Positions 1 to 37,402 of a stretch of 37,402 nucleotides of DNA are shown in pieces. The notes beneath the pieces are model-generated. The model saw nothing but the letters and a program-made list of their open reading frames with translations, had not been told where the DNA came from and searched no databases. Numbering within the stretch: the stretch's first letter is position 1; every line of letters begins with the position of its first letter. The translations under genes and the position numbers were made by a program. Origin of the DNA: Gammaproteobacteria bacterium (GTDB lineage Bacteria; Pseudomonadota; Gammaproteobacteria; Chromatiales; Chromatiaceae). The stretch is from assembly GCA_024275295.1 (NCBI GenBank), contig JAJRZI010000038.1, forward strand, positions 1 to 37,402, read 5' to 3'.

Positions 1-65
1 ATATTATGCGGCGGCATCATCTTCTGGATAACCGACTCTTTTCGTTCTGCTGAATAACGGTTCAT
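1..65 (-). CDS. IS3-family transposase OrfA-like, N-terminal 21 residues only
   Basis: The minus strand has an ATG at 65-63 preceded by GAGAGTGAGAA, followed by 21 codons open to the window edge. The peptide starts MNRYSAERKESVIQKM and continues MPPHN. This matches the usual start of the helix-turn-helix OrfA of one IS3-family group, in which a basic RYSxERKExV segment is followed by xPP and then a DNA-binding helix-turn-helix. Family assignment is from memory of that N-terminal pattern. The catalytic part is not in the window, so whether the element is intact cannot be judged. Confidence 0.55.
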   Translation of the reverse strand, partial: MNRYSAERKESVIQKMMPPHN

Positions 66-133
66 TTCTCACTCTCTGTCGCCCACCTCAACTTCGATTA
101 CAATGGTCAAGTGGGGCGACATCTATCCTGACA
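1..133 (-). mobile_element. Edge of a probable IS3-family insertion sequence
   Basis: The first 133 bases look like the transposase-proximal end of an insertion sequence running off the left edge on the minus strand. Read on that strand it begins TGTCAGGATAG, has a short imperfect palindrome (tgtcgccc near 77 against ggggcgaca near 113-121) and then a transposase start with a good ribosome binding site. It abuts the broken IS5-type remnant at about 133/134, so it probably inserted into that older element. The exact boundary is inferred from the place where the IS5 reading frame stops; the partner end lies outside the window. Confidence 0.4.
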
Positions 134-344
134 GAGGGGGGAGAATAGAGAGCCCAACCATTCAACGGATAGATTTTGATGGCTTTCCCCGATGGGAATA
201 AAGTGGAGCAAATTCTGCTTCAAAAAAAGCCCAGTCAATCTGATGGGCTAACTGTAATAAGGGATGTTTGGGGTTAAGTTGATCCAGTAAGCTGGGATAC
301 AAAAAACCGCCTTGATCGGGGTTTGGTGTCTTAGGTTTGCTCAA
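134..344 (-). pseudogene. IS5-family transposase, N-terminal remnant
   Basis: On the minus strand about 60 codons read as the N-terminal domain of an IS5-group transposase: a KPKTPNPDQGG start, then LLDQLNPKHPLLQLAHQIDW and a FEAEFAPLYS stretch ending KPSKSIR. In relatives the next residues are an RLMVGL motif; here CGT is followed by a TGA, then codons for MVGLSIL, so the leucine codon has become a stop. A few codons later homology ends at the IS3-type junction. The DDE catalytic domain is missing. No ATG is visible; the first usable codon is TTG at 344. This is a dead remnant, useful only as a marker of repeated IS insertion. Confidence 0.7.
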
Positions 345-516
345 GTGTCCACCTGTTTTCGTCCAGTTTTATCTTCATTTTGCTGTTTTCCTGGATGCTT
401 ATTTCTATCAGGTTTGGCAATATATTGCTTGATAAGCATTGAGTTAGAGGTATTCCAAGATCGACTAATTAAATGTCGATTGGTATTCTGGTATTTGTTC
501 TCAGATCCAGAAAAAG

Positions 517-1647
517 TTATTTGTCCAATAACGAATAGAGAGTTTTTAACTCAGATAACGATTTTGTCGTATGGATGATTGACCATTTTTCATTTTCATC
601 TCCTTTTTTTCCGGCAGCCCAATAATACATATGGACAATACCTTTCTTATCAAGAACCAAGCTTGGAGCAAGAATTTTTACATTGTCCCACTGATGCATT
701 CCTGGGATGGCTGCAATATTGTCGTATGAGTTTATCCATTTATTTCCATCTTTAGAAAAAGCTATACGGATCATATCTTCATGCGCAAAATCATCTGTCG
801 CTGAGCCGTCCACAACTGTTTTTCCAAGATATGCCATTATGTAAAGTCCGTTTACTAAAATTATGTCCGGGTGAGCTACAGCCTTAACAGGTTTATGGTT
901 AAGTGTTTGTGTATAGATGATTGGAGTTTTTGATTTTTTCCAATCTGTACCATTTTTACTTGTGGCTCTACCAACAGGTAAAGACCACTTTCCATCAAAT
1001 ATCCAAAAACTGGCATCTTCTAATCCAAAGGCATTGTAATACAGCTCAAATAGCGCGCTTTTTGGGTTATATATAACGGTATGCTCAAGCACTCCGCCTA
1101 TATGCCCAATAAAGGGGATATAAAATGATTTCTCAAAAGGTAAGGTGGCATCAAGGATGGGGCCTTTTTTTTCAAAGTTAATGCCATCGTTAGATTCTGC
1201 AAGACATATAAATCCCACACCAGGCTCCCCTTTTTTATAAGTTGTATAGTAAAGATTATATTTATCTTTATGTTTAATAACGGCAACAGTTTCAACGCCA
1301 TAATTTTCATATGGTTGATCAACTTTTATAACCGGGTTTTCTTCTGTTTTTATAAATTTAAAGTTTTGCCCATCACTGCTTGTAGCAAGCCCTAAAACAA
1401 CAACACCGAATGCTTCGTTTGATGATGAAAGAGTAACGTACATCTTATATTCGTCACCATCCATAAGAACATCAGGGTCAGCTACCAGTTGTGATCTTTT
1501 AAAATACTCACTACTCTTGCTGAATACAACAGGCCCTTGGAGATCAAATAGATAATTAGAACGATTTTTAAACTCTTTAGAAAACGAAGTTGTAGATTCA
1601 CCTATAGAAAATATTACTATAAATAATAGTGCTATATGTTTTCTCAA
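517..1647 (-). CDS. Exported five-bladed beta-propeller glycosidase-like protein
   Basis: The protein carries a signal peptide (RKHIALLFIVIFSIG, cleavage likely near STTSFS) and then about 350 residues of repeated blade-like segments: an ADPDVLMDGDEYKMYVT block, ETVAVIKHKDKYNLYYTT, an SNDGINFEKKGPIL blade edge, HPDIILVNGLYIMAYLGK, and SKDGNKW near the end. This pattern is typical of the GH43/GH130-type five-bladed propeller superfamily, which cleaves or phosphorolyses glycosidic bonds; the exact family and catalytic acids cannot be assigned by eye. I prefer the TTG at 1647 because AGAGATGAG lies just upstream and it places the signal peptide at the N terminus; the frame is open to a TTG at 1686. 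The gene is AT-rich relative to the EPS genes and sits between IS remnants, suggesting acquisition. A periplasmic or secreted role in polysaccharide turnover is inference. Confidence 0.72.
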   Translation of the reverse strand: MRKHIALLFIVIFSIGESTTSFSKEFKNRSNYLFDLQGPVVFSKSSEYFKRSQLVADPDVLMDGDEYKMYVTLSSSNEAFGVVVLGLATSSDGQNFKFIKTEENPVIKVDQPYENYGVETVAVIKHKDKYNLYYTTYKKGEPGVGFICLAESNDGINFEKKGPILDATLPFEKSFYIPFIGHIGGVLEHTVIYNPKSALFELYYNAFGLEDASFWIFDGKWSLPVGRATSKNGTDWKKSKTPIIYTQTLNHKPVKAVAHPDIILVNGLYIMAYLGKTVVDGSATDDFAHEDMIRIAFSKDGNKWINSYDNIAAIPGMHQWDNVKILAPSLVLDKKGIVHMYYWAAGKKGDENEKWSIIHTTKSLSELKTLYSLLDK

Positions 1648-1792
1648 TGTCTCATCTCTTGTATTAGTCAATAGTGTTATGGCCAACTAAACATTCATAC
1701 TTAAATAACTCTACAGCAACTATAGCCGTAGAGATATTGCGGTGGTTATGACGATATGTGATATGAGCAGCTTGCTGCAATGTGTCATATGC

Positions 1793-1809
1793 CATCGTAA
1801 CATACGATG
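1793..1809. repeat. 7-bp perfect hairpin next to the IS110-type left end
   Basis: catcgta and tacgatg form a perfect 7-bp stem around a three-base loop, ending three bases before the left inverted repeat of the IS1111-type element. Elements of this group often choose targets with stem-loop character, so this may be target sequence, or it may be part of the element end. The sequence does not decide which. Confidence 0.4.
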
Positions 1810-1893
1810 CAATGGTCTCCTCCCCCTTATAATTCGGCGTCAATGCGCCATGATGGAGATATCAACGACCATCAGCGTAAGCAGGAGAAGACC

Positions 1894-2910
1894 ATGAACA
1901 AGATTACAACCATTGGGCTGGATTTAGCAAAGAATGTATTTCATGTCATATGCTGTAATGAACATGACAAGGTGGTCAGAAAAAAGATACTTAGGCGAAG
2001 AGAGGTTATCCTATTTTTCACCCAAATGCCTCCTTCCCTGGTGGGCATGGAAACTTGCTCTGGTGCCCGCTACTGGGCTCATCAATTCACCGCCTTGGGA
2101 CATCAAGTAAAACTTATTCCAGCGCAGTTTGTGAAACCCTTTGTGCAGGGCAATAAAAATGACTATAACGATGCTTTAGCAATAGCCGAAGCCGTTGTTC
2201 GTCCAAGCATGCGTTTTGTGGCGCCCAAAACAACGGCTTAACAAGATGTGCAGGCGCTTCACCGCCTGCGTGGAAGACGCCTGCAAGAACGTACGGCCCT
2301 CTGTAATCAGATCAGAGGACTACTGGCAGAATATGGCTTGATCTTGCCACAAGGCGTCAATGTTATCCGGCGAAGTATCCCTGAATTACTGGAAGATGCT
2401 GAGAATGGCCTAAGCGACCTGTTTCGCCAGCTTTTGGTACAGTGCTACCAGCAGCTGCAGGGGCTTGATGAACATATCGCCTTTTACACACAGACACTGG
2501 AAGTACAGAACCAACAGAATGAAGCCTGCCGGAGGTTGCAAACCATTACAGGATTTGGCCCCATCACTGCCAGTGTCTTTTATGCCATTGTAGGTGATGG
2601 CAGTGCTTTTCGGCGAGGGCGTGATGTATCTGCGTCTCTGGGTCTGGTACCAAGACAGCATTCAAGCGGTGGAGCAAACACATTACTGGGGATCAGTAAG
2701 CGAGGAGACAGTTACTTGAGAAGCCTGCTGGTTCATGGTGCCCGGTCAGTGGTTCAGCATGCACAAAGAAAAGATGATCAACTGAGCCGCTGGATCAATA
2801 AAATCAGGTCAGAGCGTGGCTATAACAAAGCATCAGTAGCATTGGCCAATAAACTGGCTCGTATTGGTTGGGCCATATTAAGTCAGCAAACCGTGTACCG
2901 CACAGTGTAA
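1894..2910 (+). pseudogene. IS110-family transposase interrupted by an ochre codon
   Basis: The gene starts at ATG 1894 behind AGCAGGAG and spans 338 codons, the normal length for IS110 transposases. The N-terminal RuvC-like DEDD domain shows GLDLAKN (Asp10), GMETCSG (Glu53) and NDYND (Asp90, Asp93). The C-terminal Tnp20-type domain shows ITGFGPITAS and a PRQHSSGGANTLLGISKRGD segment carrying the expected serine (about residue 258). One in-frame TAA at 2239-2241 (codon 116) separates the two halves; on both sides the frame and homology are intact, with no indel. Relatives have a Glu or Gln there. Unless the stop is read through or the halves reassemble (a GTG exists at 2248), the copy is inactive. 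The mutation looks recent because nothing else is degraded. Confidence 0.87.
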
Positions 2911-3174
2911 TGCCATGTAGCAAAAATGAATGAAATGAGCAAAGAGAGGTAACTTGCCAACGATTGCGAAGACATTGTAAACAGTGATGACACAACAGGT
3001 CAGACCGGCGTATTGAAAACCTGGGTCCTGCGAAGGTCATAATAGACCGAACGGACGATAAGGACGATACGCGCATATTTCATCGAGGCCAGAGGGTGAT
3101 ATACCCCTCGCCACAGGCCGGATATACGAGAGCAATCCTGTCCCTGTCATTGGATTTACAACGTCTTGCAAAAT
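2911..3174 (+). ncRNA. IS1111-type downstream noncoding region, possible target-guiding RNA
   Basis: Between the transposase stop and the right inverted repeat are about 264 bases with no gene. They include a hairpin around 3091-3110 (gaggg paired with cccctc across a gatat loop) embedded in a ggcc-bounded segment. IS110-family elements encode a guide RNA that recognises target and donor, and in the IS1111 group it comes from this downstream end. That such an RNA is made here is inferred from position and group; I did not identify its guide loops. Confidence 0.35.
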
Positions 3175-3187
3175 GGGAGGAGACCAT

Positions 3188-3523
3188 ATAAGCAGGACGG
3201 CTGGGGCAAAAGGAATTAGCTGCTGCATAAGCGAGTTAATTTTGCACAGGGAAGTGCTAAATTTATCACGAGATAGCGGCACAATCGAAAATTATTGGAT
3301 AAAGTGCAAGCAATACAACCTGCGTCAACCTCTAGCTTACCCTGTTTACTCCAGCCACAAAGGGTATATACTGATCACACTGGTTTCGCCTTGAAATCAA
3401 TAAGCAGCCATATTAAGGGCTTAGACAGGCCCAAGACGTTCTGGGAGTCCCCTCCAAGAATAGAGGCCGCAACAAAGGCAAAGCTTATCTATTCTTGAGA
3501 TGCACCCATGGGAGGATAGACAC
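3188..3523 (+). other. 336-base leader region upstream of the exported protease
   Basis: No convincing gene lies here. From about 3415 the plus strand is rich in short stems: gggc/gccc around 3418-3432, ctggg/cccag-like pairing around 3431-3445, then the strong 3455-3497 stem listed separately. The ribosome binding site of the next gene, gggagga at 3510-3516, overlaps a cccatggg palindrome. The proximal part (3188-3410) shows nothing I can name and may be the original target of the IS110-type element. Confidence 0.45.
3455..3497 (+). promoter_or_regulatory. Leader RNA hairpin before the protease gene
   Basis: caagaataga (3455-3464) and tctattcttg (3488-3497) form a perfect 10-bp stem around a 23-base loop that contains ggccgcaacaaaggcaaagc, itself able to form a gcc/ggc mini-stem. 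The stem ends 12 bases before the ribosome binding site. Just 5' of it cccctcc (3449-3455) can pair with the ggagg of the binding site. This layout would suit a cis-acting translational control element or a site for an RNA-binding protein. It matches no riboswitch class I can name with confidence. Confidence 0.4.
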
Positions 3524-5779
3524 ATGAAACAAGCATTGCACAGCCCTAATAGCAGCATCATTCTGAATTCAAATCTATATTGCTCCAAGCTAGCAACACT
3601 TGTGCAGGCACTCCTTATCTGTATTGCATTGATAACATTCCCGGCAGCTTTTGCTGCACAGACACCTGAGCCACAACTATCACCAATTAGCCCGGAATTC
3701 AAAGCATATAACGATCAAATAAAACATAATCAAACTCTTGGCAACGATTTACGACGATTTACCAGCGACGGTAAAGCCCTCGGCTTTATACCTTCTCCTG
3801 TTGATCTTTCAGACCTGCAACCACCAACTCAGCTGACCGATTCGGAATTATTTGTCACCGCTGCTGCTGTCCTTCCGTCTATGTATGACTTGAGAGCTCT
3901 TGGTAAGGTTACGGATGTACGAGATCAGTCCGCCTGCGGTGTCTGCTGGGCATTCAGTGCTATGGGTTCTGTGGAATCAAATTTAATGCCTGGCGAAAAC
4001 CGGGATTTCGCAGAGAACCATTTGAAGAATACACATGGCTTTGACTGGGGCCCCTGTGATGGAGGCAATGGTGATATGGCAACTGCCTATATGGCACGTT
4101 GGAGCGGACCGGTGGCAGAACAGAAGGATATCTATGATCACACCTCAAGCATCTCCCCTCCCAATCTGAAACCCAGCAAGCACCTGCAAAAGGTTCTGGT
4201 TCTGCCAGCAAGAACAACACCCCTAAACAATGACGCAGTCAAACAATCAATAATGAACTTTGGTGGTGTAGAAACTGCCATTTACTTTGATAACGTTTAT
4301 TTCAACCCAACCACCAGTGCCTACTACTATAACGGCACTGCCAGCGCCAACCATGGTGGAACAATTGTTGGCTGGGATGATAATTACGACAAAAATAACT
4401 TTGCCACTATACCGCCCGGTAACGGTGCATTTATTGTAAAAAACACCTGGAGTTCTGCTTGGGGAGACAATGGATATTACTACATGTCCTACTATGACTC
4501 ATACAACCTGACCTACACCAATCATGTGTTCATAGCTGCGGAACCAACGTCAAACTATAAAAACATCTATCAATACGATACTCTGGGCTGGACCTCCCGC
4601 CTAGGCTATGGCAGTTCCACAGCATGGTTTGCCAACATTTTCACCGCCACAGCTGACGAGCAACTTACCGCCATCAGCTTTTATGCCGCATCCAGCAGCA
4701 GCACTTTTGATATCTATATCTACACCGGCGTTGGCACCTCACCTCGCACCGGCACTCTGGAAGGCACAATCATTGGGGGAGTTGTCGAGTATGGCGGCTA
4801 CCACACCATCTCTCTGGATTCCATACCAAACATTAACCTTGTTAGTGGGCAAAAGTTCTCTGTCGTTGTGCGGATGACAACACCAGGATCAACTTACCCA
4901 ATACCTATGGAACGACCCGTTGGGGGTTACAGTTCACAGTCAACCGCCAATGCCGGTGAGAGCTACATCAGTTTCGACGGCAGCAGCTGGAGTGATTTGA
5001 CAACCTCCTACGCAAATACAAATGTTGCATTGAAAGCATTCACAACTAACCCCTGCCCGGCCTGTAAAACCATGGTCGGCGCATATGATGGCAATGGCCT
5101 CTGGCTAATGGACAATAATGGTGACGGACTGTGGACTGAAGCCGGTGATTCATTCCATTTCTTTGCCGGTGTTCCTGGATATATCCCACTAACCGGAGAC
5201 CATGATGGTGACGGCGTATCAGAAATCGCCGTTTACAAAGACGGCATTTGGTACTGGGACACAAACGGAAATGGCGTATGGGATGCAGGTGATACCAACT
5301 ATTTCTTCGGTGGTCCAGGTTACACCCCGGTCACTGGCGACTGGGATGGCGATGGGAATACCGATATCGGTGTCTACATAGATGGCATTTGGCTGATGGA
5401 TATGAATGGAAATGGTCTGTGGGATGACGGCATCGACAAGCTGGGGTTCTTCCTGGCCTCTCCTGGTTATACACCTGTCACTGGCGATTGGGATGGTGAT
5501 GGTATCACTGAAATCGGTGTTTATCAGAATGGCGTCTGGTTTCTGGATCTAAATGGCAATGCCCAGTGGGATGAGGGTGTTGATACAACATACTATTTTG
5601 GAGAGACTGGCTATACCCCCATCACTGGGGATTGGGATCAGGATGGCAACAGTGAGCTTGGCCTCTATCAAGATGGAGTCTGGTTTTTGGATATGAACGG
5701 CAATACCCAATGGGATGGCACAGACGTCAACTACTTCCTTGGACTTACAGGTTACACCCCCGTAACCGGGCTTTGGTAA
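3524..5779 (+). CDS. Exported papain-family (C1A) cysteine protease with lectin-like and repeat domains
   Basis: A 751-residue protein starting at ATG 3524, 7 bases after GGGAGGA; an in-frame start at 3500 lacks such a site. A signal peptide (hydrophobic VQALLICIALITF) ends near AFA-AQ, residue 44. The peptidase domain shows the full papain set: Gln135 and Cys141 in DQSACGVCWAF, His277 in NHGGTIVGW, Asn307 in VKNTWSSAWGDNGYY. Residues about 340-505 resemble the lectin-like domain often fused to bacterial C1A peptidases. From residue 522 to the end are five repeats of about 48 residues with GVWFLDMNGNG and GYTPVTGDWDGDG cores, the latter Ca-binding DxDxDG-like loops. There is no sorting signal at the C terminus. 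It is predicted to act outside the inner membrane, on proteins held in or near the polysaccharide; the link to the EPS locus is by position only. Confidence 0.87.
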   Translation: MKQALHSPNSSIILNSNLYCSKLATLVQALLICIALITFPAAFAAQTPEPQLSPISPEFKAYNDQIKHNQTLGNDLRRFTSDGKALGFIPSPVDLSDLQPPTQLTDSELFVTAAAVLPSMYDLRALGKVTDVRDQSACGVCWAFSAMGSVESNLMPGENRDFAENHLKNTHGFDWGPCDGGNGDMATAYMARWSGPVAEQKDIYDHTSSISPPNLKPSKHLQKVLVLPARTTPLNNDAVKQSIMNFGGVETAIYFDNVYFNPTTSAYYYNGTASANHGGTIVGWDDNYDKNNFATIPPGNGAFIVKNTWSSAWGDNGYYYMSYYDSYNLTYTNHVFIAAEPTSNYKNIYQYDTLGWTSRLGYGSSTAWFANIFTATADEQLTAISFYAASSSSTFDIYIYTGVGTSPRTGTLEGTIIGGVVEYGGYHTISLDSIPNINLVSGQKFSVVVRMTTPGSTYPIPMERPVGGYSSQSTANAGESYISFDGSSWSDLTTSYANTNVALKAFTTNPCPACKTMVGAYDGNGLWLMDNNGDGLWTEAGDSFHFFAGVPGYIPLTGDHDGDGVSEIAVYKDGIWYWDTNGNGVWDAGDTNYFFGGPGYTPVTGDWDGDGNTDIGVYIDGIWLMDMNGNGLWDDGIDKLGFFLASPGYTPVTGDWDGDGITEIGVYQNGVWFLDLNGNAQWDEGVDTTYYFGETGYTPITGDWDQDGNSELGLYQDGVWFLDMNGNTQWDGTDVNYFLGLTGYTPVTGLW
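5087..5776 (+). repeat. Five 48-residue coding repeats (FG-GAP/VCBS-like) at the protease C terminus
   Basis: Five consecutive units start with G-[ILV]-W-x(2)-D-x-N-G-[DN] at residues 525, 574, 621, 670 and 718 of the protein, spaced 47-49 residues apart. Each continues to a GYTPVTGDWDGDG-type segment and a GVYxDG strand; the last ends at TGLW, the C terminus. The DNA of the units is similar, so this stretch could recombine. The pattern fits short beta-propeller or calcium-binding repeats used for surface or carbohydrate adhesion. Confidence 0.75.
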
Positions 5780-5796
5780 AACAGCCTGTTGTTAGG

Positions 5797-5829
5797 ATGG
5801 CAGAACTGACCCTATATCAGTTCTGCCAT
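5797..5829. terminator. Strong hairpin downstream of the protease gene
   Basis: atggcagaactga (5797-5809) and tcagttctgccat (5817-5829) form a perfect 13-bp stem with a 7-base loop, 17 bases after the protease stop. There is no U-tract on the 3' side (cgagaagggt follows), so intrinsic termination is uncertain; it may be an RNA-stabilising 3' structure. The 220 bases between it and the next gene show a further weak tgtagg/cctaca hairpin near 5884-5910 and no gene. Confidence 0.45.
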
Positions 5830-6049
5830 CGAGAAGGGTAAGCTTATGGCTACGGAAAGAATGACACATACTTAAGCCAAAAATGTAGGACGGCTCCCAC
5901 ACGCCCTACATCAATAGCAAAACCGCTTAAGTTAAGTACCATTACACTCAAACCACTCTTTTCTGTACGCCCCTATGTGGCATTGCAGTTAAACTCTGCC
6001 TCAAGCCATTACTATATCCCCTCACAACAATGGTCATAGCAGCAAAACG

Positions 6050-7000
6050 ATGAGAACATTAATAGTAGGCATAACAGGCTTTAGCGGTCGACATCTGGCT
6101 AAATACCTTGTCACACAGGGTCAAGAGGTATTTGGCATATCATCAGGCCACCATCAAATAGATGCCACTGACTGGCTAAGCAAACATAGCTCTATCAGCA
6201 CCTGTGATCTTGCTGATAGAAAGCAGCTCTATGGCATTATAGAAGATATATTGCCCGACTATGTTTTTCATCTTGCTGCCGACAATTCAGCCAGGCTTTC
6301 AGAGTTCAATCCCGAAGCCTGTTTTCAGGTCAATGTTTTCGGTACATTCAACCTGCTCGAATCTATACGCAAAGCCAAATGTGATCCAGTTATCCTAGTG
6401 CCCGGTTCCAGTGCGCAGTTCGGCCTGGTACCTGAGGAAGAGAACCCAATAGTTGAAACCACACCATTTCGCCCAGTCAATCCCTACGGTGTTAGCAAGA
6501 TTTCACAGGCAATGACAGCCTACCAATATTACCTAAGCTACGGATTAAAGGTTATACGCACAAACACATTCAATATACTGGGGCCAGGTCAGCCAGACAC
6601 TCAGATGCCAGCAGCATTTGCCAAGCAGGTTGCCGCGATAGAGAAAGGTCAGCAAACAGAGATGACTGTAGGCAATCTAGAGACACTCCGTGATATGACA
6701 GACATTCGTGATGTCGTACGTGCATACTGGCTTATAAGCAGACAATGCCCTCCTGGTGAGGTTTACAACGTATGCTCAGGTATCTCAATCTCAGACAGAG
6801 AGATTCTGAAACACTTAACAGACCTCTCGCACTGCCCCGTTAACATCAAACAGGGACCAATAAGGAGAGCCGCATACGATGTGCCCATGCAGGTTGGCAA
6901 CTATGCTAAACTAAATCGCGCTACTGGGTGGGAGCCGGAAATCCAACCTGAACAAACACTAAAAGATGTTATTGACGAGTGGCGTCTCCGAAGAGACTAA
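6050..7000 (+). CDS. NAD(P)-dependent SDR, Rmd-like NDP-4-keto-6-deoxysugar reductase
   Basis: A 316-residue extended short-chain dehydrogenase. The Rossmann fold starts at residue 4 with IVGITGFSGRHL (GxxGxxG), followed by FHLAAD, an active-site serine in PGSSAQFG and YGVSK with the catalytic Tyr and Lys. The C-terminal part, RDMTDIRDVVRAYWLI, EVYNVCSG and ATGWEPEI, closely recalls GDP-4-dehydro-6-deoxy-D-mannose reductase (Rmd), which makes GDP-D-rhamnose, and the length fits. No typical Gmd is in the window, so the nucleotide and sugar are uncertain; the adjacent 4,6-dehydratase-like SDR could supply the 4-keto substrate. First of four closely spaced plus-strand sugar-nucleotide genes; the ribosome binding site is weak. 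Confidence 0.8.
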   Translation: MRTLIVGITGFSGRHLAKYLVTQGQEVFGISSGHHQIDATDWLSKHSSISTCDLADRKQLYGIIEDILPDYVFHLAADNSARLSEFNPEACFQVNVFGTFNLLESIRKAKCDPVILVPGSSAQFGLVPEEENPIVETTPFRPVNPYGVSKISQAMTAYQYYLSYGLKVIRTNTFNILGPGQPDTQMPAAFAKQVAAIEKGQQTEMTVGNLETLRDMTDIRDVVRAYWLISRQCPPGEVYNVCSGISISDREILKHLTDLSHCPVNIKQGPIRRAAYDVPMQVGNYAKLNRATGWEPEIQPEQTLKDVIDEWRLRRD

Positions 7001-7015
7001 GCCACAGGTAATTAC

Positions 7016-8017
7016 ATGAGCAATTCAGAATTTTGGAAGGGTAAACGCGTCCTTGTTACTGGTGCTGCAGGCTTCATTGGCGGCCACCTGACACACAAAC
7101 TACTAGAAATGGGCGCCGAGGTTACGGCCTTTATTCGCTATACCTCAAGAGGTAGCCAAGGCTCCCTGGCAGCGCTACCCAATGAGCTTAGATCAGGCCT
7201 TCGAATAATTTCAGGCGACATAAGAGATCCTGCTGCAGTCACGAATGCTATACGCAACCAGAATGTTATTTTTCACCTCGCCGCACTCATTGGTATCCCT
7301 TATAGCTATGTCCATCCCATTGAGTATGTTCAGACCAACGTTCTGGCAACCACCTATCTTCTTGAAGCAGCCAGAAACCACGAGATCGAAAAATTCGTTA
7401 ATTTCTCAACCAGTGAAGTCTATGGAACTGCCCTGTATGTCCCCATTGATGAAAACCACACTTTGCAAGGGCAATCACCCTACTCTGCCAGCAAAATAGC
7501 AGCTGACCAACTTGCCCTCAGTTTTTTTCGCACATTTGACCTCCCTATAGCCATTGCCCGCCCCTTTAATACCTATGGCCCACGACAGCCGGCTCGTGCA
7601 GTTATTCCAACGATCATTTCACAGGTGTTGCGTGGTGGCGATGTAAAGATCGGCGCACTGTCACCCACTCGGGATCTTACCTTTGTGGAAGATACCGTCG
7701 ATGGTGCTCTTTGCATCGGTGAATCGGATAAATCTGTTGGTGAAGTGATCAACATAGGCTCATCAAAGGAGATCAGCATTGGCGACCTGGCCAACAAGCT
7801 GTTTGAACTGCTTGGTGAACAACCTAAGATTATCTGTGATGAACAACGTCTACGACCCAGCAAGAGTGAAGTCGAGAGACTGCTGGCTTCAACACAAAAG
7901 GCACAGGAGCTACTGGGATGGAAACCTCAAACCAGCCTGGAACAAGGACTTATGTCGACCATCGAATGGATTCGCAGCAATATGGATTTTTTTGAGGTCG
8001 ACAATTACCATGTATAG
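7016..8017 (+). CDS. Extended SDR, NDP-sugar 4,6-dehydratase-like (LegB type)
   Basis: A 333-residue extended SDR starting 15 bases after the preceding stop. Motifs: VLVTGAAGFIGGHL at residues 12-25, FHLAALIGIPYSY, STSEVYGT with the Ser/Thr-Glu pair typical of 4,6-dehydratases, PYSASK with the catalytic Tyr and Lys, then RPFNTYGPRQPARAVIPT and TRDLTFVEDT. These are characteristic of the LegB/GDP-mannose-4,6-dehydratase-like branch, which makes a 4-keto-6-deoxy sugar nucleotide. No aminotransferase or nonulosonate synthase follows, so the legionaminate pathway itself is not supported. I infer that it feeds the neighbouring Rmd-like and WbpV-like reductases. Confidence 0.78.
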   Translation: MSNSEFWKGKRVLVTGAAGFIGGHLTHKLLEMGAEVTAFIRYTSRGSQGSLAALPNELRSGLRIISGDIRDPAAVTNAIRNQNVIFHLAALIGIPYSYVHPIEYVQTNVLATTYLLEAARNHEIEKFVNFSTSEVYGTALYVPIDENHTLQGQSPYSASKIAADQLALSFFRTFDLPIAIARPFNTYGPRQPARAVIPTIISQVLRGGDVKIGALSPTRDLTFVEDTVDGALCIGESDKSVGEVINIGSSKEISIGDLANKLFELLGEQPKIICDEQRLRPSKSEVERLLASTQKAQELLGWKPQTSLEQGLMSTIEWIRSNMDFFEVDNYHV

Positions 8018-8044
8018 ACTTGCTTATCATAGAGAGAAAACAGC

Positions 8045-8758
8045 ATGAAAGCAGTAATACTTGCGGGAGGTAAAGGCACACGGCTCGCTCCATATACCAC
8101 AGTGCTTCCAAAACCCCTGCTACCTGTCGGCGGAGTACCTATCCTTGAAACCGTACTCAGACAGCTGAAGTATCACGGCTGCACTGAAGTTGTATTGGCT
8201 GTTGGTTATCTTGCACCACTTATTCGTGCCTATTTTGATGAAAACCCGTTATCCAAAGAGCTTGATATCCGCTATTACCAGGAGAGTGAGCCACTGGGAA
8301 CAGCCGGAGCACTCCCCTCAATAGAGGGTTTGGATGAGCCTTTTTTAGCCATGAACGGTGACATTCTCACCACGCTGAATTACTCGAAATTACTCCAGTT
8401 CCACAAGGACGAAGATGCGGCCCTGACAGTCGCTGTAACCCAGAAACGGATACAGATTGAACTTGGTGTTCTCGATATTAATGACAACGGGCATATTGTT
8501 GGCTATGACGAGAAACCTGTGAAGCTCTACCCTGCCAGCATGGGGATTTATATCTATTCACCCAAAGTTCTGGAGCTAATGGAAAAAGATGTCTATCTCG
8601 ACATCCCATCTCTGGTGCTCAAGCTTATTGAGATGGGTGAGCGTGTATCAGCCTATAAATCAGATTCATTCTGGCTAGATATGGGTAATCGGGATGATTA
8701 TGAGCGTGCATCTGCCGAATTTGAGAAGAACCAGGCTGCATTTCTACCTGACCTCTAG
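8045..8758 (+). CDS. Sugar-1-phosphate nucleotidyltransferase
   Basis: A 237-residue NTP-transferase (RmlA/GlmU N-domain fold). The signature MKAVILAGGKGTRLAPYT followed by LPKPLLPVGG gives the nucleotide and phosphate-binding loop; MNGDIL carries the metal-binding Asp; EKP and FWLDMGNRDDY complete the sugar site. Length and the short C terminus fit single-domain enzymes such as mannose-1-P or heptose-1-P guanylyltransferases and RmlA-like thymidylyltransferases; base and sugar specificity cannot be read by eye. It would make the activated sugar for the two upstream SDRs. AGAGAG precedes the ATG. Confidence 0.83.
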   Translation: MKAVILAGGKGTRLAPYTTVLPKPLLPVGGVPILETVLRQLKYHGCTEVVLAVGYLAPLIRAYFDENPLSKELDIRYYQESEPLGTAGALPSIEGLDEPFLAMNGDILTTLNYSKLLQFHKDEDAALTVAVTQKRIQIELGVLDINDNGHIVGYDEKPVKLYPASMGIYIYSPKVLELMEKDVYLDIPSLVLKLIEMGERVSAYKSDSFWLDMGNRDDYERASAEFEKNQAAFLPDL

Positions 8759-8794
8759 AACCTATCCACCTGACAAAAACCTGCAACAAACACG

Positions 8795-9757
8795 ATGGAT
8801 CATATTCTGGTCAGCGGTGCAAACGGCTTTATAGGTCAGGCACTTTGCCAACACCTAGTGAGCAAAGGCTTTTATGTTCGGGGAAGCATCAGAGACCGTA
8901 GCGCTCTAACCAACAAAGACAAAGCCTCTGATTATTTTGAGACCGGCTCTCTGGAAAACGAAATCGACTGGACTGATGCCTTGCATGGCATGGATTATGT
9001 TATCCACTTGGCTGCTATTTCTGAAGTCAGCAAAGAACGCTCAACAGAAGCCCCTGAACTCTTCCAGCATATAAATATAAATACAACTCAAAGATTGGCC
9101 GCACAGGCTGCACAATCAGGCGTCAAACGTTTTATTTATATCAGTACAATAAAGGTCAATGGTGAGCTTTCTCAGGAGAATGCTTTTAGCCCTTCAGACC
9201 TGCCAACACCTCAGTCATGCTATGGAAAATCAAAGCTGGAGGCTGAACAGCAGGTCACTGCAATTTGTGAAAAGACCGGTATGGAAACCATTATCATCCG
9301 TCCAACCATTGTTTATGGGCCAGGAGCGCATGGGAACATCTTAAGGCTCATGAAGCTGATCAACACCGGCCTGCCTATTCCTCTCGGTCTGGTACAAAAC
9401 AAGCGCAGTCTGGTGAGTATTGAAAACCTGTGTGACTTGATTGTTACCTGCCTGCTGAAGGAGCATCTGACAAACAGGGTATTTCTTGCCGCAGATGGTG
9501 AGGATATTTCATCGCCCGATCTGATACGACTGCTGGCCGGGCTTATGGGTAAAAAGGCCCATCTCTGGCCAGTCCCCGTTCCCCTGCTGAAGCTTTTGGG
9601 AATACTGACCTTTAGAACCGGAGAGATCAGACGTTTAACCGGCTCTCTACAGGTAGATGCCAGTGAAACCAGAAAGCTGCTTGACTGGACGCCACCCTAT
9701 CGTATGAAAGATGCCCTGAAAATCACTGTCGAGCACTACTTACAGCAGCGTAAATAA
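8795..9757 (+). CDS. NAD-dependent epimerase/reductase, WbpV-like SDR
   Basis: A 320-residue extended SDR: ILVSGANGFIGQAL at residues 4-17, VIHLAAISEV, YISTIKVNGE, CYGKSK with catalytic Tyr and Lys, and RPTIVYGPGAHGN. The second half (SLVSIENLCDLI, FLAADGEDISSPDLIRLL, a PVPVPLLKLLG stretch) matches the pattern of WbpV/QdtD-type 4-keto reductases that finish UDP-N-acetylquinovosamine-like sugars. No WbpM-type dehydratase is present here. It may instead reduce the product of the LegB-like SDR. No clear ribosome binding site is visible. Its stop lies only two bases from the stop of the converging rfbG. Confidence 0.78.
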   Translation: MDHILVSGANGFIGQALCQHLVSKGFYVRGSIRDRSALTNKDKASDYFETGSLENEIDWTDALHGMDYVIHLAAISEVSKERSTEAPELFQHININTTQRLAAQAAQSGVKRFIYISTIKVNGELSQENAFSPSDLPTPQSCYGKSKLEAEQQVTAICEKTGMETIIIRPTIVYGPGAHGNILRLMKLINTGLPIPLGLVQNKRSLVSIENLCDLIVTCLLKEHLTNRVFLAADGEDISSPDLIRLLAGLMGKKAHLWPVPVPLLKLLGILTFRTGEIRRLTGSLQVDASETRKLLDWTPPYRMKDALKITVEHYLQQRK

Positions 9758-9759
9758 GG

Positions 9760-10884
9760 CTATTCCACTGACGTTTCTGCCCATGCAATCTTCAGATTGG
9801 CGGCAGCCGCTGTATATTCATCAATCTGCTTACAGGTCAATGCAGCAATGTCACCTGATGGCTCCTCGCTAAAGGACTTATACCAATGAACAATCGCATC
9901 TACCGTCTCATCAACACCCCAGGCGGAACGCCATGTAAGGTGTTGCCTGGCTTTGCTGCTATCAACATGCAGAACAAAGGCCTCTGAACCTATCTGATCC
10001 TGCTGAACAATCAACCGTGTTGAGGGGGGCTGCCACCTGTCCAGCAATCGACTGACAATATCACCAACGGTATAGACTTCAGCTCCGGCAGGCCCAAAAT
10101 TCCATGCTGAGGCATATAAGCGACTATCAAGAGACATTTTATATGCCAGCCAGAGATAGCCACTCAATGGTTCCAGCACATGCTGCCAGGGCCGGGTTGA
10201 ATTTGGGTTGCGGATAACAACATCTTCCCCCGCTTCAATAGCCCGGACAATATCTGGAATAAGCCGATCAGCCGACCAGTCCCCTCCACCGACCGCATTA
10301 CCCGCTCTTACTGAGGCAATGGTCAGATCATCTCTACTGGTCGACTTCTGGAACTTCGGGTCCTGGTATGCAGCAGTAACAACTTCAGCCGCAGCTTTGC
10401 TTGCAGAGTAGGCATCAAAGCCACCCAGCGCATCTGTCTCGCGATAGCCCCATTCCCAACCCACATTCTTGTAACACTTGTCACTGGTCACAATAATTAC
10501 GGTTTTTACTGAAGCTGTCTTCCGTGCAGCTTCCAGTACATTAACGGTTCCCATGACATTAACATCAAAGGTATAAGCAGGATTTTTGTATGATTCACGC
10601 ACCAGAGCTTGTGCTGCCAGATGAAAAACAATGTCAGGATTATGCTGCTGGAAGGCCTGCTCCATAAACACAGAATCTAGGATATCGCCCTCTATACTGA
10701 CAATATCTTCACTTAGGTGTGCAGCATCAAAATGATTTGGATCAGTGAGTGGTGCAGTGGAATAACCGATGACTTCCGCGCCCAGTTTTTTCAACCAGAG
10801 TACCAGCCATGAGCCTTTAAAACCGGTGTGCCCTGTCACGAGCACTTTTTTGCCGTTGTAAAAATTGTTAAAAGGATTTGTCAT
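9760..10884 (-). CDS. rfbG: CDP-glucose 4,6-dehydratase
   Basis: A 374-residue extended SDR with the features of RfbG/DdhB: KKVLVTGHTGFKGSWL near the N terminus, FHLAAQALVRESY, IIVTSDKCYKN in the active site, the YSASKAAAE catalytic Tyr-Lys, then RAGNAVGGGDW, RLIPD and RPWQHVLEPLSGYLWLA, which is highly characteristic. It converts CDP-D-glucose to CDP-4-keto-6-deoxyglucose in the cytoplasm. It is the last gene of the minus-strand operon; its ATG overlaps the stop of the upstream SDR by four bases (ATGA), suggesting translational coupling. rfbF two genes upstream supplies its substrate. Confidence 0.93.
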   Translation of the reverse strand: MTNPFNNFYNGKKVLVTGHTGFKGSWLVLWLKKLGAEVIGYSTAPLTDPNHFDAAHLSEDIVSIEGDILDSVFMEQAFQQHNPDIVFHLAAQALVRESYKNPAYTFDVNVMGTVNVLEAARKTASVKTVIIVTSDKCYKNVGWEWGYRETDALGGFDAYSASKAAAEVVTAAYQDPKFQKSTSRDDLTIASVRAGNAVGGGDWSADRLIPDIVRAIEAGEDVVIRNPNSTRPWQHVLEPLSGYLWLAYKMSLDSRLYASAWNFGPAGAEVYTVGDIVSRLLDRWQPPSTRLIVQQDQIGSEAFVLHVDSSKARQHLTWRSAWGVDETVDAIVHWYKSFSEEPSGDIAALTCKQIDEYTAAAANLKIAWAETSVE

Positions 10885-11861
10885 TTTTCATTTCTCTGGA
10901 GAGATGGTTTTCCGCAAGCCTTATACCAGTCTATTGTCTTTTCCAAACCCTGCTCAAGCGAAAAGATCGGCTTCCAACCTGGCAAAAGCTGCGCTTTACT
11001 GGAAACACCTTCAACTACAGGCTCTGATGAAGCACTGCCTAATACCACAGGAGAGAGATCCTGCCGCCCGGTGCTCGAAAGTATGGCTTTAACAATATCC
11101 AGAACAGTGACCAATTTATCGCTGGCAAAATGATAGAGATCATCCAACGGTGCATTTTCAAGCATCTGTTGTGCCAATAGCAGATAGGCACGCACGGCAT
11201 CCTCAACATAAAGAAAATCACGTTGTGCCTTTCCGTCACTTCTTAGCACAGGCTGCCTGCCTTCCAATACAGTGCGGATAGTTCCCGGTATCAGCCGGTG
11301 GTAATTCAGATCACCACCACCATACACATTGCTGCTACGTGTGATACAGAGCGGTAGATCATATGTTTTGGAGTATGTCCGGCATATCATCTCGGCACAC
11401 AGTTTGGAGGTAACATAAGGCGATAGTGGTGTAGAGAATGCCCTCTCTGCCTCCCCCTTTACTGCATAACTGGATGCGTAAATCACCTTTGCACCGCTCC
11501 CTGTCACTCGCATCGCTTCGAGTAGATTCCACACACCTCTGGTATTGGCTTCAAATGTTTCCAGTGGATACTGCTCTGCAATGGTTACCTGTGTCTGCCC
11601 GGCAAAATGAAACACAATATCGATAGGTTTCTCCCTGAAAAGAGTCAGAAGAAAATCATAATCTGTGACATCTCCCTCAATCTGGCTCAACCTGTCCCTA
11701 TCTAATTCAGCTATCGTTGTATTCTCCTGACTCCGATTTGAGCGGGATACACCAATAACATTTGCGCCCTGTTCACAGAGTGCCTGCACAAGCCACTGCC
11801 CCATAAACCCGCGACTGCCTGTCAGCAATACAGTAACGCCACTCCAGTCAAAATCATTCAC
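10881..11861 (-). CDS. SDR acting on CDP-4-keto-6-deoxyglucose (probable 4-reductase or epimerase)
   Basis: A 326-residue extended SDR between rfbF and rfbG. Motifs: VTVLLTGSRGFMGQWL (GxxGxxG), FHFAGQTQV, YASSYAVKG, YVTSK (catalytic Tyr and Lys), RSSNVYGGGDLNYHRLIPG and RDFLYVEDAVRAYLLL. Linked to rfbFG in a four-base overlap, it most likely reduces or epimerises the CDP-4-keto-6-deoxyglucose product, like the abequose/paratose synthase-type SDRs. Those pathways need an RfbH 3-dehydrase and reductase partner, absent here, so a CDP-6-deoxyhexose such as 6-deoxygulose or 6-deoxygalactose configuration is a simpler inference. The exact product is unknown. Confidence 0.78.
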   Translation of the reverse strand: MNDFDWSGVTVLLTGSRGFMGQWLVQALCEQGANVIGVSRSNRSQENTTIAELDRDRLSQIEGDVTDYDFLLTLFREKPIDIVFHFAGQTQVTIAEQYPLETFEANTRGVWNLLEAMRVTGSGAKVIYASSYAVKGEAERAFSTPLSPYVTSKLCAEMICRTYSKTYDLPLCITRSSNVYGGGDLNYHRLIPGTIRTVLEGRQPVLRSDGKAQRDFLYVEDAVRAYLLLAQQMLENAPLDDLYHFASDKLVTVLDIVKAILSSTGRQDLSPVVLGSASSEPVVEGVSSKAQLLPGWKPIFSLEQGLEKTIDWYKACGKPSLQRNEK

Positions 11862-11887
11862 TGTTCAGAGTTCCTGACTTCAATAGG

Positions 11888-12694
11888 TTATTTATCTCGC
11901 ACCCAGGGTGGCTTGCCAGTCGCCCAGAGATTATTAAGGTAGCTGTTGTCTTTATAGGTATCAAGACACTGCCAGAAACCATTATGTCGGTACTCCAGTA
12001 GTTGCCCGTCTGCGGCAAGCCTTTCAAGCGGATCTTTTTCAAGTATGCAGGATTCATCAGCATCCAGATAATCAAAAAACTCTTTGCGAAAAACAAAGAA
12101 ACCACCATTTATGACGGAACCCAACTCTGGTTTCTCAGAGAATTTCTTTACATGGCCATTCTCAGTCACTAGCTCACCAAACTGTGAATTGACCTGCACA
12201 CCGGTGACAGTTCCGATTTTTCCATGCGAACGATGGAAATCCAGCAATGCCTGAATATCGATATCAGCAACACCATCTGCATAGGTGACCATGAAATTTT
12301 CTGTATCAACGTACTTCTCAACCCTTTTCACCCGACTTCCCGTCATGGTTTCGGCTCCAGTATCAACCAGAGAAATATTCCCCTCCATACCCGGCTGCTC
12401 ATCAATGAATTTAGGTTTGCCCCTTGGAAAGGTCAGCTCAATATCCCGGTGCATCACCTGATAATCAATAAAATACTTCTTGATCATCATGCCTTTATAA
12501 CCCAGACAAAGGATAAAGTTATTGAACCCATATCGGCTGTATATATCCATAACATGCCAGACAATGGGGTGATCACCAACCTCCACCAGCGGTTTTGGAT
12601 AGAACTGGGTCTCTTCCCTGAATCGAGTCCCCTGTCCACCACACAGGATGACTACAGGAATATCCGAAACCCCCTTATGCCCTTTACCCATCAA
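11888..12694 (-). CDS. rfbF: Glucose-1-phosphate cytidylyltransferase
   Basis: A 268-residue NTP-transferase with the RfbF/DdhA signature: VVILCGGQGTRFREET with FYPKPLVEVG, then HIVWHVMDIYSRYG-like packing (PIVWHVMDIYSRYG here), LGYKG, YADGVADID with the metal Asp, and a C-terminal EYRHNGFWQCLDTYKD segment. It joins CTP and glucose-1-phosphate to CDP-glucose, first step of the CDP-deoxysugar branch. The ATG at 12694 is followed by a second Met; either could start. It lies 15 bases after a glycosyltransferase stop and 26 bases before the next SDR, consistent with one operon. Confidence 0.93.
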   Translation of the reverse strand: MMGKGHKGVSDIPVVILCGGQGTRFREETQFYPKPLVEVGDHPIVWHVMDIYSRYGFNNFILCLGYKGMMIKKYFIDYQVMHRDIELTFPRGKPKFIDEQPGMEGNISLVDTGAETMTGSRVKRVEKYVDTENFMVTYADGVADIDIQALLDFHRSHGKIGTVTGVQVNSQFGELVTENGHVKKFSEKPELGSVINGGFFVFRKEFFDYLDADESCILEKDPLERLAADGQLLEYRHNGFWQCLDTYKDNSYLNNLWATGKPPWVRDK

Positions 12695-12709
12695 ACACCT
12701 CTTTGAATA

Positions 12710-13855
12710 TTAAGTATCATTATCAGATCTGTTACCAGCCAGTTGGTTTAGGTAGATAACTTCAAGGTTTTTTGCCATTGAGGCCATGGAATAGCGCTCC
12801 CGAATAACCTTGCTTCCACGTTCTCCAAGGGCATTTCGGTAATCACTGTCACGTACCAGCTTCTCAATTGCAGCACTCAAATCCGCGACATCCCCCGGCT
12901 CAACCAGAAGCCCGCTCACGCCATCCTCAATCACAACCGGAAGATCACCAACCCGCGATGCTACAATTGCCCGTCCCATCCCCATTGCCTCCAGCGCAGT
13001 CAGTGGTAGACTCTCTTTCAACGAAGGGACTACAAATATATCCATTGCCGCCATATAAAGATATGCATCTGTACAGAAGCCGGCAAATTCAACCTGCTCT
13101 TCAATACCAAGCTCTGCTGCCAAAGCGGTGAGCGCATCCAGCTCCGGGCCTTCACCGACAACAAGAACACACAGATCAAGCTCTTTATCCAGAAGCTTTT
13201 TAACAGCTCTGAGCAATACTGCCTGCCCTTTACCTGGATGAATACGACCCACAACACCAATAACAACCGTATCATCACCGGCACCTAACTCTTGCCGAAG
13301 GGCTTTGACACCATCAGCATAGGTTTCTGCTGATCTTGGTTCAACCGAATTTGGCACAACTTGTACCGGACTAATACCAAGTGCTTCAACATCCTTTTTT
13401 GCAGCATATGAACCTACCAGAACCAGATCTGCAAAACGGACAAAAAAACCATCCATCATCTCATACAGGCGGTATCTGCCAATTTGCGTCTTGCCATGCC
13501 AGCCATGTACATGAGCAATCCACGGCACATGGCAGAAGCGGGTCAATAAAAAACCCACAAGGTTTGAGCGCATATCGTGGGAATGTATGAGTGTAGCACC
13601 CTCTTTTTTGTACAGACGGGCAAGTGAACGGGCTGTTGACAGGGCACCGGATAATCCTTTCCACTCCAATTCAGTTCTGGGCACATCTTTCAGCACCGGG
13701 GCAATGGCCGTTCCACTCCCTCTCAGCAAGACAAAAACGGGGTTGATCAATGTGCGGTCAAACTGTTTCAGCACGCCTTCCAATAGGGTTTCTGGGCCAC
13801 CTGCTTTCTCATAACTACCTTTAATTTTCAATATGGTTGGTGGTTTGGATACCAT
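12710..13855 (-). CDS. GT4-family glycosyltransferase
   Basis: A 381-residue GT-B fold enzyme. The N-terminal acceptor domain contains IKGSYEKAGGPETLL and LIHSHDMRSN (usual GT4 HxH region) and HVHGWHGKT; the C-terminal donor domain contains GVVGRIHPGKGQAVLL, VVGEGPELD and the EX7E motif in KESLPLTALEAMGMG, then GVSGLLVEPGD. It should add one sugar to the lipid-linked repeat unit on the cytoplasmic face; donor unknown, possibly the CDP-sugar made by the co-transcribed genes. Codons are somewhat more GC-rich than in the plus-strand operon. Confidence 0.88.
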   Translation of the reverse strand: MVSKPPTILKIKGSYEKAGGPETLLEGVLKQFDRTLINPVFVLLRGSGTAIAPVLKDVPRTELEWKGLSGALSTARSLARLYKKEGATLIHSHDMRSNLVGFLLTRFCHVPWIAHVHGWHGKTQIGRYRLYEMMDGFFVRFADLVLVGSYAAKKDVEALGISPVQVVPNSVEPRSAETYADGVKALRQELGAGDDTVVIGVVGRIHPGKGQAVLLRAVKKLLDKELDLCVLVVGEGPELDALTALAAELGIEEQVEFAGFCTDAYLYMAAMDIFVVPSLKESLPLTALEAMGMGRAIVASRVGDLPVVIEDGVSGLLVEPGDVADLSAAIEKLVRDSDYRNALGERGSKVIRERYSMASMAKNLEVIYLNQLAGNRSDNDT

Positions 13856-13906
13856 TAATTATTACCTAAACACAAAAATATATAAGTATTGTTACCTGTA
13901 TGAACA

Positions 13907-15160
13907 TCAGGTCTTGTTTTTTTCATGCTGGATAGCAAGCTCAACAGCTTCCATTAAAGGTTTGTACCACATGGGAGGAGTGAACAGCCTTTCAAAGGTT
14001 TCCCGGCTGGCTTTTCCCAGCCGATCAACCAGAGCCAGATCCTTCATCACCATAGACATCTTCTCTGCAAGCGATTGCGGATTAGCCATCTCAAAAATAA
14101 TACCGTCTTGCCCATCAGTGATAATATCTTCATTGCCTGTTTCAGATGCCGCGATCACAGCCTTACCGAGCGACATCGATTCTGTAAGCACAAGATCATG
14201 CGGACTGTTCCAACAATTGGGGATAATCACTGCAATCGACCGCTGCACCTGCTCTCTTACACCCGTCTCCCACTTTGAAGTGACATCCAGCTCAACCCTG
14301 TGTTTACCAGCGGCATTGATTGCTGCAATCTGCCCCTCCAACGCCTTTGATGCCCGTAACAAAAAGAATTTTAGATAGACAGGCTCATCAAAATGCTCAA
14401 GTGCGGCAAGGATAATATGCTGCCCTTTGGGCGGCACCTGTGCTCCATAAAAGACAAAATAGGGATCATCAAGATCAGGTTCACCACCCTGTCCCACATC
14501 AGGAACATAGGGAAATACACCTTTTGATATACGATCTCCAGCTACGCCCAAATCCTGAATATGCTGAGTCAGATGCCTGCCATTGGTATAAACGGCCCCC
14601 ACATGATCATAGACGCCGCTCCTCCAATGGTACTGTAAGGCAACAGAACGCACAGCAGCTTGGAGCGTGCTCATTACCCCAGAGTGCAGAGAACAACCAT
14701 GAAACAGGCCACGAAGAAAACGCCGGTCAGTGCATTTGTGGCAAGGGTGTCCATCCTTGAAGCAGTAGCCATTTACACAACCAAGACCATAATCATTGAC
14801 AAAAAAGACAACCGGTATACCACGAGAGTGCAGCACATTGATCACATCAGGTGAAACATACTGCAACAGATTCTGCACAACTGCCACATCAGGTTTAACC
14901 TTATCAATCAGACGATTGAGTTGGCGGTTAACACTACCATCAGGAAAGGCACGTCGTGCAATTGCAAAGGGATTACGCTCTTTGACAGGAGGTGGCTGAA
15001 ACTCCAGCCACTCCTCGGGCATACTTTCCTGGTCATATAGACCAATAAAGGGCACAACATTGTGTCCGTGCTGGGACAGTTCGCCTTGCACAGAAGAAAA
15101 AATCCTGCCTGCACCGCCGCCATTGGTTTTGTAACTAATCAAGATCAGATTCACAATCAA
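13907..15160 (-). CDS. GT4-family glycosyltransferase with a Cys-rich insertion
   Basis: A 417-residue GT-B glycosyltransferase, first gene of the minus-strand operon. The N terminus has ISYKTNGGGAGRI, a glycine-rich acceptor loop. Around residues 128-156 is a cysteine cluster (GCVNGYCFKDGHPCHKC, then HGCSLHSG), a known feature of one GT4 group in O-antigen loci. The donor domain has YGAQVPPKGQHIILAAL, NCWNSPHDLVLTESMSLG with the EX7E-like site, and GQDGIIFEMANP. It should elongate the repeat unit. The start codon is TTG/ATT-proximal Met at 15160 with no clear ribosome binding site; an alternative start is possible. Confidence 0.85.
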   Translation of the reverse strand: MIVNLILISYKTNGGGAGRIFSSVQGELSQHGHNVVPFIGLYDQESMPEEWLEFQPPPVKERNPFAIARRAFPDGSVNRQLNRLIDKVKPDVAVVQNLLQYVSPDVINVLHSRGIPVVFFVNDYGLGCVNGYCFKDGHPCHKCTDRRFLRGLFHGCSLHSGVMSTLQAAVRSVALQYHWRSGVYDHVGAVYTNGRHLTQHIQDLGVAGDRISKGVFPYVPDVGQGGEPDLDDPYFVFYGAQVPPKGQHIILAALEHFDEPVYLKFFLLRASKALEGQIAAINAAGKHRVELDVTSKWETGVREQVQRSIAVIIPNCWNSPHDLVLTESMSLGKAVIAASETGNEDIITDGQDGIIFEMANPQSLAEKMSMVMKDLALVDRLGKASRETFERLFTPPMWYKPLMEAVELAIQHEKNKT

Positions 15161-15443
15161 CTACCCCTACATATCTCTTTATTAACTGGCATTCCACCAC
15201 GTGAGCTGACCAGCTTAAAATTAGGTGATTACACCGCTGATCTGATTTGATCAGTGGAATGATATCCTAGATTAATCTAGGCCCATCAATGTATTGAATG
15301 ATGCTACGACATACTGCTAACCAGAGCAATACGATAAAAACATTGCAATGTGGCTGGACGGAGCAGGTTGCAATTTGGGATTTGAATTTGTGAAATTACT
15401 GTGATATCCGGGGTAGGCTCAGGGCTTAATCAATTTGCTTATT
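15161..15443. other. Intergenic region with a perfect 16-bp palindrome
   Basis: No gene is visible. It holds cctagattaatctagg at 15266-15281, a perfect palindrome, and a ctgatc/gatcag hairpin at about 15238-15255. It lies upstream of the minus-strand glycosyltransferase operon and downstream of the PEP-CTERM gene, so either element could be an operator or a weak terminator. No U-tract follows on the minus strand. Confidence 0.4.
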
Positions 15444-16121
15444 TCATACCTGCAATACAGCTAACTTACGACGGCGCAAAGCCAGCAACATAACCGGTAG
15501 TGCGACTAGAAAAAGGGCTATGACAGAAGGTTCTGGCACGGCAGTGATATTACCAACCAGAGTAACATTGATTGGTGTAAGTGAGCCATCGGGGTTGATA
15601 TTCTCGAAGACGACCGCCCACAGCGCTGGATCATCAATATTCTGGAAAGCTGAAAAAAGATCCGTATTATTGGGGTTCAAGAATTGATCTGAAAATAGTG
15701 TCACCCCCAACACATCAAGAAAGAGACCGATGCTACCTACTGAAGGAGTAAACACTGCCTCCAGCAAACCCAGGTCATAATCGAGGATCTGGCCATTAAC
15801 AAAGTCGATGATTGTTTTTTGCTCACCTCCAGAATCAGAGCCATCAAATATTGGAATAAGGGTGCTGGAATCACTCTTGAAATAGAAACCAAAGGTTGTG
15901 GCAGGATCAAAAGGGTCGAGAAGCTCAACCCCAACAACTACTGGACTAGGAATAAAATAGGTAGTCCCCGTATCAGGGTTATAACCATCAAATGGGTCAA
16001 GCGGTGTAGCGCTCACGCTACTAATGCCTCCGATAATCAGGTACACGGCGAAGAGTAGGCGGTTTGTCCACTGAGAGATAGTTCTAGTCGAACCGGATTC
16101 AATAAATTTGAGTGCTAACAT
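15444..16121 (-). CDS. PEP-CTERM sorting-domain protein
   Basis: A 225-residue exported protein. An N-terminal signal peptide (LLFAVYLIIGGISSVSA) precedes a mature domain rich in Asp, Pro and Phe without a recognised fold, containing one or two TFGFYFKSD/VNGQIL-type strands that recall other small PEP-CTERM proteins. Residues 195-225 form a textbook PEP-CTERM tail: VPEPS, a 16-residue hydrophobic helix, then RRRK. Such tails are recognised by exosortases (EpsH/Xrt), which cut and anchor or release the protein in EPS-forming bacteria. No exosortase is encoded in this window. ATG 16121 is preceded by GGGGGCG. A sigma-54 promoter and repeated upstream sites lie directly in front. Confidence 0.85.
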   Translation of the reverse strand: MLALKFIESGSTRTISQWTNRLLFAVYLIIGGISSVSATPLDPFDGYNPDTGTTYFIPSPVVVGVELLDPFDPATTFGFYFKSDSSTLIPIFDGSDSGGEQKTIIDFVNGQILDYDLGLLEAVFTPSVGSIGLFLDVLGVTLFSDQFLNPNNTDLFSAFQNIDDPALWAVVFENINPDGSLTPINVTLVGNITAVPEPSVIALFLVALPVMLLALRRRKLAVLQV

Positions 16122-16162
16122 ACCGCCCCCTAAGAATTACCCTAATAACCATACTTTAATAG

Positions 16163-16178
16163 TGCAAAATTCGAGCCA
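16163..16178 (-). promoter_or_regulatory. Sigma-54 (-24/-12) promoter of the PEP-CTERM gene
   Basis: On the minus strand TGGCTCGAATTTTGCA matches the RpoN consensus TGGCACGN4TTGCW with one mismatch, and the GG and GC dinucleotides are separated by exactly 10 bases. It would start transcription near 16152, about 30 bases before the start codon. RpoN control of PEP-CTERM genes, through the PrsK/PrsR two-component system, is established in floc-forming bacteria; the regulators are not in this window. Confidence 0.75.
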
Positions 16179-16220
16179 TTCTATAACCGCATGATCTTTA
16201 AGTGATTCTTAAAGTCCCTA

Positions 16221-16346
16221 TTTCCTGAAGTGTAAAATTTCCTGATATTTTTCACTGTTATTATCCGACTGAAAATCCAGATAATGCCACTTTACACGGC
16301 TAACCTTTTGTTATATATAGAAAATCTATAGTGTAAAATAACCTGA
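16221..16346 (-). promoter_or_regulatory. Repeated upstream sites, candidate enhancer for the sigma-54 promoter
   Basis: Plus-strand gtgtaaaatttcctga (16230-16245) recurs as gtgtaaaataacctga (16331-16346), 14 of 16 bases identical and 101 bases apart. The first copy is preceded by a second tttcctga (16221-16228), and ccactttacac (16287-16297) is a partial copy in the opposite orientation. The two main sites sit roughly 85 and 185 bases upstream of the predicted transcription start, the range used by sigma-54 activators. Binding by a PrsR-like activator is inference. Confidence 0.5.
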
Positions 16347-16477
16347 CACTAACTATGGAAATGAAGTTAATCAAGAATAGTCTTTTGTTTCCCCTCTTAC
16401 AATAAGCACCCCAAATAAATATTCCTTTAAAATCAACAAACAAGGTGAGATTTTATAAAATTTATGTGTTTTTCTGG

Positions 16478-16505
16478 TTGGCACCTAACGCCTTTTTTAT
16501 ACAAT
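16478..16505 (+). promoter_or_regulatory. Possible sigma-70 promoter
   Basis: TTGGCA (16478-16483) and TACAAT (16500-16505) are separated by 16 bases on the plus strand and followed by an AT-rich stretch. It faces the assembly operon but is about 490 bases from the first gene, so a long leader through the interleaved repeats would result. This is a pattern match only. Confidence 0.25.
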
Positions 16506-16726
16506 GGTGGGATTGTTTTTTTATAAAAACACTTGCTACTATTACCTAACTCTTGCAAGTGCTTGCACGTAGCTCGTAGCACGCACACTGCACAAGTTCT
16601 TGGTATGTATAGTGATATTTATTCTTTTGGGAATCACAATAAGGATTCCATCCTTAGGTCCGTAAACGGCACATCCGTGTGCTACTTCTCCACTTAAGAA
16701 TAAATTCACTCTACAAATCAATATCT

Positions 16727-16952
16727 CGCCTAAAGCGGCTACTGTTGGTGCACATTGCACACACAATCACTTACAGGATCTAGTACACCGTCCAGGTTAT
16801 TTTGACGGGTTCAGCGCTACTGTGGTGCTTTGCAACACCAACAGTAGGCGCTCTAGGCGAGGCGCAGCTTACAGGCAATGGCCATAGCCCTTGTCAAGCG
16901 CTGTACCAACAGGCACTTTAGACGACGCCGTGGCAGGACACCACAGTAGCGC
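16727..16952. repeat. Four interleaved copies of one 14-24-base motif (+ + - -)
   Basis: Two inverted-repeat pairs interlock. Pair A: 16727-16750 with 16836-16859, 24 bases with two mismatches. Pair B: gcgctactgtggtg at 16814-16827 with caccacagtagcgc at 16939-16952, perfect over 14 bases. All four are variants of GCG-CTACTGT-GGTG, in plus, plus, minus, minus orientation, so the second and third also form a local hairpin. As RNA the pairings A-A', B-B' and B-A' are mutually exclusive or pseudoknotted. Could be a repeat family member, a recombination site or a regulatory leader. Confidence 0.65.
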
Positions 16953-16998
16953 CCGAAGGGTATTAAAATATATAGGCAACACAAGCAACTGACCAACT

Positions 16999-17754
16999 AT
17001 GCAAAAATTAAACAAAAAACGGATCTTTGATATTATCGTCACACTATTTGCAGCACTCTTTTGGCTGCCCGTCTTCTTGATTTGCGCGCTGGTAATCCTG
17101 ATTTTCGAGGGGCGTCCGATCTTCTATATCTCAGAGCGCCGTGTTGGTGATAGCGTCAGACGTATCATCAAATTCCGAACTATGGTGCTGAACGCGGATC
17201 GTATCTGTAATCGTGAAACAGTCCCTGTATCCGATGATGTGCGGTTTCTAAACATCCCTACAGACTCAGACCTGTACACCAAAGTTGGCAAAGTAATCGA
17301 GCGTTATACCCTGACTGAAATCCCACAACTTTTCCATGTTTTGCAAGGACATATGAGTCTAGTAGGAAATCGCCCATTACCTGAAAATGTCGTTATTTCG
17401 CTGGAAGAGGAGTTTCCTAAGGCAGCTGATAGATTTCTAACACCAGCAGGAATGACAGGGCCGGTACAATTGGTTGGAAGGACCAACATCCATGACCGTG
17501 AACGCCTAATGTTGGAGATGACATATTGTCGGGTAGCAAGCAAGGCGTACTCTTGGCGGTTGGATCTCCTAATTTTGCTTTATACGGTGTTTATAGCTGT
17601 TGGTATCAGACAACCATTAACAGTGATTGAAACAAAAGAGTTTATCCTGAAGTACTCAAACCTCAGCTTTAGTTACCCTGAGGGCCTACGTCGGCGCTCA
17701 AGCGACAATGGTTCATCCAGGCGAACCGTTTGGCCATCAGATAAACAGAAGTAG
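16999..17754 (+). CDS. Bacterial sugar transferase (undecaprenyl-phosphate phosphoglycosyl transferase)
   Basis: A 251-residue monotopic phosphoglycosyl transferase, the short PglC/WcaJ-catalytic-domain form. An N-terminal KRIFDIIVTLFAALFWLPVF re-entrant helix is followed by GRPIFYISERRVG, the KFRTM signature near residue 58, TLTEIPQLFHVLQGHMSLVG and NRPLP. It transfers a phosphosugar from a nucleotide donor to undecaprenyl phosphate at the inner membrane, starting the EPS repeat unit. The acidic LTEIPQL replaces the more usual LDELPQL. First gene of the 16-kb plus-strand assembly operon; the ribosome binding site is weak, and a 250-base repeat region lies directly upstream. Confidence 0.88.
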   Translation: MQKLNKKRIFDIIVTLFAALFWLPVFLICALVILIFEGRPIFYISERRVGDSVRRIIKFRTMVLNADRICNRETVPVSDDVRFLNIPTDSDLYTKVGKVIERYTLTEIPQLFHVLQGHMSLVGNRPLPENVVISLEEEFPKAADRFLTPAGMTGPVQLVGRTNIHDRERLMLEMTYCRVASKAYSWRLDLLILLYTVFIAVGIRQPLTVIETKEFILKYSNLSFSYPEGLRRRSSDNGSSRRTVWPSDKQK

Positions 17755-17864
17755 ACATTACGAGAAAGGACATATGTTGCCTGAAAGCTCTCATTCATAT
17801 TAATTGCAGTATCCCTTGTTTTTTTCAGGTAAAACATCAGCTTGATTCAGGACGAGTAAAAAGT

Positions 17865-18836
17865 ATGAACGGCGTGGGCCAACATACCAGCAACCTTCTC
17901 CAGACTCACTGCCCTCTGTGTACCTCAAACAATGATGCATTTATCATGCAGGGAAGGGACCCTTATCTGGATAGAAATGAAACATTTAAGGTTGTCAAAT
18001 GCCTTGGTTGCGGGTTACTCCGATTGAAAACCGTACTGCCACCAGAACAGCTTGAAGAGTGGTATGAGGCTCACTATGGCGGCCATCAACAAACACTTGA
18101 ACAAGCAACAACCGGCTCAGATGTAAAGGATCAAAAGAGCCCCAATAGAGGCCTGCTCCGCAAGTTGGCCCAGCTGAATTATCAAAACCATGTTGCATCT
18201 ATACTGCCAGCAGAGGGGAAAATACTTGAAGTGGGCTGCGGTACCGGAAACATAATAGCCCAGCTTAAAGAGAGAGGTGCTGAGGTAACCGGTATAGAAC
18301 CAGATAAAGCCGCATGCAATATTGCCAGGCTCAATGGACTTGAGGTGTACTCCATGCCATTTGAGGAGTTCCATGAGCATGGCAAAAAATATGACCACAT
18401 ATTGTTTTCATATGTACTGGAGCATATACCTGACCCTGTATCCACACTAAAGCTAGCCGGTAAACTGCTACAGCCAAATGGGCAGATCCATATTTTTACC
18501 CCGAATAACGATTCACTAGCGCGCCACCTGTTCAAATCCAACTGGATGAGCTGGCACATCCCCTATAACAAAGTATTTTTTACCAAACAGACCCTATCAA
18601 AATCGATAGATGCTGCCGGCCTAAGAGTTGAAAAAATGCAAAGCCTTAACCGGGCAGATGAACTATTAGAATCATGCAGAATTGCACGTGCGAAAAAAAA
18701 CAACAGAAATATCATTGAATTTCCAACTAAAAACAGGTTTGGGTTGCTTTTTTTCAGTCTTGTCTTCAGGCCGTTTAATCTGATCGGATATGGAAATATA
18801 CTATACGGAATCGCAAGCAAGATTCATTGTTATTGA
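17865..18836 (+). CDS. Class I SAM-dependent methyltransferase with N-terminal Cys4 motif
   Basis: A 323-residue protein. Cys16/Cys19 (HCPLC) and Cys46/Cys49 (KCLGCG) form a zinc-ribbon-like N-terminal element. The class I Rossmann domain begins with ILEVGCGTGNI at residues 120-130, GIEPDKAACNIARLNG places the acidic SAM-ribose contact, and FSYVLEHIPDP is the usual motif of small-molecule C- or O-methyltransferases. The Cys-containing N terminus recalls sugar C-methyltransferases and many EPS-locus methyltransferases. The substrate, probably a sugar nucleotide or lipid-linked sugar, is unknown. AGGACGAG precedes the ATG. It is immediately followed by two radical SAM genes. Confidence 0.8.
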   Translation: MNGVGQHTSNLLQTHCPLCTSNNDAFIMQGRDPYLDRNETFKVVKCLGCGLLRLKTVLPPEQLEEWYEAHYGGHQQTLEQATTGSDVKDQKSPNRGLLRKLAQLNYQNHVASILPAEGKILEVGCGTGNIIAQLKERGAEVTGIEPDKAACNIARLNGLEVYSMPFEEFHEHGKKYDHILFSYVLEHIPDPVSTLKLAGKLLQPNGQIHIFTPNNDSLARHLFKSNWMSWHIPYNKVFFTKQTLSKSIDAAGLRVEKMQSLNRADELLESCRIARAKKNNRNIIEFPTKNRFGLLFFSLVFRPFNLIGYGNILYGIASKIHCY

Positions 18837-19001
18837 CACATCCTAATAATTCCAGTTTTATGCTTGAATTGTATTCGCGACTATGCCTTGGACAGAAGCA
18901 GGAGGGGGCATGCAAACACTGCATCCCCTCTGGTGCTGTCGCGCAACGGGCAAGCTGTATTGCCTCAACAAATAATGCATCAGTATGGTGAGGTCGCTCA
19001 A

Positions 19002-20486
19002 ATGAAGACATTCGCATTTATCAACTTGGCTATTGACGGGGGATATCAGGGCGTTCACCACGGCGTTGCCTGTTTAATTCCCATTGTCCGCCAACACGGA
19101 TACACCCCTGTGGTTTTAAATCTGGCTTTCCCCATCACGCCGGATGATTTCATGCAGTGGATCCGCAAAATATCACCATCCATCGTAGGGTTTTCTCTGA
19201 CCTCTCTACAGCGGCGCCATTTGCGAGAGCTTTCCAATCTGCTGAAACAGCACTTTCCCGATATTTTACAAATAGCCGGTGGTTCGGGTGCCACACTGGA
19301 ACCCAATTTATCAGGCTCCAGCGTAGATGGATTTTGTGTTGGTGAGGGTGAGATACCGCTGGATGCCTGTCTGAGAGCCATTGCTGAAGAGCGGGAGATT
19401 AGTGATGTAGCTGGCTTCCATTGGCACACACCCAATGGCATCGTGCAAATAGCTCCACCACGTTTTAATCAGGATCTAGATAGCTGTGCGTTCCCTGATT
19501 ACACACCGTTTGGTCGCGACACCGTTGTCTTTGGAAGCGATCAATGCCTGAGTATGATCTTGAGTCGGGGTTGCCCCTATAAATGCACATACTGCTCAAA
19601 TGAAGCACTACGCGGTACCTACGAGAGCGCCCGTGGATATTTTCGTACCCCTTCAGTAGATTATGCAATTGATGCTGTAAAATATCAGCTGAAACTCTTT
19701 CCTGAAACGCGCTTCATCCATTTTGAAGACGATCTACTCATTGCACGAAAAAAATGGTTCATTGAGTTTGCTACACGCTATAAAGAAGAGATCAAACTTC
19801 CGTATCGTATGAATGTACGTATCGAATGTCTCACACCCGATATTGCCAATGCCCTTGAAGAAAGCGGCTGCGTCATGGCTTTTCTGGGAGTGGAAAGTGG
19901 TAACGAAGAGTATCGCAACAATGTATTGAAACGTTGCCATACCAATCAGACCATCATTGAACGATCTGCTCTGCTCAAAAAAGCCAACATCAAACTTTTT
20001 ACCTACAACATCATGGGGTTTCCTCATGAAACCGCAAGTCAAATGCGAGATACAATTCGCCTGAACCAGCAAATTGCCCCTGACTCTGGGGTTTGCACCT
20101 TCTTTTTTCCATTCCCTGGCACTGAGTTATTCAATATTAGTGTGCAGGATAAACTGCTTGATTGGGATGGCATATCAGAGCCACCAACCAACTACAACAC
20201 ACGTCCCATTATCTTACAAACTGCGTGGGACAGACTGGTCTGCACCTGGTTGGTAGCAAAATTAAGGCGCTATCTCCATTGGCAGGATGTTAAATATAAA
20301 CGTCTTCAACATCATTCCAGCCACACCTCCATGCCACAACAAATAACATACACAATGCGACTTGTGTGCTATTTTCTAGCCCGCTCATTTATTTCTCAAA
20401 ACGCCCAGCGCCGAGTGTATCATCTAGTAATGAATAACCGTCTCATTTCACCTCTGGCACAACGGTTGTTTCGAGGAGTAAGATAG
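19002..20486 (+). CDS. Radical SAM protein, B12-binding-type architecture
   Basis: A 494-residue protein. I start at ATG 19002 because GGTGAGG lies nine bases upstream and similarity begins at MKTFAFINLAIDGG; the frame is open further 5' to a TTG at 18864. Residues 1-130 look like a cobalamin-binding Rossmann domain (LIPIVRQHGY, ISPSIVGFSLTS, IAGGSGATLEPN, VDGFCVGEGE) but no clear DxHxxG B12-ligand motif is visible. The radical SAM cluster is Cys191, Cys195, Cys198 in RGCPYKCTYCSNEA, followed by FEDDLL, CVMAFLGVESGNEEY and NIMGFPHET, all typical of the family. The C-terminal 130 residues are uncharacterised. The reaction is unknown; methylation or rearrangement of a sugar or lipid is possible. 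Confidence 0.82.
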   Translation: MKTFAFINLAIDGGYQGVHHGVACLIPIVRQHGYTPVVLNLAFPITPDDFMQWIRKISPSIVGFSLTSLQRRHLRELSNLLKQHFPDILQIAGGSGATLEPNLSGSSVDGFCVGEGEIPLDACLRAIAEEREISDVAGFHWHTPNGIVQIAPPRFNQDLDSCAFPDYTPFGRDTVVFGSDQCLSMILSRGCPYKCTYCSNEALRGTYESARGYFRTPSVDYAIDAVKYQLKLFPETRFIHFEDDLLIARKKWFIEFATRYKEEIKLPYRMNVRIECLTPDIANALEESGCVMAFLGVESGNEEYRNNVLKRCHTNQTIIERSALLKKANIKLFTYNIMGFPHETASQMRDTIRLNQQIAPDSGVCTFFFPFPGTELFNISVQDKLLDWDGISEPPTNYNTRPIILQTAWDRLVCTWLVAKLRRYLHWQDVKYKRLQHHSSHTSMPQQITYTMRLVCYFLARSFISQNAQRRVYHLVMNNRLISPLAQRLFRGVR

Positions 20487-20574
20487 GCTTGTTTTTACCC
20501 ACACTCTATATGCCACTCTCTGGCAGCATACCCATAATTGCATTAGCTAATATTGAATAAGATTACCACTATAC

Positions 20575-21714
20575 ATGCTTAGATATTTCCTGAAAAAACT
20601 AAAACATTTTGCTGAATGGCCCAACCATTCGCCCAAGCGTCTTGCAAATCGTGTTGCCAACTACACATCCAGACTCAAAGCTGGCGAACATGCATTGGGG
20701 CTACCCTCTGTTGTCATGATTGAAATCAGCTCAGCCTGCCAACTGCGTTGCCCACTTTGCCCAGTCGGCAGTCAAACGCTGGACAGAGTCAGCCAAATAA
20801 TGCCATTAGAAACCTTCAAAAAAATAGTGGATGAACTGGGGGACTATCTATATCACATCAATATCAATGGCATGGGTGAGCCACTACTCAACAACCAGAT
20901 AGTTGAGATGGTAAGGTATGCAAAATCAAAAAATGTTTTTGTCGATTTATATACAAATTTTGAAATTACCGATAAGCACGAAATCATCGAAGGCCTAGTA
21001 GACGCAGGTCTGGACTCTATTTTGGTTGCAATTGATGGTGCGACATCTGCGGTTTATGAAGAATATCGCATTCGCGGAAACTTCGATCGAGTATCCGACA
21101 ATGTAAGAAAACTGGTGCAAGCAAGAAAAAAAGCAGGCAAAAGCAAACCTGAAATAAATATTCAATTTGTGCCAATGAAACAGAACCACCATCAGATGAA
21201 GGAGATGACACAGCTTGCCCATGATCTTGGAGCAGATATGCTGGAGATAAAGCGTCCCTTTCTTTTCTGGGGACAAAAAGCCGATGCGCTGAAATTTCTA
21301 CCCAATGAAGAAAAGTTCAACATGTACGAAATCGATGGTGACACAATTTCATGGAAGGGCGAAGAGAAGCCTATTTGTGGATTTCTCTGGACTTCATCAG
21401 TCATTCTGCCCAATGGCTCTGTTACGCCATGCTGTTTCGACTATGAAGGTAGCGCAACATTTGGCAACATAAATGAATCAAGCTTTATAGAGATATGGAA
21501 CGGCAAAAAATACAAGGCATTCCGTAGAGCAATGAAAAAGGGGTGGCGCTCCATACCTCTCTGTTCAAAAAGCTTTGAGGGTGGCTGCCCTAATATGTTC
21601 ATACAACCTGACGACTGGCTCATTCCAGCCGCAGACTGGGATAAAAAAGATACAACCAAGCCAGATACAATACCACCCTCCTCTGACGCCGCTAGCGGCT
21701 GTAAAAAACAGTAA
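20575..21714 (+). CDS. Radical SAM protein with SPASM domain
   Basis: A 379-residue protein. The radical SAM core starts with VMIEISSACQLRCPLCPVGS, giving Cys55, Cys59 and Cys62; NINGMGEPLLN and the VAIDGATSAVYEEYR segment follow, as in MoaA/SPASM enzymes. The C terminus is a SPASM-type auxiliary Fe-S region: ICGFLWTSSVILPNGSVTPC with a second Cys, GNINESSFIEIWN, then PLCSKSFEGGC. SPASM proteins modify peptides, but close homologues also occur in O-antigen and EPS loci where no peptide is known. No small precursor peptide gene is visible nearby. Its neighbours favour a carbohydrate substrate. The start codon has no strong ribosome binding site. Confidence 0.85.
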   Translation: MLRYFLKKLKHFAEWPNHSPKRLANRVANYTSRLKAGEHALGLPSVVMIEISSACQLRCPLCPVGSQTLDRVSQIMPLETFKKIVDELGDYLYHININGMGEPLLNNQIVEMVRYAKSKNVFVDLYTNFEITDKHEIIEGLVDAGLDSILVAIDGATSAVYEEYRIRGNFDRVSDNVRKLVQARKKAGKSKPEINIQFVPMKQNHHQMKEMTQLAHDLGADMLEIKRPFLFWGQKADALKFLPNEEKFNMYEIDGDTISWKGEEKPICGFLWTSSVILPNGSVTPCCFDYEGSATFGNINESSFIEIWNGKKYKAFRRAMKKGWRSIPLCSKSFEGGCPNMFIQPDDWLIPAADWDKKDTTKPDTIPPSSDAASGCKKQ

Positions 21715-21718
21715 TCAT

Positions 21719-21730
21719 ATAACATGTTAT
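21719..21730. repeat. 12-bp palindrome between the SPASM gene and the Wzz-like gene
   Basis: ataacatgttat is a perfect palindrome, flanked by acagt and actgt that extend the possible stem with mismatches. It lies five bases after the upstream stop. It could be a regulator site or a weak hairpin; no U-tract follows. Confidence 0.35.
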
Positions 21731-21790
21731 ACTGTGAGATATTGCCCATAAAATACAGCATCAGACTATTGTCATAGTGCCTAATTAACA

Positions 21791-23146
21791 ATGCAAGACA
21801 GCTTCCCAATAAATCCCAGACACTCATCTGATGATCAAGCAACCTTGTCTCTAAGAGACATCCTGCATGTCCTGTTTAGTCACATCAAACTGATCATATC
21901 CCTATTTATCCTAACAACATTAATAGTTACAGGTGCGCTCTCCATCTGGCCGGAGACCTATGAATCTTCTGCCAAAATACTCTTAACCGGCTCCCGTTCG
22001 AATGTGCCTGTCTCCCCTCTGCCAGCATCAAAATCACAGGTTATTACAACGAGTGGATTACGTGCAGAAGCCATTAATTCAGAGATCGAAATTCTGCATA
22101 ACTACCACATTGCAGAACAGCTGATTGACCGATTTGGAATGGATGCACTGACTCCACCCACAGTTCGACCAGTAACCCAGATGGAGAAACTCAAGGCTGC
22201 CCTAAAAAAGTTTTTACGTGATGCCAAAGAAATACTGAACGAATTCCTGTATACGCTAAATCTCAAAAAACGGCTCTCCCCAAGAGAAGCAACTATCCTG
22301 AAAATACTAAAACAATTAGAGGTTAAACAGGTTCCAAATTCAGATGTCATACAAGTATCACTTCGCTGGAACAGACCAGATATTGCCACCGCAATACTTG
22401 ACACACTGCTTGAGCAATATCTAGACAACCATATGAATGCCAGAAAAACACCTGAGGCATACCCCCTTCTGAAAAAACAGGTGGACTTGATAGAGGAGAG
22501 GTTAAAGGAATCTGATGCCAAAATCAGAAGCCTAAAGCAAAAACTGGGAATTACTTCTATTGATGATCGTGCAAGTTTTCTGGACAAGCAGCTTAGCCAG
22601 CTAGAAAGCTCATTAGTTGATATCAGGGTGGCAACCGCTCAAACCACAGGCAAACTCTCAGGAATACGCAGCCAACTGCAAACCACCCCATCATCAATAA
22701 AAAAGGCCGAAATCCGACAGCTTGAAGTGCGTTTAAATGAACTCAAATTTAAAGAGCGTGCCTTAAAAAAGCAACATGAAACATACAGAGTGGAAGCTGA
22801 TCGGCTCAACAAACACAGTGCCGAACTTAAGCGGCTAAAACGACAAATCCCTGTTGATACTGAAAATGCAAAGTATTATAGAACACGGCTTGAAGAAGCT
22901 AGAATCAATGAGCTACTGGACAGCAAAGGCATTATTAACGTCCGCATAATAGCGCCACCAAGAGCATCAATGGAACCTGTAAAACCCAAAAAACTACTTT
23001 TAATATACATTGCCATGGCCATAAGTCTGCTCGTTGGGATAGGCTTGGCCTTTATTTCTGATTTTTTTGACCACTCACTACGCAGAGGTAGTGATGTAAA
23101 AAAACATCTGGGGCTTCCATTGTTGGCTTCAGTTCCCGAGCTATAA
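21791..23146 (+). CDS. Wzz/GumC-like polysaccharide co-polymerase (chain length determinant)
   Basis: A 451-residue inner-membrane protein with the PCP-2 layout. The first membrane helix is at about residues 30-52 (HIKLIISLFILTTLIVTGAL), followed by WPETYESSAKILL, a typical Wzz-domain strand. The periplasmic part from about 200 to 370 is strongly coiled-coil (LIEERLKESDAKIRSLKQKL and similar). RIIAPPRASMEPVKPKK is the expected proline-rich motif before the second helix (LLLIYIAMAISLLVGIGLAF). The cytoplasmic tail DVKKHLGLPLLASVPEL is what normally leads into a tyrosine-kinase domain, here encoded by the next gene. It sets chain length together with the Wzy-like polymerase and links to the Wza-like exporter. 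Confidence 0.88.
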   Translation: MQDSFPINPRHSSDDQATLSLRDILHVLFSHIKLIISLFILTTLIVTGALSIWPETYESSAKILLTGSRSNVPVSPLPASKSQVITTSGLRAEAINSEIEILHNYHIAEQLIDRFGMDALTPPTVRPVTQMEKLKAALKKFLRDAKEILNEFLYTLNLKKRLSPREATILKILKQLEVKQVPNSDVIQVSLRWNRPDIATAILDTLLEQYLDNHMNARKTPEAYPLLKKQVDLIEERLKESDAKIRSLKQKLGITSIDDRASFLDKQLSQLESSLVDIRVATAQTTGKLSGIRSQLQTTPSSIKKAEIRQLEVRLNELKFKERALKKQHETYRVEADRLNKHSAELKRLKRQIPVDTENAKYYRTRLEEARINELLDSKGIINVRIIAPPRASMEPVKPKKLLLIYIAMAISLLVGIGLAFISDFFDHSLRRGSDVKKHLGLPLLASVPEL

Positions 23147-23283
23147 CAGTTTTAGGCAAGGTTTTTTTCATAAAATACCAAACCCAACACAAAATGCCGC
23201 TGTGATATTTAACTGGAAGAGATTGATTCTGCCACCATGAAACATAATTTTGTTACAACGCCCCTTGGTCAACACAACGACAG

Positions 23284-23892
23284 ATGTTTCGAGCAATTAC
23301 GAAATCCATCCTGCTGCCCACATCGCACCCAAAAGTCATACTTCTTACTAGCTCTCTTGAGCAGGAGGGATGCTCAACAATTGCATGCCGCCTCGCTATC
23401 GCATTGGCCAAGGAAAAAGGGAAAAAAATTCTACTTATTGATGCCAATCTCAGAAATCCAGAGATGCATAAGCTTGCCGGCTCCTCTAATAACAATGGGC
23501 TTGTTGAGCTAATAAATGGAAGTTCAAAGCTGAGTGATGTAGTGCGAACAACTAAACAAGGCAACATTTCTGTAATAACCAGTGGGCATGGGAAGAACGA
23601 ACCATCACAAATCTTTAACGAAGAGCGGTTAAAGCCTTGTCTAGACCTATTAAGAGAGGTTGCTGATTACATAATAATTGATGGTGCACCACTTGGAAAA
23701 TTTCCTGATTCCTATTTTCTTGCCAAAGTAGTAGATGCCGTTGCCCTTGTTGTTCATGCTGGAAATACACGCTGGGAAGTGGTAAAGGAAGTGAAGCAAC
23801 GACTTGAAGATGAAGCTAATGCAAATATTCTTGGCGTTATATTGAATCGCACAACAAACCCCATTCCAAACTTCATATACCGTCGCATGTAG
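23284..23892 (+). CDS. CpsD/Wzc-type tyrosine-kinase-like ATPase lacking the Walker A lysine
   Basis: A 202-residue P-loop protein of the BY-kinase fold directly after the Wzz-like gene. The Walker A region reads LEQEGCSTIACRLA, where family members have EGKST: Lys is replaced by Cys (codon tgc). Walker A' is LLIDANLRNPEMHKL and Walker B is YIIIDGAPLG, with the Asp kept. The C-terminal tyrosine cluster is reduced to a single Tyr near FIYRRM. Catalysis is therefore doubtful; it may regulate Wzz without ATP turnover. The N terminus is abrupt: in another frame from ATG 23237 the codons read TPLGQHNDRCFEQLR, which resembles the missing start, so a one-base frameshift near 23300 is possible. Confidence 0.72.
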   Translation: MFRAITKSILLPTSHPKVILLTSSLEQEGCSTIACRLAIALAKEKGKKILLIDANLRNPEMHKLAGSSNNNGLVELINGSSKLSDVVRTTKQGNISVITSGHGKNEPSQIFNEERLKPCLDLLREVADYIIIDGAPLGKFPDSYFLAKVVDAVALVVHAGNTRWEVVKEVKQRLEDEANANILGVILNRTTNPIPNFIYRRM

Positions 23893-23964
23893 CATAGAAC
23901 GAGTATTGCGCGTTAACTGATTTTTTTAGTAATTTTTTCAATCATTTAAGAAGGAAAAATTGCC

Positions 23965-25907
23965 ATGCTAAACACCGCTCCTCTCTCCACGCTGTTCAAA
24001 AGGTTATTTTCCTTACCTCTATTCACCCTACTGGTTGGCCTCTTGCTGGGTGCACCTGCATCCTCCCAAGCACAGTCATTTAATACGATAAGGTCAGCCT
24101 GTGCTAAAACCATACCTAAAATCGATGGGAAGCTGGCTCAAAATGAGTGGATCGACAGCAAAGAGATAAAAACCAGTCTGAATCTTATCAGCCTGGCAGG
24201 CAAGACAGGGGAAAGCCATCCGTTCTCGCTCTTTCTGAAAAATGATGCCAATTTCTTATATATTGCCGGCCAACTAAAAGAGGAAGAGGCCGATGGAAAA
24301 GTTGATGCCGCAGACTTCACCACTCTAGTCATGGATTCCTTCTCCATCCTCTTTGATAACAACAACAATACAAAAGTTGATCCAGGTGAAGATAAAAAAT
24401 CTCTGTATATTCTTAACTCACAACAAATGGTTGTAGATGCACACAGCCTCTCAGAGTCCGAAAAAGAACAGGGAAAAAATGAAGAAAATGAACTCCAAAA
24501 CATAACGGGGGCCATCAGGCATACCGTCACCCCCCCCTTGGTTCATATGTATTTGAGACAAAAATCCCCCTCTCAAGCCCAGATAAATATGATATCCAAA
24601 CTACTCCTGGCGCCACACTACGCTGGAACATTGTTTATTTTGATAAGTTCAACCTCTCCCTGAAAGACACGCTTATCGGCGGCCTTTACAGCACTAATCT
24701 TGAAAACACATCTGACTGGGGCATGATTCAACTGGCCACAAGCAGCGAGAGAGGATGCCCCATACAGGTCATACCAGGAGCACCACCTGGTGGAAAAAGC
24801 ATAAAGATAGTCGCCCAAATCCTCAATGAAAAAGATCTATCAGCATCGAACCTCCGCTTTATCGGCCAGCGATTCGACCTTGTCCTAACCATGTATCCCT
24901 TCAAGCACGTTTCAGACGCCTTAAGGCAGGAAAACCCAGATATAACCATCCTATTATTCAACAACCCCTATTTTGCATTTGGTGAAAAATTCTGGGGGTC
25001 ATCAGACAGCCCAGAAATAATAGCACCTGACTGGATCTTACTAGACGAGGATGGAGAATTTATCCCCTATGGTGGCCCAACCTACGAAGGCATAAACATT
25101 GATCAAAGCAATATCCCGTTAATGGATATCCGCAACAAGGAATGGCAGAAATATTTCGCTAGCCAAACGCAAAAACACATTATTGCAGGGAATATGGATG
25201 GCGTATTTATTGACACCATGAGTGAAGAGATACCTCCATTTGCCTTAACCAAAGACAATAGCTTCCCGGCAGGCTATACCGCTTCTGAATGGAAGCAAGC
25301 TAACTATGACCTACTCAATGAGATACGAACACAATTACAGGGAACAGGAGCTGCCCTCTATTACAACGGTATCAGTAATCCACCCGGCCTGGTTGGTGGC
25401 GCACAGAACAAGGGGTTTATTGAAATCACTGATGGCACAGCCATTGAGGCCTTCAGCATATACCTTTCCATAGATAGCAGTGAAATGGCAAAACGCTGGT
25501 ATCTCGAAAAATCCATCCTACAAGACATGCAGGCGGTAACAGATCTAAACAAAGGCCTGGTTGTTGAGGTATATGGTGAAACAGATAGCCTGGAACACCG
25601 GATATTCGCCCTAAGCTCTTTTCTGCTGCTACAAAACAAAAACACCTATTTTTACTACACAGTCCGTAATGAAGCTGGCGCATTAAAGTGGAGACCAGAA
25701 TGGTATACCGATCTTGGAAAGCCACTGGGAAAATATGTACGAGATGGTGACATCCTCATGCGTGAATTTGAAAATGGACAGGTTTACGTCAATGCAGGCA
25801 CCGATACTGCACAGATAGCCTTGAAGCAGACTTATGAGGACTCGCAGGGTAATCCAATCAACAAGCTCACATTGCAACCCCTGACTGGATCTCTAGTTGT
25901 AAAATAA
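23965..25907 (+). pseudogene. Exported CBM9-like plus GHL15-like glycosidase, split by a frameshift in a C8 tract
   Basis: Two frames make one protein of about 647 residues. The first (23965-24663, start after AAGGAAAAATTG) has a signal peptide ending near SSQAQS and a CBM9-like domain (IPKIDGKLAQNEWID). After the C8 run at 24530-24537 homology continues in the -1 frame: LGSYVFETKIPLSS, GATLRWNIVYFDKFN, then IGGLYS and DWGMIQLATSS, which enters the second frame (from 24723 on), where FDLVLTMYPFK, GVFIDTMSEE and ALYYNGISNP resemble the GHL15 hypothetical glycoside hydrolase (TIM barrel). A ninth C, or a -1 slip at the run, would restore the protein. Function: probably polysaccharide trimming outside the inner membrane. 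Domain names are from memory of motif style, not search. Confidence 0.78.
24530..24537 (+). other. C8 homopolymer at the frameshift site
   Basis: Eight consecutive C residues interrupt the CBM9-like coding sequence exactly where the reading frame changes. Homopolymer tracts of this length slip during replication and transcription, and are classic sites of phase variation. Equally, they are classic sites of sequencing or assembly error. The sequence alone cannot separate these. Confidence 0.8.
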
Positions 25908-26048
25908 ACATACATAGCAGCGTCTTATGAGCAATTCACACACAGTTGAAAGCTGGTTGCAATGAACCCAACTGGATTGCACTTTGAACCATACATCAGT
26001 TCAGAAAATGGTTTTCATGGGTAATAGAATCAGGCAGTTAAGCAGATC

Positions 26049-27275
26049 ATGATGACCAGCGCACACAAAAACAAGAAAGTGGATTTCAACTACTCTGGGG
26101 AAACACTCAACATCCATGTTGTAACAGATGGAATGGGACTAGAGGAGCTGGAGGCCGACTGGAGAAGGCTGACAGATACGCTGAGTGTATTCTCATCCTA
26201 TGAGTGGATTCAGAGCTACTGGCATCATCTGGGGTCAGGCAACCTGTTTATCCTGGTTGTAAGATGTAACGGGGCTGCACGTTGCATTGCTCCTTTTGCA
26301 GTAACAAGATGCAGGTTTCTGGGTATCCCATATAAACGGATACAGTTTATTGGTACGGAACCATCTGGAACCTCTCCCTTAAATCCTCTGAACCGTATTT
26401 TTGCCATTGACCACCGCATTGGCTGGGCCAACAAGGCAAATTTTATAGCTTTGCCTGAAGATGCATATTTAACCGGAGCTGTCGCTTCCTTTCTGGCAAA
26501 GAACAAACATCTCTGGGACATCCTGGATCTCAGGGAAATCCAGGACAATTCACCCTACATGGAGTATTTTCACAAAGAGTTATCGAAAGGCAACGCACGT
26601 TCTCATATAGTGGCAGGCGATCCAAGTGCCTATATTGAACTCTCGAAAGACTATCAGACCTATGTAAAAAGCCGCAGCAAAAATATACGGAAGAATATAC
26701 AAGTGTGCACCAAAAGGTTACACAAGGCAGGTCGCGGTGAATTTATAACAATAACAACTCCAGAAGAGGTTATTGAAGCCTTACCAAGTATAAAAAAACT
26801 AGAGCAAGCAAGCTGGAAGAACAATGATGGCGTCGGTGCTTTCTCAAATACAGAGAGAGAACTGTTTCATTGCACACTAGCTGAAGCTCTGGCAAGAGAT
26901 GATCGTTTTATCCTTTTTTTGCTGAAGTCAAAGAAAGGAGATATTCTCACCTACTATTATTCATTTCTATATGGCGACACTCTTTATCTTCACAACACCG
27001 CCTTTGATATCAAAGCAAGAAAATGCTCGCCAGGAATTATTGCATTTCTTAAAGTGGTGGAATGGGGGTTTGATCAGGGGCTTGCTCGTGTTGTTATTGG
27101 TAGGGGTGGACAATATTATAAGAATGCATACAGGACAGGAACCACAGCACGCTCGTGGCACTTTATTTTTCGTGATTCAGTATTGATGCGACTCCTCGCC
27201 ACAGTGGAGCTGGGAATATTGCCATGGTTGAGAGCAAAGAAAAAAGCCTTATCAACAAATAGCGTTAACACCTAG
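26049..27275 (+). CDS. GNAT-fold acyltransferase (FemAB/CelD-like)
   Basis: A 408-residue cytoplasmic protein with the CelD/BcsL-type acetyltransferase pattern: SSYEWIQSYWHHLGSGNLFILVV near residues 48-72, YIELSKDYQTYVKSRSKNIRKNI before the core, EQASWKNNDGVGAFS, YYYSFLYGDTLYLHNTAFD and KCSPGIIAFLKVVEWGFDQG, ending RGGQYYKNAYRTG. Proteins of this family transfer acyl groups in cellulose and EPS synthesis, and FemAB-like members accompany XrtA/PEP-CTERM loci. Probably acylates a sugar of the repeat unit. Its ATG is doubled (ATGATG); start choice does not change the domain. Confidence 0.8.
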   Translation: MMTSAHKNKKVDFNYSGETLNIHVVTDGMGLEELEADWRRLTDTLSVFSSYEWIQSYWHHLGSGNLFILVVRCNGAARCIAPFAVTRCRFLGIPYKRIQFIGTEPSGTSPLNPLNRIFAIDHRIGWANKANFIALPEDAYLTGAVASFLAKNKHLWDILDLREIQDNSPYMEYFHKELSKGNARSHIVAGDPSAYIELSKDYQTYVKSRSKNIRKNIQVCTKRLHKAGRGEFITITTPEEVIEALPSIKKLEQASWKNNDGVGAFSNTERELFHCTLAEALARDDRFILFLLKSKKGDILTYYYSFLYGDTLYLHNTAFDIKARKCSPGIIAFLKVVEWGFDQGLARVVIGRGGQYYKNAYRTGTTARSWHFIFRDSVLMRLLATVELGILPWLRAKKKALSTNSVNT

Positions 27276-27310
27276 CATAGAACTATTTACCTACGTCATG
27301 AGAAAAGACA

Positions 27311-28789
27311 ATGCCAGCTAATCTGGGCACAATTATTTTATTGCCATTACGCTATCTACTCATGGCGGGCTGTTTGAGCGCACTAGTTTTTTTCCTGGGG
27401 ATTAAGAGCCTCATTATCGCAGCAGGCGGATTAGTTGCAGTAGCAGTCTTGATCTGGCCGCAAGCCGGCCTGGCAATGACCATTGTTGCGGTAATGAACC
27501 TTCAGACCTGGGGAAAGCTTGGCGACGTAACCGGGGCGGCACTTTTCCCCAGCATAGCCAAGATCATGGGGGCATTAACACTACTAGCATGGCTATTTAA
27601 TGTTCTGAGGACAAAAACAACACCGATCATTACCTGGCAAATGTCCATAGGCGCTTCTTTTGTAGCCCTCTGCGCCGCTTCACTTGTGTACGCGCCAGAC
27701 CCTACCAGTGGCAGTATTATGCTCACAAAGATCCTGACTAACTTCATGCTCTATTTTCTGATTGCAAATCTAATTACAACAATCACTCATTTGCAGAGAT
27801 TCACATTCATATTTTTGATTACAGGCCTTATCTGCTCCAGTATTGCTTTGTACCAGTACTTCTCTCCAGCATCTGATATAACCGCCTTAGAAGCAATGCT
27901 AAAGTTTGCCACCCAGGAAGGAGCAGTCGTCAACCCCGAAGACCTTGCTTCCGGTAATTTCAAACGACCCAGCGGTACGGTAGGACACCATAACTGGTTA
28001 TCACTCTTTATGATATCGGTCATCCCTTTGAGCGTAGTATTCCTAAAAAAATACTTTCACCCATGGGTGAGAATTATTGCCGGAATATCACTTATCACAG
28101 GATTTATAGCCACAGTGCTTACGCACGATAAACTTGGTCTTGTCGGGCTGGTATTCATTGTCATCATGGTTCTATCTACCCAGCTGCTAAAAATAAACCG
28201 AGGTATTTTTGGCGCAGCAATATTTTTTGGCATAATCTCCTTTGCACTCTTGCCTGATAGTTACAAGGAGCGTGTCCTATCCATTGCAAATATTGCTAAA
28301 AGTGAATCGACCTCCGCACGCCTTGAACTACAGAGGGTAAGCTGGGATATATTTATTGAAAATCCATTGCTTGGGGTAGGCTATGGCAATTACGGGGCAG
28401 CCTATATGGAGCAGGACAGCTACCTGGTTGAGCAGGTCAAGTATCTAATGAATGCAGGTTCATCCTATCAGATCACTGATATTGGCGCCCATAATATGTA
28501 CCTGGAAGTCCTGTGCGAAACAGGCATTATTGGCTTGACGCTTTGCCTGCTGTTTTTCTTTTTTGCGATAAGGGATCTATTGCATGCAAAGCGACTTGCC
28601 CTTAACGGACAATCTCCTGATTGTGATGCAGATCTGGTTAGAGCTATTATGATTTGTCTATCAGCATTTATTTTTGGTGCTACTTTTCTTCATGGCTTAG
28701 AGCAGAAACCATTGTGGATATTGCTAGGATTTTCTGTCGCAGCCCTTCGAGTAATGCAAAATCGTTGTACGCCTGCAATAAACCCCTAA
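27311..28789 (+). CDS. Wzy-like O-antigen polymerase/ligase family protein
   Basis: A 492-residue integral membrane protein with about 11-12 hydrophobic segments. The family signature is the large periplasmic loop and following helix: NPLLGVGYGNYGAAY, then GAHNMYLEVLCETGIIGLTL, the HN-x-Y-L-E motif of O-antigen ligase/polymerase (Wzy_C) proteins. It would join lipid-linked repeat units on the periplasmic face. It is the only such protein in the operon, so the polymerase role is the natural reading. GAGAAAAG upstream of the ATG gives a fair ribosome binding site. Confidence 0.87.
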   Translation: MPANLGTIILLPLRYLLMAGCLSALVFFLGIKSLIIAAGGLVAVAVLIWPQAGLAMTIVAVMNLQTWGKLGDVTGAALFPSIAKIMGALTLLAWLFNVLRTKTTPIITWQMSIGASFVALCAASLVYAPDPTSGSIMLTKILTNFMLYFLIANLITTITHLQRFTFIFLITGLICSSIALYQYFSPASDITALEAMLKFATQEGAVVNPEDLASGNFKRPSGTVGHHNWLSLFMISVIPLSVVFLKKYFHPWVRIIAGISLITGFIATVLTHDKLGLVGLVFIVIMVLSTQLLKINRGIFGAAIFFGIISFALLPDSYKERVLSIANIAKSESTSARLELQRVSWDIFIENPLLGVGYGNYGAAYMEQDSYLVEQVKYLMNAGSSYQITDIGAHNMYLEVLCETGIIGLTLCLLFFFFAIRDLLHAKRLALNGQSPDCDADLVRAIMICLSAFIFGATFLHGLEQKPLWILLGFSVAALRVMQNRCTPAINP

Positions 28790-29049
28790 TGATATAATAG
28801 TGAATAATTCAAAAAACATCATTCAGATGCACTAGACAACCAGATACTTTCACTCATATAAGACACGTACACCAGGCAGCCCTATTAGCCGCCCTATTAT
28901 TAAAGTGTCTTTATTAATGATTGCTAAATTAACTGATATTTAAAAAGCTCTATGCATTTCCTTCATAACAATAATAAGAAGCTACCGCATCAGGTAACTG
29001 CTTTGACTATTTTCAGTAACCCTGGAGGCTATGCCACTGAGAAAAACTG
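28790..29049. other. Intergenic region without visible genes
   Basis: About 260 AT-rich bases between the polymerase and flippase genes. There is no convincing coding frame, terminator or repeat. A short in-frame ATG at 29031 conflicts with the flippase frame. I see nothing further in it. Confidence 0.5.
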
Positions 29050-30375
29050 GTGACTAACCCCGATACCAGTAACACCGCCTCACAACCGGCAAACAGTATA
29101 GAGATAAAAGAAGAGGATGAAAGCCTTTTTGCTAAGCTAAAAAATATATTTTTTGTGGCTGGTGGTCAAATGATGGGCACGGGTCTAGGTTTCGTAGCCA
29201 GCATAATGGTTGCCCGTCTGCTAAAAGTAGAGGATTTTGGTCTTTTTTCCCTATTTCTTGCAACCATGCTGCTCGGCGTTGAATTTTCAGGAAAAAGCCT
29301 TGATTGGGGGATGGTGCGATATTCAGCAGAGCATTTTATTTCAGACAAATGCCGGGCAGAAGCCTTATTACGAGAGGCGTTGCTTATCCGCACTATATTA
29401 GCAATCATCGTTATGGTTGCTGGGGTACTTATCTCGCCCTGGATTGTCAGAGAGCTTCTTGATAAGCCGGAGCTCACAACATTATTGCAGTTGGCCTTTA
29501 TAGGAACAATAGGGCTTTCAATCTGGTGGTACTGCCTAGCAGCACTGCAGTCACAACAGCTTTTCATGCATCATGGCGCATTAAATCTGGGGCTTGGGTT
29601 ACTGAAAGTGATAGTGGTTGGCTGCCTGTTTATCTTAGGCACCAAATCGCTGGACATTGTTGCAATATCCTATGTCGGTATCGCATTGCTCTCATGCCTA
29701 TTTGCTCTACGCATAATCCCACTCTCACTAACACTCAAGCGTGGGCAACGCAGTAAGCTGCTTGGCAGGTTTCTGCATTTCAGCAAGTGGGTAGTTATTA
29801 CTAACCTTATTATGGCTGTACAAATACAACAAAGCTTGTTCTGGGTTAATAATTATAGTGATACGACAGCCTTGGGTCGCTATTCAAGCGCCTGGAATTT
29901 AACCTTGGGTATGGATGTTTTTGCTCTTGTTATGATCACAGTCTTTTTGCCATCAGCCAGCAAACTCAGTAGCGCCACTGAATACAGGCGTTTTGCCCGT
30001 CATTCAATCTTGATTTCACTGATTATCATAACCTGCCTATCCCCCCTCTTTATCTATGCAGAGCCAATAATTACCACATTATATTCAGAGGACTTTAAGG
30101 GGGCTGGCAACATATTTCAGATTCTATTTGCAGGAACACTGCTTACCGTTATGATCCATCCCATCAGCGTGCTGCTGTTGGCCAGAGATAGGCCGCAGCC
30201 ATTTTTTTATGCCGCCTTGATTATTCTGCTAGTAAGTTTGGTTGGCAATATGCTAGTCGTCCCAATACATGGTGCAACCGGTGCTGCAATTGTTGCAGCA
30301 AGCAGTAAAGTACTTTATGGCCTGGTATTGGTTTTTGAGTTATGGCGTATAGGTGTATTTTCAAGGCAAAAATGA
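29050..30375 (+). CDS. Wzx-like flippase (MOP/polysaccharide transport superfamily)
   Basis: A 441-residue membrane protein with roughly 12 predicted helices. An acidic cytoplasmic N terminus (EIKEEDESLFAKLKN) leads into FFVAGGQMMGTGLGFVASIMVARLLKVEDFGLFSLF, the classic first two helices of Wzx/MOP flippases. Later helices contain LLQLAFIGTIGLSIWW and IILLVSLVGNMLVV-like segments. It should move the undecaprenyl-linked repeat unit across the inner membrane. The start is GTG at 29050; no strong ribosome binding site lies upstream, though CTGGAGG is 24 bases away. Confidence 0.88.
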   Translation: MTNPDTSNTASQPANSIEIKEEDESLFAKLKNIFFVAGGQMMGTGLGFVASIMVARLLKVEDFGLFSLFLATMLLGVEFSGKSLDWGMVRYSAEHFISDKCRAEALLREALLIRTILAIIVMVAGVLISPWIVRELLDKPELTTLLQLAFIGTIGLSIWWYCLAALQSQQLFMHHGALNLGLGLLKVIVVGCLFILGTKSLDIVAISYVGIALLSCLFALRIIPLSLTLKRGQRSKLLGRFLHFSKWVVITNLIMAVQIQQSLFWVNNYSDTTALGRYSSAWNLTLGMDVFALVMITVFLPSASKLSSATEYRRFARHSILISLIIITCLSPLFIYAEPIITTLYSEDFKGAGNIFQILFAGTLLTVMIHPISVLLLARDRPQPFFYAALIILLVSLVGNMLVVPIHGATGAAIVAASSKVLYGLVLVFELWRIGVFSRQK

Positions 30376-30508
30376 TAGTCTTTTGAACCTGATATAAAAC
30401 AATAACTCAGCATCAATAGACATACTGATGATGCCAGATCAGTAATTATTAGCAAAAACACATGGATAAGAGACGTAGGCAAACACCAGTTCAAGCCAAC
30501 AAACAAAT

Positions 30509-31393
30509 ATGTCACTCATGCTGAAAAAAATGCTAACTAAATCTGTTAAATGGGGAGTCACCAATGTATTTGGCCATATCCCGACCAAGCATCCCAGAAT
30601 TCTTGCATATCATACTGTAGATAACAGCAGCTCTATCATTTCAACATCCCCATCAGCTTTTAGACGACATCTTGAGTTTCTATGTGATAATGGGTATCAA
30701 ACTACCACTCTATCCAAGCTTACCGCGGATAATGGCGCTACCAGTAATAAAAACGTTATTATTACTTTTGATGATGCCTATGAGTCAGTTTACGTAAATG
30801 CATTCCCCATACTCAAAGAATTTGGCATGGCGGCTGTTGTATTTCCAGTAAATAATTATGTGGGTAAAAAAGCAAGCTGGATAGCAAGAGACAGAGAACA
30901 TATACTTACAAATCTAATGCCAAAACTTAATATGAGTGAAGCAGAACGTAAACTCGAAGAACAACGATTACAGGTTTTAGGATCTTTATCACTCATGTGC
31001 TGGGATGAGATCAGAGAAATGAGCGAGCAAGGGATCCAGTTCCAATCACACAGTTGTAGCCATCCATTTTTTTCTACTATAAGCATAAATCAAATACAAG
31101 ATGAGCTTGGCCGTTCCAAAGATGATCTTGAATCACGTCTTAAAAAAAAGGTGGAATGGTTTTGTTACCCTTATGGTGACGCGGGTAACAGCGATGTAGA
31201 CAGTGTGCTTGAAGAGCTTGGCTATATCGGCGCTTTAACTGCAAACTACGGGCGTTTTCATGGAGATAGAGAGAAGCATTATGTAATGGATAGAATGCCT
31301 ATCTATACAGGGACAGAGAATTCTGATTTAAAATTCTGCTTCTCCCGAGCCTTTGATGTGCTAAACGATGTTGGGAAGATATTACGCCGATGA
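30509..31393 (+). CDS. Polysaccharide deacetylase (CE4, NodB-like)
   Basis: A 294-residue protein with CE4 motifs in order: RILAYHTVDN, the metal-binding ITFDDAYES (Asp88 and Asp89), QSHSCSHPFF with His181 and His185, and WFCYPYGDAGN. It removes acetyl groups from N-acetylated sugars of the polymer. There is no clear signal peptide, only a basic N terminus (LKKMLTKSVKW), so the compartment is uncertain. A lone insertion of about 40 residues between the DD and HxxxH motifs is unusual but occurs in EPS-locus members. Its stop overlaps the next start by four bases. Confidence 0.87.
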   Translation: MSLMLKKMLTKSVKWGVTNVFGHIPTKHPRILAYHTVDNSSSIISTSPSAFRRHLEFLCDNGYQTTTLSKLTADNGATSNKNVIITFDDAYESVYVNAFPILKEFGMAAVVFPVNNYVGKKASWIARDREHILTNLMPKLNMSEAERKLEEQRLQVLGSLSLMCWDEIREMSEQGIQFQSHSCSHPFFSTISINQIQDELGRSKDDLESRLKKKVEWFCYPYGDAGNSDVDSVLEELGYIGALTANYGRFHGDREKHYVMDRMPIYTGTENSDLKFCFSRAFDVLNDVGKILRR

Positions 31394-32610
31394 AAATTTT
31401 GGTCGCATCAGAATATTATCAGCCAGATGATGTTGGCATCCCCATCTATACAACTGATTTTGCCGCCTATCTAGCAGAAAAAAACCATAAAGTAACCGTT
31501 ATAACAGGTTTTCCATTCTACCCCGCCTGGAAAAAACAACAGGCAGACAATGGGGTGCTATTTCGCAAGGAGTGGATAGGCCGCATCAAATGCCTGCGCG
31601 GCTATTTATATGTACCAAGCACCCCTAAAATTCTTGGCAGAATCATCAGCGAGATCACCTTCGTTATCTTTGCGTTTTTTAATTTTCTTCGAGCCAGCAA
31701 ACATAAACACATTGTAATTGTCACACCGCCTGCATCGCTTGGCCTACTTGGCATATTGTTCAAAAACATATGGTCTGCAAAACTTATTATTCATGTGCAA
31801 GACCTACAATCAGATGCCGCAATTTCACTCGGCATGGTAAAAAAAACGGCACTGGCTCCTCGTATACTTAAACGCATTGAAGACTATACTAATAAAAAAG
31901 CGGATCTTATTATTGTTATTTCCCAAGGAATGCGTGATCAACTTATTCAAGCCGGAGCATCCGCAGATAAAATCAAGGTTCACTACAACTGGATTGATGT
32001 AAAAAAAGCATCGGCTCCCCGTAAGCCAGGTGTTTTTCGTAATGAAATACCTGAGCTAAAGGATAAATTTATAGTCGGCTATGCTGGTAACATTGGCGTA
32101 AAGCAGGGGCTGAAAGTGATGTTGGAGCTGGCAAAACTGACTCAAGACATACCTAACATCCATTACCTTATTATTGGTGATGGAGCACAACGGAATGCTT
32201 TACATGCACACATGCTGGAAAATGAGTTAAAAAATGTAACCATGTTGCCTTTCATGGGTAAAGGCAAGTATGCTGACATGCTTAACGCAACAGACGTAGC
32301 ATTTCTGTCACAACAGACAGGAACAGGCAATGCATTCTTTCCATCCAAGTTATTGAGTATACTGGCACAAAGTCGCCCCTTGCTAGTATCCGCTGACGAT
32401 GACTCGGAAACTGCCCAGGTTGTAAAAGCATTCAAGCTGGGGGAAGTGGTTCCCTATGGTGATGCTGATGGCCTTAGAGAAAGCTTGATGCGTCTGTATA
32501 ATGATCAAGAAATGCGGAAGCAAGCCGGAGCTAACGGCCTTGAGTGGGTCAAGAAGAATGACCGTGAAACGGTTTTATCAAAATTTTGTGCACAAATCGA
32601 GTCCCTGTAA
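31390..32610 (+). CDS. GT4 glycosyltransferase, WcaI-like
   Basis: A 406-residue GT-B enzyme whose ATG overlaps the deacetylase stop (ATGA), so the two are probably translationally coupled. The start, LVASEYYQPDDVGIPIYTTD, and TGFPFYPAWKKQ match the colanic-acid WcaI group. The acceptor domain includes VTPPASLGLLG, LIIHVQDLQSDAAISLG and VISQGMRDQL; the donor domain has VGYAGNIGVKQGL, IIGDGAQRNAL and the FFPSKLLSILAQSRPLLVS segment in place of the commoner EX7E. It should add a sugar to the repeat unit; the linkage is unknown. Confidence 0.88.
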   Translation: MKILVASEYYQPDDVGIPIYTTDFAAYLAEKNHKVTVITGFPFYPAWKKQQADNGVLFRKEWIGRIKCLRGYLYVPSTPKILGRIISEITFVIFAFFNFLRASKHKHIVIVTPPASLGLLGILFKNIWSAKLIIHVQDLQSDAAISLGMVKKTALAPRILKRIEDYTNKKADLIIVISQGMRDQLIQAGASADKIKVHYNWIDVKKASAPRKPGVFRNEIPELKDKFIVGYAGNIGVKQGLKVMLELAKLTQDIPNIHYLIIGDGAQRNALHAHMLENELKNVTMLPFMGKGKYADMLNATDVAFLSQQTGTGNAFFPSKLLSILAQSRPLLVSADDDSETAQVVKAFKLGEVVPYGDADGLRESLMRLYNDQEMRKQAGANGLEWVKKNDRETVLSKFCAQIESL

Positions 32611-32669
32611 ATGCCAGATTATCTTGTTATCAAGACTGCTTTACAGGCATGCATTTTTTAGGTGATAAA

Positions 32670-33389
32670 GTGAAAAAGTTTCTAACATTCCTAATTCGTT
32701 GCCAATTTATTACTGTAATTTTTATTACAGGCTGCGCCACCCCAAAGGTGCCAGAGGGAGCAATACTATCCCCTCAACTAAATTTACAAGAGCAGGTTGA
32801 ACAGATAGCGTACCGACTTCAAGTAGGAGATCAGCTTGAATTCAAGTTCTTTTATCACCCAGAACTCAACGAGCATGCCACTATCAGGCCCGATGGACGG
32901 ATTACGCTACAACTGGTTGGTGAACTAATGGCGGAAGGGCAAACTGCCAACCAGCTGGACAAAACGCTAACCAGTATGTACAAGAAACACATTAAAGACC
33001 CTGAAGTCGCCGTACTGGTTCGGCATATGAATGCATCCCGCGTATATGTCGGCGGCCAGGTATCTGCCCCTAGAGTACTGACCATACATGGCCGGCTAAC
33101 CGGGTTACAGGCCATTATGGAAGCTGGAGGATTTCTGGCCTCATCTGAAAACAGAATGGTGATCATTTTGCGCAATCAGGGGAAAAGCAAACCACTATTT
33201 ATTGTGGCTAATATGCAAAAGCACGTGTCAATACCAGGCGATGCAAATGATATTGAATTACAGCACGGTGATATTGTGTTCGTTCCCCGCAGTGAAATCA
33301 GTAAAGTCAATCTAGCGGTTGAACAGTACGTTGATAAACTATTGCCATTCAAGAGAGTCTTCAGTGCCGACTATGCGATTAACAAATAA
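32670..33389 (+). CDS. Wza-like polysaccharide export lipoprotein
   Basis: A 239-residue protein starting at GTG 32670, preceded by TTAGGTGATAAA; this gives a clean lipoprotein signal (KKFLTFLIRCQF then VIFITGC lipobox). An ATG at 32649 is an alternative. The mature part has the Poly_export domain (YRLQVGDQLEFKFFYHPELN, IRPDGRITLQLVGEL) and an SLBB domain (VYVGGQVSAPRVLTIHGRLT, LQAIMEAGGF). It lacks the long C-terminal helix of Wza and is shorter, like EpsE/GumB-type members, so another pore component may be needed. It ends the assembly operon, and a bidirectional terminator candidate lies about 110 bases on. Confidence 0.88.
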   Translation: MKKFLTFLIRCQFITVIFITGCATPKVPEGAILSPQLNLQEQVEQIAYRLQVGDQLEFKFFYHPELNEHATIRPDGRITLQLVGELMAEGQTANQLDKTLTSMYKKHIKDPEVAVLVRHMNASRVYVGGQVSAPRVLTIHGRLTGLQAIMEAGGFLASSENRMVIILRNQGKSKPLFIVANMQKHVSIPGDANDIELQHGDIVFVPRSEISKVNLAVEQYVDKLLPFKRVFSADYAINK

Positions 33390-33497
33390 ATATCCTGGCA
33401 AAAGAGGCAACCCGCAAGCTTTCTCTCTACTGGAGGATACGCACTATCAGTCGAATTTCCTGCTACACCCCCCTTCGTTAGAGCCCTGCGTACCCTA

Positions 33498-33527
33498 TTT
33501 TATAGTCCCCGATAGGGGGCTATAAAA
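33498..33527. terminator. Bidirectional intrinsic terminator candidate
   Basis: ttttatagtcccc (33498-33510) and gggggctataaaa (33515-33527) pair over 13 bases with one G-U pair around a 4-base loop. The A/T-rich stem ends give U-rich tails in either direction. Located 109 bases after the exporter stop, it would end the assembly operon. Confidence 0.55.
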
Positions 33528-33631
33528 CTACAAAGCCATATTTCGGGTGGTAGGGTGGCAAAAATACGAATTTAGGCCGCGAACCAACATCACCGTGCAC
33601 CATGCACCTGATTGATTAATATGGGAATAAA

Positions 33632-33738
33632 TGGAGGCTGAGCCCGGAATCGAACCGAGGTCCACGGCTTTGCAGGCCGTTGCACTTCTTTATATTTCAA
33701 TGAGTTAAGCACTTTACCACTCGCTATACCACTCCATT
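33632..33738 (-). tRNA. tRNA-Cys(GCA)-like gene, probably degenerate
   Basis: On the minus strand the 3' half is a normal tRNA-Cys: anticodon arm ACGGC-CTGCAAA-GCCGT with anticodon GCA, T arm CTCGG-TTCGATT-CCGGG, acceptor strand CTCAGCC, T and encoded CCA (33634-33632). The D-arm segment GTGGTATAGCGAGTGGTAAA is also tRNA-like. Two things are wrong: the 5' acceptor strand should be GGCTGAG but reads AATGGAG, and 27 extra bases (33682-33708 with the duplicated gcactt at 33709-33714) separate D arm and anticodon arm. aaatggag and ctccattt (33629-33636, 33732-33739) are perfect inverted repeats, so an alternative closing stem exists. Best read as a pseudo-tRNA or an integration scar. Confidence 0.6.
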
Positions 33739-33845
33739 TCTTAAATTACGTATTGGCAAGCCCCCTCCTACCCTATCAATCATAAACTTGTCTGATGCAG
33801 TGCGATGTATTAATATTTAATACAAGAATGCAAGAGGATAACCCT

Positions 33846-34091
33846 ATGCCTAGAAATACATCCGTTACCCTTGGGGAACACTTCGATAAGTTCGTAGCCA
33901 AAAAGATTCAGCAGGGCCGATTCCAGTCCGTCAGCGAAGTGATTCGTGCAGGTCTTCGTAAACTGGAAACGGATGAAATAAAACTTCAAGCGCTAAGAGA
34001 AAAACTACAGGCAGGCGAGGACAGCCCCGTTGTTGACGATTTTGATGGCGAGCGTTTCATTGCAGGACTGCACAACAAACACACCAAATGA
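33846..34091 (+). CDS. parD: ParD-family ribbon-helix-helix antitoxin
   Basis: An 81-residue protein starting at ATG 33846 after AAGAGGA; an in-frame start at 33795 is not favoured. It reads as a CC2985/ParD antitoxin: TSVTLGEHFDKFVAKKIQQG forms the ribbon and first helix, RFQSVSEVIRAGLRKLE the second helix, and an acidic C-terminal tail (DDFDGERF) would clamp the toxin. It neutralises and represses with the downstream ParE, whose start overlaps by four bases. ParD normally binds its own promoter; an operator would lie in 33780-33840. Confidence 0.9.
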   Translation: MPRNTSVTLGEHFDKFVAKKIQQGRFQSVSEVIRAGLRKLETDEIKLQALREKLQAGEDSPVVDDFDGERFIAGLHNKHTK

Positions 34092-34396
34092 CCTCCAATT
34101 ACTCGCCCCGCAAGCTGGCTGAGACAGATCTAGAAGATATCTGGCTGTACACAATTGAAGAATGGGGCATTGAACAGGCAGACGAATACATTCGTATGCT
34201 GCTATCGCGTTTTTCATGGATTTCCAAAAATCCACTACTTGGAAAAAAACGTGACGATATAAAGCTTGGTTATTATTGCTTTCCTGAGGGAAAGCATCTT
34301 ATTTTTTACACAATCACGCCAAACGGTATTGACATTATTGGCGTCCCACACCAGAGCATGGACATTCTGACACATGTCGAGAACCAAAATAATTAG
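34088..34396 (+). CDS. parE: ParE-family toxin (RelE/ParE superfamily)
   Basis: A 102-residue protein translationally coupled to parD through ATGA. The family pattern is clear: YSPRKLAETDLEDIWLYTIE at the N terminus, QADEYIRMLLSRFSWISKNP, then GYYCFPEGKHLIFYTITPNG and IIGVPHQSMD at the C terminus. ParE toxins poison DNA gyrase, though some homologues have other targets. It looks intact. Toxin-antitoxin pairs at the edge of accessory loci can stabilise them. After it 178 bases to the IS21 element hold no gene. Confidence 0.9.
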   Translation: MTSNYSPRKLAETDLEDIWLYTIEEWGIEQADEYIRMLLSRFSWISKNPLLGKKRDDIKLGYYCFPEGKHLIFYTITPNGIDIIGVPHQSMDILTHVENQNN

Positions 34397-34602
34397 CCCC
34401 GTGCAAGATGAGCTACTTCAGATTAGATTATTGCTCAAAACAAACCAAATAATACAAACTAACTTGGAAAGAGCACATTTATTCAATTTAAAATGCCACG
34501 GACACCAACACCAATTTCAAATATCAGGATCACTAGCGTCACAACGTTAAATCGAATAAGTTCAATTGGTTATCTGTCAATCAGCGTCCAAAATTGACCA
34601 GG

Positions 34603-35337
34603 CTATATGGCCTGTTTTCGATGTTTGAATCGGTACGAGTTGTTCCCAGTTTCGATGATGTCACAGTGATGGGTGATGCGATCCAACATGGCCGTGGTCA
34701 TCTTGGCATCACCAAAGACCTGCACCCATTCTGAGAATGAGAGGTTGGTGGTAATAATCAGGCTGGTACGTTCGTACAGCTGACTGACCAGGTGGAACAA
34801 CAGGGCTCCACCAGACTCAGGGAATGGCAGGTAGCCCAATTCATCCAGGATTACAGCATCAACCTGGGTTAGCTGTCTGACGAGTGCCCCGGCCTTGCCC
34901 TGGGCTTTTTCCTGCTCTAAGCGGTTTACCAGATCAACCACATTATAGAAACGCACCCGCTTGCCTTGATGGATGGCTGAGATGCCCAGGGCGGTAGCCA
35001 GGTGGGTTTTGCCGGTGCCTGTGCCGCCGACCAGGATCAGGTTATGCGCATCCTGGGTAAACTCAGCACTTGCCAGCGGCTCCACCCGCTCCCGGTCAAC
35101 ATCTGATTCTTCCCACTGGAAATGATCAAGTTCACGGTGCACGGGGAAGCGGGCCACCCGCAGTTGGTAACGCAGGGATCGAACCTGCCGCTCCACCCGC
35201 TCGGCCTCAACCAGTTGGCTGATCCAGACCACTGGGTCTTTGGATTTTCTCGGACGTTCAGCCAGCAGTTCTTCAATGGCAGTAGCCATGCCGTATAGGC
35301 GTAGGGTTTTGAACTCACTCATTAGTTCATTGGCCAT
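34603..35337 (-). CDS. istB: IS21-family transposition helper ATPase IstB
   Basis: A 244-residue AAA+ ATPase. I start at ATG 35337 ([16 protein letters not shown]) since the first 23 possible residues before it are translated from istA-coding DNA. Walker A is [15 protein letters not shown], Walker B is [11 protein letters not shown], and sensor-1 is [11 protein letters not shown]. The end, [19 protein letters not shown], is a family hallmark. IstB helps IstA find targets and assemble the strand-transfer complex. The gene appears intact, although its partner is disrupted by an amber codon. Confidence 0.92.
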
Positions 35338-36829
35338 GGTGACACTCCCTGAGCTGGTCATAGCGGGCACAGTTGGCCTGGGGTTCATTCCTGAGCGCCA
35401 GATCATCCGCTACCGGCAATGATCGAACGGGTGCCGGGGCACTCAAGCGGTGGACATGATTGAGCACTACAGCAGCATTAACCGTGCGATGCTCCAGCGC
35501 CAGTTCACAGGCCACACTTAACAGCTCTGAGCCATGCTCACGCAATGCCAGTAGGATTTCGATGAAGGCGCGATCGCCCTTGGGCTGCTTCAGCAGATGT
35601 GCCTTTACTTTGATGACGGGGGCAGGCAGCTTCCACTCCTGGAATGGCGCACCATTACGCAGTGCCCCAGGCTTGCGTTCCAGTAGTGGCAGATAGTGCC
35701 AAGGGTCAAGGATCTGCTGATCCCGCCCAAAGCTACGCTGATGGTCGGCAATCTGTTCACCGTCGGTCACTACACGGATATGGGTGGCTGTGGCCCGTAG
35801 TGAGACCCGCTGCCGGGCATACTCTGCCGGTACACTGTAGCGGTTGCGGTCATAGGCTACCGTACAGGTGGATGAGACCCGGCAGGCGTGCTCAAAATAG
35901 CCTTCAAAAGGGCGATCGAAGGGCCGCAGCTGCGTACGCTCCTCGGCAAACAGCTTTGCAATCGTACATGACTTCTGCTCGGGGTGGGTTCGCTGTGACA
36001 GCCTTAAACACTGCTCCTGCAGCCACTGGTTGAAGGCATCAAAATCCTTAAACCGAGGACGGGGACTAAACAACCACTCCCGGATGTTACCCACCTGATT
36101 TTCTACCTGTCCCTTCTCCCAGCCGGAGGCAGGTGTACAGGCCACCGGTTCAAACAGATAGTGGTTAGCTAGCGCCAGAAGACGGTGATTGAAGCGCCGC
36201 TGCTTGCCCAGAAAGAGAGCATCTACAATCGTCCTGGGGTTATCGTAGATCATCCGCCTAGGTACGCCACCGAAGAAGGCAAAGGCGCGATCATGGGCAT
36301 CAAAGATCATCTCCTGGCTCTCCCGTGGGTAGGCCACCAGAAAGCATTGGCGGCTATGGGCAAGACGGAAATGCGCCAGCTTGATGGTCTACACCACGCC
36401 ACCCAACTCCACCTGCTCGTGGCTCCAGTCAAACTGTGCCGCATCAGCCGGAGGAAATACCAGGGGGATAAAGGCTTGTGTGGTGGAGGGTCGCTGTATC
36501 TGCTTCCAGCCTTTGACAAAGCGCTGGACGCTATCATAGGCCCTGCTATAGCCCTCACACTGCAGGTCTTCGAATAGGCGCTGGGCCGTGCGCCGCTGCC
36601 GTTTGGGCCGTTGGGCATCCTGTTCCAGCCAGCATTGGAGCTGCTGCTCGTAATCCTTCAGCTTTGGCTTGGGCTGACAGTTGCGCCAATAGTCCGGTGG
36701 ATCTGACTGCTTGAGATACTTCTTAACGGTATTGCGTGAGAGATTCAGGTCTCGGGCAATACTACTGATACTTTCACCATTGACCTTATGGCGGCGACGA
36801 ATCTTTGTAACGGTTTCCATGCATAACAC
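35327..36829 (-). pseudogene. istA: IS21-family transposase IstA interrupted by an amber codon
   Basis: About 500 codons on the minus strand form one IstA gene. The first part (36829-36389) has an HTH (SIARDLNLSRNTVKKYLK) and the first catalytic Asp in AQFDWSHEQVELG. At 36391-36389 TAG replaces what is normally a Gln codon in the sequence GVV-stop-TIK; beyond it homology continues in frame (LAHFRLAHSRQCFLVAYPRE, then IYDNPRT with the second Asp and the NQVGNIREW region). The C-terminal frame (35327-36337) is open. No indel is seen. Without suppression the DDE domain is cut, so the copy is probably inactive. Confidence 0.88.
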
Positions 36830-36930
36830 CCCAGGTTACTCCAGCAAAAAGCTGAAGGATGACAGACATCAGGGGGTGGTCAATTTTGGACGCTGTTTTC
36901 CTCCTCTACCTGGTCAGTTTTGCACGCTGA

Positions 36931-37402
36931 TTAACAATGCAGGTCTTTATCCTTGTCAGTTTGACCTTCAACCTTCTTGAGGAATTTGAGAAACTCTTTG
37001 TGCGTATGCTTTTGGTAACACTCACCAGTCACACTACCAGTGGCGACATCAAGTGCTGCAAAAAGCGTACTTGTACCGTTTCTTTTATAATCATGCGTTA
37101 CGGTTCCACAGCGCCCTTTCTTTAGTGGCAAGCCAGGTTGTGTGCGATCTAACGCCTGGATTGATGTCTTCTCATCAATACAAAAGACAATAGCATTTTC
37201 AGGTGGGTTTAAATACAAACCCACAACATCACACAATTTCTCTTCAAAATGCGGATCATTGCTAACCTTGAATGTCTTTTCCAAATGAGGTTTTAAACCA
37301 ACCGACTGCCAGACGCGATGAACAAAACTGTGCGTTGTATTCAGTACCTCAGCCAGTGTCCGTGTAGACCAATGCGTGGCATTATCTGGTTTTTCCTGCG
37401 TC
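36931..37402 (-). pseudogene. IS630-family transposase, truncated by the IS21 element and by the window edge
   Basis: The minus-strand frame is open from the right edge to a TAA at 36931-36933 inside the IS21 end. It encodes a Tc1/mariner-like IS630 core: HWSTRTLAEVLNTTHSFVHR, KPHLEKTFKVSNDPHFEEKL, VFCIDEKTSIQALDRTQPGL with the first Asp of the DDE triad and LFAALDVATGSVTG. It breaks at KDLHC, where relatives continue to the second Asp motif (VDNYxTH). The missing half is not found on the far side of IS21 at 34574, so an adjacent deletion is likely. The N terminus is beyond 37402. Confidence 0.88.

Follow-up and report, generated by a model that had tools for sequence, protein, structure and literature searches.

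Three adjacent genes of a Wzx/Wzy exopolysaccharide (EPS) locus, encoding methyltransferase P0002, B12-type radical SAM protein P0003 and radical SAM/SPASM protein P0001, are best explained as an accessory sugar-tailoring module of this pathway, a reading to which we give somewhat better than an even chance. The substrate would be a sugar, a nucleotide sugar or a lipid-linked sugar. This reading is supported by the same-strand EPS setting with its short gaps, by recurrence of the radical SAM pair in four other genomes together with an excess of P0001-like genes, and by the nearest solved chains in sequence, AprD4 for P0003 (2.5e-12) and BtrN for P0001 (9e-12), both aminoglycoside/aminocyclitol enzymes, with the host genome also encoding CobS.

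Locus Organization

The window (the whole stretch of 37,402 nt analysed) holds the three same-strand genes between the initiating sugar transferase and Wzz, where the first-pass annotation had placed them, and the Wzx/Wzy setting it proposed is borne out by Pfam and NCBIfam matches for sugar transferase, Wzz, kinase, Wzy, Wzx, deacetylase, GT4 and Wza (Table 1). The gap upstream of the methyltransferase gene measures 110 nt, that upstream of the B12-type gene 165 nt, that upstream of the SPASM gene 88 nt and that upstream of Wzz 76 nt. The XrtA/PEP-CTERM EPS profiles all score below their curated cut-offs (Wzz and Wza as listed in Table 1, kinase 117 against 230.65 bits and ligase 79.8 against 188.1 bits), and from these scores the locus appears to be related to the XrtA/PEP-CTERM type but divergent.

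Table 1. Genes of the EPS locus and its surroundings in the window
Feature	Position	Strand	Match
NAD sugar dehydratase/epimerase (NSE1)	6050..7000	+	PF16363 201.8 bits; 30.5% to L047 gene, 34% to L081 gene
LegB-like 4,6-dehydratase (NSE2)	7016..8017	+	TIGR04180 424.4 bits (cut-off 475); 52.5% L047, 53% L081
Sugar-1-phosphate nucleotidyltransferase (NTT)	8045..8758	+	PF00483 130.1 bits; 49% L047, 42% L081
CDP-glucose 4,6-dehydratase	9760..10884	-	TIGR02622 470.3 bits (cut-off 278.45)
Glucose-1-phosphate cytidylyltransferase-like	11888..12694	-	TIGR02623 293.2 bits (just below cut-off 300.25)
GT4 glycosyltransferase, relatives in L047, L081, L191	12710..13855	-	PF00534 131.9 bits
Initiating sugar transferase, short form	16999..17754	+	PF02397 126.8 bits (cut-off 27)
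P0002, class I SAM methyltransferase with N-terminal Cys4 (323 aa)	17865..18836	+	PF13489 (Methyltransf_23) 83.9 bits (cut-off 27)
P0003, B12-binding-domain radical SAM protein (494 aa from ATG 19002)	19002..20486	+	PF02310, PF04055
P0001, radical SAM protein with SPASM/twitch-type auxiliary domain (379 aa)	20575..21714	+	PF13186, PF04055
Wzz-type chain length determinant, XrtA-like	21791..23146	+	PF02706, PF13807; TIGR03007 121.8 bits (below cut-off 278.85)
Tyrosine autokinase	23284..23892	+	TIGR01007 143.7 bits (cut-off 108.05)
Putative glycoside hydrolase-like protein	24723..25907	+	PF14885 GHL15 86.0 bits
GNAT protein, presumably FemAB-like	26049..27275	+	PF13480 64.5 bits
Wzy-type polymerase / ligase	27311..28789	+	PF04932 67.5 bits; TIGR03097 79.8 bits (below cut-off)
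Wzx-type flippase	29050..30375	+	PF01943 61.8 bits
Polysaccharide deacetylase	30509..31393	+	PF01522 93.9 bits
GT4 glycosyltransferase	31390..32610	+	PF00534 65.7 bits
Wza-type export protein, XrtA-like	32586..33389	+	PF02563 69.6 bits; TIGR03027 104.1 bits (below cut-off 180)

The Three Proteins

The Cys4 label earlier given to P0002 agrees with its four N-terminal cysteines (C16/C19/C46/C49). The CxxxCxxC motif, described at the same time as intact in all three proteins, is present in both radical SAM proteins and lacking in P0002. Against solved chains P0002 matches UbiG at 2.6e-12, and its matches to a solved sugar 3-C-methyltransferase (2.1e-5) and to TcaB9 (0.0024) are weak and extend across the common Rossmann part only. 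Neither PF08421 nor PF08484, which we take to be the Pfam domains for zinc binding at the N terminus and C-methyl transfer at the C terminus of TcaB9-kind enzymes, was found in P0002 at 0.001, which places it outside the TcaB9-kind sugar C-methyltransferases.

P0003 has the predicted N-terminal B12-binding domain (44.7 bits, cut-off 32.1) followed by the Radical_SAM domain (68.2 bits, cut-off 29.5), an architecture of the class B type, with the CxxxCxxC motif at C192/C196/C199 (numbering that includes one extra leading residue). Translation probably starts at ATG 19002 rather than at the listed TTG 18864, since GAGG at 18990 lies upstream and the B12 domain begins at 19002. No DxHxxG occurs anywhere along the protein, as had been noticed before, nor in any of the 55 rows of the P0003-family alignment A3 within the first 150 residues (row L043 being without its N-terminal part), which makes its absence a feature common to the relatives sampled, not something that P0003 has lost. 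The notion that a missing DxHxxG means no cobalamin was rejected on this ground, and also because the cobalamin-bound structures of OxsB (5ul3/5ul4) and TsrM (6wte), neither of which is known to carry the motif, are among the closest folds. In fold searches the P0003 structure model (pLDDT 87.6) does not separate methylase from dehydratase, with the cobalamin methylase MgmA (Z 30.9) and the dehydratase AprD4 (Z 30.5) tied. In a tree of 57 rows, made of 54 of the 55 A3 rows (L043, below 380 aa, was dropped) and three other locus proteins, P0003 sits on a long branch (2.06) whose place is not settled.

P0001 is confirmed as a radical SAM/SPASM protein, with SPASM at 64.0 bits (cut-off 21.5), Radical_SAM at 56.0 bits, a CxxxCxxC motif at C55/C59/C62 and auxiliary cysteines C268/C286/C330/C338 of the SPASM-twitch kind. 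In the P0001-family alignment A4, C268 and C286 are present in all 28 rows, C330 and C338 in 27 and C287 in 17. With only four conserved auxiliary cysteines, P0001 probably carries, as judged from this alignment, one auxiliary cluster rather than the two of a full SPASM domain. Structure searches score sugar and peptide enzymes alike (DesII Z 22.6, SkfB 22.6, SuiB 22.3, BlsE 21.6, BtrN 21.4).

Recurrence in Other Genomes

Four other genomes, from four phyla, carry the radical SAM pair next to genes for a flippase and/or a polymerase, and the check that the first-pass annotation proposed, a recurrent association with polymerase and flippase genes of EPS loci, gives a positive result for both radical SAM types. 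Its radical-tailoring reading is partly supported: the pair recurs with EPS genes, but a fixed trio finds no support. In G058 (L047 and L177), from the same family as the window, a SPASM protein (34%), a B12-type protein and a methyltransferase accompany Wza, Wzz, kinase, Wzy, Wzx, sugar transferase, polysaccharide deacetylase and relatives of the nucleotide-sugar genes NSE1, NSE2 and NTT. Its B12-type protein is of a different, Sden_1168-like subfamily (275 bits) and falls in another clade of the tree. The planctomycete locus L081, the best P0003 match in the search of genome contigs, reads tyrosine kinase, sugar transferase, Wzy, one other gene, SPASM, three B12-type genes, two GT4, NSE2, NTT, NSE1 and Wzx; an EPS-specific clade of P0003 and L081 is unsupported. 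In L191 (Nitrospinota) a SPASM protein (30%) adjoins a B12-type protein (33%), with another gene of each type, a GT4, a Wzy-like protein (24%, 1.5e-7) and Wzx (29%), and L192 (Patescibacteria) holds a B12-type protein (31%), GT4, a methyltransferase, Wzx and a SPASM protein (32%). Profile search revealed no methyltransferase in L081 and L191.

Across all 80 loci chosen by P0003 (1.27 Mb), six P0001-like genes were found where 1.3 were expected from 83 P0001-like rows in about 80 Mb from 30 of the same genomes. An earlier density of 6 per 0.55 Mb proved inflated, since 14 of the 17 SPASM-bearing loci were among the 30 hand-picked loci behind it. The trio was discarded as a conserved unit: with window-derived profiles, and with flanks often cut by contig ends, a SPASM-type gene was seen in 17/80 loci and SPASM plus methyltransferase in 8/80. 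No window-derived glycan profile matched in 44 of the 80, many of them shortened by contig ends. Of the eight sites where P0001 has a strong relative, three show a SPASM gene with no B12-type or recognised glycan gene nearby. The 126 genes neighbouring 25 P0003 relatives include 15 radical SAM, 8 GT9, 6 GT2, 4 GT group 1 and 5 methyltransferase genes. No P0001 relative was found at 1e-12 in five other genomes of the same genus.

Nine Wzz-chosen loci besides G058 (G272, G178 and G161 cut by short contigs, G152 with few EPS genes) show no B12-type protein in the stretches read and one SPASM-like gene, in G266, about 15 kb from Wzz. The radical module is thus accessory, and radical SAM genes were rejected as a standard part of XrtA-like EPS loci. 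In G178 a P0001 relative lies on a different contig.

Proposed Pathway and Alternatives

P0001 would cleave SAM at its C55/C59/C62 cluster, abstract hydrogen from a carbon of the sugar and hand the electron to the one auxiliary cluster to give a keto sugar in BtrN-like fashion, acting as a sugar alcohol oxidase or another sugar-acting radical enzyme. P0002 may O-methylate the sugar, while P0003 would perform radical chemistry at a sugar carbon as a C-methylase or skeleton-editing enzyme. Given a sugar substrate, cobalamin-dependent C-methylation is its likeliest reaction, at a chance somewhat short of even; otherwise P0003 would dehydrate or rearrange the ring, as AprD4 or HpnJ. Wzx would then flip the product, a nucleotide sugar or lipid-linked repeat unit modified in this way, which Wzy would join and Wza export. 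More tentatively, and on balance improbably, a mobile radical-SAM module of twitch-type oxidase and B12-type enzyme, found in at least four phyla within loci that have Wzx and/or Wzy, may supply exopolysaccharides with sugars that are carbon-branched, deoxygenated or ring-contracted.

P0003 could instead act without methylating, on an amino sugar linked to a lipid, the deacetylase freeing the amine and P0003 contracting or rearranging the ring, as in the action of HpnK and HpnJ on hopanoid glucosamine; we consider this unlikely. HpnJ (TIGR03471) is the top curated family for P0003 and for its relatives in L081, L082 and L073; the P0003 score of 93.1 bits is, however, far below the cut-off of 577.6 and leaves it outside that family, and nothing in the genome exceeds this cut-off. 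A polysaccharide deacetylase is present both here and in G058, but that of the window belongs to PF01522, whose members occur in many EPS loci. HpnI, HpnK and HpnJ work one after another as glycosyltransferase, deacetylase and radical SAM enzyme, according to the part of PMC12583986 consulted, and those cobalamin radical SAM enzymes known to act without methylating all form or rearrange rings, according to that of PMC13142503.

There is a small chance that the two radical SAM proteins work on a peptide of the RiPP kind or in enzyme maturation and merely adjoin EPS genes, for which the fold ties of P0001 with SkfB and SuiB speak, as do its top curated families, metalloenzyme maturases at 129.5 and 116.0 bits (both far below cut-off), and a 30-aa ORF upstream of P0003 (18883-18975) whose product contains Trp and Cys. 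That ORF has no visible Shine-Dalgarno sequence, and one of its size is to be expected where 122 ORFs of at least 25 aa overlap 15000-25000. Some radical genes of L081 and L191 overlap each other and so leave no space for a precursor between them, and no peptide transporter or precursor-recognition domain scored above cut-off among the window proteins scanned. Hardly more probable is that the genes ride along in a mobile region subject to rapid change and have no fixed role in this polysaccharide. The window does carry IS110 and IS21-type transposase genes, relatives of P0001 and P0003 reach at most about 37% identity over long stretches within the searches made, and the Wzz-chosen loci are nearly devoid of radical genes; against this, motifs and reading frames are intact, the pair recurs across four phyla, and P0001-like genes are in some local excess.

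Relation to Known Systems

The auxiliary domain of BtrN is a twitch domain, and P0001 resembles the sugar and cyclitol enzymes BtrN, BlsE and DesII in fold and in its one-cluster cysteines, but shares at most 23% identity with them. P0003 shares the B12-binding plus radical SAM fold of the cobalamin methylases MgmA, TsrM, CysS and TokK, whose structure entries name protein, amino acid or pantetheine-linked substrates in their titles, while cobalamin binding by P0003 is putative. AprD4, the radical SAM 1,2-diol dehydratase of the apramycin pathway, has the same whole fold as P0003 over 403 residues, yet identity is only 18% and its family NF033070 scores 47.1 bits against a cut-off of 500, outside membership. 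The section of PMC5461906 consulted names the pseudodisaccharide paromamine as AprD4 substrate and describes GenK and GenD1 as class B radical SAM enzymes that C-methylate aminoglycoside sugar carbons. HpnJ, the hopanoid cyclitol ether enzyme, acts on a lipid-linked amino sugar (PMC12583986, in part), whereas none of the window proteins scanned matched a hopanoid family above the cut-off of that family.

Sugar-editing radical SAM enzymes are already known from antibiotic and hopanoid pathways, and radical SAM genes have been annotated in glycan clusters, among glycosyltransferases: with rfbF on Brachyspira hyodysenteriae plasmids (excerpt of PMC4267127), where the stretch covered names no Wzx/Wzy/Wzz set such as that of the window, and with methyltransferases in the Campylobacter jejuni HS:19 capsule locus (excerpt of PMC8743553). 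We found neither biochemistry for such genes nor an EPS pathway with demonstrated radical SAM tailoring in the open-licence PMC literature searched, and the portions of papers on Xanthomonas (PMC3130047) and Burkholderia (PMC12013268) contain nothing relevant to it. If polysaccharide repeat units are edited likewise, capsule and biofilm glycans would hold sugar skeletons beyond present pathway prediction, and a mobile glycan-editing module, if real, would extend polysaccharide chemistry beyond the ordinary nucleotide-sugar enzymes. The recurring gene pair offers concrete loci for testing such editing. Among plasmids, P0003 retrieved 41 records, of which the top one, on Solidesulfovibrio magneticus pDMC1, is flanked by transposase and hypothetical genes with GT2 genes about 10 kb away, and P0001 retrieved 33, nine of them from Brachyspira, with relatives at 29% on pBHWA1.

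Locus Layout

The genes of interest are methyltransferase P0002, B12-type radical SAM protein P0003 and radical SAM/SPASM protein P0001 (see the table for positions). The first-pass annotation had placed this trio in a Wzx/Wzy polysaccharide operon, and this placement holds: the three genes lie between the sugar transferase and Wzz genes, with Wzy and Wzx downstream, the full order being sugar transferase, P0002, P0003, P0001, Wzz, autokinase, a protein without assigned name, GHL15, FemAB-like, Wzy, Wzx, deacetylase, GT4 and Wza. Two further GT4 genes are found, like the nucleotide-sugar genes, upstream of this exopolysaccharide (EPS) locus, and a papain-family protease (759 aa, with a lectin-like domain) adjoins the nucleotide-sugar genes. 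Wzz, kinase, Wza and ligase of XrtA, the exosortase/PEP-CTERM-linked EPS system, give clear scores yet ones below curated cut-offs, so the locus is XrtA-like only. A PEP-CTERM sorting-signal protein adjoining the locus (TIGR02595, 23.1 bits; cut-off 16) is in line with an exosortase link.

Features of the window, which is the entire contig (G000:C141)
Feature	Position (nt)	Strand	Remark
Transposase genes, IS110-type and IS21-type	1807–2910 and 34603–36829		flank the glycan genes on both sides
Papain-family protease	3500–5779		
Nucleotide-sugar genes	6050–12694		include LegB-like dehydratase and CDP-glucose 4,6-dehydratase (over its cut-off)
NSE1, dehydratase/epimerase	6050–7000		
NSE2, LegB-like dehydratase	7016–8017		
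NTT, nucleotidyltransferase	8045–8758		
PEP-CTERM protein	15444–16121	−	
Nested inverted repeats	16725–16965		directly upstream of the sugar transferase gene
EPS locus	16999–33389	+	from domain/family profiles
P0002	17865–18836		
P0003	19002–20486		
P0001	20575–21714		
Protein between autokinase and GHL15	23965–24663		

The nested inverted repeats have 31 matches in their own genome (self counted; many are pieces), which points to a dispersed repeat or miniature mobile element. The protein following the autokinase gave no Pfam or NCBIfam match at 0.001; its start is signal-like by eye, the next gene encodes the glycoside hydrolase-like GHL15, and we take the protein to resemble CBM9-like domains.

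The Three Proteins

The most likely translation start of P0003 is ATG 19002, which is preceded by GAGG at 18990. The protein has B12-binding and radical SAM domains, both over cut-off, and its predicted structure (pLDDT 87.6, pTM 0.85, a good model) has as closest solved folds, tied, MgmA (Z 30.9, rmsd 2.7, 369 aligned) and AprD4 (Z 30.5, rmsd 3.4, 403 aligned), the latter being also its best sequence match among solved chains. HpnJ is the best curated family, with a score far below cut-off. DxHxxG, reported absent at first pass, is indeed missing from P0003 and likewise from residues 1–150 in all 55 rows of an alignment of its relatives (one row being without that part). Cobalamin use is plausible, since the genome has CobS.

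P0001 contains the three radical-cluster cysteines and four more conserved ones, a set that by sequence would fit one auxiliary cluster. BtrN is its best solved relative by sequence, and a fold search returned DesII, SkfB, SuiB, BlsE and BtrN, all within Z 21.4–22.6. P0002 carries a Cys4 at its N-terminus and is a class I methyltransferase of generic type; in the profile search, the C-terminal domain of TcaB9-type sugar C-methyltransferases was not listed for it.

Spread and Co-occurrence

With the own genome counted throughout, P0003 has matches in 60 of 112 related genomes at 0.001 (best others 33–34% identity) and P0001 in 18 of 112 at 1e-12 (best other 34%), and in a class sample at 1e-25 the counts are 5/369 and 12/369, respectively. 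Five other genomes of the genus were searched: P0001 has no match there at 1e-12, and P0003 has weak matches in two. Across long stretches the best P0001 relative reaches 37% (30-genome search) and the best P0003 relative, among the matches listed in a contig-wide scan, 35%; in a tree of 57 rows, the branch of P0003 is long and lacks a resolved sister. The window's genome shares its family with that of Candidatus Thiosymbion (G063, Chromatiaceae by NCBI taxonomy), where four consecutive B12-type radical SAM genes are seen (L055, 5927–11894).

The contig-wide scan, run with a seven-protein alignment, gave at least 513 P0003 relatives among 588 stretches, the best 80 being kept as loci (1.27 Mb). 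These best 80 contain 6 P0001-like genes (40 bits or more), where a background of 83 rows in about 80 Mb from 30 genomes would predict 1.3, some of those rows being two fragments of a single gene; the loci thus hold four to five times the predicted number (Poisson chance roughly 0.002). A seventh P0001-like gene of these loci (36.8 bits; genome outside the 30) was omitted from the count. Within the same best 80 of at least 513, a glycan gene occurs in 36 by narrow window-derived profiles, a SPASM-type gene in 17, and Wzx or Wzy in 2. Among 126 neighbors (up to three per side, 25 usable of the top 30 loci), the overlapping Pfam families comprise 15 radical SAM, 10 B12-binding, 8 GT9, 6 GT2, 5 methyltransferases and 4 GT group 1. 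Nine Wzz-chosen loci besides G058 served as a counter-sample: B12-type genes are absent from all nine, and a SPASM-like gene occurs once. The radical genes accompany some EPS loci as an accessory and do not belong to such loci in general.

Seen from P0001, the ten highest-ranking rows of the 30-genome search are L122, L124 and eight further loci, places that are no random sample, the genomes having been chosen for P0003 and hand-picked rich in SPASM-bearing loci. B12-type genes are present in L122 and L124 and near the SPASM gene in five of the eight others (L189, L191, L192, L194, L195); L190, L193 and L196 have no B12-type and no glycan gene by the profiles used.

Both radical SAM types do stand alongside flippase or polymerase genes elsewhere, as the first-pass annotation had proposed as support: L081, G058 and L191 have Wzx and Wzy-type genes and L192 has Wzx. 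L081 (Planctomycetota), holding the top P0003 relative among the matches listed, runs through kinase, sugar transferase, Wzy, a SPASM-type gene, three B12-type genes, two GT4 and Wzx, and has relatives of NSE2 (53%), NTT (42%) and NSE1 (34%); its SPASM protein shares only 26% identity with P0001 and has its best scores with other families. G058, of the window's own family, was also reached independently of the radical genes, ranking first among the Wzz relatives in 112 genomes. Within 20 kb it has a B12-type gene (of a different subfamily from P0003), GT4, methyltransferase, Wza, SPASM (34%), NTT (49%), NSE1, NSE2 (52.5%), Wzy, kinase and Wzz, and in the adjoining 20 kb a cytidylyltransferase relative (49%), deacetylase, GT4, Wzx and sugar transferase. 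L191 (Nitrospinota) holds in 11 kb SPASM (30%), two B12-type genes (33% and 31%), a second SPASM-type gene, GT4 (29%), Wzy-like (24%) and Wzx (29%), and L192 (Patescibacteria) has, consecutively, B12-type (31%), GT4, methyltransferase, Wzx and SPASM (32%).

Reading of Function

The explanation preferred for its economy is radical tailoring of one of the sugars that the locus uses, its odds resting mainly on these four recurrent loci and the EPS setting. That the radical pair modifies a peptide is less likely: the fold of P0001 is compatible with such a role, but no conspicuous precursor is seen, and in both L081 and L191 there is overlap among some of the radical genes. For sugar tailoring, C-methylation of aminoglycoside sugar carbons by the class B radical SAM enzymes GenK and GenD1, deoxygenation by AprD4 (both described in PMC5461906) and ring formation on hopanoid-linked glucosamine by HpnJ (described in PMC12583986) serve as precedents, the sequence favoring none over the others.

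At the level of annotation, published glycan clusters already include radical SAM genes. On a plasmid of Brachyspira hyodysenteriae, several such genes are annotated together with glycosyltransferases and rfbF (PMC4267127), and we find P0001 relatives on it; the capsule locus of Campylobacter jejuni HS:19 has an annotated radical SAM gene that adjoins a methyltransferase (PMC8743553). Open-licence PMC literature, a scope outside which most subscription papers fall, yielded no EPS pathway for which tailoring by a radical SAM enzyme has been proven. The enzyme families themselves are known, and their chemistry in this setting is putative. Three neighboring radical SAM genes also occur near a nonulosonate-type synthase, a cytidylyltransferase and methyltransferases on Solidesulfovibrio carbinolicus pDCAR1 (L187, 10968–15476).
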